Of a DNA stretch of 64,000 bases, positions 1 to 64,000 are shown one piece after another (the first letter of the stretch is position 1; each line of letters begins with the position of its first letter). A program made the translations under genes and the position numbers. The DNA is from Gammaproteobacteria bacterium (lineage in GTDB: Bacteria > Pseudomonadota > Gammaproteobacteria > Chromatiales > Chromatiaceae): assembly GCA_030065815.1 (NCBI GenBank), contig JASJCU010000014.1:1-64000 (forward strand). The letters are read 5' to 3'. The notes below the pieces were generated by a model. It saw only the letters and a list, made by a program, of their open reading frames with translations. It made no database searches and was not told the origin of the DNA.

Positions 1-183
1 CTTCGCTGCGCTCATGGCGGACCGCTGCGGACTATCCCGGCCCTCGCGAAACGCTCGGGCGTTCAGGCACCCGCGAAGCTCGCGCTTCGCCAACGCGTGC
101 CTTCACCCTGCAGGGCCCACCACTGCCAAGTCATAGAGGGTGACCTTTCCCTCGAGATCAGCGCCATGCGGTGAAGGTCATGG
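1..183. other. Non-coding or unassigned window edge
   Basis: I see no convincing gene here. There is a short palindrome (two 7-base arms around a 4-base loop) at about 73-90, with no T run. It lies downstream of the 184-2016 gene, so it may hold that gene's 3' end signals, but nothing diagnostic is visible. Confidence 0.4.
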
Positions 184-2016
184 TCATTGACCGGGCGATG
201 GCGCCGCCGCGTCGGCAAGCCGCAGCAGCGCGGCGTGCTGCCCGGCGTGCCAGAACGGCTCGGCCTGCGCCTTGGCACGACCGCGCTCCGCCGCGTCGCG
301 CGCCATGACCACGAGTTCCGGATCGCCGCTGTCGGCAGCGACACGGATCAGCACCGCCGACGGTGCCGGCAGCGCACCCTCGGGCATCGCCGGCTGCTCG
401 GCGATGCCCGGCAGCAGCGGCCGGTCGTCGCTGCGCCAACCGCCGGGGCCGTGATAGCGCTGCCAGGCCGTACGCAGCAGCACGGCGACGAAGGTCCGGT
501 CGACGGGCTCGCCGCTGAGTTCGGCATAGCGCGCCATGCCATGGGCGACGTAGGCATAGTCGTCGAGCGACGCCTTGCCGATCGGCGCGCCATCGTGCAC
601 GGCGCGGCGCAGCTCGCTGCCGGTCCACAGGCTCTCGCGCAGGTAGTCGCGCAGTCCGCGCGCCGCGGTCCGCAGGTCCGGGTCGTCCCAACGCAGCGCG
701 GCCTCCGAGATCGCCGCGAGCATCAGGCCGTTCCATCCCGCCAGTGGCTTCCAGTCGATCGGCAGGTCGCGCGCTGCGCGTGCCGCCAACAGCCGCTGAC
801 GGATGTCGTCGACGCGCGCGGCCACGTCGCCGAGCGGCTGCTGCAGCGCCAGCGAGATCTGCTTCAGCGACTCGCCACGCATCGGCAGGTGGGCGCCGTC
901 AAACCACGGCAGGCCCTGCATGCGCCAGTAGCGCCGCGCCAGCGCGGTGTCCTGCTCGCCGAGCAGCGCGTGCAGCTCGTCGACGCTCCAGACGTAGACG
1001 CCGCCTTCGCGGCCGGCGCCGTCGACGGCCGAGAAACTGGCCGCGAACGCGCCGTCGGCGCGGCGCATCTCGCGCAGCGCGAAGTCGACGGTCTCGCGCG
1101 CGACATCGGCGAAGTCCGGCCGCCCGAGCACGTCGGCGGCGCGCAGGTAGACCTCGATCAGCAGCGCCTGGGTATACAGCATCTTCTCGAAGTGCGGGAT
1201 CTCCCAGCCCGGATCGATCGTGTAACGGAAGAAGCCGCCGGCGAGATGGTCGCGCAGGCCCTCGCCGACCATCTTGTCGAGCGTCAGCGCGAGGAACTCG
1301 GCGAGCGCCGGATGCGGCGCCGCGGCCTGCAGGTCGAGCAGCGCGAGCAGCTGCGGCGCCATCGGGAACTTGTTCTGCTCACCGAATCCACCGTCGAGCG
1401 TGTCGGCGATCTCGAACGTCGCATGCAGCAGCGTCTCGCGCAGTAGCGTGGCCGGCAGCGCGTCGACGGCCGCCTGCTGGTCCTGCAGCATCAGCTGCAG
1501 CAGCGTGCGCCGGGCGAGGTTGCGCATGCGTCCGCGTTCGTCGAGCCAGCGCCGGTCGAGCCGCGTCAGCAGCTCCCGGAAACGTTCCGGCGGCAGGTAG
1601 GTCGCACCGACCAGCGGATAGCCCTCGGGTGTCAGGAAGATGTTCAGCGGCCAGCCGGCGTGACCCTGGGTCTTCTCGAGGAAACCGATCAGGTGCGCAT
1701 CGAGCGCACCGTGCAGTTCGCGGTCGAGCTTGACCGGGATGAAGCGCGTGTTGAGCAGCTCCGCGATCTGCGGGTCCTTGTAGCTCTCGCGCTGCATGAC
1801 ATGGCACCAGTGACACGAGAAGTAGCCGCTCGACACGAACAGCAGCTTGCCCTGCTCGCGCGCCAGGTCGATGACCGGCTGGCCCCAGTCCTGCCATGCC
1901 ACCGGATCGTCGCCGTGCATCGCCAGGTACGGCGACGGGTGGTCGCGCAGCTGATTCTGCAATGCATGGGCCGGCAGGGACAGAAACAGCAGCAGTAGCA
2001 GCAGTCGCGGGTTCAC
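184..2016 (-). CDS. Secreted DUF255 / thioredoxin-domain protein (YyaL/SSP411-like)
   Basis: A 610-residue protein with a hydrophobic N-terminal signal sequence (residues 1-18, ending A-H-A) followed by the DUF255 thioredoxin-like domain. The family hallmark CHWC followed by HVM sits at residues 68-71, and a GWPLN loop follows at about residue 120. The rest is an all-helical region like the (alpha/alpha)6 barrel of N-acylglucosamine epimerase-type proteins, as in the YyaL/SSP411 (spermatogenesis-associated protein 20-like) family. Most relatives are about 650-700 residues, so this is a somewhat short but complete member. A redox or sugar-related role is only inferred; the family has no firm biochemical function. 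The signal peptide suggests periplasmic action, which makes the CHWC pair a plausible disulfide site. It stands alone, about 285 bases from tatC. Confidence 0.85.
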   Translation of the reverse strand: MNPRLLLLLLFLSLPAHALQNQLRDHPSPYLAMHGDDPVAWQDWGQPVIDLAREQGKLLFVSSGYFSCHWCHVMQRESYKDPQIAELLNTRFIPVKLDRELHGALDAHLIGFLEKTQGHAGWPLNIFLTPEGYPLVGATYLPPERFRELLTRLDRRWLDERGRMRNLARRTLLQLMLQDQQAAVDALPATLLRETLLHATFEIADTLDGGFGEQNKFPMAPQLLALLDLQAAAPHPALAEFLALTLDKMVGEGLRDHLAGGFFRYTIDPGWEIPHFEKMLYTQALLIEVYLRAADVLGRPDFADVARETVDFALREMRRADGAFAASFSAVDGAGREGGVYVWSVDELHALLGEQDTALARRYWRMQGLPWFDGAHLPMRGESLKQISLALQQPLGDVAARVDDIRQRLLAARAARDLPIDWKPLAGWNGLMLAAISEAALRWDDPDLRTAARGLRDYLRESLWTGSELRRAVHDGAPIGKASLDDYAYVAHGMARYAELSGEPVDRTFVAVLLRTAWQRYHGPGGWRSDDRPLLPGIAEQPAMPEGALPAPSAVLIRVAADSGDPELVVMARDAAERGRAKAQAEPFWHAGQHAALLRLADAAAPSPGQ

Positions 2017-2301
2017 GGCATTGACCTCCGTCGCGGGACCGTCCTGTCGGACAAATTACCGGGCCTGCAGCGTTGCCTCAACGGTCGACGACCGGGCGCG
2101 CAGTCGCGTGCCGGCCGCCGCCAACGGCGGCGCCTGCGACGACGCCATGAAGCATTGTGCCCGCCCGCCGACGGCACGCCACCGAGGCACCCCGGCGCTG
2201 TGGCGTTCGCTGCGATCCGAACGACCCTGGCCTGCGTTGACGCGCGTCGTGCAGGCGGCGGCGTGGCGTCGTGAGTACCCCGTCAACCCTGTGACGGCGC
2301 G
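2017..2301. other. Intergenic, no gene seen
   Basis: This 285-base stretch between the DUF255 gene and the end of tatC carries no reading frame I can support. A small inverted repeat (6-base arms at 2280-2285 and 2292-2297) lies just past the tatC stop and might help end the tat transcript, but it has no following T run. The promoter of the DUF255 gene must lie in the left part; no clear -35/-10 pair was found. Confidence 0.4.
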
Positions 2302-3609
2302 CTAGCCGTCGAGTTGCTCGAGGATATTGCGCGCGACCTTGATCTGGGTCGCGTTGCCCTCGCTGAGCACCTCGTACAACAGCCGGCGCGCCTCGTCGAA
2401 CGCGCCGGTCGCACGCAGCGCCGCGATCTGCTCGAGCTTGGCATCGACCAGCGCCTCGGTCGCCGTGCGCGCCGGGAACGCGTCCTCTTCGTCGAGCATG
2501 TCGGCCGAGTCGTCGGCCGTCCAGGCCGTCGGCGGCGCCGCATCGCCGGCATCGGCAACCGGACCGTCCCGCTCCGCGTCGACGCTCGCGGTGTCTTCCT
2601 CGTCATCGTCGCTCGCCGCATCAGGGTCGCCGGTGCCTGCAGCGGCGTCCCCACCCATCGACGATCGGTCATTCGACTCGGCCTCCAGGGCCTCGAACTC
2701 CGCCTCGATGCGATCGAACTCGTCTTCCATCTGCCGATCGTCCAGCGGTTCGAATTCGCCGGGCTCGACCGGCTCTGCGGTCGACGTCGCAGCGCCACCG
2801 GCGGCCGCTGCCGCGGTCGCCGGCACCGCGCCCGCAGTCTCGGTGGGCGCGTCGTCATCCGCGGCGTCGGCGGTTGCGGCACGGCGGCGCACCAGCATCC
2901 GCGACACCAGCAGGCCGACCTCGAACAGCACCCACATCGGCAGCGCCAGCATGGTCTGCGAGATGATGTCCGGCGGGGTCAGCAGCATGCCGATGACAAA
3001 CGCGCCGACGATCACGTAGGGCCGTTTTTCGGCCAGGCGCTCCGGTGTCGTGGCTTTCGCCAGCACCAGCAGGATGGTCGCGATCGGGACCTCGAAGGCC
3101 ATGCCGAACGCGAAGAACAGGCGGATCGCGATATCGAGGTAGTCGGCGATGTCGGGCATCACCTCGACGTCCTGCGGCGTGACGCCGACCAGGAACGGGA
3201 ACAGCAGCGGCAGCACGACGAAGTACGCGAACGCGGCGCCGAAGTAGAACAGCACGATGCTCGACAGCAGCAGCGGGAATGCCAGCCGCTTCTCGTGCTG
3301 GTACAGACCGGGCGCGATGAAGCTCCACAGCTGGAAGAGCAGGTACGGCATCGCGATGAACACCGACGCGACGAATGCCAGCTTGAGCGGCGTCAGGAAC
3401 GGAGACAGCACCTTGGTCGCGATCATCGAGTTGCCCTCGGGGAGGGCGGCCATGACCGGCCGGGCGAGCAGGTGGAAGATGTCGTTGCCGAACGGGAACA
3501 GGATGATCAGCAGCACGAGAACCGCGGCGACCATCCGGATCAGGCGGTCGCGCAGCTCTACGAGGTGGCTGAAGAAGGGCTGTTCGGTCAGCGGCGCGTT
3601 GTCACTCAT
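2302..3609 (-). CDS. tatC: Sec-independent translocase TatC with long acidic C-terminal extension
   Basis: TatC is the multi-spanning core of the twin-arginine translocase that binds signal peptides of folded exported proteins in the inner membrane. Residues 1 to about 243 are a normal TatC: an HLVELR motif at about 15-20, six hydrophobic segments, and the conserved TPPD motif near 211. The protein then continues for about 190 residues that ordinary TatC (about 250 residues) lacks: an Ala/Asp/Glu-rich linker and a C-terminal helical pair at about 385-435 (LEQIAALRATGAFDEARRLL) resembling the TPR-like C-terminal domain of FimV. It overlaps tatB by 8 bases, so the three tat genes are translationally linked. 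The TatC call is secure; the tail's identity is inference. Confidence 0.95.
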   Translation of the reverse strand: MSDNAPLTEQPFFSHLVELRDRLIRMVAAVLVLLIILFPFGNDIFHLLARPVMAALPEGNSMIATKVLSPFLTPLKLAFVASVFIAMPYLLFQLWSFIAPGLYQHEKRLAFPLLLSSIVLFYFGAAFAYFVVLPLLFPFLVGVTPQDVEVMPDIADYLDIAIRLFFAFGMAFEVPIATILLVLAKATTPERLAEKRPYVIVGAFVIGMLLTPPDIISQTMLALPMWVLFEVGLLVSRMLVRRRAATADAADDDAPTETAGAVPATAAAAAGGAATSTAEPVEPGEFEPLDDRQMEDEFDRIEAEFEALEAESNDRSSMGGDAAAGTGDPDAASDDDEEDTASVDAERDGPVADAGDAAPPTAWTADDSADMLDEEDAFPARTATEALVDAKLEQIAALRATGAFDEARRLLYEVLSEGNATQIKVARNILEQLDG

Positions 3610-3928
3610 CTTTGGATGCAGGCGCTGCGGGCTTGTCCTTCACACTGATCGCCGCCTCGGTCTGCTCGCGGATCTCGCCAAAGGACTTCTTGGTGTCCTC
3701 GACGACCTCGTGCAACGGGTTGTTCTGCTTCTGCTTCTCGAGAATCGCGCGCAGTTCGTCGGCCTTGATCTCGCGGTCGATGTCGTCTTTGACCGAGGTA
3801 ATGAAGCGCCGCCCGCGACCGAGCCACATACCCGCCGTGCGCGCCAGCTTGGGCAGGCGCTCGGGACCGACGACGAGCAGCGCCACGACGGCGACGAGAA
3901 ACAGCTCGAGCATTCCGACGTCGAACAT
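3602..3928 (-). CDS. tatB: Sec-independent translocase subunit TatB
   Basis: A 108-residue protein with one N-terminal membrane helix (about 4-20), the conserved GPERLP hinge at about 21-26, an amphipathic helix, and a charged helical tail, as expected for TatB. It pairs with TatC to form the twin-arginine signal peptide receptor complex. It is longer and more acidic at the C terminus than TatA and has the Glu residue near position 8 (MLELFLV) typical of TatB rather than TatA. It follows tatA by 24 bases and overlaps tatC by 8. Confidence 0.95.
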   Translation of the reverse strand: MFDVGMLELFLVAVVALLVVGPERLPKLARTAGMWLGRGRRFITSVKDDIDREIKADELRAILEKQKQNNPLHEVVEDTKKSFGEIREQTEAAISVKDKPAAPASKDE

Positions 3929-3952
3929 GCCAGGGGTCCGCCCGTGCGCGGC

Positions 3953-4186
3953 TTACTGCTTGTCTTTCTCGCGCGTCGCCTCGCCGTCGATGACCTTGTC
4001 GTCGGCCTTCTCCAGGCGTTCGGGCTCGGCGTCTTTCTTTTCTTCGTCGCCCATCGCCTTCTTGAAACCCTTGACGGCGTTGCCCAGGTCGCCGCCCAGG
4101 TTGCGCAGACGCTTGGTCCCGAACAGCAGCAGGACGATCACGAGGATGATCAACAGCTGCCAGATACTGATTCCACCAAAACCCAT
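3953..4186 (-). CDS. tatA: Sec-independent translocase subunit TatA
   Basis: A 77-residue protein with an N-terminal hydrophobic helix starting [12 protein letters not shown], the conserved FGTKRL hinge at about 22-27, an amphipathic helix containing GFKKAM, and a highly charged tail. TatA forms the oligomeric pore-like part of the twin-arginine translocase. The start follows a GGAGAG Shine-Dalgarno-like sequence. It is separated from hisE by 145 bases holding a strong hairpin and a candidate promoter, so tatABC may be transcribed apart from the his genes. Confidence 0.95.
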
Positions 4187-4211
4187 GGCTCTCTCCGGTG
4201 TTGATCCGCTC

Positions 4212-4241
4212 TGTACAGACGCGGCGGATTCGCTAAGTCAA
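4212..4241 (-). promoter_or_regulatory. Candidate sigma70 promoter for tatABC
   Basis: On the minus strand a TTGACT -35 hexamer (4236-4241, five of six matches) is followed after 18 bases by TGTACA (4212-4217, three of six). It lies 26 bases upstream of tatA and downstream of the hisE-tatA hairpin, the right place for an independent tat promoter. Hexamer matching by eye only. Confidence 0.35.
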
Positions 4242-4275
4242 AGCGCGATGATACCCGATGGCGGGCGCTCACGGC

Positions 4276-4303
4276 ATGGCCCGCCGCGGCGGCGGCGGGC
4301 CAT
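4276..4303. terminator. Strong GC hairpin between hisE and tatA (possible attenuator/terminator)
   Basis: A perfect 11-base stem (ATGGCCCGCCG at 4276-4286 with its complement at 4293-4303) closes a 6-base loop. There is no T run on either side, so it is not a classical intrinsic terminator; it may be a partial terminator, pause site or mRNA stability element separating his from tat expression. Confidence 0.4.
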
Positions 4304-4331
4304 TGCCCCACGCGTGCCGGGGTAATCCGGC

Positions 4332-4652
4332 TCAGTCGTCGCGACTGGCCTTCTCGTCGAGCCCGGACAGGCCGAAACGGCGATCCAGCTCGCGCAGCAC
4401 GTCGTCCGGGTGCAGGCCCTGCTGGGCCAACAGCACGAGGCTGTGGAACCATAGGTCGGCGGTCTCGTAGACGATCTTGTCGCGATCACCGTCCTTCGCC
4501 GCCATGACCGTCTCGGTGGCCTCTTCGCCGATCTTCTTCAGGATCGCATCGAGACCCTTGGCGTACAGCTTCGCGACATAGGAACTGTCGGGGTCGGCCT
4601 GTTTGCGCGCCTCGAGCACCGCGGCGAGCCGGTCCAGCGTGGCGCCGCTCAC
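4332..4652 (-). CDS. hisE: Phosphoribosyl-ATP pyrophosphatase
   Basis: A 106-residue MazG-like all-helical enzyme that hydrolyses phosphoribosyl-ATP to phosphoribosyl-AMP, the second step of histidine synthesis. Family features visible: [11 protein letters not shown] near residue 24, [15 protein letters not shown] near 39-53 with the acidic metal-binding cluster, and [11 protein letters not shown] near 63-73. The GTG start at 4652 is chosen because it overlaps the hisF stop (GTGA), giving tight coupling, and gives the usual family length. It is a stand-alone HisE, not the HisIE fusion, and no hisI lies next to it. Confidence 0.95.
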
Positions 4653-5407
4653 AGCCGCACCTCGACGCCCTGCCCGGCCATGAAGCGCTTGGCCTCGCCG
4701 ATGCTGTACTCGGCAAAGTGGAAGACCGACGCCGCCAGCACCGCGTCGGCGCCGCCCTGCTTGACGCCGTCGACCAGGTGCTGCAGCTCGCCGACACCGC
4801 CGGACGCGATCACCGGGATCGGCACCGCCTCGGCGACCGCGCGCGTCAGCTCGTTGTCGAAGCCGATCTTGGTGCCGTCGCGGTCCATGCTGGTCAGCAG
4901 GATCTCGCCGGCGCCGTAGTCGGCCATCTGCTTCGCCCAGCCGACGGCGTCGATGCCGGTCGGCTTGCGCCCGCCGTGGGTGAAGATCTCCCAATGGTCG
5001 TCGACGCGCTTGGCATCGATCGCGACCACGATGCACTGCGAACCGAAGCGCTCGGTGACCTCCTTGACGAACTCCGGCCGGAACACCGCCGCGGAGTTGA
5101 TCGCGACCTTGTCGGCGCCGGCATTGAGCATCTTCAGGATGTCTTCGGCCTTGCGGATGCCTCCGCCGACGGTCAACGGGATGAACACCTCCGACGCGAC
5201 CCGTTCGACGACGTGCACGATGGTGTCGCGGTCGTCCGACGTAGCCGTGATGTCGAGGAACGTGATCTCGTCGGCACCCTCGTCGTTGTAGCGCCGCGCG
5301 ACCTCGACCGGGTCGCCGGCATCGCGGATGTCGACGAACTTGACGCCCTTGACGACGCGGCCGGCATCGACGTCGAGACAGGGGATGATGCGTTTTGCTA
5401 GACCCAT
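4649..5407 (-). CDS. hisF: Imidazole glycerol phosphate synthase cyclase subunit HisF
   Basis: A 252-residue TIM-barrel protein. With HisH it converts PRFAR and ammonia from glutamine to imidazole glycerol phosphate and AICAR. Catalytic Asp residues are present at D12 ([15 protein letters not shown]) and D131 (VVAIDAKR), and both phosphate-binding glycine-rich loops (LTVGGGIR and VIASGGVGE) are intact. Length is normal. It lies downstream of hisA after a 112-base gap occupied by a palindromic repeat, and it overlaps hisE by 4 bases. Confidence 0.97.
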
Positions 5408-5435
5408 ACCGTTTCTTCTTCAATCATCGAGTTGG

Positions 5436-5518
5436 AAACGCAAAGGCCGCAAAGGCACAAAGAACTCAGAACACGATCCTTAGTTTGTGGCCTTTGCGCC
5501 TTTGAGTACTTTGCGTTT
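5436..5518. repeat. CGCAAAG-type intergenic palindrome
   Basis: An imperfect inverted repeat with arms AAACGCAAAG (5436-5445) and CTTTGCGTTT (5509-5518). The left arm carries CGCAAAG, CGCAAAG and CACAAAG at 5439, 5448 and 5456; the right arm carries the complementary CTTTGCG at 5492 and 5509. It nearly fills the hisA-hisF gap and would form a long hairpin in the his mRNA. Its layout parallels the CGCAGAG element at 44597-44833. Confidence 0.75.
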
Positions 5519-5519
5519 G

Positions 5520-6260
5520 TTACTCTGCACTTAATTCATCCGCCAACTTCTGGCCCTCGGCGAGATCGAGCGTGCCCTCGTAGAGCGCGCGTCCGGTGAT
5601 CGCGCCGACGATGTTCTCGGTGTGCGCATCGCACAGCGCGCGCACGTCGTCGATGCTGGTGATGCCGCCGGACGCGATGACCGGAATGCGCACGGCGTTG
5701 GCGAGGCGGACCGTGGCGTCGACGTTGACGCCCTGCATCATGCCGTCGCGGCTGATGTCGGTGTAGACGATCGCGTCGACGCCGTCGTTCTCGAAGTGCT
5801 GCGCCATGTCGATGACGTCGTGACGCGACAGTTTCGACCAGCCCTCGGTCGCGACCTTGCCGTCCTTGGCGTCTAGGCCGACGATGATGTGGCTCGGGAA
5901 CTGCAGGCAGACCTCGGACACGAAGTGCGGTTCGCGCACGGCCTTGGTGCCCAGGATGCACCACTGGACGCCGGCGTCGAGGTACGCCTCGATGGTCTCG
6001 GCATCGCGAATGCCGCCGCCGATCTGGATCGGCAGGTCGGGGAAGGCCTCGGCGATCCGCCGCACGGGTTCGGCGTTGACCGGCCGACCGGCGAACGCGC
6101 CGTTGAGGTCGACCATGTGCAGGCGGCGCGCACCGGCGTCGACCCAGCGCTGCGCAACGGCGAGCGGGTCGTCGGAGAACACCGTGTCGTCGTCCATGAC
6201 GCCCTGGCGCAGGCGCACGCAGTTGCCGTCTTTGAGATCGATTGCCGGGATCAGGATCAT
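5520..6260 (-). CDS. hisA: ProFAR isomerase HisA
   Basis: A 246-residue TIM-barrel enzyme, 1-(5-phosphoribosyl)-5-[(5-phosphoribosylamino)methylideneamino]imidazole-4-carboxamide isomerase, catalysing the Amadori rearrangement of ProFAR to PRFAR in histidine synthesis. The catalytic aspartates are D8 (IPAIDLKDG) and D130 ([16 protein letters not shown]); phosphate-binding loops IQIGGGIRD and VIASGGIT are intact. Length is standard. It sits 60 bases after hisH in the same operon. Confidence 0.97.
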
Positions 6261-6320
6261 GGTCGTGACTCTCTGCGCCAGTGTCGGACCGCCGGTTGAC
6301 GGGCCGACGGTGTTGCGGGA

Positions 6321-6962
6321 TCAGGGGTCCCAGCGGACGAAGTTCTCCAACAGCCGCAGGCCGACGTCGGCGCTCTTCTCCGGGTGGAACTGCGTGGCAA
6401 ACAGGTTATCGCGCGCAATCACCGCGGTAAATCGCACGCCGTAGTCGCTGGTGCCGGCGATCACCGAGACGTCTTCCGGCACCACCCGGTAGCTGTGCAC
6501 GAAGTAGAAGCGACTGGCGTCGTCGATACCCTGCCACAGCGCATGCGCGACGACCTGGCGCACCTGGCTCCAGCCCATGTGCGGAATCTTCAGGGGCAGG
6601 CCGTTGTCGCCGATGGCCGTGCCGTCGAAGCGCCTGACGTCGCCGGCAAACAGACCGAGCAGTTCGGTGCCGCCGTTCTCCTCGGAGCGCTCCATCAGCA
6701 CCTGCAGGCCCATGCAGATGCCGAGAAACGGCTTGCTCGCCGCCGCGTCGGCGACCGCCTGGCGGACATGGTGCTGACCGATCGCGGCCATGCAGTCGCG
6801 GGCCGCGCCCTGGCCGGGGAACACGACCCGGTCGGCGGCCGCGATCAGCGCCGGGTCGTCGCTGACCCGGACGTCGGCATCGCCGGCGACATGCTCGACG
6901 GCCTTGGCGACCGACCGCAGGTTCCCCATGCCGTAGTCGATCACGGCAATCAGCTGGCTCAT
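6321..6962 (-). CDS. hisH: Imidazole glycerol phosphate synthase glutaminase subunit HisH
   Basis: A 213-residue class I glutamine amidotransferase that supplies ammonia to HisF. The catalytic triad is visible: nucleophile C83 in FLGICMGLQ, H193 and E195 in QFHPEKS. The oxyanion-strand region VVFPGQGA is also present. It starts 11 bases after the hisB stop, so translation is probably coupled. Confidence 0.97.
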   Translation of the reverse strand: MSQLIAVIDYGMGNLRSVAKAVEHVAGDADVRVSDDPALIAAADRVVFPGQGAARDCMAAIGQHHVRQAVADAAASKPFLGICMGLQVLMERSEENGGTELLGLFAGDVRRFDGTAIGDNGLPLKIPHMGWSQVRQVVAHALWQGIDDASRFYFVHSYRVVPEDVSVIAGTSDYGVRFTAVIARDNLFATQFHPEKSADVGLRLLENFVRWDP

Positions 6963-6973
6963 CGCGACGCGTC

Positions 6974-7564
6974 CTAGAGGCTGCCCTTGGTCGACGGAAT
7001 CACGTCGCCGAGCCGCGGATCCGGCTCGACGGCCATGCGTAGCGCGCGGCCGAAGGCCTTGAACACGGTCTCGGCCTGGTGGTGGGCATTGGCGCCGCGC
7101 AGGTTGTCGACGTGCAGCGTGACACCGGCGTGATTGACGAAGCCCTGGAAGAACTCGTGGAACAGGTCGACATCGAAACTGCCGATCATGCCGCGCGTGA
7201 AATCGACGTGGAACTCCAGGCCCGGTCGGCCGGACAGGTCGAGCACGACGCGCGACAACGCCTCGTCGAGCGGCACGTAGGCGTGCCCGTAGCGGCGGAT
7301 ACCGGTCTTGTCGCCGGCCGCCCGGGCGAACGCCTGGCCGAGCGTGATGCCGATATCCTCGACCGTGTGATGCGCATCGATGTGCAGGTCGCCGCTGGCG
7401 GCGACGTCGAGATCGACCAGCCCATGGCGCGCGATCTGCTCGAGCATGTGCTCGAGAAACGGCACGCCGGTGTCGAATCTGGCCGCGCCGCTGCCGTCGA
7501 GGTCGATCGAGACACGGATCTGTGTCTCCAAGGTATTGCGTTCGATGCTGGCGCTGCGGGCCAC
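6974..7564 (-). CDS. hisB: Imidazoleglycerol-phosphate dehydratase HisB
   Basis: A 196-residue monofunctional dehydratase that converts imidazole glycerol phosphate to imidazole acetol phosphate. The manganese-binding histidine motifs are present: [22 protein letters not shown] and [12 protein letters not shown]. There is no N-terminal histidinol phosphatase domain, unlike the enterobacterial fused HisB. The start is a GTG at 7564 with an AGGGA sequence about 8 bases upstream. It is the first gene of the his cluster seen here; hisG, hisD, hisC and hisI are not in this window. Confidence 0.96.
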
Positions 7565-7650
7565 CGTCAGTTCCCTGATTTCACGAGTGATTTCGGCACG
7601 ATTCTACGCCAATTCGCGGGCGCCGGGGAGCGCGGCGGCGGCCGCCCGCA

Positions 7651-8088
7651 TCAGCTCTCGAGCCAGAACGTCACCGGTCCGTCGTTGACCAGCGCGACCT
7701 GCATGGCGGCGCCGAAGCGGCCGCTCTGCACCGTCGGCAGCCGGCGCCGCGCCTGCGCCACCAGGTAATCGAACAGGTGCTGCGCTTCCGCCGGCGGTGC
7801 GGCGCGTGAGAAGCTCGGCCGCCTGCCCTTGCGCGTGTCGGCCGCCAGCGTGAACTGCGGCACCAGCAACAGCCCGCCGGCGACGTCGGTCAGGCTCAGA
7901 TTCATGCGCCCGCCGGCATCCTCGAACACGCGGTAGCCCAGCACGCGATCGAGCAGGCGGTCGGCACGCCCCTCGTCGTCATCGCCGACGACGCCGACCA
8001 GCACCGCGAGCCCGGGACCGATCTCGCCGACGACGTCGCCGCCGACCCGCACGTCGGCCCGCGCCACCCGCTGCAGCAGACCGATCAC
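7651..8088 (-). CDS. dtd: D-aminoacyl-tRNA deacylase
   Basis: A 145-residue protein of the DTD family, which removes D-amino acids (and glycine from tRNA-Ala) mischarged onto tRNA. The NxGPVT motif with its Gly-cisPro pair is intact near the C terminus (NDGPVTFW), and the second motif reads PQFTLAADT at 77-85, with Thr80 kept but Ser77 of the usual SQFTL changed to Pro. The GTG at 8088 is preferred over upstream starts because [15 protein letters not shown] aligns with the family's N-terminal strand. It is monocistronic, 86 bases upstream of hisB. Confidence 0.9.
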
Positions 8089-8323
8089 CGCAGCGCGCCG
8101 TATTCGGGCGCCAGCCGATTCGGGCTCAAGTTCACGTCCATTGGCACCGATGTAGTCAAAAGGACCTCGATAACAGCCTGTCGCACAACCCCGCCGCCGC
8201 GCCTCGGCTGCACGTTGCGGCGCGGTGCAAGCGTCGTGGGCCGGGCGTTCGCGACGCATGCTCCGGGACCGAGCCTGTATACTCCGCGGACGACCATTTT
8301 GCGCAGTAACGGACCGCAGACCG

Positions 8324-10537
8324 ATGCAGACGAACACTAAGAAAATACTGCTGGAATGGGAAGACGAGGTAACCAAGAGCCTGGTCGAGGGCTTTCGCCA
8401 GCTGTTCGAATCGTCGAGCCAGGTGCTGCTGGAGTTCGCCGACGCGGCGGAGAACAACCGGGTCCAGCGCCTGTTCTTCGACGCCCAGCGTGAGTTCTAT
8501 CTAAAGGAAGAGACGATCGTCGGCGACTTCGAGCGCAGCCTGCGTGAGAACCTGATGACCTTCGCCGGCGGGCCGAAGGCCGACACCCGGCCCGGCGCCG
8601 ACACGCTGAGCCTGGTCGACGTCGAGGACTACGAGCGCTCGCTGGCCCTCGAAACCATCGCCAAGCGCACGGTCGACAAGCAGATGAACATGCTGCACGG
8701 CCTCGCGCAGCGGCTGTCGGCGCTGCTCGGCGGTCGCCCGATCCCGGTCGACGAGGTCCCGGCCAACCCGCTCCAGGTGATCCGCCTGTTCGACCCGGTC
8801 AGCCGCAAGCTGGATGTCGAGAAAGAGGTCCGACTGGTCTTCTACACGCTGTTCGACCGCTACGTGATGAGCCGCCTCGGCGATCTGTACAGCGCCTTCA
8901 ACCAGCGCCTGGTCGATCTCGGCATCCTGCCGAACCTCAAGTTCGACTACGTCCGCCCGCCGCAGAGCAGCGGCGGTGCCGCGGCCGGTGGCGACGAGGC
9001 CGCCGGCGACGCACCGGGCATGCCGGGCGACGACGCCGCCGGCGCCGCGGCGCCGCTCCAGCGCCTGCGCCCGTCGACGCCGACGTCGACCGAGACACTG
9101 TCGGCGATCAGCTCGCTGCTGATGGCCAAGCGCCAGCAGCAGGCCGCGCGCGAGGTGCCGCTGCAGACCTCGGCGCCGATCCTGCCGACCGCGGCCAACC
9201 TCGGCGAGGCGATTATCGACGACCGCGTGTTGCAGGAGGCACCGAACCCGTTCCCGATGCCATCGGGCCAGGCCGGGGCCAAGGTCATCACGGTCGACGC
9301 CGAGCTGCTGGTCAAGGTCAAGGGCGCGCTGGAGCGACAGCGCCGCATCATCAAGAGCCTGGTCGGCCGCGACAAGCTGGAACGCCAGGACGAGGACATC
9401 ATCGACATCGTCGGCATGCTGTTCGAGGCGATGCTCAACGAGAAGCTGCTGCCGAACTCGGTCAAGACGCTGCTCAGCCACCTGCACACGCGCTATCTGA
9501 AGATCGCGGTGCAGAGCGATGACTTTCTCGAGAACACCAAGCATCCGGCGCGCGTGCTGTTCGAGCGCATGCTCGACGCCGGCATCCGCTGGGTCCGCGA
9601 GGACAATCTGCGCGCCGGCATCTACCCGCAGCTGCAGTCGATCGTCACCAAGATCCTGCGCCACGAGACCCTCGAAGACCAGCTGTTCGTCGACCTGATC
9701 GACGAACTTGAAGACGCCGAGAAGCGCCTCGAACAGCAGTCGAACGCCGCCGAGGAGCGTACGCTCGAGGCCGAGCGCGGGCGTGCCCGGCTCGATCAGG
9801 CGAAGACGATCGTCAAGCAGACCATCGACGACATCGGCGGCGACGTCGAGGTGGCGCCGGCCGTCGTCACCTTCCTGACCACGACCTTCGCCGACTACCT
9901 GACGCTGCTGCTGCTGCGCAGCGACCTCGATACCGAGTCGGCGGACTGGAGCAACGCCTACAGCGTCGGCGAGGCGCTGGTCGCGGCCGCGGTCTATGCG
10001 GCCAAGGGCCAGCCGCTGGGCCAGGAGATGCGCGACGACCTGACCACGCGCCTGCAGGGATCGGTCGGCAGCCTGATCCCGCACCACGACCAGAACATCC
10101 GCCGCGTCATCGCCTCGCTCGAGGTCGCTCCAGAAAAGACCCAGCCGGCCGCTACGCCAAGACAGGAGGTCGCGCCGGCGGCCGCCGCGGCCGACCGCGG
10201 CACCAAGTCGGCGGCGGCAGACACGGCGGCCGCGCCGGGCAATGCCGAAGACCAGAAGGTGGCCGACAAACTGATGCGCGAGGCGGGAAACTGGTTCGTC
10301 ATGCAGCGACCGGACAGCGAAGAGCAGGCGGTCAAGCTGCTGTGGGTCAACCCGCACACCCGCAACATGCTGCTGGTCGACCAGCATGGCGCCAAGGTGG
10401 CGCTGATGCCGGCGGTGGCGATGGCGGCGAAGATCCGCGAGGGCGAGGTGCGGCCGATGGAACAGGAGACCTCGAGCTTCGTGGCCCGCTCGCTGCGCCG
10501 CATCCGCCGCGCCCTCGAAGACTCTGTCAACGGTTGA
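8324..10537 (+). CDS. DUF1631 family protein
   Basis: A 737-residue cytoplasmic protein belonging to DUF1631, a family common in gammaproteobacteria and of unknown function (some members are misnamed thymidine phosphorylase). The ATG at 8324 is chosen over upstream in-frame starts because family homology begins at [20 protein letters not shown] low-complexity Ala/Gly/Asp-rich stretch lies around residues 215-245. The middle is helical with long charged segments (about 465-500) and the C terminus ([19 protein letters not shown]) is a beta-rich region reminiscent of the PilZ-like tail of this family. It is followed at once by a true PilZ gene and a GGDEF-EAL hybrid, so a role in c-di-GMP signalling is a reasonable inference. 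A TATACT -10-like hexamer lies at 8278-8283. Confidence 0.85.
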
Positions 10538-10543
10538 TTGGGA

Positions 10544-10900
10544 ATGGAGACACAGGTGGACGAGCGTCGCAAGAGTAACCGCATCGATGCCTTTGCGGTC
10601 GGGCTGCAGGTCTCGAACGGCGTCGATCGCGAGCCGCTCGGGATCGTCAGCAACCTGTCGGTCGGCGGCATGATGCTGATCACACGGCGCCAGCTGCAGG
10701 CCGACGGCATCCTGCAGCTGACCATCGATACCCCGGTGAACCTCGGCATCGGCGCGATCCCGATCGGCGCCAAGATCCTGTGGTGCACACCCGCCAACAG
10801 CCCCGACGAGTTCTGGGCCGGCCTCGAGACCATCGACATCGCGCCCGCCGACCAGGCGGCGCTCGAGCGCCTGATCGATCACCTCGCCAAGTCGCCGTAA
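10544..10900 (+). CDS. PilZ domain c-di-GMP receptor protein
   Basis: A roughly 118-residue single-domain PilZ protein. The c-di-GMP-binding signature is present: an arginine cluster ERRKSNR near the N terminus and the NLSVGG motif (D/NxSxxG) about 25 residues later. The domain continues with GIGAIPIGAKILWC and FWAGLETI, typical strand segments. The ATG at 10544 was chosen; a TTG two codons upstream (10538) and a GTG at 10556 are alternatives, and no strong ribosome site separates them. It starts 6 bases after the DUF1631 stop, so the two are almost certainly co-translated. Confidence 0.9.
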   Translation: METQVDERRKSNRIDAFAVGLQVSNGVDREPLGIVSNLSVGGMMLITRRQLQADGILQLTIDTPVNLGIGAIPIGAKILWCTPANSPDEFWAGLETIDIAPADQAALERLIDHLAKSP

Positions 10901-11078
10901 CGGCGGCGCCCAGACCGGCCCCATCCCCACACCGCGGGACGCTCCCCGACCCGCGCTCAGGATTCAAGTTCGCGCCACCGGCGACGATACCCTGTGCAGT
11001 GACTAACCTCCCGCGCCCGGCGTCGCGACGCCGGCCGGGCCACTGGCAAGCGGGGATTCGCGCGCCGCGAAACGACTG

Positions 11079-14000
11079 ATGACGACAGCGCCCAGCACAC
11101 GCCGTAGCATCGCTGCACGGATACGGCAGCTCGCCATGACGGTCGCCGCGGTCGCGCTGCTGCTGGCGGTGCTGGTCTACGCCGTCGTCGAATACCGCAA
11201 CAACCGCGACGTGCTGGCGCAGCACCTGCACGTACTCGGCCTGGTCGTCGGTGACAACTCGACGGCCGCGATCACGTTCGACGACCGCAAAGGCGCCCAG
11301 CAGGCACTGGCATCACTGCGCGTCGAGCCCGACCTGCACAGCGCCGCAATCCTGCTGCCCGACGGCAGCCGCTTCGCCGCGGTCGAGTGGCACGACACCG
11401 ACGTCACCGAGACCAATGACGACGACTGGATCGCGTCGGTGTTCGCCGAGGCGCAGCGCGAGACGCTGTTTCGCTTCGATACCGCCGACATCGACGTCGC
11501 GCTGCCGATCCGGCTCGACAACGAGACCATCGGCGTGCTGCATATCGAGGGTGGCCTGGAACGCCTGAACCGCGAACTGATCACGTTCGCCGGACTGTCG
11601 ATGGCGATCTTCGTCGTGCTGCTGGGCGGCGTCTACATCCTGTCGAACCGGCTGCAGGCGCGCATCACCGGTCCGATCCGCGAACTGGCGCGTGGCATGC
11701 GCGAGGTCTCGGACAGGCAGGACTACACGCTGCGCGTCGATGCCAGCAGCAACGACGAGGTCGGCGACCTGGTCGCCGGCTTCAACGCGATGCTCGGCCA
11801 GATCGAGCAGCGCGACGGCGCGCTGGCCGAGAACCAGCGCGACCTGGAGCGGAAGGTCGAATCGCGCACCGCAGACCTCGCCGAGGCGAAGGATCAGGCA
11901 GAGGCCGCAAGCCGCGCCAAGAGCGAGTTCCTCGCGACCATGAGCCATGAGATCCGCACGCCGATGAACGGCGTGCTGGGCATGACCGAACTGCTGCTCG
12001 GCAGCGGCCTGGCGCCGCGCCAGCAGCGCCTCGCCGAGACCGCGTACCGTTCGGCCGAGGGCCTGCTCGGGGTCATCAACAACATCCTCGACTTCTCCAA
12101 GATCGAGGCCGGCCGCCTCGATCTGAGCGAAGAGACCATCGAACTGCGCGCGCTGTTCGACGACACCCTCGAGCTGCTTGCCGACCAGGCGCGGCGCAAG
12201 GGCATCGAGCTGATCGGCGACCTGCCACCCGAGCTGCCGCAGCGCGTCGCCTGCGACGCCACGCGCCTGCGCCAGATCCTGATCAACCTGCTCGGCAACG
12301 CGGTCAAGTTCACGAACCAGGGCGAGATCCGCCTGGCCGCGTCGGCCGGGGTGCCACAAAATGGCGAGATCGTGCTCGCGATCGAGGTCAGCGATACCGG
12401 CCCGGGGATCTCGCTCGACCAGCAGAAACACATCTTCAACGCGTTCTACCAGGCCGACAGCTCGGCATCGCGGCGGTTCAGCGGTACCGGGCTGGGACTG
12501 ACAATTACGCAGCGCCTGGTCACGATGATGGGCGGCGACATCGAGCTCGACAGCGAACCCGGCAACGGCAGCCGCTTCCACCTTACGGTGCGGGTCCGTG
12601 CCGTCGCCGCGCAGAGCGCCGGCTCGCGACAGCTGCGCACGATGAGCGGCGTGCGCGTGCTGGTCGTCGACGACCACCCGACCAACCGCGACATCCTATG
12701 CAGCCAGATGCGCGCCTGGGGCCTGCGCGAGACTGCCGCCAGCGACGCGTCGGAGGCACTGATGCTGGCCCGTCGCGCGGCCGGCGACGGTGACCCGTAC
12801 GCGATCATCGTGCTCGACTGGCAGATGCCCGGGACCGACGGACTGGAGCTGGCCAAGATGCTGCGCAGCGACGCGCTGATCCCGCCGGCGACGACGATCA
12901 TGCTCAGCTCCGGCGGCGACGACGCGCTGGCGCGCGAGGCGCAACAGGCCGGCGTCGACTGTTATCTGACCAAACCGGTGCGCCAGGACCGCCTGCTGGA
13001 TTGCCTGCTCGACACCCAGCAGCGCGAAACCGCGCCACGACCGTCGCCGACCGGCGGCGACGCGATGTTCGCCGGCACGCGGGTGCTGCTCGCCGAGGAC
13101 AATTTCGTCAACCAGGAAGTGGCCGTCGGCATGCTCGAGCTGCTCGGCTGCGACGTCGACGTCGCCGGCGATGGCGAGCAGGCGGTCGCGCACGTCGAGC
13201 GACACCGCTACGACGCCATCCTGATGGACTGCCATATGCCGGCCGTGGACGGTTTCGAGGCGACTGCGCGCATCCGCAACCTCGAGCAGCGGAGCAACAG
13301 TCCGCGCACGGCGATCATCGCGCTGACCGCGGACGTGCAGAAAGGCGTCGAGGCAAAATGCACCCAGGCCGGCATGGATGCCTACCTCAGCAAGCCGTTC
13401 AACCGCGAAGGCCTGGTCGGCGTGCTGCGCCGCTTCATGTCGGCGCGCGACGTCGAGCCGGTCGTCAGCGAAACCGACGCCGACACGGCGCCGGAATATG
13501 TCATACCTGAGCTGCTCGACGCCGATGCCATCGGCCAGCTGCTACAGCTCGGCGAGGCCAACGGGCGCGACGTACTCGGCAAGGTCGCTGCACTGTTCCT
13601 CGAACAGGCGCCGACACTGCTCGACGGGATTGCCGGCGGCCAGCACGACGACGACCTCGAGGCGGTCCGCAAGGCGGCCCACAGCCTCAAGTCGTCGAGC
13701 GCCAACCTCGGCGCGCAGACGCTGTCGGCGCGTGCGGCGGCGCTCGAGGCCGCGGCCCGTGACGGCCATGCGCAGCACATCGCGCGTCTGCAGGGCGAAG
13801 TCCAGGAAGCGGCCAGTGGCGCGCTGGCGGCGATCCGCGAACTGCTGGACAGCAAGACCGGCGAGCCCGAAACCCGGCCCGCGGTCGCCGAGCCACGCGA
13901 CAGGGACGCCAGGATCCTGGTCGTCGACGACGACGCCGGGTTCCGCCTGACGACCAAGGAGGCGCTACTGGCCGAGGGCTTCGCCGTCGACCAGGCAGCG

Positions 14001-16019
14001 AACGGGTCGCAGGCGATCGACCAGGTCGCGCATCGCCCGCCGGACCTGATCCTGCTCGACGCGATCATGGACGGCATGAACGGTTTCGAGACCTGTCGCC
14101 GGCTGCGCGGCCTGCCCAGCGGCCAGATGCCGATCATCATGGTGACCGGGCTCGATGACACGACGTCGCTGGAACACGCGTTCCAGGCCGGCGCCACCGG
14201 TTTTGCGACCAAGCCGGTCAGCTATCCGGCGCTGGTGCAGCGCATTCGGTTCATGCTGCGCGCCAGTCGCAACGAGACCGCCCTGCGGCACCACAAGGCC
14301 ATGCTGCAGACCGCGCAGCGCGTCGCCCGACTCGGCTACTGGCGCTGGGAGCGTGCCAGCGGCCGCCTGGAGCTGTCCGACAACCTGCGCGAGATCCTCG
14401 GCTACAGCGCCGACGCGGTCCCGCAGACGCTGGACGGGTATCTCGACCGGGTCATCGTCGAGGATCGCGAACACGTGCGGCGCCGCCTCTACGCCGCCGC
14501 CGACGACCATCAGCTGGGCACCTTCGACTACCGGATTCAGGGCGTGGACAACGAGATACTGACCGTGCAGCAGGACCTGGAGGTCGTCGCCGACAGCAAT
14601 CAGGTCGACCTGCTCGGCACAGTCCAGGACGTCACCGCGCAGCGCCAGTCGGAGGACCAGATCCGCCGCATGGCTTACTTCGACGCCCTCACCGGCCTGG
14701 CCAGCCGCAGCCACCTGATGCAGCATCTAACCGACCGCATCCGCGTCGCCCAGCGACGCAACGAGGAATTCACGATCCTGTTCATCGACCTCGACGGCTT
14801 CAAGGACGTCAACGACAGCCTCGGCCACGACATCGGCGACATCATGCTGGTGAGCATCGGCAAGCGCCTGCAGAATATGGTTCGCGATATCGACTTCGTC
14901 GCCCGGCTCGGCGGCGACGAGTTCTGCATCCTGCTCGACGATCAACGCGACGAACTCGACGCCGCCGAGGTCGCGGCGCGCTGCCTCGACGAGATCAGCA
15001 CGCCGATCGAACTCGGCAAGCAGCACTGGCGCCCGCACGCCAGCATCGGCCTGGCGCGGTTCCCGACCGACGGCCGCTCGTCCGGCGAGCTGTTGAAGGC
15101 GGCCGACAGCGCGATGTACGCGGCCAAGCAGTCCGGCAAGCACCGCTACGCGTTCTACCGGCCGGAGATGACCGTCGAGGCCGAGCGCCGCCTGGCCAAC
15201 GAACAGATGCTGCGCGACGCGATCGAGCGGCAGCAGTTCGAGCTCCACTACCAGCCACAGATCAACATGCGCGACGGTGCGATCGAGGGCATGGAGGCGC
15301 TGGTACGCTGGCGGCATCCGCAGCGCGACCTGGTGATGCCTGGAGAGTTCATCGCCACGCTCGAGCGCATCGGGCTGATCTGCGAACTCGGCAACTGGGT
15401 GATCGGCGAGGCCTGCCGCCAGGCCGCGGCATGGAAACGCGGCGGCGCCACAGGCCTGCGCGTCGCGGTCAACGTGTCGCCGCTGCATTTCCACGACCCG
15501 TCGATCCTCAACACCGTGCGTACCGCGCTGCAGTCCAACGAGCTGCCGCCCGACGCGCTGGAGATCGAGATCACCGAGAGTTCGGTGCAGTCCGACACCA
15601 AGGCGATGGTCGTGCTGCAGCAGCTGCAGGACCTCGGTGTGCGCATCGCGATCGACGACTTCGGCACCGGCTACTCGTCGCTCGGTTCGTTGAAACACCT
15701 GCCGATCAACACGCTGAAGATCGACCGCGTGTTCATCCGCGATGTCCTGCACCGCAACGAGGATGCCGTGATGCTCGGCACGATCATCGGCCTGGCCCAC
15801 GCGCTCGGTTACAGCGTCGTCGCCGAGGGTGTCGAGCAACGCGACCAGGCCAAGGTACTGGCCGGGCTGCACTGCGACCTCGCGCAGGGTTTCCTGTTCG
15901 CGCGCCCGGTGCCCGCGGACGAGGTCCCGGCGCTGCTCGAGCGGCCGCCGTTCAGCGCCGCAGGCGCGCAGCCGCGGCTGGTGCGCGACCAGCGTCAGGC
16001 CGGGGGCGCCGATGGCTGA
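11079..16019 (+). CDS. Hybrid histidine kinase with three REC, HPt, PAS, GGDEF and EAL domains
   Basis: A 1646-residue membrane-anchored signalling protein. Order: membrane helix (about 18-37), periplasmic sensor (about 40-165), second helix (about 168-190), HAMP (about 193-245), coiled coil, HisKA with phospho-acceptor H290 (TMSHEIRTP), HATPase, REC1 (D580), REC2 (D717), HPt (H868 in [13 protein letters not shown]), REC3 (D994), PAS (about 1065-1180), GGDEF and EAL. The GGDEF motif (1278-1282) is intact and an RxxD inhibitory site (RDID, 1269-1272) precedes it by the normal five residues. The EAL motif (E1406) and downstream [15 protein letters not shown] and AEGVE keep the phosphodiesterase catalytic residues. 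So it has all parts of a phosphorelay, a cyclase and a phosphodiesterase. It follows the PilZ gene by 178 bases and overlaps the HDOD gene by 8. Confidence 0.95.
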
Positions 16020-16875
16020 GCGCGCGATCGGCAGCGACAATCGCCAGGACCGGCGGCCGATGAGCTCGGACCGGGTCCCGGTACTGCCGCCGGGCGTGCC
16101 GTACCTGATCCAGGCGCTGAACGACGACGACCTGGGCTTCCGCGAGATCGCCGACGCCATCGAGAAGGTGCCGAGCGTCGCCGCACGGCTGCTGGCACTG
16201 GCCAACTCGGCATGGTCGTCGCCGGTGAGCCCGGTACTCGCGCTCGACGTCGCCTGCAGCCGCCTCGGCATGCACGTCGTGCGCACCGCGAGCATCGCGA
16301 TCGCCGTGTCGCAGCCGTTCAACCCGGCACGCTGTCCGGCGTTCGACGGGCGCACGTTCTGGAGCGCCGCGCTGCTCAACGCCGACGCCGCGACCTGGCT
16401 CGCCGAACCCGTGCTCGGCGAGCAGCGCTCGGCCGCACGCACGGCCGCCCTGCTCAGCAACCTCGGCCTGATATGGCTGGCCGAGTCACTGCCGGCGCAG
16501 ACCGCCCAGGCCTTTGCCCAGGCCGTCGACGCACCGAGCGGCAGCATCAACCTGGCACTGGCCAGCAGCTGCGGACTCGGTTACGACGAGGCCGGCGCAC
16601 TGCTCGCCGAGGCGTGGAGACTGCCGCCGGCGTTGCGCGATGCGATCGCCCACCAGTTCACGCCGCGTTCGCCGGCGTCGCCGCTGTGCCACGTGGTCGG
16701 CGGCGCGATCCGCATGGTCGGCGCGGCGCGCCACGACATGCCGTGGCAATCCGCGGACGCCGGCCTCGACGGCCTCGGCCTGGACCTCGCCGCACAGCAG
16801 GCGGTCTTCGGGCGGATCAGCGCGTCGATACAGGCCACGACCGACCTCGCCGAGAACCTGTTCTCGGTCGGCTGA
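16012..16875 (+). CDS. HDOD domain protein
   Basis: A 287-residue protein with an HDOD domain (degenerate HD superfamily without catalytic His-Asp): [16 protein letters not shown], then [15 protein letters not shown] near residues 58-72 and a long helical region. HDOD proteins are usually signalling adaptors found with GGDEF/EAL or kinase modules. The ATG at 16012 is inside the last codons of the hybrid kinase gene (8-base overlap), so translational coupling is strong and a shared pathway is likely. Upstream in-frame starts would run deep into the kinase gene and were rejected. Confidence 0.85.
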
Positions 16876-16884
16876 GGCACGCCC

Positions 16885-17835
16885 TCACCAGCACAGATCG
16901 GCCAGGACGTCGGTGGCCTCGACGAGGCGCGCGCGGGTGTTCGGCTCGGCCGCCGAATGTCCGGCATCGGCGATGATCGCGAGCTCGCTGCCGGACCAGG
17001 CATGGTGCAGCTCCCAGGCATTGTCGAGCGGACAGATCGCGTCGTAGCGACCGTGCACGATCACACCGGGTATGCCGTCGAGCCGGGCGGCGTCGGCGAT
17101 CAGCTGATTGGGCCGCAGGAACGCGTCATTGACGAAGTAATGGCACTCGATGCGCGCCATGCTCAACGCGACCCTGGCCTGCGCGAAGTGCGCGGCCACG
17201 CGCTGATCCGGCAGCAGCGTCGCGGTCCGCCCCTCCCAGACCGACCAGGCCTTGGCCGCGGCCAGCCGGCGCACCTCGTCGTCGCCGGTCAGCAGCCGGT
17301 GGTAGGCGGCGAGCATGTCGCCACGATCGGCGACCGCGACCGGCGCGACGAAGTCCTGCCAGTAGTCGGGGAACAGTCGGCTCGCACCCTGCTGGTAGAA
17401 CCAGCGGATCTCCTGCGGCCGGCACAGAAAGATGCCGCGCAGGACCAGCGCCGCGACGCGTTCCGGATGGGTCTCGGCGTAGGCGAGGCCGAGCGTCGAG
17501 CCCCACGAGCCGCCAAATACCAACCAGCGCTCGATGCCGAGGTGCTCGCGGATCCGCTCGATATCGGCGACCAGGTCCCAGGTCGTGTTGTCGGTCAGCG
17601 ACGCATGCGGCGTCGAGCGCCCGGCACCGCGCTGGTCGAACAGCACGACGCGGTAGCGCGCCGGATCGAAGAAGCGGCGATGGTAGGGCTCGCAGCCGGC
17701 GCCCGGCCCGCCGTGCAGGAACAGCGCCGGCAGGCCGTCCGGCTTGCCGACCTGCTCGATGTACAGGCGGTGGCCGGCGCCGACGTCGAGGTGCTCGCTG
17801 CGAAACGGCTGGATCTCGGGGTACAGGTCCGTCAT
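16885..17835 (-). CDS. pip: Proline iminopeptidase
   Basis: A 316-residue alpha/beta-hydrolase of peptidase family S33 that releases N-terminal proline from peptides. Visible features: HGGPGAG oxyanion loop (41-47), FDQRGAGRS (66-74), the nucleophile elbow GGSWGS with S110, and the C-terminal catalytic His in IADAGHSAAEP. Length matches bacterial proline iminopeptidases. It converges on the HDOD gene with only 9 bases between stops. No operon partner is visible. Confidence 0.95.
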   Translation of the reverse strand: MTDLYPEIQPFRSEHLDVGAGHRLYIEQVGKPDGLPALFLHGGPGAGCEPYHRRFFDPARYRVVLFDQRGAGRSTPHASLTDNTTWDLVADIERIREHLGIERWLVFGGSWGSTLGLAYAETHPERVAALVLRGIFLCRPQEIRWFYQQGASRLFPDYWQDFVAPVAVADRGDMLAAYHRLLTGDDEVRRLAAAKAWSVWEGRTATLLPDQRVAAHFAQARVALSMARIECHYFVNDAFLRPNQLIADAARLDGIPGVIVHGRYDAICPLDNAWELHHAWSGSELAIIADAGHSAAEPNTRARLVEATDVLADLCW

Positions 17836-18108
17836 CCACGCAGTCTAACCGGCGCGGCCGCCGCATTGGCACGGCGTCGCGCGTGCCGGGTAGGATTTTT
17901 CTTACAGGCCCAGCAGATCCTTCTGCCTATCGGCCGCGGCGCCGTTCGACCACCATTACGCCGTCATCGTCGGGGACGATACGCAGGGTCGACGCCCCTA
18001 GGCATCAGCGGAGATCCGTGCGCGGGTCCGCGTGCCGAGCCCGGAACGATGGTGATACCCATTGCCGCGGCCCGGCCAATCGGTCGGGCCGCTCTCCTTG
18101 TCCGGCAT
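17836..18108. other. Intergenic, no gene seen
   Basis: A 273-base gap between the pip start and the typA stop. I see no supported reading frame, tRNA or clear terminator. An AT-richer patch (TAGGATTTTTCTTACA, about 17891-17906) is the only compositional change; the pip promoter could lie there but no convincing hexamer pair was found. Confidence 0.4.
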
Positions 18109-20010
<1,902 letters not shown>

Positions 20011-20086
20011 GGGACGGCACCGGCGATGGGTTGAGCGGCGCGCGATTATACCGAGCCGCCGGCGCCGGCGATATGCCGCGCGGCAG

Positions 20087-20710
20087 TCAGTCGGCGGTGT
20101 CGCCGTCGAGGCGCCGCAGCAGTGCCGCGGCATCGGTGTTGCCGTTGGCGGCGGCACGCTGCAGCCACGGCAGCGCGCGCTCGCGGTCCGGTGCGCTGCC
20201 GATGCCCTCGACCAGCATGACGCCGGCGAGGAACTGCGCACTGGCCAGGCCCTGCTCGGCGGCGCGCAGCATCCAGGTCAGCGCCTCGGCATCGTTGCGT
20301 GCCGTGCCGTTGCCGGTGACCAGGCAGTGGGCGAGATTGAACTGCGCCTCGGCGAGCCCGGCCGCGGCGGCACGCCGGTACCAGGTCACCGCGCGCACCG
20401 GGTCGAGCGGCAGGCCGGCGAGGCCGTTGTCGAAGGCGGCGCCGAGGTTCAGCTGTGCCCACGGATCGCCGGCCTCGGCACGTTCGAGCAGTTGCGCGGC
20501 GCCCGGTGGCGGCGGATCGGCGGCCCGCAGGTCGGCCGCGGCAAGCAGCAGCACGGCCACCAGGGCAGCGGCGACGCGTCGCTGCCGGGACACGCGAGGC
20601 CGGGGAAAGCCTGTGGAAAAACCTGTGGAGGAAACGACGCGGCGTCGCGGGGAGCCGGGGCCGTCCGGCGACGGCGCGGCGGCCGCGCAAAAACTTGGTT
20701 TGGAAAACAT
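20087..20710 (-). CDS. Secreted Sel1-repeat (SLR) protein
   Basis: Up to 207 residues with about three Sel1-like TPR repeats (for example GDPWAQLNLGAAFDNG, GLAEAQFNLAHCLVTG, GLASAQFLAGVMLVEG), a fold that mediates protein-protein contacts. A hydrophobic signal segment (VAAALVAVLLLAAADLRA) ends near residue 63 of the longest form. If the ATG at 20710 is used the N region before it is about 45 residues, unusually long; a GTG at 20593 would give a normal signal peptide and a 168-residue protein and may be the true start. The gene is read in the same direction as typA but upstream of it. The specific function is unknown. Confidence 0.75.
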   Translation of the reverse strand: MFSKPSFCAAAAPSPDGPGSPRRRVVSSTGFSTGFPRPRVSRQRRVAAALVAVLLLAAADLRAADPPPPGAAQLLERAEAGDPWAQLNLGAAFDNGLAGLPLDPVRAVTWYRRAAAAGLAEAQFNLAHCLVTGNGTARNDAEALTWMLRAAEQGLASAQFLAGVMLVEGIGSAPDRERALPWLQRAAANGNTDAAALLRRLDGDTAD

Positions 20711-20845
20711 GGTCTTAAGCGTCTTTATTCAGCCCGACAACGAGAAAACCGCGGCAACCGGTTCAAATTCTGCCGACCGGCGGTGTGAATAACGTCGCGG
20801 ACCCGTGCTGCAGTGCCGCCGTCGTCGCCGCTACCGGGAGCGGAC

Positions 20846-21238
20846 ATGTCCGAGCAGATCGTAGACCGCTGGCTGCGGCGATTCGTCGCCACCGCGGTCG
20901 CCGGCGACCTCGCCGGCCACATGGCCATGATATCGCCAGACGTCATGGTGTTCGGCGTTCCCGGTTTCGACACCCCGAGCTACGCCGACTGGTAGCGCCA
21001 GTGCGAACACGAGTTCCCGCAACGCCTGATCCGCAATATCGGCTACAGCCACACCCGGATCCGCAGCGCCGATGCGCAGCGCATCCTGTTCGAGGCGCTG
21101 GAGCGAACCCACACCGCCGCTGGCGGCGAGACCGCGCCGGGCGTCGAGATGCTGCCGCAGCGCGACGGCGGGGCCAGGCATCGCAAACAACTGCGCCTGC
21201 TGCCCGCGGACCAGGCCCGCGACGACGGCCTGCTGTAG
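20846..21238 (+). pseudogene. Broken NTF2/SnoaL-like gene with in-frame TAG
   Basis: From an ATG at 20846, with GGGAG six bases upstream, 49 codons encode an N terminus typical of NTF2-like (SnoaL-type) proteins (VDRWLRRFV..., VMVFGVPGF, YADW). A TAG at 20993-20995 interrupts, but the same frame then runs 80 more codons with family-like sequence (RQCEHEFPQRLIRNIGY, a later GVEMLPQRDGG) to a TAG at 21236. A single base change at the place of an aromatic codon (Tyr TAC/TAT to TAG) would explain it. Either a recent pseudogene, a sequencing error, or readthrough. The family identification is from remembered resemblance and is moderate. Confidence 0.6.
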
Positions 21239-21580
21239 CGGCCGCCGGCGTGCAGCGCCGCAGCCGGTGGGCCGGCGACCCCGGCGGTCGGCGCGTGCTC
21301 GAACCGGCCCGCGGCCAGGCCAGGCTGGCGGCCCTCCCGCCGCCCTTGCGATCGCCGACGCCGCCTGCGGTTTGCCGCGACGCGGCGATGGCGGCCGATG
21401 CCGCAGGCAACCGACCCGGCCACAGGCACGCCAAAGGCGCGCGACACAGCGATCGCCGATCGCGTGGTCGTTGGATGCGGAGATCCCGGCGCAACGCCGC
21501 GGCGCCAGGTGTGCGCCCGGCGGGGTGGTCGGCGGGCGCAGCGTGGGTCCACCGGCACACCGCTAACCGGCGTGACGGCT
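21239..21580. other. GC-rich stretch without a supported gene
   Basis: About 340 bases between the broken NTF2-like gene and the antitoxin-like gene. It is very GC-rich and open frames exist on both strands, but none looks like protein. It may be decayed coding sequence linked to the neighbouring pseudogene. Confidence 0.4.
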
Positions 21581-22009
21581 TCAGCGTTCGACCGGACGGT
21601 AACCGGACGTCGTCGAACCGGTCAGATCCCACGAAAAGGTGCAGTCGAGTTCCGACAGCACCGCGATCAGGCCGCTCTCGCCGTCGTCGAGGATGATCGA
21701 CAGCGGCGAGCGCCGGCCGAAGCGGCGGTGACCCTGGCGCACCCAGCGGCTGGCCATGCGCGGATTCAATGGGTAGGTCGTGCGCAGCGCGTCGGCGATC
21801 CGCAGCAGGTAGCGGGCACGGCGCAGCACGACCGGGTCTTCCGGGAACACGTCGCTGCCCTCGCGGTACTTGTTCAGCGCCCGCGTGCGGACGTTGTCGG
21901 GCAGGCACAGCACGCCCTGGATCTCGCGGACATCGAGGCCCCAGCCGTCAACGAGGTTCATGACCGCCTGGGTGATGTCGCCGAGCGCCTGTTGTTGCTG
22001 TTCACTCAT
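21581..22009 (-). CDS. MbcA/ParS/Xre antitoxin-like protein (DUF2384-type), orphan
   Basis: A 142-residue protein. The ATG at 22009 is preferred over an upstream frame start because GGAG lies 6 bases before it. The N-terminal part (VMNLVDGWGLDVREIQGVLCLP) resembles an Xre-like helix-turn-helix, followed by RALNKYREGSDVFPEDPVVLRRARYLLRIADALRTTYP and PLNPRMASRWVRQGHRRFGRRSPL, the pattern of the MbcA/ParS antitoxin toxin-binding domain including the typical 'W...P...F.gr.PL' end. No RES-domain toxin lies beside it. Solo members of this family are common in Proteobacteria, and their role is unclear. Identification is moderate. Confidence 0.65.
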   Translation of the reverse strand: MSEQQQQALGDITQAVMNLVDGWGLDVREIQGVLCLPDNVRTRALNKYREGSDVFPEDPVVLRRARYLLRIADALRTTYPLNPRMASRWVRQGHRRFGRRSPLSIILDDGESGLIAVLSELDCTFSWDLTGSTTSGYRPVER

Positions 22010-22134
22010 GGTCGTGCTCCGGACAGACCCGGTGCTGCCAGGCGCTGCGCGAGGTAGACGGGCACAAGTCCCGAATGCTGTTGGGGGAATGGTATCACCG
22101 CGGCCGCGGCCCCCATACCGCGCTGCCTGCGGGG

Positions 22135-22581
22135 CTATTCGGCGGCGAACAGGCGCTGCCACCAGCGCCGCCGCCCGGCCGGCTGGCGTGCGGCCTCGAG
22201 ATCAACCGGCGGCAGGCGGCTCAGCACCCAGCCGGGCAGCGGCGGGTTGTCGCTGTAGCCGCAGCTGACACCGAGGTTGTGCGGGTCGTAGATCTTGACC
22301 ATGGCCGGTTCGGCCAGCGAATCGGCGTAGACGATGCCGCAGTAGTCCTCGGCGTGCTCGCGCCGCAGCAGGCCATCGATCTCGTCGATGAAACGCCGCA
22401 GGTCGGCCGCGCTCGCCGGCGTCGACGGCGGCGCTTCACCGACCGCGTAGACGAACCAGCCATCGGGTGCCGCGCGCAGGCGCTGCCACAGCGCATCCAG
22501 CTGCGGCCAGCGCAACGCGGACGTGAAAGCCCCGCGATAGGCGGTCAGATACGGATCGGAAATGCGCTGTGTTTGCGTCAT
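22135..22581 (-). CDS. Conserved-looking hypothetical protein
   Basis: A 148-residue soluble protein I do not recognise. It has no signal or membrane segment. Visible features are an N-terminal helix, [16 protein letters not shown], a central acidic helix ([20 protein letters not shown]), then [20 protein letters not shown] and a Cys-Gly-Tyr segment, and a Trp/Arg-rich C terminus. It is read divergently from purC with a 91-base shared upstream region, and in the same direction as the antitoxin-like gene 125 bases downstream. Coding statistics look real (high third-position GC, sensible amino-acid mix). Confidence 0.65.
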
Positions 22582-22672
22582 GACAACTGCCGGCGGCGGC
22601 GATTGGCGCTACGATGCCATTATGCCGGTGGCGAGGCTATACTGCGGCGCTTTCCCAGCGCCGGACGACACC

Positions 22673-23557
22673 ATGGATGCCCTCTACCAGACCGAGCTAA
22701 GCGGCCTGACACTGCTCAATCGCGGCAAGGTCCGCGACATCTACGAGGTCGACGCCGGGCACCTGCTGATCGTCACGACCGACCGCCTGTCGGCGTTCGA
22801 CGTGGTCATGCCGCAGGCGATCCCGGGCAAGGGCGAGGTGCTGACCCGGGTCGCCAATTTCTGGTTCGCGCGCACCGCGGGGATCGTCCCCAATCACCTC
22901 AGCGACATGCCGCTCGCTGCCGTGGTCACCGACCCGGGCGAACGCGCCGCGCTCGGCGACCGCGCGATCATCGTCCGGCGGCTCGAGCCGCTGCCGGTCG
23001 AGGCGATCGTGCGCGGCTACCTGATCGGCTCGGGGTGGAAGGACTACCAGGCCACCGGCAGCGTCTGCGGCATCGCCCTGCCCGCCGGCCTGCGCATCGC
23101 CGACCGACTGCCCGAGGCGATCTACACGCCGTCGACCAAGGCCGAGTTCGGCGCCCACGACGAGAACATCGATTTCGCGCGCACGCAGCAGCTGCTCGGC
23201 GCCGACCTTGCCGCCGAGGTGCGCGATACCGCGCTGCGGATCTACACCGAGTGCGCGGCCTATGCGCGCGAGCGCGGCATCATCATCGCCGACACCAAGT
23301 TCGAGTTCGGCCTCGACACGGCCGGCCGCCTGCACCTGATCGACGAGATCCTGACCCCGGACTCGTCGCGCTTCTGGCCGGCCGACCAGTACCAGCCCGG
23401 CAGCAATCCGCCGAGTTTCGACAAGCAGTTCGTGCGCGACTACCTGGAGACCCTCGACTGGGACAAGACGCCACCCGGCCCGCAGCTGCCACAGGAGATC
23501 ATCGACCGGACCGCGGCCAAGTACCGTGAGGCGGAGAGCCGCCTGACCGGGCGCTGA
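22673..23557 (+). CDS. purC: Phosphoribosylaminoimidazole-succinocarboxamide synthase
   Basis: A 294-residue SAICAR synthetase, which joins CAIR and aspartate using ATP in purine synthesis. The N-terminal ATP loop [10 protein letters not shown], the [12 protein letters not shown] motif, KTEFG-like [12 protein letters not shown], and IADTKFEFG with [13 protein letters not shown] are all present; this is the longer SAICAR synthetase form of many proteobacteria. The ATG at 22673 is selected because family sequence starts directly after it; upstream in-frame starts add nothing. A 7-base-stem hairpin (about 22645-22663) sits in the leader. The glutaredoxin gene follows by 19 bases. Confidence 0.97.
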
Positions 23558-23576
23558 CCGCGGTGAGGGAGGACGC

Positions 23577-23813
23577 ATGGCCGCGCCGCGCATCACGCTG
23601 TACAGCACGCGCAACTGTCCGCACTGCCGCCGGGCCAGGCAATACCTGGAACAGAAGGGACTGCGCGTCGTCGAGTTGGATATCCATCACAGCGCGCGCG
23701 GCCGCAAGGACTTCGACCGCCTCGGCGCGCGCGGCGTGCCGCTGATCGTGATCGGCGACATCTGCATCGCCGGCTTCGACCGGCGGCGCATCGACGCGGC
23801 GCTGCAGCGTTGA
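23577..23813 (+). CDS. Glutaredoxin-like protein
   Basis: A 78-residue thioredoxin-fold protein with a CPHC active site (residues 14-17) after a YSTRNC strand, and the conserved cis-Pro in GVPLIVIGD followed by GFD. The size and the TVP-like GVP motif fit the NrdH/glutaredoxin-related group. The specific partner is unknown. It overlaps the downstream kinase gene by 4 bases, and may be co-transcribed from purC. Confidence 0.88.
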   Translation: MAAPRITLYSTRNCPHCRRARQYLEQKGLRVVELDIHHSARGRKDFDRLGARGVPLIVIGDICIAGFDRRRIDAALQR

Positions 23814-24787
23814 GCCACCCCTACGAAGCGCTGACGCCCGACCTGATGCTCGACGCCGTCGCGACCACGGGCATGCCTCCCGACGGCCACCTGCTGGCGC
23901 TCAACAGCTACGAGAACCGGGTCATGCAGGTCGGTATCGACGACCGGGCGCCGATGGTCGCGAAGTTCTACCGCCCGGAGCGCTGGAGCGATGCCGCGAT
24001 AGCCGAGGAGCACGCGTTCGCGATCACGCTCGCCGACCAGGAGATCCCGGTCATCGCGCCGTGGCAGGACGCCGACGGGCGGACCCTGTTCACGCATGCC
24101 GGCTTCCGCTTCGCGCTGTTCCCGCGGCGCGGCGGACGCGCCCCGGAACCTGGCGATCTCGGCCAGCTGGAATGGATCGGTCGCTTCATCGGCCGCATCC
24201 ATGTCAGTGGCCGCGCGCGCCCGTTCAGCGCCCGCCCGACGCTCGACGTCGCCGACCTCGGCTGGCCGGCGCGCGCCACGGTGCTCGACAGCGTACTGCT
24301 GCCACCCCATCTGCGCGACGCCTACGCCGACGTCAGCGAGCGCCTGTTGAGCGCTGTCGAGGCGCGTCTGGCAGCGGCCGCAGCGACATCGATCCGGGTG
24401 CACGGCGACTGCCATCACGGCAACATCCTGTGGACCGATGCCGGGCCGCATTTCGTCGACCTCGACGACTGCCGCAACGGGCCGGCGGTACAGGACCTGT
24501 GGATGCTGCTCAACGGCGAACGCAGCGAGCGGACCGTGCAACTGGGCGCGATGCTCGACGGTTACACGCTGTTCCACGACTTCGATCCGCGTGAGCTGGA
24601 ACTGATCGAGCCGCTGCGTGGCCTGCGCATGCTGCACTACAGCGGCTGGCTGGCGCGGCGCTGGTCGGATCCGGCCTTTCCGGCCGCGTTCCCGTGGGCG
24701 GAATCCGAGCACTACTGGTCACAGCACGTCGAAGACCTGCGCCAGCAGCTCGAGGCCATGGACGAGCCGCCGCTGCGGCTCTTCTGA
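23810..24787 (+). CDS. srkA: Stress response Ser/Thr kinase SrkA (RdoA/YihE) family
   Basis: A 325-residue aminoglycoside-phosphotransferase-fold kinase. In E. coli the family member SrkA (YihE) phosphorylates Ser/Thr and protects stressed cells, in an operon with dsbA. Seen here: YENRVMQVG nucleotide-loop strand, VAKFYRP with the ATP-binding Lys, catalytic loop HGDCHHGNILW and metal-binding FVDLDDC. The start is a TTG overlapping the glutaredoxin stop (TTGA); an internal ATG would remove conserved N-terminal residues. Pairing with a thiol-redox gene mirrors the E. coli srkA-dsbA link. Confidence 0.9.
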   Translation: MSHPYEALTPDLMLDAVATTGMPPDGHLLALNSYENRVMQVGIDDRAPMVAKFYRPERWSDAAIAEEHAFAITLADQEIPVIAPWQDADGRTLFTHAGFRFALFPRRGGRAPEPGDLGQLEWIGRFIGRIHVSGRARPFSARPTLDVADLGWPARATVLDSVLLPPHLRDAYADVSERLLSAVEARLAAAAATSIRVHGDCHHGNILWTDAGPHFVDLDDCRNGPAVQDLWMLLNGERSERTVQLGAMLDGYTLFHDFDPRELELIEPLRGLRMLHYSGWLARRWSDPAFPAAFPWAESEHYWSQHVEDLRQQLEAMDEPPLRLF

Positions 24788-24796
24788 CGGCGCCTG

Positions 24797-25189
24797 TCAG
24801 CCGACGACCCGGCGCCAGTAGGTCGGACGCCAGTAGTACAGCACCGTCGTGTCTTCGTAGGGATACGAGTCGGCGTAGTTCTGCCCGCGCTGCGGCTCCT
24901 CGATGTTGTCGCGGTCGATATCGACCGGCCGCCACTGTTCGTCGCGCGGCTCGCCCTCGAACGGTCGCCGGGTCTGGCCGTCCTTGCGCCGTTCCGACCT
25001 GCCGCGGGTGATGTAGTTGCGCTGCGCCTCGACCAGGCTGACGTGGTTGGCACTGCCCGGCATGGTCGGAAACCGCAGCTGGTCGAGGCTGTCTTCCCAG
25101 CCACAGATCGGGCACTGCTGGTTGAACCCCGGCTGGTAATCGAACACGCGATGGCCGCAGCAGGGACAGGGGAACTTGTTCGAGTACAC
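24797..25189 (-). CDS. Cysteine-rich CPCC domain protein
   Basis: A 130-residue protein starting with the CPCC family signature (FPCPCCGHRVFD, then QQCPICGWEDS), two Cys pairs that probably bind a metal. After the zinc-ribbon-like part comes LVEAQRNYITRG, typical of the family. The GTG at 25189 is preferred since GGGAG lies just upstream and the motif begins at once. The biological role is unknown; CPCC proteins often occur near toxin or immunity genes, but there is no such context here. It converges on srkA. Confidence 0.82.
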   Translation of the reverse strand: MYSNKFPCPCCGHRVFDYQPGFNQQCPICGWEDSLDQLRFPTMPGSANHVSLVEAQRNYITRGRSERRKDGQTRRPFEGEPRDEQWRPVDIDRDNIEEPQRGQNYADSYPYEDTTVLYYWRPTYWRRVVG

Positions 25190-25319
25190 GGGATCTCCCG
25201 GTAGTGCGGCCGCGCGATGCCGCCGCGACGCGACGCCGGATTTGCCGGCAATGGCGCAGAACATAGCAAAGGGTGGGATCAGGTTAAACTAGGGCCGCAA
25301 GATAACAACACAGGCAATC

Positions 25320-26171
25320 ATGGACGCCCCGCAGATCACGCCGCGCATCCTGGTAACGACAGATTTCAGTCGCGACAGCGAGACCGCCTTCTACCACGCG
25401 CTCGCCGCCGCCGTGCAACGCCAGGCCAGGCTCACGCTGCTGCACACCGGGTCGGAGAGCCGCCATGCGATTCCGTGGGAGCGCTTTCCCGGCGTCCGCG
25501 AGACCCTGACCGCGTGGCAGCTGCTGCCGGACGAGGCACCGCGTTCCGCGGTCGCCGATACGCTCAACGTCGGCGTCGCCAAGATGGCGATGCGCGACGA
25601 CGACCCGCGCCAGGGCATCACCGAGTACCTGCGCAAGCACCCGACCGATCTGCTGGTCATGGCCACCGAAGGACGCAGCGGCATCGCGCGCATGCTGCAT
25701 CCGTCGGTCGCGGAGACGGTCAGCTACCTGACCAAGAGCCATACCCTGATGCTGCCGAAGCAGTGCCGCGGCTTCATCGACGCCGACAGCGGCAGATCGA
25801 CGCTGCGCAAGGTACTGTGCGCACTGGACCCGACGACCGATCCGCGCACGACGCTGGCCTACCTCGGGCAATGGCTGCCGGCACTGGCCGGCGACAATGC
25901 CGACGCGATCGAGGTCCTGTACCTCGACGGCAGCGATGACGACGCGCCGGCGCCGGTGTTCCCGGTCACGGACCTGTTGCACTGGCAGTGCCGCGCGCTG
26001 CGCGGCGACCTCGTCGACGGCGTGGTCACGACGGCCGGCGAGTTCTCGCCCGACCTCGTGGTCGTGCACACGACGAGCCCGCTGAAGCTGATGGGTCGCA
26101 TGCGCGGCAGCCGCGTCGACCGGGTGCTCAAGGCGCTGCGACTGCCGGTGCTCTCGGTACCGCGCCACTGA
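25320..26171 (+). CDS. Tandem universal stress protein (UspA family)
   Basis: A 283-residue protein with two Usp domains. Domain 1 (about 8-148) begins RILVTTDFSRDS, has DLLVMATEGRSGIARMLHPSVAE (a GxxG-like ATP-loop region) and ends in a SHTLMLP strand. Domain 2 (about 160-283) begins KVLCALDPTTD and is more diverged, ending LPVLSVP. Such tandem proteins respond to starvation and oxidative stress, but the ligand here is unknown. It is monocistronic with the bidirectional terminator at 26200-26221 behind it. Confidence 0.88.
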   Translation: MDAPQITPRILVTTDFSRDSETAFYHALAAAVQRQARLTLLHTGSESRHAIPWERFPGVRETLTAWQLLPDEAPRSAVADTLNVGVAKMAMRDDDPRQGITEYLRKHPTDLLVMATEGRSGIARMLHPSVAETVSYLTKSHTLMLPKQCRGFIDADSGRSTLRKVLCALDPTTDPRTTLAYLGQWLPALAGDNADAIEVLYLDGSDDDAPAPVFPVTDLLHWQCRALRGDLVDGVVTTAGEFSPDLVVVHTTSPLKLMGRMRGSRVDRVLKALRLPVLSVPRH

Positions 26172-26199
26172 CGCCGCCGCGCCGGCAAGCGCCAAAAAC

Positions 26200-26221
26200 A
26201 AAGGGCGCCGCAGCGCCCTTT
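26200..26221 (-). terminator. Intrinsic terminator after fba (possibly bidirectional)
   Basis: Stem AAAGGGCGC (26200-26208) pairs with GCGCCCTTT (26213-26221) around a 4-base loop. Read on the minus strand it is followed by TTTGTTTTTGG, a good U tract, so it should end the tkt-gap-pgk-pyk-fba transcript 22 bases after the fba stop. On the plus strand it lies 29 bases after the usp stop and could also act there. Confidence 0.85.
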
Positions 26222-26243
26222 GCGTCGATCGCGTGCGCCGTGC

Positions 26244-27308
26244 TCAGTTGACTTTGGGATCGAGCTCGCCGGACTGGTAGCGACCGGTCATCGCATCCAG
26301 GCTCAGCGCCTTGATCTTGGATGCATTGCCGGCGGTGCCGAAGGCCTCGTAGCGGTCCTTGCAGATGTCCTTCATGCCCTTGGTCGCGGCCGCGAGGAAC
26401 TTGCGCGGATCGAAGTTCGACGGATTGTCGTGCAGGTGCTTGCGGATCGCGCCGGTCGATGCCATGCGCAGGTCGGTGTCGATGTTGACCTTGCGCACGC
26501 CGTGCTTGATGCCCTCCTGGATCTCCGCGACCGGCACGCCGTAGGTCTCGCCCATGTCGCCGCCGAACTCGTTGATGATCGCGAGCCAGTCCTGCGGCAC
26601 CGATGACGAACCGTGCATGACCAGGTGGGTGTTCGGGATGCGCGCATGGATCTCCTTGATGCGCTCGATCGCGAGGATGTCGCCGGTCGGCGGACGCGTG
26701 AACTTGTACGCGCCGTGCGACGTGCCGATCGCGATGGCCAGCGCGTCGACACCGGTCTTCTTGACGAAGTCGGCGGCCTCTTCGGGGTCGGTCAGCAGCT
26801 GGTCGTGCGACAGCGTGCCCTCGGCACCGATGCCGTCCTCTTCACCGGCCTGGCCGGTCTCGAGCGAACCCAGGCAGCCCAGTTCGCCCTCGACCGAGAC
26901 GCCGCAGGCGTGCGCCATCTCGACCGTACGCCGGGTGACGTCGACGTTGTACTCGTAGCTGGTCGGGGTCTTGCCGTCCTCACCCAGCGAGCCATCCATC
27001 ATGACCGAGCTGAAGCCGAGCTGGATCGAGCGTTGGCAGACCGCCGGCGACGTGCCATGGTCCTGGTGCATGCAGACCGGGATATGCGGGAACTCCTCGA
27101 TCGCGGCGAGGATCAGGTGACGCAGGAACGGCGCACCGGCGTAGCTGCGGGCGCCGGCAGAGGCCTGCACGATCACCGGCGAATCGGTCTCGTCAGCCGC
27201 TTCCATGATGGCGCGCATCTGCTCGAGGTTGTTGACGTTGAACGCCGGGACGCCGTAGCCGTGCTCGGCGGCGTGGTCCAGCATTTGACGCAGGGAAATC
27301 AGTGCCAT
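26244..27308 (-). CDS. fba: Class II fructose-bisphosphate aldolase
   Basis: A 354-residue zinc-dependent class II aldolase (CbbA/Fba type) that interconverts fructose 1,6-bisphosphate with the two triose phosphates; this type also makes sedoheptulose 1,7-bisphosphate in the Calvin cycle. Metal and catalytic residues lie in CMHQDHGTS, in SVEGELG, and in the GTSHGAYK and MHGSSSV segments; the NIDTDLRMA loop near the C terminus is present. It is the last gene of the operon, 36 bases after pyk, and is followed by a terminator. Confidence 0.97.
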
Positions 27309-27344
27309 GGTCTGCTCCTTGTCTAGAGAGTCTGAGTTAAAGCG

Positions 27345-28796
27345 CTATTGGTCTTCGGGGAATACATGCTCGCCCACGCGGACGATCTTCATCACGTTGG
27401 TGCCACCCGAGACACCGTTCAGGTCGCCCTTGGTGATGATCACCAGATCATCGACGCGTACCGCCCCGCGACGCTGAAGTTCCTCGATGACCTCGGTATT
27501 GGCCTGGCGCGAGTCGATGCCGGCCTCGAGGTCGAAGCTGACAGGATAAACCCCCCTGAACAGCGTGACTTTTCTACGCGTGGCGACCTGCCCGGTCAAG
27601 GCGTAGATCGGAATACCCGATGAAATGCGCGACATCCACTTGGTCGTCGAACCGGACTCGGTCAGCGCGGCGATCGCGGCGACGCCGAGGTGGTTGGCGG
27701 TGTACATGGTCGACATCGCGATCGCCTCGTCGATGCGACCGAACACCGAGTGCAGGCGGTGGTCCGACTTGCGCGTCTGCGACTGCTTCTCGGCCTCCTT
27801 GCATACCCGGTCCATCGCCTCGATCGACTTTACCGGGTACCTGCCCGCTGCCGACTCGGCCGACAACATGACCGCGTCGGTGCCGTCGATGACCGCGTTG
27901 GCGACATCGAACACCTCGGCGCGCGTCGGAATCGGGTTCTGGATCATCGACTCCATCATCTGCGTCGCGGTGATCACGACACAGTTCATCTGTCGCGCGG
28001 TGCGAATCAGGCGTTTCTGCGCGGCCGGCAGCTCGGCATCGCCGATCTCGACACCGAGATCGCCGCGCGCGACCATGATCACGTCAGAGGCATCGATGAT
28101 CTCCTCGATGCAGTCGAGCGCCTCGGCGCGCTCGATCTTGGACACGATGCCGCCATGGCCGCCGGCGTCGCTGAGCAGCTGGCGGGTCAGGTGCACGTCC
28201 TCGGCGGCACGCACGAACGACACCGCGACATAGTCGGCATCGATGCGCGCCGCGAACGCGATGTCCTGCTTGTCCTTGTCGGTCAGTGCCGGGGCAGACA
28301 GGCCGCCACCCAGTTTATTGATGCCCTTGCTGTTCGACAGCGTGCCGCCGACGACGACCTTGCAGCGCACCTCAGTGCCGTTGACCTCGTCGACCCACAA
28401 CACGATCAGGCCGTCGTTGAGCAGCAGCGTGTCGCCGCGTGCGACCTCCTGATGCAGCGTCGGGTAGGTCACGCCGACACGCTCCGGATTGCCCTGATCG
28501 ATCGGCCACGCGACATCGAGGATGAAACGGTCGTCGGGCGCCAGCTCGATCTGGCCGTCGGCGAACCTGCCGCAGCGGATCTTCGGCCCCTGCAGATCGA
28601 TCAGCACGCCGACCTGACGGCCCGACGCGCGCGCCCGATTGCGCACCCGCTCGGCGCGCTGCTCTGCCTCTTCGTGACTGCCGTGCGACATGTTCAGGCG
28701 CACGACGTCGACGCCGGCCGCGATCAGTTGGTCCAGCACCTTCGGGTCGTCGGTGGCCGGACCCAGGGTCGCTACGATCTTTGTGCGTCTCAGCAT
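27345..28796 (-). CDS. pyk: Pyruvate kinase
   Basis: A 483-residue pyruvate kinase that makes ATP and pyruvate from phosphoenolpyruvate. Motifs: TKIVATLGPAT at the N terminus, RLNMSHGSHEE, the active-site MVARGDLGVEIG segment, and TATQMMESM. The C-terminal allosteric domain is complete. It begins 42 bases after pgk. Its position inside a tkt-gap-pgk-fba group is typical of several autotrophic beta- and gammaproteobacteria. Confidence 0.97.
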   Translation of the reverse strand: MLRRTKIVATLGPATDDPKVLDQLIAAGVDVVRLNMSHGSHEEAEQRAERVRNRARASGRQVGVLIDLQGPKIRCGRFADGQIELAPDDRFILDVAWPIDQGNPERVGVTYPTLHQEVARGDTLLLNDGLIVLWVDEVNGTEVRCKVVVGGTLSNSKGINKLGGGLSAPALTDKDKQDIAFAARIDADYVAVSFVRAAEDVHLTRQLLSDAGGHGGIVSKIERAEALDCIEEIIDASDVIMVARGDLGVEIGDAELPAAQKRLIRTARQMNCVVITATQMMESMIQNPIPTRAEVFDVANAVIDGTDAVMLSAESAAGRYPVKSIEAMDRVCKEAEKQSQTRKSDHRLHSVFGRIDEAIAMSTMYTANHLGVAAIAALTESGSTTKWMSRISSGIPIYALTGQVATRRKVTLFRGVYPVSFDLEAGIDSRQANTEVIEELQRRGAVRVDDLVIITKGDLNGVSGGTNVMKIVRVGEHVFPEDQ

Positions 28797-28838
28797 CTGC
28801 CCTTCTCGCGGGCCGGTCGCCGCCGGTCCGCCGCCTGG

Positions 28839-30020
28839 TTACTTGCTCGCCGCTGCTTCGAGCATCGCGACGGCCGGCAGGGTCTTGCCCTCGAGGTACT
28901 CGAGGAACGCGCCGCCGGCGGTCGAGATGTACGACACCTTGTCGTAGATGTCGTACTTCTGGATCGCGGCGATGGTGTCACCGCCGCCGGCCAGCGAGAA
29001 GCAGTCGGAGTTGGCGATCGCCATCGACACGGTCTTGGTACCCTCGCCGAACTGGTCGAACTCGAACACGCCCACCGGGCCGTTCCAGACCACGGTGCCG
29101 GCCTTGGCGATGATGTCGGCGAGCTCCTGCGCGGACTTTGGACCGATGTCGAAGATCATGTCGTCGTCGGCGACGTCGCCGGCATCCTTCAACGTCGCCT
29201 CGGCGCCTTCGCTGAACTCCTTTCCACACACGACATCGACCGCGATCGGGATGTTCGCACCGCGCGCCTGCATCTTGTCGATCAGTGCCTTGGCGGTATC
29301 GATCAGGTCGTCCTCGCACAGCGACTTGCCGACGTTATGGCCGGTCGCCTTGAGGAAGGTGTTGGCGATGCCGCCGCCGACGACCAGCTGGTCGACCTTC
29401 TCCGACAGCGCCTCGAGCACGGTCAGCTTGGTCGAGACCTTGGATCCGCCGACGATCGCGACCATCGGCCGCGCCGGCTCGGCCAGCGCCTTGGCCAGGT
29501 TGTCGAGTTCGTCGGACAGCAGCAGGCCGGCACAGGCGACCGGCGCGAACTTGCCGGCACCGTGGGTCGAGGCCTGGGCGCGGTGCGCGGTTCCGAAGGC
29601 ATCCATGACGAACACGTCGCACAGCGCCGCGTACTTCTTGGCCAGGGCCTCGTCGTCCTTCTTCTCGCCGGCGTTGAAACGCACGTTCTCGAGCAGCACG
29701 ACCTCGCCCGCGGCGACATCGAAGCCGCCGTCGAGGTAGTCCCCGACCAGGCGCACGTCGTTGCCGAGCTTCGCCGACATGTCGGCGGCTATTGGCGCCA
29801 TCGAGTTCTCGTCGTCAACCTTGCCCTCTTCCGGACGGCCGCGGTGCGACATCACCATGACCTTGGCGCCGGCCTTGGCGCAGTGCTCGATGGTCGGCAT
29901 CGACGCGCTGATGCGCGCGTCGGACGTGACCTTGCCGTCCTTGACCGGCACGTTCAGATCGGCGCGGATCAGCACGCGCTTGCCGCCAAGGTCGAGATCG
30001 GTGAGCTTGATGAATGCCAT
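28839..30020 (-). CDS. pgk: Phosphoglycerate kinase
   Basis: A 393-residue monomeric kinase that transfers phosphate between 1,3-bisphosphoglycerate and ADP. Present are [13 protein letters not shown] near residues 19-31, SHRGRPEEG, the hinge region and the C-terminal GGGDTIAAI nucleotide loop. Size and order of domains are normal. The 177-base gap upstream to gap contains the GGGCAGA repeat element, which could affect relative expression. Confidence 0.98.
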
Positions 30021-30086
30021 CGATGGGTACTCCGTTAGCGATATTCAAAGACGTTTGGAAAGCCCGGAGGCTTTGCGAACGGCTCT

Positions 30087-30193
30087 GGGATGAGGGCCGA
30101 GGGCCGAGTGGGTAGGGCCGAGGAGTACAATACCTCTGCCCTCTGCCCTCTGCCCTCTGCCCTCTGCCCTCTGCCCTCTGCCCTCTGCCCTCC
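30087..30193. repeat. Heptamer-repeat palindrome between gap and pgk with G-quadruplex potential
   Basis: Eight perfect tandem copies of CCTCTGC (30133-30188) read on the minus (mRNA) strand as GGGCAGA repeats, giving eight GGG runs with 4-base spacers. Facing them at 30087-30124 is a plus-strand purine arm with five GGG runs (units GGGCCGA). The two arms are imperfect complements, so the element can fold as a long hairpin or as a quadruplex on either strand. It ends 4 bases before the gap stop. Confidence 0.85.
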
Positions 30194-30197
30194 GGCG

Positions 30198-31238
<1,041 letters not shown>

Positions 31239-31292
31239 TCAGACGAGGCGGCCGGCGCCCCGCACGGGCACCGGCCGCCTGATTCGAAGTGC

Positions 31293-33281
31293 TTAGCCCG
31301 CGACCTCGTCGATCGCCTTGCCGACGTTTTCCGCGGTGAACCCGAACAGTTTGAACAGCTCGCCGGCCGGGGCCGACTCGCCGAAGGTATCGATGCCGAC
31401 GACCTTGCCGTGGCTGCCGACGTACTTCCACCAGCCCTCGGTGACCGCGGCCTCGACGGCGACGCGGGCCGTGACAGCGCTGGGCAGCACCGACTCCTTG
31501 TAGGCGTCGTCCTGGGCGTCGAACACGCTGGTGCACGGCATCGACACGACGCGCACCTGCTTGCTGCTGGCGGCGGCGGCCTCGACCGCGATACCGACCT
31601 CGGATCCGGTCGCGATGACGATCACGTCCGGCGTGCCGTCGCAGTCGCGCAGCACGTAACCGCCGCGCTCGATATTGGCGATCTGCGCCGCGTCGCGGGC
31701 CTGGAACGGCACGCCCTGGCGGGTGAACACCAGGCAGGTCGGGCCGTCGGCCTTCTCGATCGCCTTGCGCCAGGCGACCGCCGACTCGACGGTGTCGCAC
31801 GGCCGCCAGACGTCCATGCGCGGGATCATGCGTAGCGTCGGGATCTGCTCGACCGCCTGGTGGGTCGGGCCGTCCTCGCCGAGGCCGATCGAGTCGTGGG
31901 TGTAGACGAAGATCGAACGGATCTTCATCAGCGCGGACATGCGGATCGCGTTGCGCGCGTATTCCGAGAACATCAGGAAGGTCGCCGCGAACGGGATGAA
32001 GCCGCCGTGCAGCGCGATACCGTTGATGATCGCCGACATGCCGAACTCGCGGACGCCGTAGTTGACATAGTTGGCCGCCGGCATGTCGCCGCGCATCGGC
32101 TTGTAGCCGGACCACTCGGTCAGGTTCGAGCAGCCGAGGTCGGCCGAGCCACCGAACAGCTCGGGCAGCGCCGCGGCGTAGGCCTCGATCGAATTCAGCG
32201 ACGCCTTGCGGGTCGCCGGCGAATCGGCCTTGTCGTTGCACGCGGCAACGAAGGCATCGGCCTTGGCCGACCAGTCGGCCGGCAGTTCGCCGGCCATGCG
32301 GCGCTTGAACTCGGCGGCGAGCTCGGGATGGGCGGCCTCGTAGGCGCCGAAACGCTCGTTCCACGCGGCCTCGGCGGCGGTGCCCTTCTCTGTCGCGTCC
32401 CAGCCCCTGTAGACCTCGGACGGCACGTCGAACGGGCCGTGATCCCATCCCAGCGCGGCCTTGGTCAGGTTGATCTCGTCGTCGCCGAGCGGCGCACCGT
32501 GACAGGCGTGCGTGCCGGCCTTGTTCGGCGAACCGAAACCGATCGTCGTCTTGCAGCAGATCATCGTCGGCTTGTCGGTCATCGCCTTGGCAAACTCCAG
32601 CGCCTTGGCGATCGCGGCCGGGTCGTGGCCATCGACGTCGGCGATCACGTGCCAGCCGTACGCCTCGAAGCGCTTCGGCGTGTCGTCGGAGAACCAGCCC
32701 TCGACGTGACCGTCGATCGAGATGCCGTTGTCGTCCCAGAAGCAGATCAGCTTGCCGAGGCCGAGCGTGCCGGCCAGCGAGCAGGCCTCGTGCGAGATGC
32801 CCTCCATCAGGCAGCCGTCACCGAGGAAGACGTACGTGTTGTGATCGACGATGTCGTGGCCCGGACGGTTGAACTCGGCGGCCAGCGCGCGTTCGGCGAT
32901 CGCCATGCCGACCGCGTTGGTGATGCCCTGGCCGAGCGGCCCGGTCGTGGTCTCGACGCCCGGTGCGTAGCCGTATTCGGGGTGGCCCGGGGTCTTCGAA
33001 TGCAGTTGCCGGAAGTTCTTCAGGTCGTCGAGCGTCAGCTCGTAGCCGGTCAGGTGCAGGAGCGAGTAGATCAGCATCGAGCCGTGGCCATTGGAGAGCA
33101 CGAAACGGTCACGGTCGGCCCAGTGCGGATTGCCCGGATTGTGCTTCAGGTGGTCGTTCCACAGCACCTCGGCGATATCTGCCATGCCCATTGGCGCGCC
33201 CGGATGCCCGGAGTTGGCTTTCTGAACGGCGTCCATGCTCAACGCGCGAACGGCGTTGGCGAGCTCTCTGCGTGAGGACAT
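31293..33281 (-). CDS. tkt: Transketolase
   Basis: A 662-residue thiamine diphosphate enzyme of the pentose phosphate and Calvin pathways that moves two-carbon ketol units. The ATG at 33281 is chosen because GAGGGA lies just upstream and family sequence ([18 protein letters not shown]) starts directly. Visible: [14 protein letters not shown], the cofactor motif [14 protein letters not shown] ending in a DDNGISIDG loop, and [17 protein letters not shown]. It is the first gene of the tkt-gap-pgk-pyk-fba operon. Confidence 0.98.
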
Positions 33282-33465
33282 AAGTCCCTCCTGTCGAAGA
33301 CTGAGAATCTTGCCGACCCCGGCATCGGTGCGATCCGGAGACGGTCTTATTCGTGTTGTGCCGGGCCGGCCGTCGCAGGGGACGGCGGTGCATCGCACCC
33401 TGGCGGGGGGTCGTCGCACTGCCTACGACGATTCCCCGGCCCGAAGGCTGTTAAAAAGGTCGGGT

Positions 33466-33495
33466 ATTCTGACCTAGGCAACAGAACAGGGGCAA
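33466..33495 (-). promoter_or_regulatory. Candidate promoter of the tkt operon
   Basis: On the minus strand TTGCCC (33490-33495) and CAGAAT (33466-33471), each four of six matches to consensus, are 18 bases apart and about 185 bases before tkt. The 311-base gap 33282-33592 contains no gene, so it probably holds the operon's control region; any LysR-type (CbbR) site could not be confirmed by eye. Confidence 0.3.
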
Positions 33496-33543
33496 GACAG
33501 CATACCCCGAATATTCAAATACACCCATAAGCGAAGGAAATCG

Positions 33544-33567
33544 GTCGCTTGACGCAGATCAAGCGAC
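33544..33567. terminator. Hairpin terminator between the peroxiredoxin-like gene and tkt
   Basis: A perfect 9-base stem (GTCGCTTGA at 33544-33552, TCAAGCGAC at 33559-33567) with a 6-base loop. On the plus strand it is followed by TGATTTTT. On the minus strand, the direction of the gene ending at 33593, it is followed by CGATTTCC, a weaker U tract. Most likely it ends the minus-strand gene upstream. Confidence 0.6.
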
Positions 33568-33592
33568 TGATTTTTAAAGGGGTTTCAGCCGG

Positions 33593-34147
33593 CTACGCGG
33601 TCCACTTGATCGAACAGCCCATGCTCGGGACCTGCTCCTCGGGGCCCCTGCCGGTCTCGGCGACGAGCGTCATCGCCTCGAACAGATCACGCCGCACGTC
33701 GGCCGGGGCGGCCTGCTTGCGGCTGGCATCGAGGCGGCCGCGGTACTGCAGCTCGGCGGCGGCGTTGTAGCCGAAGAAGTCCGGCGTGCACACCGCGCCA
33801 TAGGCCTTGGCGACCTGTTGGGTGGCGTCGAGCAGGTACGGGAAACCGAAGCCCTGCCGGGCGGCCACGGCCTGCATGTTGTCGAACGAGTCTTCCGGGT
33901 AGTCGGTGGGGTCATTGGACATGATCGCGACGGCGTTGATGCCGAGCGGTTTGAGGTCGTTGGTGTCGCGCACGATGCGGTCGATCACGGCCTTGACGTA
34001 GGGGCAGTGGTTGCAGATGAACATGACCAGCAGGCCCTTGTCGCCCATGCACTGCGCCAGGCTCCAGTCACGCCCGTCGACACCCGGGAGCTTGAAGTCG
34101 GGTGCGGCCTTGCCGAATTCACAGACCGGCGTCTCAAGAGAAACCAT
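33593..34147 (-). CDS. Thioredoxin-family / AhpC-TSA-type redox protein
   Basis: A 184-residue cytoplasmic thioredoxin-fold protein. It has FICNHCPYVK, where NHCPY replaces a CxxC pair and leaves a single Cys of the active site, then SNDPTDYPEDSFDNM and a cis-Pro in VCTPDFFGY. This pattern is typical of a widespread 'thioredoxin family protein' group near peroxiredoxins; the substrate is unknown. Normal length. It is a single gene read away from metK, with 140 bases between their starts. Confidence 0.88.
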   Translation of the reverse strand: MVSLETPVCEFGKAAPDFKLPGVDGRDWSLAQCMGDKGLLVMFICNHCPYVKAVIDRIVRDTNDLKPLGINAVAIMSNDPTDYPEDSFDNMQAVAARQGFGFPYLLDATQQVAKAYGAVCTPDFFGYNAAAELQYRGRLDASRKQAAPADVRRDLFEAMTLVAETGRGPEEQVPSMGCSIKWTA

Positions 34148-34287
34148 TGGGATACCTCATTGCTGGGCACTGGGGCGGAGGATTCTTTCAGAATGCGGAC
34201 GCCTGCTCAAGCGGGTAGAATCGCGCGCTTGATCCAGCGAATCCGGCGGTGCGCCGCCTACCAAGAAACCGTCCCGAGGAGTCACTG

Positions 34288-35460
34288 ATGGCCCGTAACT
34301 TCATCTTCACGTCGGAATCCGTGTCCGAAGGCCACCCGGACAAGATGGCCGACCAGGTCTCCGACGCCATACTCGACGCCATCATCGCCGAGGACCCGCA
34401 CGCGCGCGTCGCCTGCGAGACCCTGTTCAAGACCGGCATGGCCGTGATCGCCGGCGAGATCACGACGACCGCGAAGCCCGACTACGAGCGCATCATCCGC
34501 GACACCATCAACGACATCGGCTACACCGACTCGGCCATGGGCTTCGACGGCGAGACCTGCGCCGTGCTGTCGGCAATCGGCGTGCAGTCGCCCGATATCA
34601 ACCAGGGCGTCGACCGCGCCAAGCCCGAGGATCAGGGCGCCGGTGACCAGGGCCTGATGTTCGGCTACGCGACCAACGAGACCGACGTGCTGATGCCGGC
34701 GGCGATCCAGTACGCGCATCGCCTCGTCGAGCGCCAGGCCGAGGTGCGCAAATCGGGCATCCTGCCGCTGCTGCGACCGGACGCAAAGTCGCAGGTCAGC
34801 CTGCACTACGTAGACGGCAAACCGGTGTCGATCGACGCCGTCGTGCTGTCGACCCAGCACGCCGCCGAGTTCGCCGGCGACACGCTGCACGAAGCGGTCA
34901 TGGACGAGATCATCAAGCCGATCCTCGATCCGACCGGTCTGCTCACCGCCGATACCAAGATCCACATCAACCCGACCGGCAGCTTCGTGATCGGCGGCCC
35001 GATGGGCGACGCCGGCCTGACCGGGCGCAAAATCATCGTCGACACCTACGGCGGCGCGGCCCGTCACGGCGGCGGTGCGTTCTCCGGCAAGGACCCGTCC
35101 AAGGTCGACCGCTCGGCCGCCTACGCCGGTCGCTACGTTGCCAAGAACATCGTTGCCGCCGGCCTCGCCGACAAGTGCGAGATCCAGGTCTCGTACGCGA
35201 TCGGCGTCGCCGAGCCGACGTCGATCATGATCGACACCTTCGGCACCGGCAACGTCACCGACGAGCGCATCACCGAACTGGTCCGCGAGCACTTCGACCT
35301 GCGGCCGTACGGCATCCTGCGCATGCTCGACCTGCTGAATGCCGAGCAGATCAAGTACCGCAAGACCGCGGCCTACGGCCACTTCGGACGCGAGAACGAG
35401 GGTTTCAGCTGGGAAAAGACCGACAAGGCCGACGAGCTGCGCGGCGCCGCCGGACTCTGA
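34288..35460 (+). CDS. metK: S-adenosylmethionine synthetase
   Basis: A 390-residue enzyme that makes S-adenosylmethionine from methionine and ATP. The ATG at 34288 has GAGG about 7 bases before it and [19 protein letters not shown] follows. The DQGLMFGYA motif, [16 protein letters not shown] phosphate loop and the C-terminal [15 protein letters not shown] are present. No SAM riboswitch was recognised in its leader. ahcY and metF, its partners in the activated methyl cycle, lie about 8 kb downstream beyond the sugar-modification genes. Confidence 0.98.
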
Positions 35461-35478
35461 CCACACCCGGGCCATCCG

Positions 35479-35501
35479 CGGCCCGGCGTCACGCCGGGCC
35501 G
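35479..35501. terminator. GC-rich hairpin after metK
   Basis: A perfect 10-base stem (CGGCCCGGCG at 35479-35488 with its complement at 35492-35501) around a 3-base loop, 18 bases past the metK stop. No T run follows, so termination would be imperfect or Rho-assisted. Confidence 0.45.
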
Positions 35502-35640
35502 TGCCACACCTGCCATCGACCGGTGCCGCCACGCGCAACTCGCGCGGCCGCCCTTTAGAAACCAGATTCTTGGCCGACACGCTGGCCAACGGCGCAATCC
35601 CGGTATCGCCCGTACCCGACGACAATCTGGACCCAGCAGG

Positions 35641-36621
35641 ATGACCCAGCAAACGCGCGCAAATCGGATCGGCCCGGCAGGGGTGATGCCCCACGGCCTG
35701 ATGTTCCATCACTTCCACGGCCCGCAGCACAGCAAGAGCCAGGGCTCGATCGATGCCGAGACCTTCGATCGCATTCTCGGGCATTACGCCGCATCGCATG
35801 TCCTGCTGGATGCCGCCGACTACCTCGAGCGCGCGCGCAGCGGCGGCCTCGGGTCGCGCGATGTCTGCATCACGTTCGACGACAGCCTGCTTTGTCAGTA
35901 CGACATCGCCCGCCCGGTGCTCGATCGGCACGGGCTGCGCGCCTTCTGGTTCGTGTACTCCAGCGTGATCAACGGCGGCATCGAGTCGCTCGAGATCCAC
36001 CGGCGTTTCCGCTCCGAACACTTCGCCGATATCGACAGCTTCTACGCCGCGTTCTTCGACACCTTGGGCAAGACGCGCTATGCAGCGATCGTGGATCGCG
36101 CACTGCAGGACTTTCGTGCCGATACCTACCTCGCCGAATTCTCGGTCTACAGCGATGCCGACAAGCGCTTTCGCTACGTGCGCGACCACGTGCTGCAAGC
36201 GCAGGAATTCGGCGAAGTCATGTCGTCGATGATCGCGGCCGCCGGCACCTCGACCGCGGAACTCGCGCGCGGGCTGTGGATGAGCCGCGACGAGCTGCTC
36301 CGACTCGATGCCGAGGGCCACGTGATCGGCCTGCACTCGCACTCGCACCCGACGACGATATCCCGCCTGCCCGCCGAGACGCAGTACCACGAATATGCCG
36401 AGAACCACCGGGTGCTGTCGGAGATACTCGGCAAGCCGCCGTGCACGATGTCGCACCCGTGCAACTCCTACGACGCGCGGACCCTGCAGGCCCTCAAGGC
36501 GTTGGGTATCGATCTCGGCTTCAGGTCGAACATGGCCGGGACCGCCGTCACGGCGCTGGAACACCCGCGTGACGACCACGCCGAGATCGTGCGGCGCATC
36601 GGGCTGTCACGCCAACCGTGA
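35641..36621 (+). CDS. Polysaccharide deacetylase family protein
   Basis: A 326-residue NodB-fold (carbohydrate esterase 4-like) protein. The metal-binding motifs are CITFDDS with the TFDD at residues 78-81 and HSHSHP near 231-236; a later SHPCNSYD probably corresponds to the third conserved motif. There is no signal peptide, so it probably acts on a cytoplasmic or membrane-linked sugar intermediate, for example deacetylating an N-acetyl sugar. The long insert between the first two motifs (about 150 residues) is unusual for plain NodB proteins and resembles those in glycan biosynthesis clusters. It is followed 116 bases later by a FkbM methyltransferase. Confidence 0.85.
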   Translation: MTQQTRANRIGPAGVMPHGLMFHHFHGPQHSKSQGSIDAETFDRILGHYAASHVLLDAADYLERARSGGLGSRDVCITFDDSLLCQYDIARPVLDRHGLRAFWFVYSSVINGGIESLEIHRRFRSEHFADIDSFYAAFFDTLGKTRYAAIVDRALQDFRADTYLAEFSVYSDADKRFRYVRDHVLQAQEFGEVMSSMIAAAGTSTAELARGLWMSRDELLRLDAEGHVIGLHSHSHPTTISRLPAETQYHEYAENHRVLSEILGKPPCTMSHPCNSYDARTLQALKALGIDLGFRSNMAGTAVTALEHPRDDHAEIVRRIGLSRQP

Positions 36622-36737
36622 CCGAGCGCCGGGAGTCGCGGCACCTGCACCGGCCCATTGGCGGTGACACGACTTAAGTTCCTGCGGCGCCTGCCGCTAG
36701 CAAGCTGCGAAGCCAGGGCGACCAAAGGCCAGTTCCC

Positions 36738-37832
36738 ATGCAATCGATCGGAATCTACGGTGCCGGCGGCTACGGCCGCGCGTTCTGTCGGGCGATGAAA
36801 TCGCGCGGCGTAGAACCGGCCTTCTTCATCGACCAATACAGCAACGAGGCCGAGGTGCTCGGCCTGCCCGTCTACCGTATCCCACAGGTACGCGACAAGT
36901 CCGCCGCGATCTACGTCTCGCTGGCGCTACCACCGGTGGCGGCCGATACCGATGATGCGGTGACCGCGGACCTGCGCGCGGCCGGCCTGCACAACGTCCA
37001 CAGGTTCGAAGACGGCCTGCGCGACTTTCCGGCGGCGCTGCACGAGATCATCGCGCTCGGCCAGCTGTGGATGGACACCGATCCGACGACGTCGATCGAT
37101 GACGCCAAGCTCGCCCGCGTCCGCGCCCTGCTGCACGACGACCAGAGCCGCCGGCTGCTCGACCGCATCGTCGCCTTCCGCCGCGAGCCCAGCTATGCGA
37201 GCTATGTTGCCCCGGACGGCCAGACCGAATACTTCCCCGACGACGTCGACGTGTTCTCCAGCCTCGACACGATCCGTTTCGTCGACTGCGGCGCCTACAC
37301 CGGCGACACCGTCGCGGCACTCGCACAGCGCCTGCGATCGCTCGGCAAGACCCTGGATTACGCGATCTCCTTCGAGCCTGACCCGGCCAACCATGCGACG
37401 CTGGTCGACGAGCTCGCCCGCCAAAAGGCCGACCTGCCCGGGTCACGGCTGATGGCGCTGCCGCTGGGCGTGTGGTCGCATGACACGGTGCTCAGGTTCA
37501 ACGTCGGCAACGGCAGTTCGAGTGGTGTTGCGGGGTCCACCGGTGACGCGACAACCGCCGACGTGCCGGTCGTCGCACTCGACGGCATGCTGGCGAGCGC
37601 CGAACCGAACTTCATCAAGATGGACATCGAAGGTGCCGAGCGCGAGGCGCTACGCGGCGCGCAGCAGATCATCCAACGCTGCCGGCCCAATCTCGCGGTC
37701 TGCGTCTACCACCGGCCGGACGACCTCTGGGAGATCCCGCTGGCGATCCACGCGCTGCACCCGGGCTATCGCATGCACCTGCGGGTGCACTCGCACATGG
37801 GACTAAGCACGGTACTGTACTGCACCACGTAG
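36738..37832 (+). CDS. FkbM family methyltransferase with N-terminal nucleotide-binding-like domain
   Basis: A 364-residue protein in two parts. Residues 1 to about 90 begin GIYGAGGYGRAF, like the Rossmann-type start of PglD-like or WbbJ-associated sugar enzymes. From about 183 on is a FkbM SAM-dependent methyltransferase domain: RFVDCGAYTGDTVAAL (motif I), ISFEPDPANHATL, then FIKMDIEGAEREALRGA near 296. FkbM enzymes usually O-methylate sugars or polyketides. Its last 30 bases overlap those of the convergent acyl-CoA ligase gene. Sugar O-methylation in a surface glycan pathway is inferred from the neighbours. Confidence 0.88.
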   Translation: MQSIGIYGAGGYGRAFCRAMKSRGVEPAFFIDQYSNEAEVLGLPVYRIPQVRDKSAAIYVSLALPPVAADTDDAVTADLRAAGLHNVHRFEDGLRDFPAALHEIIALGQLWMDTDPTTSIDDAKLARVRALLHDDQSRRLLDRIVAFRREPSYASYVAPDGQTEYFPDDVDVFSSLDTIRFVDCGAYTGDTVAALAQRLRSLGKTLDYAISFEPDPANHATLVDELARQKADLPGSRLMALPLGVWSHDTVLRFNVGNGSSSGVAGSTGDATTADVPVVALDGMLASAEPNFIKMDIEGAEREALRGAQQIIQRCRPNLAVCVYHRPDDLWEIPLAIHALHPGYRMHLRVHSHMGLSTVLYCTT

Positions 37833-39365
37833 GCGCCGCAGCTCCGCACTGGCGTCATATCCGCGAAAACGCTCGCGCAAGGCCTGGCGACGGATCTTGC
37901 CCAGGTCGGTACGTGGCATGCGGTCGACGAACTCATAGGCCAGCGGGACCTGGTAGTCGGCCAGCCGGCGGACACAGTGCGCCTGCAGCCGGCGGCGTTC
38001 GGGCGGGCAGTCGTCGCCGGCGACCACGCACGCGAGCACGGCCTCGCCGAAATAGCTGTCCGGCACGCCGATCACCGCGCAGTCGCGCACGCCGGGTGCC
38101 GCACGGAGTACGGCCTCGACATCTTCGGGGTAGACATTGGTACCGCCGACGATGATGACGTCTTTCTTGCGCCCCGCGAGATACAGGTAACCGTCGGCAT
38201 CGAGGTAACCGAGGTCGCCGGTCGCGAAGTAGCCGTCGTGCAGGCTCGCTGCGGTCAACTGCGGTTGCCGGAAGTAGCCGGCGAATGCGGTCCGCGTGCG
38301 GCAGTAGATCTCTCCGATCTCGCCGCTGGGTAACGTGCGACCGGTGGCATCGACGATCTTCAGATCCACGTAGTCCAGCGCGCGCCCGACGCTGCCGCCG
38401 TGGCGGTCGTCGGTGCGCGAGTCGATGTCGGTCACGATGCCGACCTCCGAGGCGCCGTAGCACTCGTGGAAGTCACAGCCGAGTTGCGCGACGCAGCGTG
38501 CCATCAGCGCCGGCGGCAGCAGCGCCGACGACGACACCAGCGTACGCAGGCTCGGCAGCGTACCGTTCTGCGCGTCGAGGGCGTCCAGGATCGCCGGCAG
38601 CTGTGACGACACGACGATCGAGAAGGTCACGCGGTGGCGGTCGACGGCATCGACATAGGCCTGAGCGGTGAACGACGTCATGATCACCGCCTGCGCGCCA
38701 ATCAGCAGCGGCAGCAATGCCAGCCGGAAACCGAGCGAGTGGTACATCGGTGTTGCCGTGACGATGACGTCATCGGCGTCCAGGCGGTAGAGCTCGCTGG
38801 CACCGTCGATTGCGCGGTGGACCTTGCCCGCCTGGGTCAGCACGATCGGCTTTGGCTCGCCGGTCGAGCCGGATGTCATCGTCAGCAGAAACACGCTGTC
38901 AGGATCGACGGTGCTGTTGGCGAGGATGCCGTGCGGTGCCGCCGCGACGATGTCGGCGTGGTTGCGGCATTCGCTCAGCGCGCTGCCGACGACCAGGATG
39001 TTGGCCGCCGGCAGCGGCGTGGCCTCTAGCAGGCGTCGCGCCGCCGCACTGCCGGCGACAGCGAAATCGGCATCGACGGCCCCGGCCGCCGCCGCGAGGC
39101 CCGGCTCGGCCAGCGACGGGCTGACCGGCGCCACTGCGGCGCCGATCGCCGCTGTCGCGAGCACGGTCTCGACGAACGCCAGGCCGTTGTCGAGCACGAC
39201 CAGGATGCGGCTGTCGGCGGTGACGCCCATGTCGTGCAACAGGCTGCACAGGCGCTCGGCGCGGTCGGCCAGCTCCGCGTAGCTGACCTCGCTGTCAGCG
39301 AGACGGACCGCGATCTTGTCGGGCGTGTTCGCGAGATGCCGGCGGAAGCGCTCGACGATCGTCAT
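37803..39365 (-). CDS. AMP-dependent acyl-CoA / acyl-ACP synthetase
   Basis: A 520-residue adenylate-forming enzyme (ANL superfamily). Core motifs: TSGSTGEPKPIVLT P-loop, YGASEVG, ATGDLGYLDADG, GRKKDVIIVGG hinge, and the C-terminal catalytic Lys in RTDLGKIRRQ. The ATG at 39365 overlaps the stop of the GNAT gene upstream (ATGA). Given the adjacent acyl carrier protein it probably activates a carboxylic acid and loads it onto that ACP or CoA, to supply an acyl group for the GNAT enzyme. The acid cannot be read from sequence. Confidence 0.88.
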   Translation of the reverse strand: MTIVERFRRHLANTPDKIAVRLADSEVSYAELADRAERLCSLLHDMGVTADSRILVVLDNGLAFVETVLATAAIGAAVAPVSPSLAEPGLAAAAGAVDADFAVAGSAAARRLLEATPLPAANILVVGSALSECRNHADIVAAAPHGILANSTVDPDSVFLLTMTSGSTGEPKPIVLTQAGKVHRAIDGASELYRLDADDVIVTATPMYHSLGFRLALLPLLIGAQAVIMTSFTAQAYVDAVDRHRVTFSIVVSSQLPAILDALDAQNGTLPSLRTLVSSSALLPPALMARCVAQLGCDFHECYGASEVGIVTDIDSRTDDRHGGSVGRALDYVDLKIVDATGRTLPSGEIGEIYCRTRTAFAGYFRQPQLTAASLHDGYFATGDLGYLDADGYLYLAGRKKDVIIVGGTNVYPEDVEAVLRAAPGVRDCAVIGVPDSYFGEAVLACVVAGDDCPPERRRLQAHCVRRLADYQVPLAYEFVDRMPRTDLGKIRRQALRERFRGYDASAELRRLRGAVQYRA

Positions 39366-40396
39366 GAGGCCAGGCTCAACGCGTCGCTGCGCAACACGTT
39401 CGGCCGGTCCTGATCGCCGTCGGCACGGCACAGCCGCGGGCGTATGCCCGGGTGCGTGTCGGCGACGGCGTAGACGCGCACGTTCTTCCTGACAAAGGGT
39501 TCGAAGTAGTTCGGCACCACGACGTCCTGCCGATCGAAGTCGAGGCGTCGCCATCCCGCACGCTGCATCAGCACCGGATCGAATCCACTGCAGACGAAAT
39601 CGGCGTATTCGAAACCCTCGGCGACGACGACCTGGAACAGGCCGCGCACGACATCCGCCATGTGCCGGGGATCGCCGTAGAAATCGACGACACGCAGGGC
39701 CTTGTGGCCATCGTGGCCGACCTCGCGGCAGACCACGACGCACAGCGTCTCGCCGTGGTCGACCAGGCGAAACACCCGATATGCGTAGATCGGGTGCGCG
39801 AAGAAGCGCCGCCGCAGATAGGCGAAATCCTTCTGCGGCCCGCCACCGCTGTCATCGAGGAACGGGAAATCGGCGAGCACGTCGGCGCTCGCGACCGGCT
39901 CCAGGTCCGCCCCGGGTTCCACAGCCAGCGTCGGCGCGGCCGTCGCGTCGGCGATGCGGCAGATTCGCTGCTCGCGCACGTCGGGATTGGCGGCGACATA
40001 GTGATCCATCTCGATCCACTGCATCCCCAACACACGATAGATCGGCCGCGTCTGCAGGCCGGCGCCTGGCGCGGCGAAATAGCGGTGCGCGACCCGGTCG
40101 ACGACGAAGCGGCGCAACTGCAGGCCCAACATCGGCGACCCGCGGCCATCGACGACCTTCCACAACGACCCGGCGAGATCGGGGCAATCCAGGCTGCTGT
40201 ACCTCATGAAACCGAAGATGCCGATGATGTCGCTGCCGTCGCAGGCCAACGCGAGATTCAGGCGATCGCCGTCCTGGAAATCGAAACGGAACAGGTCCTC
40301 GCTGACCGAGAGTATGTGACCGGCACGCCAGTGCGCGTCCATGAACGCCATCAGCGGCCGCAGGTCGGCGAGCCGGGCGAAGCGGATCTCAGGCAT
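39362..40396 (-). CDS. GNAT-like N-acyltransferase
   Basis: A 344-residue protein that I place with GNAT-fold acyltransferases of glycan and lipid clusters. The N terminus (IRFARLADLRPLMAFMDAHWRAGH) is a typical GNAT first strand and helix, followed by LALACDGSDIIGIFGFM. A second GNAT-like half seems to lie in the C-terminal part (LVDHGETLCVVVCREVGHDGHKALRVVDFYGD). No signal or membrane segment. It overlaps the ACP gene by 8 bases and the ligase gene by 4, so all three are translated together; transfer of an ACP-bound acyl group to an amino sugar is the likely job. The exact substrate is unknown. Confidence 0.7.
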   Translation of the reverse strand: MPEIRFARLADLRPLMAFMDAHWRAGHILSVSEDLFRFDFQDGDRLNLALACDGSDIIGIFGFMRYSSLDCPDLAGSLWKVVDGRGSPMLGLQLRRFVVDRVAHRYFAAPGAGLQTRPIYRVLGMQWIEMDHYVAANPDVREQRICRIADATAAPTLAVEPGADLEPVASADVLADFPFLDDSGGGPQKDFAYLRRRFFAHPIYAYRVFRLVDHGETLCVVVCREVGHDGHKALRVVDFYGDPRHMADVVRGLFQVVVAEGFEYADFVCSGFDPVLMQRAGWRRLDFDRQDVVVPNYFEPFVRKNVRVYAVADTHPGIRPRLCRADGDQDRPNVLRSDALSLAS

Positions 40397-40646
40397 CGCC
40401 GTTCGCCGACTTGCGTGCGATCGAACTCGCCAGGCTGGTCACGGTGTAAAGCGCCGGGTCGATCAGCTCCTGGTCACTGAAACGGACGCCGAACTCCTCT
40501 TCGAGCAGCACGATCATGTTGAACACACCGAGCGAATCGATGTAGCCGGTCTCGAACATGTCTGCCTGGCAATCGATCTCTTCGGTGCTGACGCCGCGGC
40601 GGTCGGCGATGTGGCGAACGATGAACTCGGCGGCCGCGCCCGTCAT
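40389..40646 (-). CDS. Acyl carrier protein
   Basis: An 85-residue acidic acyl carrier protein. The phosphopantetheine site is the Ser of GYIDSLGVFNM near residue 38, followed by the helix MIVLLEEEFGVRFSDQEL normal in ACPs. The ATG at 40646 overlaps the dehydrogenase stop by 4 bases. It is not the housekeeping fatty-acid AcpP (no fab genes around, and the site is DSLG in a divergent context) but a dedicated carrier for the neighbouring ligase and acyltransferase. Confidence 0.9.
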   Translation of the reverse strand: MTGAAAEFIVRHIADRRGVSTEEIDCQADMFETGYIDSLGVFNMIVLLEEEFGVRFSDQELIDPALYTVTSLASSIARKSANGDA

Positions 40647-41830
40647 GACTTCGCCCGCCCGACCCAGCGTTCGTGCTGCGGCGTGATGTGGACGCGCTCC
40701 CAGCGCCGCCGCGAACTCGACAGACGGGCCGCATGGAACAGCGCCAGGCCGTTGGTCGCGTGCCGCATGCCATAGACGTGGGGGTTGCTGTGCCGGCCAT
40801 TCTCGCGCCATTCGAGTAATGCATCGGCGATGTCGGTGTAGAGGTTGGCGAACGCCTCGATAAAGCCCGACGGGTGCCCGACCTTCATGCGGTTGTAGCG
40901 CGCGTCGCCGGCGACCAGCGCCTGCCCGCCGCGGTCGATCGACAGGCGTGTACCGTCGATCATGGCCAGCTGCAGCGTCTCCGGCTCGAGCTGGAACCAT
41001 TCGGCGCTGCCGAGTTCGCCGCAGACGCGGATACGCAGGCCGTTGCGCATGCCGACGGCGGTCTTGCTCATCCAGAAGCTGGCCGTCATGCCGCTCGGAT
41101 ACTCGAGCCACATCGACACGTTGTCGACGATATGCCGGTACTGCGAGTAGGTGTTGAACTCGGCGTTGACCTGCTCCGCCTCCTCGTCGCACAGAAACCC
41201 GGCGAGATGATGCAGATGCACGCCGAGATCGAGGCAGATCGTCGGAATGAAATCGTCATGCAGGCGCCAGCCCTGCGGCGGCGCCGCCTTGCCGGCGATC
41301 GCCGGCGGGCGCACGAAACCCTCCTGCGGCATCTCGATATGTAACTGCTGGATCTTGCCGAACTGGCCATCGGCGATGCGCCGCCGCAGTTCGCGTACCA
41401 TCGGATAGGCGCTGTAGTTGAATGTGACGGCGACGAAATTGCGCGCCGGATCGCTCATCGCCAGCAGTGTCCGCGCATCGTTGAGGTTCGACACCAGCGC
41501 CTTCTCGCAGATCACCGGGATGCCGGCCTTCAACAAGGCCTGCAACTCCTCGTAGTGATTCGGTGTCGGCGTCAGCACGACGACCGCATCGAGCCGCGAG
41601 CGTTCGGCGACGATCAGATCGCGCCACGACGCGTAGACGCGGTCGGGCGCAACCCGCCAGGCGTCGCCGGTCTGCCGGTTGACGTCGTCGCTGCGACTGA
41701 ACACGCCGGCCTGCAGTGACCACCGTCCGTCCATCTGACTCGCCGCGAAGTGCGTCTGGCCGACCGCGGATGACAACCCGCCACCGATGAATCCCAGTGC
41801 CAGGTTCCGTGGAGCGCCGTTGCTGGTCAT
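40643..41830 (-). CDS. Gfo/Idh/MocA family oxidoreductase
   Basis: A 395-residue NAD(P)-dependent dehydrogenase of the Gfo/Idh/MocA family, commonly acting on sugars or nucleotide sugars. The Rossmann strand reads ALGFIGGGLSS, TPNHYEELQALLKAG is present, and the usual EKP motif is EKAL (in VICEKALVSN). The ATG at 41830 is chosen because GAGGGAAG lies upstream. The catalytic His region (CLDLGVHLHHLAG) is visible. It is the first gene of the four-gene minus-strand set dehydrogenase-ACP-GNAT-ligase. Confidence 0.87.
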   Translation of the reverse strand: MTSNGAPRNLALGFIGGGLSSAVGQTHFAASQMDGRWSLQAGVFSRSDDVNRQTGDAWRVAPDRVYASWRDLIVAERSRLDAVVVLTPTPNHYEELQALLKAGIPVICEKALVSNLNDARTLLAMSDPARNFVAVTFNYSAYPMVRELRRRIADGQFGKIQQLHIEMPQEGFVRPPAIAGKAAPPQGWRLHDDFIPTICLDLGVHLHHLAGFLCDEEAEQVNAEFNTYSQYRHIVDNVSMWLEYPSGMTASFWMSKTAVGMRNGLRIRVCGELGSAEWFQLEPETLQLAMIDGTRLSIDRGGQALVAGDARYNRMKVGHPSGFIEAFANLYTDIADALLEWRENGRHSNPHVYGMRHATNGLALFHAARLSSSRRRWERVHITPQHERWVGRAKS

Positions 41831-42009
41831 CGCTTCCCTCCGCTCGTCGTGCGGCCGTGTCAATGCCTTGACACGCGACCGACAATGCCCGCATCCATGC
41901 AGGTAGTGGGCCAACTTTGCTTCGGTGGCGCCGCGAAATGCGCGGCCAGGCGGGTTCGGCTACGAATCGCGACGACCGGGGAGTTCACCCCCCGGCCGCA
42001 GCTAGAGGC

Positions 42010-42786
42010 TCAATCAGGGGCTTTGACCGTTTCCCGGTAGGCATGCCAGGTTGCATGACCGATCAGCGGCAGGATTACGATGAACCCAAGATAGAGAGTG
42101 CTGAAACCGATCAGCGACAGCGCGACGATCAGAGTCGCCCACTCGAACATCACAGTCTTGTTGCTTAGCACCGCGTTGACGCTTGTCAATGCGCTGGTTA
42201 TCGCGTCGGTACCGCGATCGAGCATCATCGGCAGCGACACGACGCTGGACGCGAACACGATAGCCGCAAAGACCGCACCCACGGCGCTGCCAACGGCAAA
42301 GAACTGCAGCCAGCTCACCGCATCCATCTCTTCGTGAGACGGAAAGAAGATATGCACCATCGACGCGGCACGGGCCCAGATCAACAGCACGATCAACATC
42401 ACCAGCGCAAACAGCAATTCGTTACGCAGATGATTGCGGCTCTCTTTGAAACAGATGCCAAGCTGCGGGGGCCTTCCCTGTTCGAGTTGGCGGCTAATCG
42501 AATACAGGCCGAACGCCAACACCGGACCCGCGAGAATGAACGCAACAATGAGCGTGAACAGCGCCAGGGTATTGCCGTCGCCCCAGGCCAGCCACGTGAC
42601 CAGGTACAGGAACAGGACCAGACCGATGCCGTAGGCAAGGCTCTGACCACGCGCGCGCTTCAGATCATTCCAGCCGAGCCGTAGCCAGCGCATCGGCGCA
42701 TCCAACGGCAGTGTGTTCGACGGGTAGAACAGCGGTTCGATCTTTTCTGCCCCGTCATCGGGACGCACGACACCGGGTTCCGGCAT
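42010..42786 (-). CDS. DUF2189 family membrane protein
   Basis: A 258-residue integral membrane protein with about six hydrophobic segments, starting after a soluble N-terminal stretch containing WLRLGWNDLKRARGQSLAYGI, the signature start of DUF2189 proteins. Function is unknown; these proteins are often linked to cytochrome c oxidase or respiratory loci. Here it stands alone. The ATG at 42786 has a near-perfect AGGAGG 5 bases upstream, deciding the start. Its codon usage is less GC-rich than its neighbours. It is read divergently from the ahcY leader. Confidence 0.85.
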   Translation of the reverse strand: MPEPGVVRPDDGAEKIEPLFYPSNTLPLDAPMRWLRLGWNDLKRARGQSLAYGIGLVLFLYLVTWLAWGDGNTLALFTLIVAFILAGPVLAFGLYSISRQLEQGRPPQLGICFKESRNHLRNELLFALVMLIVLLIWARAASMVHIFFPSHEEMDAVSWLQFFAVGSAVGAVFAAIVFASSVVSLPMMLDRGTDAITSALTSVNAVLSNKTVMFEWATLIVALSLIGFSTLYLGFIVILPLIGHATWHAYRETVKAPD

Positions 42787-43075
42787 ACCTTCCTCCTGCG
42801 GATGCTTGGGTTGTCCCGTTTCCCGGGATCTCTGCCGACGCTGGCGCGCTCGGTGTGTCTGCCGCACACCCTGCTACGCCTTCGATACGCGGCCTTGTCA
42901 TTATTAACCTGGCCAATATTAAGGCCAATCTTCGCGAACTTGGCTAGGGAATTCCCTAATTCAACGGGCCCAAACGGGGGATTTGCACGCCCAACTGTGT
43001 ACAATCGGCGCCCTGTCGCCGGCCCGCCGCTCGAGATCGACCCAGCGGCGGCGATAACCGGGACGTCACAACTCC

Positions 43076-43147
43076 GCGTCGAGGGGCGCTGCAACCTGTT
43101 CATCAGGCCAGGCTCGACGCTGGATACAGCGAACGCAACGGCGCTCA
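43076..43147 (+). promoter_or_regulatory. SAH riboswitch aptamer
   Basis: Matches the S-adenosylhomocysteine riboswitch consensus. P1 is formed by GCGTCGAG (43076-43083) with CTCGACGC (43113-43120). Inside are the conserved GAGGGGCGCTGCAAC (43081-43095) and GGCCAGGCTCGA; a small hairpin CCTG/CAGG (43095-43098 with 43104-43107) caps the middle; and the pseudoknot strand AACGGCGCTCAC follows (GGGCGC at about 43084-43089 with GCGCTC at 43141-43146). SAH riboswitches turn on SAH-recycling genes when SAH is high, and here the gene behind it is ahcY. A TACAAT -10-like hexamer at 43000-43005 fits a start about 65 bases upstream. Confidence 0.93.
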
Positions 43148-43157
43148 CTCACGTGTT

Positions 43158-43167
43158 TGAACAGGAG
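43158..43167 (+). promoter_or_regulatory. ahcY ribosome site as SAH riboswitch expression platform
   Basis: The Shine-Dalgarno AGGAG (43163-43167) lies 9 bases before the ahcY ATG. TGAACAGG (43158-43165), which covers most of it, is a perfect 8-base complement of CCTGTTCA (43095-43102) inside the aptamer. In the SAH-bound fold CCTG is used by the aptamer's own hairpin, so the ribosome site would be free. Without SAH the long-range helix can hide it. This is my inference from complementarity. Confidence 0.6.
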
Positions 43168-43176
43168 TCATGAACC

Positions 43177-44586
43177 ATGAGTGAGTTCACCGATTTCAAG
43201 GTCGCCGACCTCGCACTGGCCGACTGGGGCCGCAAAGAGATACGGATCGCCGAGACCGAGATGCCGGGTCTGATGGCCTTGCGCGAGAAGTACGGCAAAT
43301 CCAAGCCCCTCAGCGGCGCACGCATCACCGGCTCGCTGCATATGACCATCCAGACCGCGGTCCTGATCGAGACCCTCGTCGAACTCGGCGCGCAGGTACG
43401 CTGGTGCTCGTGCAACATCTTCTCGACCCAGGACCACGCGGCGGCCGCGGTCGCGGCCGCGGGTATCCCGGTCTACGCCTGGAAGGGCGAGACACTCGAG
43501 GAGTACTGGTGGTGTACCGAGCAGGTCCTGAACTGGCCCGACGGCAACGGCTGTCCGAACATGATCCTCGACGACGGCGGTGACGCAACGCTGCTGGTCC
43601 ACAAGGGCGTCGAGTACTCCGATGCCGGCGCGGTACCGAAACCGGCGGCCGACGACCCGGACGAGTGGAAGGTGATCCTCGGCGTGCTCGAGCGCAGCCT
43701 CGGCGAAGACCCGAAGCGCTACCACAAGATGGCCGAATCGATCCGCGGCGTCACCGAGGAGACCACGACCGGTGTGCACCGCCTGTACGAGATGTTCAAC
43801 GACGGCAAGCTGCTGTTCCCGGGCATGAACGTCAACGACTCGGTCACCAAGTCCAAGTTCGACAACCTGTACGGTTGTCGCGAATCACTGGTCGACGGCA
43901 TCAAGCGCGCGACCGACGTCATGATCGCCGGCAAGATCGCCGTCGTGTGTGGTTACGGCGACGTCGGCAAGGGATCGGCGCAGTCGCTGCGCGGGCTCGG
44001 CGCGACGATCTGGGTCACCGAGGTCGACCCGATCTGCGCACTGCAGGCGGCGATGGAGGGCTTCCGCGTCGTGACGATGGACGACGCGGCCCCCGTCGCC
44101 GACATCTTCGTCACCGCCACAGGCAACAAGATGATCATCAGCCACGATCACATGGCGGCGATGAAGGATCAGGCGATCGTCTGCAACATCGGTCATTTCG
44201 ACAACGAGATCGACATCGCCGGGGTGCAGAAGTACCGCTGGGAGAACATCAAGCCGCAGGTCGACCACATCGTCTTCCCCGACGGCAAACGCGTCATCAT
44301 GCTGGCCGAGGGGCGTCTGGTGAACCTCGGTTGTGCGACCGGCCATCCGAGTTTCGTGATGTCGAACTCGTTCACCAACCAGGTGCTGGCGCAGATGGAG
44401 ATCTTCAACAAGCCCGACGACTACCCGGTCGGCGTCCACATCCTGCCCAAGCACCTCGACGAGGAGGTCGCGCGCCTGCACCTCGACAAGATCGGTGCGA
44501 AGCTGACGATGTTGACCCAGGAGCAGGCCGACTACATCGGCGTGCCAGTCGGCGGGCCGTACAAGCCCGATCATTATCGCTACTGA
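43177..44586 (+). CDS. ahcY: S-adenosylhomocysteine hydrolase
   Basis: A 469-residue NAD-dependent enzyme that splits S-adenosylhomocysteine into homocysteine and adenosine, relieving product inhibition of methyltransferases. Seen: [36 protein letters not shown], the NAD-binding [15 protein letters not shown], and the C-terminal KPDHYRY. The length fits the proteobacterial form with the roughly 40-residue insert. It is under an SAH riboswitch and precedes metF. Confidence 0.98.
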
Positions 44587-44596
44587 GTTCATGTAG

Positions 44597-44833
44597 GGGA
44601 CGCAGAGTAGCGCAGAGCTCGCAGAGGCATGACCCTTGCGACGGCTGTTGCCGACCTCCATACGCTGCAGTCCCCTGTTGAAACTGGCAAAGATGGCAGC
44701 CGGCGTGCGCCAGGATCGTTATGGCCACCGGTCTGCGTGACAAATCGAGACTATCGGGGCATCGGGTTCCAGGTCGGCCGCGGCACAGAAAAAGCTCTGC
44801 GCCCTCTGCGCTACTCTGCGAACTCTGCGTCCC
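44597..44833. repeat. CGCAGAG-type palindromic element between ahcY and metF
   Basis: A 237-base element with terminal inverted repeats GGGACGCAGAG (44597-44607) and CTCTGCGTCCC (44823-44833). The left arm carries CGCAGAG at 44601, 44611 and 44620; the right arm carries CTCTGCG at 44795, 44804, 44814 and 44823. The roughly 170-base middle has a different composition and no convincing gene. It fills the ahcY-metF gap, ends 9 bases before the metF ATG and leaves metF without a visible Shine-Dalgarno. Size and terminal repeats suggest a miniature mobile element; no target duplication was found. Confidence 0.75.
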
Positions 44834-44842
44834 AATGACACC

Positions 44843-45712
44843 ATGACTGATATCCAACCAACATTCAGCTTCGAACTGTTCCCGCCGAAGACCGACAAGG
44901 GCGTCGCCAGGCTGCGCGAGACGGTTACCGCGCTGAACGCGCGGCGGCCCGCGTTCTTCTCGGTGACCTACGGCGCCGGCGGCTCGACGCAGAGCACTAC
45001 CTTCGCCGCCGTCGACTGGATTCGCGAACAGGGAATCGCCGCGGCCCCGCACCTGTCGTGCATCGGCAGCACCCGTGATGAGCTGCTGGGCATCCTGCAG
45101 CGTTACGCCGACCAGGGAATCGACCGCGTGGTCGCACTGCGCGGCGACCTGCCGTCCGGCGCCGGTGCCGGCGCGATCGGCGACCTCGGCCATGCCAACG
45201 AGCTCGTCGCGCTGATTCGCGAGCGCTTCGGCGACACCTTCCATGTCGAGGTCGCCGCCTACCCGGAGATGCACCCGCAGGCACGCAACTTCGATTCCGA
45301 TCTCGACAATTTCAAACGCAAGGTGGATGCCGGCGCCGACTCGGCAATCACGCAGTACTTCTACAACGCCGACGCCTACGCCGCGTTCGTCGACGCCTGC
45401 GCGGATCGCGCTATCGACATCCCGATCGTACCGGGGATCATGCCGATCACGAATTTCAGCAACCTGGTGCGCTTTTCCGATGCCTGCGGCGCCGAGATAC
45501 CGCGCTGGCTGCGCAAGCGCCTCGAGGGTTTCGGCGACGACACCGCCAGCATCGCCGCGCTCGGCACCGCGGTCGTCACCGGGTTGTGCAGCCGTCTGCT
45601 GGAAATGGGCGCACCAGGCCTGCACTTCTACACGATGAACCAGGCGGCGCCGACGCTGGCGATCTGGGACAACCTAGGTCTCGACGCCGTGAACGCGCTG
45701 CCAGGCGCGTGA
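44843..45712 (+). CDS. metF: Methylenetetrahydrofolate reductase
   Basis: A 289-residue FAD enzyme that reduces 5,10-methylene-THF to 5-methyl-THF for methionine synthesis. Motifs: SFELFPPKTDKG with the catalytic Glu, SVTYGAGGSTQ, VALRGDLP, and ITQYFYNADAY. Length is normal. It comes 10 bases after the palindromic element, with no clear ribosome site, so its translation may depend on the upstream transcript structure. Confidence 0.97.
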   Translation: MTDIQPTFSFELFPPKTDKGVARLRETVTALNARRPAFFSVTYGAGGSTQSTTFAAVDWIREQGIAAAPHLSCIGSTRDELLGILQRYADQGIDRVVALRGDLPSGAGAGAIGDLGHANELVALIRERFGDTFHVEVAAYPEMHPQARNFDSDLDNFKRKVDAGADSAITQYFYNADAYAAFVDACADRAIDIPIVPGIMPITNFSNLVRFSDACGAEIPRWLRKRLEGFGDDTASIAALGTAVVTGLCSRLLEMGAPGLHFYTMNQAAPTLAIWDNLGLDAVNALPGA

Positions 45713-45742
45713 GCACTTGGCGCGAACGCGCCGCCTGAAGCC

Positions 45743-46471
45743 ATGCGCATACCCCGCGTGTACGTCGACCAGTCGCTGCACCGCGGCGCGACGCTGTCGC
45801 TGGACGGGCGTCCCGGCCACTACATAACCCAGGTCCTGCGGTTGCGCGTTGGCCAGGCACTGACGCTGTTCGACGGCAGCGGCAGCGACTATCACGCGAC
45901 CGTGACACACGCCAGCAGGCGCGAATGCCGGGTCGCGGTCGGCGAACTCGCCGCGACCGAGGCACCCGGTCGCCTGCACGTGCACCTCGGCATCGGCGTG
46001 TCGCGCGGTGAACGCATGGATTTCGCGATCCAGAAAGCGGTCGAGCTCGGGGTCGCCGCGATCACGCCGTTGTTCACCGAACGCTGCGTGGTCCGTCTCA
46101 CCGGTGAACGTCTGCAGCAACGCGTCTTGCACTGGCGGGGCGTCGTGATCAGCGCCTGCGAGCAGAGCGGGCGCAGCCGCGTGCCGCCGCTGGCGACACC
46201 GACGGGCCTCGGCGACTGGCTGGCCGCGCATCCGGGCGGGCTCGTACTGCAGCACCGCGCCGGCGCCACGCTGGCGGCACTGCCGCCACCCGAGACGCCG
46301 CTGCCGCTGCTGATAGGTCCGGAAGGCGGGCTGACCGACGACGAGGCCGGGCAGGCATGCGCGGCCGGATTCACGGCGGTGCGGCTGGGGCCAAGGATCA
46401 TGCGCACCGAGACCGCGCCGCTCGCGGCGCTGGCGGCGATCCAGGCACTGTGGGGAGACTTCCGCGATTGA
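45743..46471 (+). CDS. rsmE: 16S rRNA m3U1498 methyltransferase RsmE
   Basis: A 242-residue SPOUT-class methyltransferase that methylates U1498 of 16S rRNA. An N-terminal PUA-like domain (HYITQVLRLRVGQALTLFDG) is followed by the knotted domain with LLIGPEGGLTDDE and LGPRIMRTETAPLAALAA, which bind SAM. Normal length. It follows metF by 30 bases and converges on the chemosensory operon with 23 bases between stops. Confidence 0.95.
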   Translation: MRIPRVYVDQSLHRGATLSLDGRPGHYITQVLRLRVGQALTLFDGSGSDYHATVTHASRRECRVAVGELAATEAPGRLHVHLGIGVSRGERMDFAIQKAVELGVAAITPLFTERCVVRLTGERLQQRVLHWRGVVISACEQSGRSRVPPLATPTGLGDWLAAHPGGLVLQHRAGATLAALPPPETPLPLLIGPEGGLTDDEAGQACAAGFTAVRLGPRIMRTETAPLAALAAIQALWGDFRD

Positions 46472-46494
46472 GCGACGGGTCCTGCGCGGCCGCG

Positions 46495-46950
46495 TCAGGC
46501 CGCGGCGAGCTGACCCTGCAGAAATTCGAGGTCGGGTACGATCAGGTTCTCGCCGGCGATCGACAACGTCATGCGGATCGGCTTAGCGCCGGCCTGTTCG
46601 CCGCTCGCGACCTGGATCGACTGCTGACTGACGCGCATCAGCCGCGGAATGCCCTGTGCCACCAATCCGATAAGCGGCCACGTGGCACGACCACCGATCG
46701 CATAGCAAACGGCGATACGCTGGCGGATTCCGGCACTCAGTTCAGCGCGCCCGATCAGACGCTCGAAATCCAGCACCGGGATGTCGCGCTGGTGCCAGCT
46801 CACCGTGCCCTGCAGCCAACCGGGCTGGTCGTCGCGATGATCCGGCGTGCGGTAGCCGATCACCTCGGCGACCGCGGTGCTCGGCAACAGCAGGCGCCCC
46901 GAGCGCATGGGGATCAGCATGCAGCGGACATCGGCGCCGGCCCCGATCAC
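46495..46950 (-). CDS. CheW-like coupling protein (ChpC-type)
   Basis: A 151-residue CheW-domain protein: RLLLPSTAVAEVIGYR, GWLQGTVSWHQRDIPVLDFERL and the YAIGG strand are typical. In Pseudomonas the type IV pilus system has a second CheW-like protein, ChpC, after chpA and chpB, and this gene has that position. The GTG at 46950 overlaps the ChpA stop (GTGA), deciding the start; an ATG ten codons in is the alternative. It probably couples additional receptors to ChpA. Confidence 0.85.
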   Translation of the reverse strand: MIGAGADVRCMLIPMRSGRLLLPSTAVAEVIGYRTPDHRDDQPGWLQGTVSWHQRDIPVLDFERLIGRAELSAGIRQRIAVCYAIGGRATWPLIGLVAQGIPRLMRVSQQSIQVASGEQAGAKPIRMTLSIAGENLIVPDLEFLQGQLAAA

Positions 46951-49900
46951 AGCGCCGCGTCCGCGAGTACGGTGTAGATATTCTCAAGCAACTCGGCCTC
47001 CTGGTACGGTTTTCCGAGGTAGCGCTTCACGCCGAGTTCGATCGCACGCTCGCGGTGCTTGTCGCCGGTCCGTGACGTGATCATGATGATCGGGATGTCA
47101 CTGAGTTCGCCGGTGGTGCGCATGTGTCGTGCGAGCTCGAAGCCATCCATGCGCGGCATCTCGATATCGAGCAGCATCACGTCCGGGTGATGCTCCTGCA
47201 GCTGGGTCACCGCGTCGACCCCGTCCTTGGCCGTGATCACGTGCATGTTGTGGCGTTCCAGCAGACGGCTGGTCACCTTGCGCACCGTGATCGAGTCGTC
47301 GACGACCATCACCGAGACGCCCTTGGTGGCCGGCTCCGCGGCCGCCTCGTCGAACTCCACCTGCTGCGTGCTGTCGATGCGCACGAGACTGTTGGTGTCG
47401 AGGATCAGCGCGATCTGGCCGTCGGCGAGAATTGTGCCGCCGGTGAACCAGCGCACACCGCTGAGCTGTGCGCCGATCGACTTGACGACGATCTGGCGAT
47501 TGCCGAGCAGCGCGTCGACCTGGATAGCCACGCGGTGTTCGCCGGAGCGCACGAGCAACAACGGCAGCCAGCGGGTACCCTCCGAGATGTTCGGCGCCGC
47601 CACGCCGAGCATGTTGCCCAGGTAGCGCACCGTGTACTCACGGCGCGCGCTCGTGAACTTGTCCTGCTGACCGGCATATATCGCCCGCAACTCGTCGATG
47701 TCGATGCGCACGACGCCGTCCATGCTGCTGTGCGGCACCGCGTAATAGTCGTCGCCGACGCTGACCAGCAGTGCATCGGTGATCGCCAACGTGAACGGCA
47801 GGCGGATCGTGAACCTGGTGCCCCGTCCGGGATCGGAATCGATCTCCAGCGAACCGCCGAGCTGCTTGATCTCGGTCAGCACCACGTCCATGCCGACGCC
47901 ACGCCCCGACACCTGCGACAGCTCCTGCGCGGTCGAAAAGCCGGGTTGCAGGATCAACTGGTAGAGGTCGTCGTCATCGAGCGCCACGTTGCCCTCGATC
48001 AGGCCACGCTCAACGGCCTTGTCACGGATGCGCGAGCGATCGAGGCCGCTGCCATCGTCGGACAAGGTCAGCACGACGTCGGTCCCCTCGCGCCTCAATT
48101 GCAGCGTGATCAGGCCGTGCGGCTGCTTGCCGTTGGCCTTGCGCGTCTCGGCGTCCTCGATGCCATGCGAGACGGCGTTGCGCAGCAGGTGTTCGAGCGG
48201 CCCCATCATGCGCTCAAGGATCGCGCGGTCCATGTCCTCGCCACCGCCGATGACCTCGAGGTCGGCCTGTTTGCCGACACTGTGACTGGTCTGACGGACG
48301 ACGCGCTCGAGCCGCGGGACACGGCTGGCGAAGCGCACCATGCGCGTGCGCAGCAGGCCGTCCTGCAGGTCGGTCGTCACGCGCGCCTGCTGCAGCAGCA
48401 GGGTGTCGGTGTCGCGGCTCAGATCGTTCAGCGAGCGACCGAGGTTCGACAGGTCCTCGACGGTCTCGGACAAGGCGCGCGACAGCTGCTGCATCGTCGA
48501 GTAGCGATCGAGTTCCAGAGGATCGAAGTCGGCCCGCGACTCGGTATCGCGCTCGTGACGCGACAGGATCTGTGCCTCGGTCTCGAGCTCGAGACCGCGC
48601 AGCTGGCTGCGAAGCCGGTCGATGGTCTGCTGCAGCTCGGTCAGGTTGAATGCGATGCTGCTGTTCTGCTGCTCGATGCGCGCACGGTAGATGCTGACTT
48701 CACCGGCGTTGTTGACCATCTGGTCGAGCGCGTCCGAGGCCACCCTGACGCGCTCGCTGCCGGTCGCCGGCGCCGGCTGCTCTTCGGGCAACGGCTTGCG
48801 CGGCACGAAGCCGCTGGCCTCGTCCGGCAGCAGCTCGCCGCCCGGGAATTGGATCACGGTCGTCTCGGCGCTAGTCCCGGCGTCGGCGGCAGGCTGTTCG
48901 GCCTCCGGCACCAGCAGCAGGCTGGAGTCGTCGAGCAGCTCGGAATCGGTCATCAGCTGCGAGTCTGTCATCAGCTGCGAGTCGGTCAGCAACCCGGAGG
49001 CGAGGTCGTCGCCCTCTGCCGCCGCGGCCTCGTCGGCGAGCGCAGCGACAGGCGCGACGTCGACATCGGCCGCTTCCTCGCCGCCATCGTCGCCGGCCGC
49101 CGCAGGCTCGGCATCGGCACCCACCACGACCGCGTCCTCGGGTTCGGCGACCGGTGCTGGCGTATCGGCCAGTTCGGCGCTGTCGCTGTCTGCGTCCGCA
49201 GCCGGCAACGACGCCGGTTCCAGCGAATCGACAAAGCTCGACTCGGCCTCGAACGTGACCTCGTCGGGCGCGACATCGTCCCAGTCGCGCCCGCGGCCCG
49301 CCGCTTCGAGGCGTTGCACCATGGCCGGGTGCTCGTCCGGCACACCGCCACCGATCAGCTGTTCGATGTCCTGCGCGAGCACGTCGGTGGCATGGCGGAC
49401 CAGCTGCTTGAGGCGCCGATCGCCGTCGATACGCCCCTCGACGACGCTCTCGAATGCCGATTCCAGTGCATGGCTGAGGTCACCGACGCCGCTGACGCCG
49501 GCCAGGCGCGCGCCGCCCTTCATCGTGTGCAGGTAACGCTGCAGCTTGGCGACCGGCTCGTTGCCGTGTGCGCCGGCCTCCCAGTCAACCAGCTCGCCCT
49601 CGAGAGACTCGAGCAGCTCCTTGGCCTCGTCGAGGAAGACCTCGAGCAGGTCCGGATCGAAGGCGTCCTGCCCGCCGCCCCCGCCACTCGCGGTCGCTTC
49701 GGGCGGCGGCTCGGTCAACGCGGCCGTCGCAGCGTGGATCTCGTCGACCAGCGGCTCCCAGGCCGGTGCGTCCGCATGCGCGTCGTCGAACACCGTCGCC
49801 AGACTCGTGAACATGTTGTGACAGCGGTTCAACAGGTCGAGCGTGCGGCCGTCGGTCGTGTTCTGTTGGTACTGCAGCGTCTCGGTATAGGTCTCCAGCG

Positions 49901-52900
49901 CCGCGGCCAGGTCGGCCATCGCGTCGGCGCCAGCGGTCCGCGCGCTGCCGCGCAGCGTGTGCATCGCGCGGCGCACACCGACCTCCATGACACAACCGCC
50001 CGGGGTTGCGGCGCAGCGCTGGACGAATTCGTCGAGCACGCCGAGGTGGCCCTGCGCCTCGCCGAGGAACACCGCGTTGAGGCTGGTGTCGGTCGACGAC
50101 GCGCCAACGGCATCGAGTTCGGAGAACTCCGAGTCCTGGACCTCGCTCGCGGTCAGGATCGACTCGTCGCCGTCGGCGGCGGCCGCACGCCTGTCGCCGA
50201 CGACCTCGATGTGCAGCGTATCGTCGCCGGGCATGTCCAGGCCTTCCAGCGACAACGGCGCCGGCGACGGGTCGAACACCGGTTCGCCCAGACCGTCGTC
50301 GATCTCGGGCATCGCGAAGCCGTCATCGGGCAGCATCAGCGATTCGCCGGGCTCCGGCATCTCGAACGCCTCGTCGGCGCCTGCCATCGCCGCGGCCAGC
50401 GGCACGGCCTCGGGCGCCGCTGCAACCGCGGGCTCGGGTTCCGCTGGCATGTCGGTGTCGGCTTCGGCTTCCGGCTCTGGCGAGGGCACGCCCTCGAGCG
50501 CGGGTGGCGCCACGGGCCCGGTTTCGCCATCGGGTGCCGCGGCGACCCCGGATTCGGTGTCGGGCGCACCTTCAATTGTCGGTTCAGGCACGGGCTCGGC
50601 GGCAGGTTCGGCAGGCGCCGCGGGCGCCTCCGACAACGCTTCCGGTGCCGGCTCCGCGACCGGTTCGACTGTGCTCGGCGGCGCGCTGGGGGCCGCTGCC
50701 GCGTCGCCCGACGCGAGCGCGAATGCGCGGTCGTGAAGCGCCGACACGTCGCTCTGGCTGCCTCCCAGATTGGCGCTCTCCGTGACCAGCGTCGGCAATA
50801 CGTCGCCGGCCTCACGCAGCAACGACAACACCTCGGGTGCCGCCGCGACAGTGCCGTCGATGACCCGGTTGAGCAGGTTCTCGATCGACCACGCGAATTC
50901 GCCGATGTTGCTGGCACCGACGATCCGGCCGCTGCCCTTGAGCGTATGGAACGACCGCCGCATCGTCTGCAGCGATTCCTTGTCTTCGAGGTTGTTGAGC
51001 CACGCCGGCAGACAGCGCTGGATGACCTCGAGCTCCTCCTGCGCCTCTTCGGCGAATATCTCGAGGATCTCCGAATCGACATCGCTGGCCTGGTCGTCCG
51101 CGGCGTCGACGGCCTCCGCCGTGGGCTCGACAGGCTCGGCGGGCTCCTCGGCGGCCTGCGCCGTGTTAACCGCATCGGCCGATGCAGCCGGCTCGGCGGC
51201 GTCGGCAACGGCGAGCGCGGCGGGCGCCGCTTCGGCGGCCCCGGTGGACTCGGTCGCTTGCGCCGCCGCGGCGGCCGTGTCGACCGCTGCCTGTTGATCG
51301 GGCACGCCCGTGAGTTCGGTCGCGGTCGCCGCCTGGTCCGGCCGGTCCGCCGTTTCGGCGGCCAGGTCGGTATCGGGTGCCGCCACAGCCGCGGTCGCGG
51401 TCGCGGCTGTCTCGGCGGTCTCCGCGGCCGCCGCTTGTTCGGTGTCGCGCAGACCGAGTACGCGCAGCGCGCGATCGGCGTAGGCCAGCAGCTGTTCGCG
51501 ATCCGCGCCAGGCTCGACCGCGGTATGCATGTACAGCTCGGCGCTGGTGATGACGTCGGCGAGCGCGTCGCGCTGCGCCGTGTCCGGGACCGCCGCGTCT
51601 CCGGCGGCGAGCCGGGCGACGAACGGTTTGAGATCGTGCAGCAGGCGCCCGGCCTCCGGCATCTGCAGCATCGCCATCACACCGGCGACCATGTGCAGGC
51701 GATTCGGGACCTCGGCGAGCCGCTCGCGGTCCAGTGGCTTGGCGAGGAATTCGAGGATCTCGTCCTTGGTCTTGGCGATCTCGACCAGCGCCTCGTCGAT
51801 CGCGGCGTGCTGATGCTGCCGCATCTCGCCGTCCGACAACATCTGCGACGTCGTACTCTCGACCTCGTCGTCGGCCAACGCGTCCTCCGGTGAAGCCAGG
51901 CTGGACAGCGACGACTCGACGAACAGCAACTCGCTGGCAAGCGCCATCAGGCGTTCATCGGCGGGCGGCTCGCTGGCGTCGCGCGCCGCGTCGAGTTCGG
52001 CGCAGTAGTCCTTCAGGCGGGTGCGCAGCTCGCCGCGCCCGACCATGCCCAGCGTGTCGCCGATCCGCTGGATCGGCGCAGCCAGTGCGGTCAGGCGATC
52101 GAGCTGGTTGCGGTCGCCACGGATGTAGAGGTCGAGCTGGTCCTTGACATCGCGCAGGTCCTGGCCGAGCGCCTCGCCGACGGCCGCGAACAGCTCGCGA
52201 TCGGGCGCACCCAGCGACTCCACGCCGGCCTGGGCCTGGTCGGGGAAGCTGTTGACCAGGTCCGCCGACTGCTGCACCGATACGACGGCCGGGTCACGCG
52301 AGTTGGAGCGGGCGATGTAGTAGAGGAAGTTCTTAAGCAGCTCGACCGGGAAATCGAGCATCGCCGCCTCTTCGCCCTGGTCGATGACGCGTTTGAATTC
52401 CTGGTCGAGCTTGCCGAACAGCGGCTTGGCCGCGAGCGCCGGGGCCTCCGAGTCGTCGGCGAGCGCGATCGCCAGCGCCTCCGCGGCATCGAGCAGGCGG
52501 CGCATCCGCGCGGTCCCGGCGGCGCTGTTGAGCACGTCGAGCACATCCCGGATCAGGCCGAGCGACGCGTTTACGTGCTGATCGCGAATCCAGTTCAGCA
52601 GGCCGCGATGGAACTGGCTGCGGTGCTGCTGGATCAGGCGCGGCAGATCGCGATTGCCGGATCCGGGACGCACCGTCTCGGCGGCGATCAGGGTGTTGAG
52701 CTTCGGCGCGAACAGCGACGTTTCCGAGACCAGCGGTGCGTCGCGCGCGGCGCGCAGGTCGTTCATCAGCGGCAGCAGTACCAGCGGCACGTCGGCCCCG
52801 CCGGCCTCGACCTTCTCGAGGTACGCCGGCAGCTGGACCATGCCGAGCATCAACGCCTCGGCAGCGGGATCCTTGCGCTTGACCGCGCCGGCGTGCATCG

Positions 52901-53126
52901 CCCGCGCAAGCCGCTCCATCTCATCGGCCAGCATTGCGCCGCCGAATACCTGGACCATCTCGAGTGCGCCGTGCACGTGATGCAGCAGATTGGCGCAGCT
53001 GTCGAGACGGTCGTGCTGTCCGTCGGCGAAATCCTCGAGCGCGCCGCGCGCCTCGCGCAGGCTCTGGTCGAGCTCACCGCGGATCCAGCGTAACCCGCTC
53101 CGGTCCTGACGCTGTTCTGGCAGCAT
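46947..53126 (-). CDS. chpA: Pil-Chp hybrid chemotaxis histidine kinase ChpA
   Basis: A 2059-residue CheA-type kinase controlling type IV pilus motility. The N-terminal 450 residues resemble the FimL-like region. Three canonical HPt domains have H727 (HTLKGSGR), H1056 (HTLRGSAR) and H1200 (HTMKGGAR); two degenerate HPt-like sites lie earlier (LLHHVHGALEM near 50 and HMVAGVMAML near 470). Long Ala/Pro/Glu-rich linkers separate them. Then come the P3 dimerisation helix pair, the HATPase (HLLRNAVSHGIED), a CheW domain and a C-terminal REC with D1987 (LLDIEMPRMDG). Pseudomonas ChpA has six HPt plus Ser and Thr phosphotransfer sites; this one has fewer. It is 17 bases after pilJ. Confidence 0.95.
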   Translation of the reverse strand: MLPEQRQDRSGLRWIRGELDQSLREARGALEDFADGQHDRLDSCANLLHHVHGALEMVQVFGGAMLADEMERLARAMHAGAVKRKDPAAEALMLGMVQLPAYLEKVEAGGADVPLVLLPLMNDLRAARDAPLVSETSLFAPKLNTLIAAETVRPGSGNRDLPRLIQQHRSQFHRGLLNWIRDQHVNASLGLIRDVLDVLNSAAGTARMRRLLDAAEALAIALADDSEAPALAAKPLFGKLDQEFKRVIDQGEEAAMLDFPVELLKNFLYYIARSNSRDPAVVSVQQSADLVNSFPDQAQAGVESLGAPDRELFAAVGEALGQDLRDVKDQLDLYIRGDRNQLDRLTALAAPIQRIGDTLGMVGRGELRTRLKDYCAELDAARDASEPPADERLMALASELLFVESSLSSLASPEDALADDEVESTTSQMLSDGEMRQHQHAAIDEALVEIAKTKDEILEFLAKPLDRERLAEVPNRLHMVAGVMAMLQMPEAGRLLHDLKPFVARLAAGDAAVPDTAQRDALADVITSAELYMHTAVEPGADREQLLAYADRALRVLGLRDTEQAAAAETAETAATATAAVAAPDTDLAAETADRPDQAATATELTGVPDQQAAVDTAAAAAQATESTGAAEAAPAALAVADAAEPAASADAVNTAQAAEEPAEPVEPTAEAVDAADDQASDVDSEILEIFAEEAQEELEVIQRCLPAWLNNLEDKESLQTMRRSFHTLKGSGRIVGASNIGEFAWSIENLLNRVIDGTVAAAPEVLSLLREAGDVLPTLVTESANLGGSQSDVSALHDRAFALASGDAAAAPSAPPSTVEPVAEPAPEALSEAPAAPAEPAAEPVPEPTIEGAPDTESGVAAAPDGETGPVAPPALEGVPSPEPEAEADTDMPAEPEPAVAAAPEAVPLAAAMAGADEAFEMPEPGESLMLPDDGFAMPEIDDGLGEPVFDPSPAPLSLEGLDMPGDDTLHIEVVGDRRAAAADGDESILTASEVQDSEFSELDAVGASSTDTSLNAVFLGEAQGHLGVLDEFVQRCAATPGGCVMEVGVRRAMHTLRGSARTAGADAMADLAAALETYTETLQYQQNTTDGRTLDLLNRCHNMFTSLATVFDDAHADAPAWEPLVDEIHAATAALTEPPPEATASGGGGGQDAFDPDLLEVFLDEAKELLESLEGELVDWEAGAHGNEPVAKLQRYLHTMKGGARLAGVSGVGDLSHALESAFESVVEGRIDGDRRLKQLVRHATDVLAQDIEQLIGGGVPDEHPAMVQRLEAAGRGRDWDDVAPDEVTFEAESSFVDSLEPASLPAADADSDSAELADTPAPVAEPEDAVVVGADAEPAAAGDDGGEEAADVDVAPVAALADEAAAAEGDDLASGLLTDSQLMTDSQLMTDSELLDDSSLLLVPEAEQPAADAGTSAETTVIQFPGGELLPDEASGFVPRKPLPEEQPAPATGSERVRVASDALDQMVNNAGEVSIYRARIEQQNSSIAFNLTELQQTIDRLRSQLRGLELETEAQILSRHERDTESRADFDPLELDRYSTMQQLSRALSETVEDLSNLGRSLNDLSRDTDTLLLQQARVTTDLQDGLLRTRMVRFASRVPRLERVVRQTSHSVGKQADLEVIGGGEDMDRAILERMMGPLEHLLRNAVSHGIEDAETRKANGKQPHGLITLQLRREGTDVVLTLSDDGSGLDRSRIRDKAVERGLIEGNVALDDDDLYQLILQPGFSTAQELSQVSGRGVGMDVVLTEIKQLGGSLEIDSDPGRGTRFTIRLPFTLAITDALLVSVGDDYYAVPHSSMDGVVRIDIDELRAIYAGQQDKFTSARREYTVRYLGNMLGVAAPNISEGTRWLPLLLVRSGEHRVAIQVDALLGNRQIVVKSIGAQLSGVRWFTGGTILADGQIALILDTNSLVRIDSTQQVEFDEAAAEPATKGVSVMVVDDSITVRKVTSRLLERHNMHVITAKDGVDAVTQLQEHHPDVMLLDIEMPRMDGFELARHMRTTGELSDIPIIMITSRTGDKHRERAIELGVKRYLGKPYQEAELLENIYTVLADAAL

Positions 53127-53143
53127 GCTGACGACGTCCCTGT

Positions 53144-55198
53144 TTAACCGATCATCTCGTCTTCGTCCGGCAGCTTAAAGCGTGCGACCGTCTGGCGCAG
53201 CTGCTCGGCCATCTTGGCCAGTGTCTCGATCGACTGCGTCGTCTGTTCCGTGCCTTCCGAGGTCTGGCTGGTGATCTGCTGAACCACGTTCATCGTGTCG
53301 TTGATCGAGCTGACGTCGTGCGACTGGTTCTGCAGCCGCGACGCGATCTCCTGCGTCGCGGTCGCGATGTCTTTCGACACCTGTTCGATCTTCTGCAGCG
53401 CCTCGCCGGCATCCTCGGCGAGCTTGGCGCCGCCGACCACCTCGGAGGTGCTGGACTCCATCGAGCTGACCGCCTCGTTGGTGTCGGCCTGGATGGTCTT
53501 GACCAGGGCGTCGATCTGCTTGGTCGCGTTGGCGGAACGCTCGGCGAGCCGCTGCACCTCGTCCGCGACCACGGCGAATCCGCGTCCGGCCTCGCCCGCC
53601 ATTGCCGCCTGCATCGCGGCGTTGAGCGCGAGGATGTTGGTCTGATCGGCGATGTCCTCGATCAGCTCGACGATGTTGCCGATCTCCTGCGAACTCTCGC
53701 CGAGACGCTTGATCCGTTTCGACGTCTCCTGGATCTGGTCGCGGATATTGTCCATGCCGGCGATCGAGCGGCGCACCGTCTCGCCGCCGGCGGCAGCGAT
53801 GTCGACCGACTGCTGGGCGATCTCTGCCGACGTCGTCGCGCCGTTGGCCATGTCGCTCATGGCCTGCGACATCTGCTGCACGGTATCCGAGGCCTTCTCG
53901 ATCTGGTTGCGCTGGTGGTCTGATGCCTCCTCGAGGCGCAGCGCCGTGGCCCGCGTCTCCTGCGCCGACGCCGACACCCGCACCGAGGTCTCGTTGATCG
54001 TCGTTACCAGCGTGCGCATCTCTTCGACCGCCTGGTTGACCGAGTCGGCGATCGCACCGGTGATGTCCTCGGTCACGGTCGCTTCGATCGTCAGGTCGCC
54101 ATCGGACAGGTCGACCATCTCGTCGAGCAGTCGACGGATCGCGGCCTGGTTGCGCAGGTTCTGCTGGTCGGCAAGCTGGGCACGCTCCCGGGCCTCGCGC
54201 AGCGACGCGAGGCCGAGCATCAGCAGCAACGCGGCGGCGATGATGCCGAGAATCACGACCAGCGTCGGACCGACGTTCAGCGGCCCGACGCGCGTGACAT
54301 AGTCACCGCGTTCGTAGGCGGCGGCCAACTCGGCCGCGGCGGTGTCGAGCGCATCCGACGCCGGCGTCACTTCGCTGGTCGCCTCGAGGGCCGGCAATAC
54401 GCCCGGCGCGGTCTCGATGATCTCGGCGACGTGATCGTTGACCAACCGGAACAGCTTCGACACCTCGGCCAGCTTGGCCTCCGCCGCGGCGCCGCTGACG
54501 CGCGCGACGTTGAGGCCGGTATCGCCGGTCAGCATGCCGTTGAGCACGCGACGGAAGCGCTCGGCGTCGGCGCTGAACTGGTCGATTGCGCGCGCCGTCT
54601 GGGTGCCGCCGTCGAGCACGCGGTTGACGTTGTCCTGCAGACGCTGGGCGAGCATCAGCTGACGCGTCGCGACATAGACCTGCTGTTGGTCGGCCTTGGC
54701 CTTGATCAGGATGCGCACGACGTCTTCGGACTGCTTCTGCAGCCGCGGTATCGACGTGTTGATGACCTCGACGAACTCGCCGATCGACAGGATCGACTTC
54801 TGATTGAGCAGGATCTCGTCGACGTAGGCGCGCAATGCCAGCCAGCGGTCTTCGAGCGCGCGCAGCGGTCCGTCCATGCGCGGCGGTGTCGCCGGCAGTC
54901 CGGCGTCCGGATCGCCGGTCTTGAGTTCGTTCATCAGCGTGATGAAGCGGTCACGGCTGCCGCGCAAGCGCTCGAACGACGCCTCGTCACCCGATGAGGC
55001 CTCGAGGGCGTATTTGGCGATCTTTTGACCCAGCACCTGCTGTTCGGAGACCCTGGCAAAGTACTGTTCGCCGTGCTCCTCGACGCGCTGCACGTAGACG
55101 AACGTGGCGATCGTCGCGACGATCGCTATCAGTACCAGGATTGCCAGCAGCGGTACCGATCGGTTCCCTGTGACGTCTTGTTTTGCCGTACTTTTCAT
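53144..55198 (-). CDS. pilJ: Methyl-accepting chemotaxis protein PilJ
   Basis: A 684-residue receptor with two membrane helices (about 15-37 and 310-332) around a periplasmic PilJ-type sensor made of two helical modules. After a HAMP-like linker the cytoplasmic hairpin has the conserved tip ADQTNILALNAAMQAAMAGE and DEVQRLAERS. It feeds signals to ChpA through PilI. Methylation sites cannot be judged by eye, and no CheR-type gene lies in this operon. Confidence 0.95.
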   Translation of the reverse strand: MKSTAKQDVTGNRSVPLLAILVLIAIVATIATFVYVQRVEEHGEQYFARVSEQQVLGQKIAKYALEASSGDEASFERLRGSRDRFITLMNELKTGDPDAGLPATPPRMDGPLRALEDRWLALRAYVDEILLNQKSILSIGEFVEVINTSIPRLQKQSEDVVRILIKAKADQQQVYVATRQLMLAQRLQDNVNRVLDGGTQTARAIDQFSADAERFRRVLNGMLTGDTGLNVARVSGAAAEAKLAEVSKLFRLVNDHVAEIIETAPGVLPALEATSEVTPASDALDTAAAELAAAYERGDYVTRVGPLNVGPTLVVILGIIAAALLLMLGLASLREARERAQLADQQNLRNQAAIRRLLDEMVDLSDGDLTIEATVTEDITGAIADSVNQAVEEMRTLVTTINETSVRVSASAQETRATALRLEEASDHQRNQIEKASDTVQQMSQAMSDMANGATTSAEIAQQSVDIAAAGGETVRRSIAGMDNIRDQIQETSKRIKRLGESSQEIGNIVELIEDIADQTNILALNAAMQAAMAGEAGRGFAVVADEVQRLAERSANATKQIDALVKTIQADTNEAVSSMESSTSEVVGGAKLAEDAGEALQKIEQVSKDIATATQEIASRLQNQSHDVSSINDTMNVVQQITSQTSEGTEQTTQSIETLAKMAEQLRQTVARFKLPDEDEMIG

Positions 55199-55298
55199 AG
55201 CTCTTTTCCTGCGACGTTTGACGCTGTTCCCACGGCAGCGTCTGCTCGGTCCTGTCTACCCGCGACGGCGTGCTGTTGCCAGGATGCGCCGTCGACGA

Positions 55299-55859
55299 TC
55301 ACGCTGCCGCCGACCGGAAGTCCGGATCCGCGGCCAGCGCATGCATGTTGAATACCGGCCAGATCTCGCCCCCTGTCTCGAAGGCGTCGTATACGTAGGC
55401 CCCGAGCACGCCCTTGAGGCGCGCGTCGGGGAGTCGGTCCTTCAGGTTGAAATGCCGCATGCCCTGGACCGACGGCACGACCAGGCCGACGACGAGGCCG
55501 CGCAGACGCAATACCAGGATGCGGCTGGACTTCGACGGCACCACGGCGTTGGCGCCGAGAAACGCCTGCAGGTCGATCACCGGCAGCAGACTGCTGCGCA
55601 CGTTTGCCAGACCGAGCACCCAGGGCTTGGCGCCGGGCACCCGCGTGATACGGTCCTGGTAAGGCAGCATCTCGCTGATTTCATTCATCGCCGATACGAC
55701 ACGCACACCGGCCGCGCGGAACACCAGCCCGTCCCACATGTCACGCACCGGGGAGGATTGCGGCAACTGCAGCGCCGCGCTGCGGCTTGCCTGCTCGATC
55801 TCCGACAACACGTTCATTGCGTCGCCTGCTGACATCATTCGGCCTGCGAGCTCAAGCAT
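55299..55859 (-). CDS. pilI: Pilus chemosensory coupling protein PilI
   Basis: A 186-residue CheW-like protein that links PilJ to ChpA. Typical strands are seen: LVFRAAGVRVVSAMNEISEML, RVPGAKPWVLGLANVRSSLLPVIDL and LVVGLVVPSVQGMRHF. It follows pilH by 5 bases and is followed by a 100-base gap before pilJ. The ORF's first Met is used. Confidence 0.92.
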   Translation of the reverse strand: MLELAGRMMSAGDAMNVLSEIEQASRSAALQLPQSSPVRDMWDGLVFRAAGVRVVSAMNEISEMLPYQDRITRVPGAKPWVLGLANVRSSLLPVIDLQAFLGANAVVPSKSSRILVLRLRGLVVGLVVPSVQGMRHFNLKDRLPDARLKGVLGAYVYDAFETGGEIWPVFNMHALAADPDFRSAAA

Positions 55860-55864
55860 CGTAA

Positions 55865-56227
55865 TCAGCCCAGCAGCTCACCGATCTTCTTCAACAGCTC
55901 GCGGCTGTCGACCGGTTTGACGAGGTAACCCTTGGCGCCCTGGCGCATACCCCACTCCTTGTCCGTATCCTGGTCCTTGGTCGTAACCATCAGTACCGGT
56001 ATGTGTTGAGTTTTCGGATTGCGACTCAACTTGCGCGTGGCCTGGAAACCATTGATGCCAGGCATCACCACATCCATCAGTATCGCATCGGGGGCCTGCG
56101 CCTGGGCTGCAGCGATGCCGGTCTCGCCGTCGGAGGCCGTGACTGCCTCGTGGCCGCCCTGCTTGAGAATCTTGGCCAGCACGTGCAGCTCGGTTGGCGA
56201 GTCGTCGACGATCAGAATCTTAGCCAT
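55865..56227 (-). CDS. pilH: Response regulator PilH
   Basis: A 120-residue single-domain receiver: acidic pocket DDS (8-10), phospho-acceptor D52 (LMDVVMPG), switch Thr in MVTTKDQ, and Lys in GYLVKPV. In the Pseudomonas Pil-Chp system PilH modulates pilus retraction and acts against PilG output. It lies 39 bases after pilG. Confidence 0.94.
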   Translation of the reverse strand: MAKILIVDDSPTELHVLAKILKQGGHEAVTASDGETGIAAAQAQAPDAILMDVVMPGINGFQATRKLSRNPKTQHIPVLMVTTKDQDTDKEWGMRQGAKGYLVKPVDSRELLKKIGELLG

Positions 56228-56266
56228 GTCGTATGTATTCGCTCGGATGTACCGGAAACTGGCCGC

Positions 56267-56671
56267 TCAGGCCGCCTTGCTGGTCGTGTGCTTCTTGATC
56301 GCGCCGAGCAACTCGTCGCGGGTGAACGGCTTCGTCAGGTACTGCTCGGAACCAACGATACGCCCGCGTGCGCGGTCAAACAGACCGTCCTTGCTCGACA
56401 ACATGATCACCGGTATGTCGCGAAACATGTCATTGTGCTTTATCAACGCGCAGGTTTGGTAGCCGTCGAGCCGCGGCATCATTATGTCGACGAAGATCAG
56501 GTCGGGGTGATTGTCGGCGATCATCGACAATGCCTCGAAGCCGTCGACCGCCGTCAGGACCTCGCAGCCGGCCTTCTTCAGCAAGGTCTCGGCAGTGCGC
56601 CGGATGGTCTTGCTGTCATCGATCACCATGACCTTCAAACCGCCGATATCGTTCGCATCGTCACTGCTCAC
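56267..56671 (-). CDS. pilG: Response regulator PilG
   Basis: A 134-residue single-domain receiver with DDS (18-20), phospho-acceptor D62 (FVDIMMPRLDG), switch Ser in MLSSKDG and Lys in YLTKPFT. PilG is phosphorylated by ChpA and promotes pilus extension and cAMP signalling in Pseudomonas. It starts 34 bases after the rhodanese-domain gene. Confidence 0.95.
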   Translation of the reverse strand: MSSDDANDIGGLKVMVIDDSKTIRRTAETLLKKAGCEVLTAVDGFEALSMIADNHPDLIFVDIMMPRLDGYQTCALIKHNDMFRDIPVIMLSSKDGLFDRARGRIVGSEQYLTKPFTRDELLGAIKKHTTSKAA

Positions 56672-56705
56672 ACGTCATCTCCCGCCTTCGCATCGAAAGA
56701 CCTGG

Positions 56706-57488
56706 TTATTGGCGCGGCACGACCGTGGTCAGCCCCCAGAGCTGCCACATCTGCATGCCACCGCGGTAGTACTTGATTTTCCGTTTCGGGTAACCGAGAT
56801 CGACCAGCGCCCGGATCGCGCGCGGCGACTGCCCGCACGCCGGTCCGTTACACCAGAACACCAACTCCTTGGCCGCGGAGAAATCCCAGCGCTCGGTCTT
56901 GTCGCCACGTTCCTTCAGGCCCCACTCCTCGAGCAGGCCCTCGACGGCGCCGACTTCGCCGCGCTCGGTCGCGCCGAATGCCTGCAACGCGTCGATGACG
57001 ATCGGATCATCGGCGCCCTTGCCGAACAACGTGAACGGAAAATTGACCGAACCCGGAATCGTGCCCTTGCGGAACCACGACTGGGTGCGGGCATCGATCA
57101 GGATACCGGAACCGTCGCGCAGCTTGGTTTCCATGAAGTCGAACAACTCGATCTCACCGATCGCCGCCACGCCCGGCGCCGGCACCACGGGCTGGATGCA
57201 GAACGGCGGGCACTTGCGCGCGGTCTTGGCAAAGTAGCCCTTGAGCTCGTAATCCGGATCCTGCACGCGTTGCACCTTGACCGAACGCCCCTCGTGGATC
57301 ACGTGCAGGTACGGCTTGCCCTTGTACAGTGGTACGAAATCGGTCGACTCACCGATCTTCACCTGGTCTTCGGCCGCACTGCCGGCGATCAGCAGCAACA
57401 GCACCAGCGCGAGCACGGCCTGCAGCCGCCCGCCCGGTGACGGCATCACCGTTGCTTTGACCTTCGAGCGGCACCAATCAACCATCAC
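56706..57488 (-). CDS. Secreted rhodanese-domain protein
   Basis: A 260-residue protein with a signal peptide (hydrophobic VLALVLLLLIAGSA, about 26-40, after a basic start). The mature part has a small N-terminal domain (residues about 45-110) containing KCPPFCIQP and a C-terminal rhodanese domain with GILIDART and the active-site Cys in VFWCNGPACGQSPRAIRAL (two Cys, at -C- and ACG). It may transfer sulfur or act as a thiol-disulfide protein in the periplasm. It overlaps the upstream small gene by 4 bases and precedes pilG, so it may belong to the pilus operon. Confidence 0.85.
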   Translation of the reverse strand: MMVDWCRSKVKATVMPSPGGRLQAVLALVLLLLIAGSAAEDQVKIGESTDFVPLYKGKPYLHVIHEGRSVKVQRVQDPDYELKGYFAKTARKCPPFCIQPVVPAPGVAAIGEIELFDFMETKLRDGSGILIDARTQSWFRKGTIPGSVNFPFTLFGKGADDPIVIDALQAFGATERGEVGAVEGLLEEWGLKERGDKTERWDFSAAKELVFWCNGPACGQSPRAIRALVDLGYPKRKIKYYRGGMQMWQLWGLTTVVPRQ

Positions 57489-57880
57489 GGATGCAAATAC
57501 CTGTCTATGATCTTGCTGCGCAGAGCTTCCAACGAGGCGCCATTGCTGTAGTCGATGAATATTTCCTCGCGGCTGCGCTCGGGCAGACGCCGGTAGAAGC
57601 TGTAGGTACCGACGTGCCTGTTGCGCAACTGCGCCTCGAAATCGCCACGCGACGGCGCCGGCTCCGCACTGCCTGCCGCGTCCGTGCGCGGTGCGGCGCC
57701 GGCGTCGTCTTCTGCTGTATCGGTCGAATTCCCGTCGACCTTAGTCGCCTCGGCGTCGAGCAGCTCGAGATAGGGGTCTTCGGCGGCGAACGACGCGCAC
57801 GCCAGCGCCGCCCACAGGACAGCGGACAGGGCAACTCGGCGTGGCTTCCTGCCGCGGTCTGTATGGCCGTGTGAACTCAT
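57485..57880 (-). CDS. Hypothetical secreted protein
   Basis: A 131-residue protein with a basic N terminus and signal peptide (VALSAVLWAALACASFAAE). The central part is an acidic Ala/Asp linker (about 50-80), then a C-terminal block FEAQLRNRHVGTYSFYRRLPERSREEIFIDY that looks conserved in character. I do not recognise a family. It is the first gene of the run leading to the pilus chemosensory genes and overlaps the rhodanese gene by 4 bases. Confidence 0.75.
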   Translation of the reverse strand: MSSHGHTDRGRKPRRVALSAVLWAALACASFAAEDPYLELLDAEATKVDGNSTDTAEDDAGAAPRTDAAGSAEPAPSRGDFEAQLRNRHVGTYSFYRRLPERSREEIFIDYSNGASLEALRSKIIDRYLHP

Positions 57881-58076
57881 TCTCCCTCTGCCCGGGGTGC
57901 GCCGGCGGCACCGGACCCAGTCTGACGCGGGTTACGTGGCTTAAGCTAAGTCAAGGTTTTTTTTGAAAAATAGCAAGCGCACCTGTCCTCTGCAACAATA
58001 GTGCAGGGCCGGGGGGATACCGCATCCGAAACGGCGCAATTGTGACTCACCCTGCAGTTCCGGAGGCTGGCCGCGG
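57881..58076. other. Divergent intergenic region, AT-rich core
   Basis: A 196-base gap between the leader gene of the pil operon and gshB. It has the most AT-rich patch nearby (about 57940-57975, with runs of T and A), which is probably where both promoters lie. No convincing hexamer pairs or operators could be assigned. Confidence 0.4.
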
Positions 58077-59027
58077 ATGCCTTTCTCGCTCGGTGTAGTG
58101 ATGGACCCGATCGGTTCGATCAAGGTCCACAAGGACAGCACGTTCGCGATGCTGCTCGAGGCGCAGCGCCGTCGCTGCCCGCTCTGGTACCTGGAGCAGG
58201 GCGATCTGTCGCTGCGCGACGGCCGTTGCGTGGCGCGCATGCGCCCGTTGCGGGTGCGCGACGACGCGGCCGACTGGTTCACGCTCGGCGAGGCCCGAAC
58301 CGCACCACTGGAGACGCTCGACGTGGTGTTGATGCGCAAGGATCCGCCGTTCGACATGGAGTACGTCTACACGACCTATCTGCTCGAGCAGGCCGAATCG
58401 CGCGGCAGCCTGGTCGTCAACCGCCCGGCGGCGCTGCGCGATGCCAACGAGAAGGTCTACACGGCGTGGTTCCCGGAGGTCTGTCCGCCGACGCTGGTGA
58501 GCCGAAATCACATCGATATCAGCGAGTTCGTCGACGCCCAGGGCGACGTGATCATGAAACCGCTCGACGGCATGGGCGGTGCCTCGATCTTCCGCGTCCG
58601 CGACGACGACCCGAACCGCAACGTCATCATCGAGACGCTCACCCACCACCAGCGTACGTTCGCGATGGCGCAGCGCTACATCCCCGAGATCCGCGACGGC
58701 GACAAGCGCATCCTGGTCATCGACGGCGAGGCCATCCCCTATGCGCTGGCGCGCGTCCCGAGCGAAGGCGAACACCGTGGCAACCTCGCCGCCGGCGGCC
58801 GCGGCGTGGGTGTGGCGCTGAGTGACAAAGACCGCGAGATCGTGGAGACTGTGGGGCCGCGCTTGCGTGAGCAGGGCATCCTGTTCGCCGGCATCGACGT
58901 GATCGGCGACTTCCTGACCGAGGTTAACGTCACCAGCCCGACCTGCATTCGCGAACTGGACCAGATCTACGGCCTGAACATCAGCGCGGTCCTGATGGAT
59001 CGCATCGAGCAGAAACTCGCAGTATGA
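58077..59027 (+). CDS. gshB: Glutathione synthetase
   Basis: A 316-residue ATP-grasp ligase adding glycine to gamma-glutamylcysteine. N terminus FSLGVVMDPIGSIKVHKD, then RKDPPFDMEYVYTTYLLE, the ATP-grasp loop KPLDGMGGASIFR, and NVTSPTCIRELD with the C-terminal metal site are all typical. GGAG lies 10 bases before the ATG. gshB next to pilG is also the arrangement in Pseudomonas. It overlaps apbE by 4 bases. Confidence 0.97.
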   Translation: MPFSLGVVMDPIGSIKVHKDSTFAMLLEAQRRRCPLWYLEQGDLSLRDGRCVARMRPLRVRDDAADWFTLGEARTAPLETLDVVLMRKDPPFDMEYVYTTYLLEQAESRGSLVVNRPAALRDANEKVYTAWFPEVCPPTLVSRNHIDISEFVDAQGDVIMKPLDGMGGASIFRVRDDDPNRNVIIETLTHHQRTFAMAQRYIPEIRDGDKRILVIDGEAIPYALARVPSEGEHRGNLAAGGRGVGVALSDKDREIVETVGPRLREQGILFAGIDVIGDFLTEVNVTSPTCIRELDQIYGLNISAVLMDRIEQKLAV

Positions 59028-60079
59028 GATTGCTTGCCCTGCCGTGCCTGCGCGGCGCCCTGATCACCCTGCTTGTCGTCACCGTGGCTGCCTGCACCGG
59101 CAAGGACCCGGTCGCGCGCGGCAAGATCAATGCCTTCGACAGCACGATCGAGGTCACGCTGATCGGCGTCAACCGGCAACGCGCCAACGAGATCACCGAC
59201 ATCCTCAGGCAGGATCTCGCTACCATGGAGGCCGCCTGGCACGCCTGGCGTGACGGCCCGGTCAGCCGCATGAACGTGTTGTTCAATGCCGGCAGCGAAC
59301 GCTTCGCCGCGCCGCCGTCGGTGCTGCCGCTGCTGCGCCTGTCCAAGGCGCTGTACACGCTGAGCGACGGCCTTTTCAACCCGGCCATCGGCCACCTGTA
59401 CCGCGCCTGGGGCTTCCACGGACGCCCCGAGGCCTGCCTGCGGCCGCCGCCGCAGGACGTCATCGATGTGATCGTCGAACAGCGCCCGAGCATGGACGCG
59501 ATCGCGATCGACGGCTTCCGCGTGTCGTCGGACAACCAGACGACCAAGCTCGATTTCCGCGCCATCCAGCGCGGCTACGCGATCGATCAGGCGATCGCCC
59601 GGCTGCAGGAACTCGGCGTCCAGAATGCCAGCGTCAGCATCGACGGCAATCTGCGCGCCATCGGCTCGCGCGACGGCCATGCCTGGAGCGTTGCGGTGCG
59701 CGGCCCGGACGGCAGCGGCCTCTTGGCAACGCTGAAGATCAAGGGCAACGAGGCGGCATTCACGGCCGCCGGTGACAACGCTTTCGTCTGGGAGGGCAGG
59801 CACTACCACGACCTGATCGACCCGCGCAGCGGCCGCCCGGCCGAGGGCGCGACATCGGTCACGGTGCTGCACCCGAACGCGTCGACGGCGAACGCGGCCG
59901 CCGCTGCACTTTTTGTCGCCGGCCCGAGTGAATGGCATCGCATCGCGCGCATGATGGGCATCCGCTACGTGATGCTGACCGACGACCAGGGGCGCCTGCA
60001 CATGAACCCGGCGATGCAGGCGCGTGTTAAGCTTCACGCGCGCAACCGCGAGGTCGTGATCAGCAAACCCCTGAGTTGA
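59024..60079 (+). CDS. ApbE-family lipoprotein (FAD:protein FMN transferase-like), divergent
   Basis: A 351-residue lipoprotein with a lipobox ending at Cys25 (VAAC). It shows the ApbE fold: SRMNVLFNAG, HLYRAWGF, a helix at about 176-187 that reads DFRAIQRGYAID where active enzymes have DLGGIAKGYAVD, SIDGNLRAIG, and HDLIDPRSGRP. The metal-ligand motif ADALATALF reads ANAAAAALF, so Asp and Thr are Asn290 and Ala294. Active ApbE transfers FMN to Rnf/Nqr and other flavoproteins; loss of these residues suggests an inactive or altered protein. It overlaps gshB and precedes tonB by 15 bases. Confidence 0.88.
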   Translation: MRLLALPCLRGALITLLVVTVAACTGKDPVARGKINAFDSTIEVTLIGVNRQRANEITDILRQDLATMEAAWHAWRDGPVSRMNVLFNAGSERFAAPPSVLPLLRLSKALYTLSDGLFNPAIGHLYRAWGFHGRPEACLRPPPQDVIDVIVEQRPSMDAIAIDGFRVSSDNQTTKLDFRAIQRGYAIDQAIARLQELGVQNASVSIDGNLRAIGSRDGHAWSVAVRGPDGSGLLATLKIKGNEAAFTAAGDNAFVWEGRHYHDLIDPRSGRPAEGATSVTVLHPNASTANAAAAALFVAGPSEWHRIARMMGIRYVMLTDDQGRLHMNPAMQARVKLHARNREVVISKPLS

Positions 60080-60094
60080 GGACCCCGGCAAGCC

Positions 60095-60991
60095 TTGAGC
60101 GTCGACATCACCGGAAACCTGTCGCTGCCACGGTCCAGCGATCCGATCGGCCTGGCCGCCGTGGTCGCACTGGCGCTGCATGCGCTGGTGATCCTCGGCA
60201 TCAGCTTCGACGTCTCTCGCGACAAGCCGCCGGCGCCGGAACGCACGCTCGACATCACGCTGGTGCAGCCGAAGCCCGACCCCAAACCGGCCGAAGACCC
60301 CGACTTCCTCGCCCAGCAGAGCCAACAGGGCGGCGGCGAGGAGACCATCAAGGAGCGCCAGACCAGCCCGCTCGGCAACCCGGCCGCGACGCCGATTCCC
60401 AAGCCTGCGCTCGAACTCGAACGCTCCGGCAGCGAGCAGCCGCAGGCGCAGCCCAAGCCCGAGGTGATCGCGACGACCAGGGCGCGCCGGGTCGAACGCA
60501 CGCCGCCGCCGAAGCCGGAGGTCAAGGCCAAGCCGCGCGCCAGGCTGTCACAGCTGCTCGCGAGCACGCAGATGGAGATCGACCGGCTGACCGCCGAACT
60601 CGACCGCCGCACGCTGTCGGCGTCGAAGCAGGAGAAGCGCAAGGCGGTCAATGCCAGCACCCAGGAGTACCGCTACGCCGCCTACCTCGAGGCGTGGCGC
60701 AGCAAGGTCGAGAAGATCGGCAATCTGAACTACCCCGACGAGGCCAAGCGCCGCAGGCTCTACGGCAACCTGCTGATGCACGTCGCGGTGCGCGCCGATG
60801 GCAGCGTCGAACGCATCCGCGTCGTGCGCTCGTCCGGCCACAAGCTGCTCGACGATGCCGCGGTGCGCATCGTGCGCATGTCGGCGCCGTTCTCGCCGTT
60901 CCCGCCGGAGATCCGCAAAGAGGTCGATGTCCTCGACATCACCCGGACCTGGCAGTTCCTCGACGGCAACACGCTGTTCTCGTCGCGCTGA
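60095..60991 (+). CDS. tonB: TonB-family energy transducer
   Basis: A 298-residue protein with an N-terminal membrane anchor (about 18-40, containing a His as in TonB), a Pro/Lys/Glu-rich periplasmic spacer (about 45-155), and a C-terminal TonB domain (about 205-298: EYRYAAYLEAWRSKVE, LMHVAVRADGSVERI). It would couple proton motive force to an outer-membrane receptor; the receptor is not in this window. The start is a TTG at 60095; no nearer ATG gives the anchor. A tonB gene between gshB and algH is also usual in Pseudomonas. Confidence 0.9.
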   Translation: MSVDITGNLSLPRSSDPIGLAAVVALALHALVILGISFDVSRDKPPAPERTLDITLVQPKPDPKPAEDPDFLAQQSQQGGGEETIKERQTSPLGNPAATPIPKPALELERSGSEQPQAQPKPEVIATTRARRVERTPPPKPEVKAKPRARLSQLLASTQMEIDRLTAELDRRTLSASKQEKRKAVNASTQEYRYAAYLEAWRSKVEKIGNLNYPDEAKRRRLYGNLLMHVAVRADGSVERIRVVRSSGHKLLDDAAVRIVRMSAPFSPFPPEIRKEVDVLDITRTWQFLDGNTLFSSR

Positions 60992-61033
60992 CCGGCCCTT
61001 GTAGAAGCCCGAAAGCGCCACAATACTCTGGGT

Positions 61034-61597
61034 ATGGAACGACCCGACTCCCTGAAGAATCAGCTGCTTATCGCAATGCCGTCGCTCGACGATCCGAATT
61101 TCTCGCGCACCGTGACCTACATCTGCGAACACGGCGAGCACGGCGCCATGGGCATCGTGCTCAATCGACCGACCGACCTGCGCCTGACCGATATCCTGCA
61201 GCACATGGAGATCGGCGGCGCGATGGGCGCGGCCGGCGAGCAGATCGTCTACCTCGGCGGCCCGGTCGAGGAAGAGCGTGGCTTCGTGCTGCACACCAGC
61301 ACCGATCCCTGGGACTCGACGCTGGCGATCGACGACCGGATCAGCATCACGACGTCGCGCGACATCCTCGAGGCGATGGCCAAGGGCGAAGGCCCGACCC
61401 AGACCCTGGTCGCGCTCGGCTATGCCGGCTGGGGCGCCGGCCAGCTCGAGCGTGAGCTGCAGGAGAACGCGTGGCTCAGCGGCCCCGCCGAGACATCGAT
61501 CCTGTTCGACCTGCCGGCCGACCAGCGCTGGGAGGCCGCCGCACGCCTGCTCGGCGTCGACGTCAACCTGCTCAGCAGCGAGGCCGGACACGCCTGA
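61034..61597 (+). CDS. algH: UPF0301 protein AlgH/YqgE
   Basis: A 187-residue protein of the AlgH/YqgE family: LKNQLLIAMPSLDDPNFSRTV, GAMGIVLNRPTD, LGGPVEEERGFVLH, GYAGWGAGQLE and the C-terminal domain. Its role is uncertain (linked to alginate regulation in Pseudomonas). The stop shares bases with the ruvX start (TGATG). Confidence 0.96.
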   Translation: MERPDSLKNQLLIAMPSLDDPNFSRTVTYICEHGEHGAMGIVLNRPTDLRLTDILQHMEIGGAMGAAGEQIVYLGGPVEEERGFVLHTSTDPWDSTLAIDDRISITTSRDILEAMAKGEGPTQTLVALGYAGWGAGQLERELQENAWLSGPAETSILFDLPADQRWEAAARLLGVDVNLLSSEAGHA

Positions 61598-61998
61598 TGG
61601 CCGATGTGCTGCTGGGCTTCGATTACGGCACGCACAAGATCGGCGTCGCCGTCGGCCAGGCCCTGACCGGCACCGCCACCCCGCTCGAGACCCTCGGCAT
61701 GGTCAACCGCCGGCCCGACTGGGATAAGATTGCGCGCCTGCTCGCCGAGTGGCGGCCGACCGCACTGGTCGTCGGCCACCCGTTCGAGATGGGCGACGGC
61801 GAGGCCGACAACGCCGCCGGCGCCAAGCGCTTCGCACGCCAGCTGCACGGCCGCTTTCGCCTGCCGGTGCACCTGGCCGACGAGCGCCTGACCAGCCGCG
61901 AGGCCTGGTCGCAGCTCGGCCGCGAGGCCGGCAAGGACCCAACCCGCGTCGACGCGTTCGCCGCCAAGCTGATTCTGGAAACCTGGCTCAATGACTGA
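61597..61998 (+). CDS. ruvX: Holliday junction resolvase-like RuvX (YqgF)
   Basis: A 133-residue RNase H-fold nuclease (Pfam RuvX). FDYGTHKIGVAVG carries the first catalytic Asp, VVGHPFEMGDGE is the middle motif and LADERLTSREA the second acidic site. E. coli YqgF acts in 16S rRNA 5' end maturation. The ATG at 61597 overlaps the algH stop; an upstream start at 61471 lies inside algH and was rejected. It overlaps pyrR by 8 bases. Confidence 0.96.
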   Translation: MADVLLGFDYGTHKIGVAVGQALTGTATPLETLGMVNRRPDWDKIARLLAEWRPTALVVGHPFEMGDGEADNAAGAKRFARQLHGRFRLPVHLADERLTSREAWSQLGREAGKDPTRVDAFAAKLILETWLND

Positions 61999-62527
61999 CA
62001 GCACGCCGTTCATGGGGCACGACGCCATCCTCGACCTGATCGCCGGCATGGCCGACGTATTGCGCCGCCACCTCGACGCGCGCGGCCTCGCCGACCCGGC
62101 GATCATCGGCATCCATACCGGCGGCGCCTGGGTGGCCGACGCACTCAACCACCGCCTCGGCCTCGACCAGCCGACCGGCCTGCTAGACATCAGCTTCTAC
62201 CGCGACGACTTCACGCAGATCGGCGTCAACCCGCAGGTGCGGCCGTCGAAGATCGACTTCGATATCGACGGCCGCAACATCGTGCTGGTCGACGACGTGC
62301 TGCAGACCGGGCGCACGATCCGCGCGGCGATGAACGAGATCTTCGACTTCGGCCGCCCGCAATCGATCACGCTGGTCACGCTGATCGAGCGCAGCGGCCG
62401 CGAGCTGCCGATCCAGCCCGACGTGATCGGCCTGAGCCCGCCGCTGACCGACGGCGACCACATCAAGCTCGACGGCCCCGACCCGCTGCGCCTGGAGATT
62501 TTTCACGGCCCGCGCGCAGGCCGCTGA
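61991..62527 (+). CDS. pyrR: PyrR, uracil phosphoribosyltransferase / pyr regulator homologue
   Basis: A 178-residue phosphoribosyltransferase-fold protein. PRPP-binding motif VLVDDVLQTGRT is at about 97-108, and GGAWVAD and DISFYRDDF are characteristic of PyrR. In Gram-positives PyrR is an RNA-binding attenuator with weak UPRTase activity; in gammaproteobacteria with the pyrR-pyrB-pyrC' order its function is less clear. It precedes pyrB by 24 bases, with no obvious attenuator hairpin between. Confidence 0.95.
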   Translation: MTDSTPFMGHDAILDLIAGMADVLRRHLDARGLADPAIIGIHTGGAWVADALNHRLGLDQPTGLLDISFYRDDFTQIGVNPQVRPSKIDFDIDGRNIVLVDDVLQTGRTIRAAMNEIFDFGRPQSITLVTLIERSGRELPIQPDVIGLSPPLTDGDHIKLDGPDPLRLEIFHGPRAGR

Positions 62528-62551
62528 CGCACGCGATACAATGGGCGCGCA

Positions 62552-63550
62552 ATGGCAAGCCTGCGCCCGCCCAACCTGCAGCTCAACGAACACGGCCGCC
62601 TGCGTCATTTCCTGACCATCGACGGCCTCGGCCGCGAGCTGTTGACGCAGATCCTCGATACCGCCGAGTCGTTCGCGGCACTGCCCGGCCGGCCGGTCAA
62701 GAAAGTCCCGCTGCTGCGCGGGCGCATCATCACCAACCTGTTCTTCGAGAACAGCACGCGCACCCGCACGACCTTCGAGCTCGCCGCCAAGCTGCTGTCG
62801 GCCGATGTCATCAACTTCAACATCGGCACGTCGGCGACGTCGAAGGGCGAGACCCTGCTGGACACGCTGCGTAACATCGAGGCGATGCACTCGGACATGT
62901 TCGTCGTGCGCCACGGCCAGTCGGGCGCCGCGCACTTCATCGCCGAGCACGCCGCGCCGCGGGTCAGCGTGATCAACGCCGGCGACGGCCGCCACGCCCA
63001 CCCGACCCAGGCGATGCTCGACATGTTCACGATCCGCAAGCACAAGGGCGATTTCACGCCACTGCGCGTCGCGATCGTCGGCGACGTGCTGCACTCGCGG
63101 GTCGCGCGCTCACAGATCCTCGCGCTCAATACACTCGGCGTCACCGAGGTGCGCGTCGTCGGTCCGCGCACGCTGCTGCCGAGCGAGGCGCGCGTGCTCG
63201 GCGTACACGTGTTCCACGATCTCGAAGACGGCGTGCGCGACGTCGACGTCGTGATCATGCTGCGCCTGCAGAACGAGCGCATGGACGGCGCGCTGCTGCC
63301 CAACGAGCACGAGTACTTCCGCCTCTACGGCCTGACCGACGAGCGCCTTGAGGCCGCCAAGCCGGATGCGATCGTCATGCACCCGGGGCCGATCAACCGC
63401 GGCATCGAGATGGACTCGGCGGTCGCCGACGGGCCGCGCTCGGTGATCCTGCAGCAGGTCAGCTACGGCATCGCGGTGCGCATGGCGGTGATGTCGATGG
63501 CGATGCAGTCGCAGGCCGACCTGCACAGCGACGGCGGAGACGCACCGTGA
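62552..63550 (+). CDS. pyrB: Aspartate carbamoyltransferase catalytic subunit
   Basis: A 332-residue ATCase that condenses carbamoyl phosphate with aspartate at the second step of pyrimidine synthesis. Carbamoyl-phosphate loop [11 protein letters not shown], the [10 protein letters not shown] motif, [13 protein letters not shown] and the end motif HPGPINRG are all present. It is the class A1 form of Pseudomonas, which works as a complex with an inactive dihydroorotase; such a gene follows with a 4-base overlap. Confidence 0.97.
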
Positions 63551-64000
63551 GCATCAGCATCGTCAACGGCCGCCTGGTCGACCCGGCGCACGGCATCGAC
63601 GACACGCTCGACGTGCACATCGACGGCGCGCAGGTCGTCGCGGTCGGCGACGCGCCGGCCGAGTTCACGGCCGACGAGGTCATCGACGCCGCCGGGTGCG
63701 TGGTCTGCCCCGGCCTCGTCGACCTCGCCGCGGGCCTGCGCGAGCCGGGCTACGAACACAAGGCGACGCTGGCCAGCGAGGCCACCGCCGCCGCGGCGAC
63801 CGGCATCACGACCGTGCTGTGCACGCCCGACACCAACCCGGTCATCGACAACTCGGCGGTCGTCGAGCTGGTGCACCGCATCGCGCGCAAGCTCGGCCAG
63901 GCACGGATACTCGCGACCGGCGCGCTGACCCGCGGCCTCAACGGCGAGCAGCTGTCGGAGATGGCGGCACTGAAGCAGGCCGGCTGCGTCGCGGTCAGCA
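63547..64000 (+). CDS. pyrX: Dihydroorotase-like PyrC', probably non-catalytic (3' truncated by window end)
   Basis: The first 151 residues of an amidohydrolase-fold dihydroorotase homologue; it is open at the window end. The GTG at 63547 overlaps the pyrB stop. The metal-binding HxH of active class I enzymes (normally DMHVHLREPG) reads [10 protein letters not shown], His61 and His63 replaced by Ala61 and Gly63. This fits the inactive pseudo-dihydroorotase that gives structural support to ATCase in Pseudomonas. An active PyrC should be encoded elsewhere. Confidence 0.93.

Follow-up and report, generated by a model that had tools for sequence, protein, structure and literature searches.

Six enzyme genes between metK and ahcY

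The window, i.e. the whole stretch of 64,000 nucleotides that was analysed, carries six enzyme genes, all intact, at positions 35641-41830. On the plus strand, a gene for a polysaccharide deacetylase of the NodB/CE4 type (35641..36621; PF01522, 7e-17) is followed by one for an FkbM-family methyltransferase (36738..37832; PF05050, 5e-19) with a PglD-like N-terminal nucleotide-binding domain (PF17836, 0.0016, below the cut-off). The minus-strand operon encodes a Gfo/Idh/MocA oxidoreductase (40643..41830; PF22725, 7e-20; PF01408, 1e-12), an acyl carrier protein (ACP, 40389..40646; PF00550, 1e-8), a predicted double-GNAT N-acyltransferase (39362..40396) and an AMP-forming, acid-activating acyl ligase (37803..39365; PF00501, 1.7e-68; PF13193, 5e-16). 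The original prediction had described such a six-gene set with overlaps of 4-8 bases on the minus strand. All six open reading frames were indeed found, none of them broken, and the overlaps measured 4 bases for Gfo/ACP, 8 for ACP/GNAT and 4 for GNAT/ligase. The fkbM and ligase genes are convergent and overlap by 30 bases. As also stated in that prediction, neither a glycosyltransferase nor a flippase or polymerase is found among the six genes of the cassette.

The genes that border the cassette are metK on the left (34291..35460, plus strand; orthologues 87-92% identical in same-genus genomes) and, on the right, a gene for a DUF2189 membrane protein (42010..42777, minus strand; PF09955, 4e-26) and ahcY (43177..44586, plus strand; orthologues 82-89% identical), the latter preceded by an SAH riboswitch (43075-43153; Rfam RF01057, 64.8 bits). 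In eight same-genus genomes, the site between metK and DUF2189-ahcY holds an island in four cases and is empty in the four others, the DUF2189 gene being present at the empty sites as well. Searching genomes for the same six genes, as had been suggested, yielded a match in the congener G002, with the same order (locus L009), and partial sets at other loci. The complete block was found in the window and in G002 alone; other relatives retain some parts and exchange others. The common order in the congener and the recurrence of partial sets elsewhere indicate that the gene set is more than a chance assembly. Other genes occupy the metK-ahcY site in G008, and in G007 a cassette is located elsewhere. 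The cassette is an exchangeable block set between two housekeeping genes.

The flanking metK and ahcY genes, together with the SAM-dependent FkbM methyltransferase inside, could suggest that the cassette is functionally tied to the SAM cycle. We rejected this linkage as scarcely credible, because four congeners possess metK-DUF2189-ahcY intact but without the cassette, and because the cassette is relocated in G007 and replaced by different genes in G008. A foreign origin was also considered on the basis of composition and set aside: the G+C content of the island (66.7%) equals that of its surroundings and so gives no proof of transfer. Third-position G+C is 0.84-0.86 in the island, slightly below that of metK and ahcY (0.90-0.92).

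Active sites and predicted folds

Catalytic residues are retained in all five enzymes besides the GNAT protein. In the deacetylase, D80, D81, H232 and H236 (metal Asp, two His and catalytic Asp) are invariant in 14 relatives, and a helical insertion separates the metal motifs. Its structure model (pLDDT 89) has PplD, PgaB and IcaB as closest folds, so that both motifs and predicted fold assign it to the CE4/NodB polysaccharide deacetylases. The FkbM protein contains the SAM motif DCGAYTGDT. In the ligase, whose closest solved structures are fatty-acyl- and feruloyl-CoA ligases, the P-loop TSGSTG-PK and the catalytic C-terminal Lys are invariant in four orthologues. The DSL phosphopantetheine site of the ACP is intact and its Ser38 is invariant in nine sequences. 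The NAD motif GGG, E109-K110 (EK) and D201 and H205 (D-x3-H) are invariant in the Gfo/Idh protein, which belongs to a subfamily that accompanies ACP and GNAT (four other ACP-GNAT loci encode members 54-78% identical to it).

The protein encoded at 39362..40396 gave no hit at E<=0.1 to any family of Pfam or NCBIfam, and a sequence-profile search against solved structures was uninformative. A match to a curated sequence model is usual, although not strictly defining, for a GNAT; two of 22 relatives matched PF00583 (best 0.00076). Its assignment comes from an alignment of the family and from a structure model of high predicted quality (pLDDT 90, pTM 0.90) displaying two GNAT halves, with Z-scores of 15-16.5 to tandem GNATs of the Eis/NMT type. 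The two-part GNAT architecture claimed earlier was therefore confirmed by structure prediction (pLDDT 90, Z about 16 over about 275 residues), not by sequence, and we conclude from the model that the acyltransferase has a GNAT fold in two halves. Eis-type acetyltransferases and N-myristoyltransferases likewise have two GNAT halves per chain, but their identity to the window protein is only 6-14% and the fold they have in common with it says nothing on function. The present family is marked by a C-terminal signature, VPNYFEPF...(K/R)ADGDQDRPN, which makes an acyltransferase family unnamed in Pfam and NCBIfam recognisable from sequence. Nine weaker matches from the class-wide search (54-106 positions, E 1e-11 to 1e-4) were left out of the family.

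Gene neighbourhoods and linkage to flagellin glycosylation

Relatives of the double GNAT are found, in several phyla, in loci for nonulosonates (sialic-acid-like sugars) and for flagellin glycosylation. NeuB is encoded in the same locus as the GNAT in 11 of 28 loci, and class-wide it occurs in all six genomes with a full-length-type GNAT match compared to 148 of 369 genomes (p 0.004). Targeted searches of the window's own genome identified a contig, C142, with genes for Maf, a dehydratase, a NeuC/LegG-type epimerase, a CMP-sugar synthetase and NeuB, and with flagellin on the same contig; flagellar genes are unlinked to the island. The NeuB genes of the GNAT loci, together with NeuB, the epimerase and the CMP-sugar synthetase of this genome, point to a nonulosonate as target.

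Several arrangements connect the cassette genes to flagellin. A locus of Butyrivibrio sp. WCD3002 (L020) reads Maf-GT-deacetylase-GNAT-flagellin, in G386 (L100) Maf-deacetylase-GNAT adjoins NeuB/NeuC, and in G024, of a related genus in the window's own family, Maf, ligase and FkbM genes stand in a row (L072). Among 56 relatives, the GNAT is present in six of the seven with a large Maf and in none of the 49 without, a co-occurrence confounded by common descent; G003 has the large Maf and lacks the GNAT. A candidate sigma-28 (FliA)-like promoter, TTAAGTTC-N11-GCCGCTAG (36674..36700, plus strand), lies 37 bases upstream of fkbM. It is a weak match to the consensus (12/16), scoring no higher than chance matches elsewhere in the window, and its support is its conservation: boxes and spacing are identical upstream of fkbM in G002 while the spacer sequence differs. 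The window contains five sigma-28 sites against three expected, no excess under the scoring used, and its sigma-70 promoters and terminators equal in number those of shuffled sequences. These linkages (L020, L100, L072), the C142 contig, the large-Maf co-occurrence and the FliA-like site point to flagellin as the probable target, and the link of the module with flagellin is well supported. The original prediction had supposed a modified sugar used by another locus; among the destinations that it listed, the flagellin glycan emerges as the most likely one from the Maf and NeuB linkage.

We considered whether the module might instead act on LPS, O-antigen or capsule, tailoring a nonulosonate or an amino sugar there. 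GNAT relatives do occur in polysaccharide loci: L018 carries a Wzz gene, and no Maf was found within the stretch at L012, L018 and L025. These three may belong to O-antigen or capsule synthesis, and the GNAT family is therefore not restricted to flagellin. Unusual N-acyl nonulosonates are also known in Acinetobacter capsules (PMC9676051). We nevertheless regard this target as unlikely for the window, since partner genes adjoin Maf in its own family (G024), NeuB, Maf and flagellin share one contig in its own genome and GNAT occurrence follows the large Maf.

A proposed exchange of acyl groups

On balance, we favour, with moderate confidence, the view that the cassette is an 'acyl-swap' tailoring module for a flagellin nonulosonic acid. 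This proposal rests directly on the genes, their active sites, the predicted two-half GNAT, the island and the linkage to NeuB, Maf, flagellin and deacetylase genes; within it we infer which substrate is used, in what order the steps run, what donates the acyl group and which group it is, and what Gfo/Idh does. Core enzymes encoded elsewhere in the genome (a LegB-type dehydratase, NeuC/LegG, NeuB and a CMP-sugar synthetase) would produce an N-acetylated nonulosonate, from which the island deacetylase would strip one N-acetyl group to leave a free amine. The ligase would activate a carboxylic acid and, to judge from its gene neighbourhood, load it onto the ACP rather than onto CoA, and the double GNAT would move the acyl group from the ACP onto the freed amine. 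FkbM would O-methylate the sugar or the acyl chain, Gfo/Idh may oxidise or reduce one carbon, and a Maf glycosyltransferase would attach the finished sugar to flagellin. A deacetylase that frees an amine fits the overlap of a formyltransferase gene with the deacetylase gene in G008, and of a gene of the same start and size in G007. Some GNAT loci have no ACP or ligase nearby, and hence acyl-ACP need not be the donor.

The GNAT could also act early, on a nucleotide-linked 4-amino sugar in place of LegH/PseH, leaving the deacetylase with a separate job. Such an exchanged acyltransferase step has a precedent in the Acinetobacter lgaHI and psaGH genes for 7-N-(3-hydroxybutanoyl) nonulosonates (PMC9676051). 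No LegC-type aminotransferase gene adjoins NeuB in G000, G002 or G008, which counts against the swap and, for the window's own genome, suggests a non-canonical route. A strong DegT-type gene on contig C104 was examined as LegC and discarded, being about 24% identical to aminotransferases of nonulosonate loci and lying near a nucleotide-sugar-dehydratase-like gene. However, early action of the GNAT seems improbable to us: 15 of the 28 loci, from several phyla, encode a polysaccharide deacetylase no more than 3 kb from the GNAT, many more than a rough estimate of chance would give, and five loci (L013, L020, L022, L026, L027) have a separate acetyltransferase of the NeuD type. Both observations fit the acyl swap better.

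Secondary metabolism also employs ACPs, ligases, methyltransferases and dehydrogenases, and the cassette has neither a glycosyltransferase nor a transporter, as would suit a freestanding small-molecule or lipid pathway unrelated to flagella, yielding for example an acylated amino-sugar metabolite. We consider this very unlikely, given that close relatives of GNAT, Gfo, ACP and ligase adjoin a CMP-sugar synthetase (L010) and that relatives of ligase and FkbM adjoin Maf.

Relation to known systems

Flagellar nonulosonates can carry unusual N-acyl and O-methyl substituents, as mass spectrometry shows. To our knowledge, few enzymes that install them have been described, and the surveys of flagellin islands known to us do no more than note genes for an ACP and a ligase. 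The pairing of deacetylase and GNAT in several phyla offers a testable enzymatic route to the unusual N-acyl groups, and the metK-ahcY hotspot a way in which such sugars may diversify between close species, apart from the flagellar genes.

The proposed route resembles Nod-factor synthesis, in which the deacetylase NodB frees an amine, the dedicated ACP NodF carries the acyl chain and the acyltransferase NodA attaches it. The similarity is one of logic and no membership is claimed; the cassette differs by its putative nonulosonate acceptor, its predicted tandem GNAT and the activation of a free acid by an AMP ligase. By extension, and only tentatively, the DGDQDRPN double GNATs may be an undescribed, widespread group of nonulosonate N-acyltransferases which, with a partner deacetylase, would replace N-acetyl by a custom acyl group after completion of the sugar, a flagellar counterpart of the Nod-factor logic that would have arisen anew and be carried here as an exchangeable cassette at a chromosomal hotspot.

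Flagellin islands of Aeromonas and Enterobacteriaceae contain genes of the ACP, AMP-dependent/CoA ligase, deacetylase, Gfo/Idh, GNAT and FkbM types, and the flagellin glycan has been suggested to include a lipid-like moiety there (PMC7874193, PMC4875605). These enzyme types, which the cassette shares, accompany nonulosonate or other sugar genes in the islands. In these islands, however, they adjoin pse and flagellar genes, are divided among island groups and are often accompanied by LuxE, LuxC and FabG, whereas the window has six genes in one separate metK-ahcY cassette and a double GNAT without a family model. The enzyme types are therefore known from other flagellin glycosylation islands, while their combination and site are new. 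The N-acyl-sugar tailoring foreseen in the original prediction holds up through the dedicated ACP and ligase, the NodB-type deacetylase and the two-half GNAT; its description as undescribed is weakened by these islands, although the papers found do not report this set.

In Acinetobacter baumannii, lgaABCHIFG and psaABCGHF direct the synthesis of legionaminic or pseudaminic acid with a 7-N-3-hydroxybutanoyl group (PMC9676051), which is, as proposed here, a non-acetyl N-acyl group on a nonulosonate; there, two core-pathway genes are exchanged, the product serves the capsule and no deacetylase is named in the module. The literature searched contained no N-acyl flagellin sugar of Treponema denticola. 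In Shewanella oneidensis, sfmABCDE is involved in a NeuB-dependent flagellin sugar of 274 Da with an O-methylated outer part of 236-264 Da (PMC3765264). That operon is not reported to contain an ACP, AMP ligase, deacetylase or double GNAT; its NeuB and TPP-enzyme genes have counterparts in the island that the congener G008 carries.

The six-gene cassette and its double-GNAT protein

On the plus strand the cassette encodes a polysaccharide deacetylase (35641-36621) followed by an FkbM methyltransferase (36738-37832) whose N-terminal domain is PglD-like; its minus-strand genes encode an AMP-forming ligase (37803-39365), a 344-aa protein (39362-40396), an ACP (40389-40646) and a Gfo/Idh (40643-41830). 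All six genes are intact and located where the original prediction had placed them; the 4-8 base overlaps that it described between minus-strand genes were recovered as 4, 8 and 4 bases, from Gfo/Idh through ACP and the 344-aa protein to the ligase. Relatives retain D80, D81, H232 and H236 of the deacetylase active site, Ser38 of the ACP, TSGSTG and Lys490 of the ligase, E109-K110, D201 and H205 of Gfo/Idh and, with one conservative change, the FkbM motif DCGAYTGDT.

The 344-aa protein matched no Pfam or NCBIfam model at E≤0.1, and two of its 22 relatives weakly matched a GNAT model. Its structure, predicted with these 22 relatives as input (mean pLDDT 90, pTM 0.90), aligned with tandem-GNAT proteins over 250-296 residues, that is most of its length (Z 14.6-16.5, 6-14% identity). 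The matches were Eis, Eis2, Enterococcus and Bacillus acetyltransferases and N-myristoyltransferases. This alignment of the predicted model indicates that the earlier guess of a two-part GNAT holds at the level of the fold. In the alignment of relatives, conservation is strong across the C-terminal half, which closes with VPNYFEPF...(K/R)ADGDQDRPN and defines the family.

The metK-ahcY site is a hotspot

Congeners differ at this site. In G001, G003, G006 and G007 the DUF2189 gene stands alone between metK and ahcY, with a spacing of about 1.2-1.5 kb, while the gap reaches 7.7 kb in the window's own genome (G000), 8.2 kb in G002 and 17.3 kb in G008. G002 carries all six genes in unchanged order, its island DNA being 69% identical to that of the window and the flanks 74-84%. 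The G004 borders fall on separate contigs, each border adjoined by an island gene. G007 harbours a deacetylase, a formyltransferase-type gene (so called from the start and size that it has in common with the G008 formyltransferase gene), ligase, GNAT, ACP and Gfo at a different chromosomal place. At the G008 site (L031, 3885-17385), the deacetylase stays next to metK. After it come genes for a formyltransferase, a TPP enzyme and NeuB, then for two ketoacyl synthases III and a ketoreductase, then a pair of double-GNAT genes; ligase, FabA-like and LuxC genes lie beyond these. This is a complete alternative set, reminiscent of the Shewanella sfm cluster in its NeuB and TPP enzyme. Because empty, same-set, relocated and differing arrangements all occur among congeners, we conclude that the site is a hotspot with content exchanged in modules. 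An SAH riboswitch (RF01057, 64.8 bits; 43075-43153, plus strand) lies directly 5' of ahcY, so that the right island border bears a SAM-cycle control element. The window's own genome also contains a second, divergent metK (59% identical) adjoining a second ahcY (73-75%) on contig C159 (2566-5103); this pair may stem from horizontal transfer or contamination, or may be a specialised copy.

GNAT relatives accompany nonulosonate and Maf genes

One scan of a genome collection detected GNAT relatives in Proteobacteria, Clostridia, Bacteroidales, a cyanobacterium, SAR324, Phycisphaeraceae and Lentisphaerae. Among the 28 GNAT loci, a polysaccharide deacetylase lay at most 3 kb from the GNAT in 15, and annotated neighbourhoods showed NeuB in the same locus in 11, usually with NeuC/LegG, a CMP-sugar synthetase, a CBS-type nucleotidyltransferase and a DegT aminotransferase. 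Many loci contain ACP or ligase genes; the ligase often belongs to another subfamily, and FabA-like, ketoreductase, LuxE and LuxC genes accompany such ligases. The window's Gfo/Idh subfamily is also found in four relatives' loci (L009, L029, L030, L010), adjoining ACP and GNAT every time; in L010 a CMP-sugar synthetase gene directly follows GNAT. In a class-wide sample of 369 genomes, NeuB was present in all six with a full-length-type GNAT match (E below 1e-15) versus 148 of the 369 overall (p 0.004), and lay 2-17 kb from GNAT in four of the six. In G024, of a related genus, the GNAT (L030:1774-2783) and ligase (L072:2674-4530) genes are both split into two pieces, through either assembly error or gene decay.

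Several loci also contain Maf, the flagellin glycosyltransferase. In G024 (L072) the ligase gene overlaps the Maf gene at its start and is followed by FkbM; in another genome (G386, L100) the genes run NeuC-NeuB-CBS/NTP transferase, Maf, deacetylase, GNAT; in Butyrivibrio (L020) Maf and flagellin flank a deacetylase-GNAT pair. Sulfurivirga caldicuralii DSM 17737 keeps a C-terminal GNAT remnant of roughly 100 aa (L027:9923-10234) between nonulosonate genes and Maf, while a MAG labelled with the same species has a full GNAT gene (L010:5842-6885) with ligase, Gfo and ACP, an apparent case of decay or replacement in place. GNAT occurred in 6 of 7 relatives with a large Maf (about 835 aa) and in 0 of the 49 others, an association inflated by shared descent among these 56 relatives.

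The window's own genome encodes Maf, a LegB-like dehydratase, NeuC/LegG, a CMP-sugar synthetase, NeuB, a CBS/NTP transferase and a flagellin on contig C142, and another flagellin at the edge of contig C41. In G000, G002 and G008 the nonulosonate loci (L064 on C142, L065, L067) possess LegB-type dehydratase, NeuC/LegG and NeuB, with no LegC-type aminotransferase beside NeuB; one is present in G003 and G007. The sugar of G000, G002 and G008 may be other than a canonical 5,7-diamino nonulosonate. In G000 a FimV-domain gene separates the dehydratase and epimerase genes. A candidate FliA-like (sigma-28) site, TTAAGTTC-N11-GCCGCTAG, lies 37 bases 5' of fkbM. Taken alone, this match does not surpass chance hits; we consider it a lead because both boxes are identical in G002, where the spacer differs.

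Proposed mechanism and comparison with known systems

The original reading of the cassette as an N-acyl-sugar pathway was retained in part and sharpened towards flagellar nonulosonate tailoring. The deacetylase, whose nearest folds are polysaccharide de-N-acetylases, would act on an N-acetylated nonulosonate to expose an amine. The deacetylase gene overlaps a formyltransferase gene in G008 and, in G007, a gene of equal start and size; this fits an amine that is freed, then re-acylated. The ligase would charge the ACP, the double GNAT would transfer the acyl group, FkbM would carry out O-methylation, Gfo/Idh could alter the oxidation state of one carbon in the sugar or its acyl chain, and Maf would attach the product to flagellin. 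Such a scheme would work by analogy with NodB-NodA-NodF, and we claim no membership in that system.

Published reports describe related gene sets. Aeromonas flagellin glycosylation islands include deacetylases in group I, ACP, 3-oxoacyl-ACP reductase and AMP-dependent synthetase in group II, and Gfo/Idh and GNAT in group III (PMC7874193); enterobacterial islands include FkbM, ACP, CoA ligase, FabG, LuxE and LuxC (PMC4875605). A lipid-like glycan part was suggested for both (PMC7874193, PMC4875605). In Acinetobacter, exchange of two core-pathway genes yields 7-N-(3-hydroxybutanoyl) legionaminic and pseudaminic acids (PMC9676051), and Shewanella flagellins bear a pseudaminic-like sugar of 274 Da plus an outer part that is O-methylated (PMC3765264). 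The cassette's enzyme types and target class are therefore already known. As a variant it is set apart by its separate location, an acyltransferase family without a name in the two libraries searched (Pfam, NCBIfam), and the recurrent deacetylase-GNAT partnership, which the consulted passages do not stress.

Other genes in the window

A ChpA-like 2059-aa Hpt/CheW/response-regulator protein and a PilJ-type receptor (46947-55198, minus strand), near metF and an RNA methyltransferase gene, represent ordinary type IV pilus chemotaxis. A very large hybrid histidine kinase (11079-16019, plus strand) unites CHASE8, HAMP, three response-regulator, Hpt, PAS, GGDEF and EAL domains in one chain of 1646 aa.
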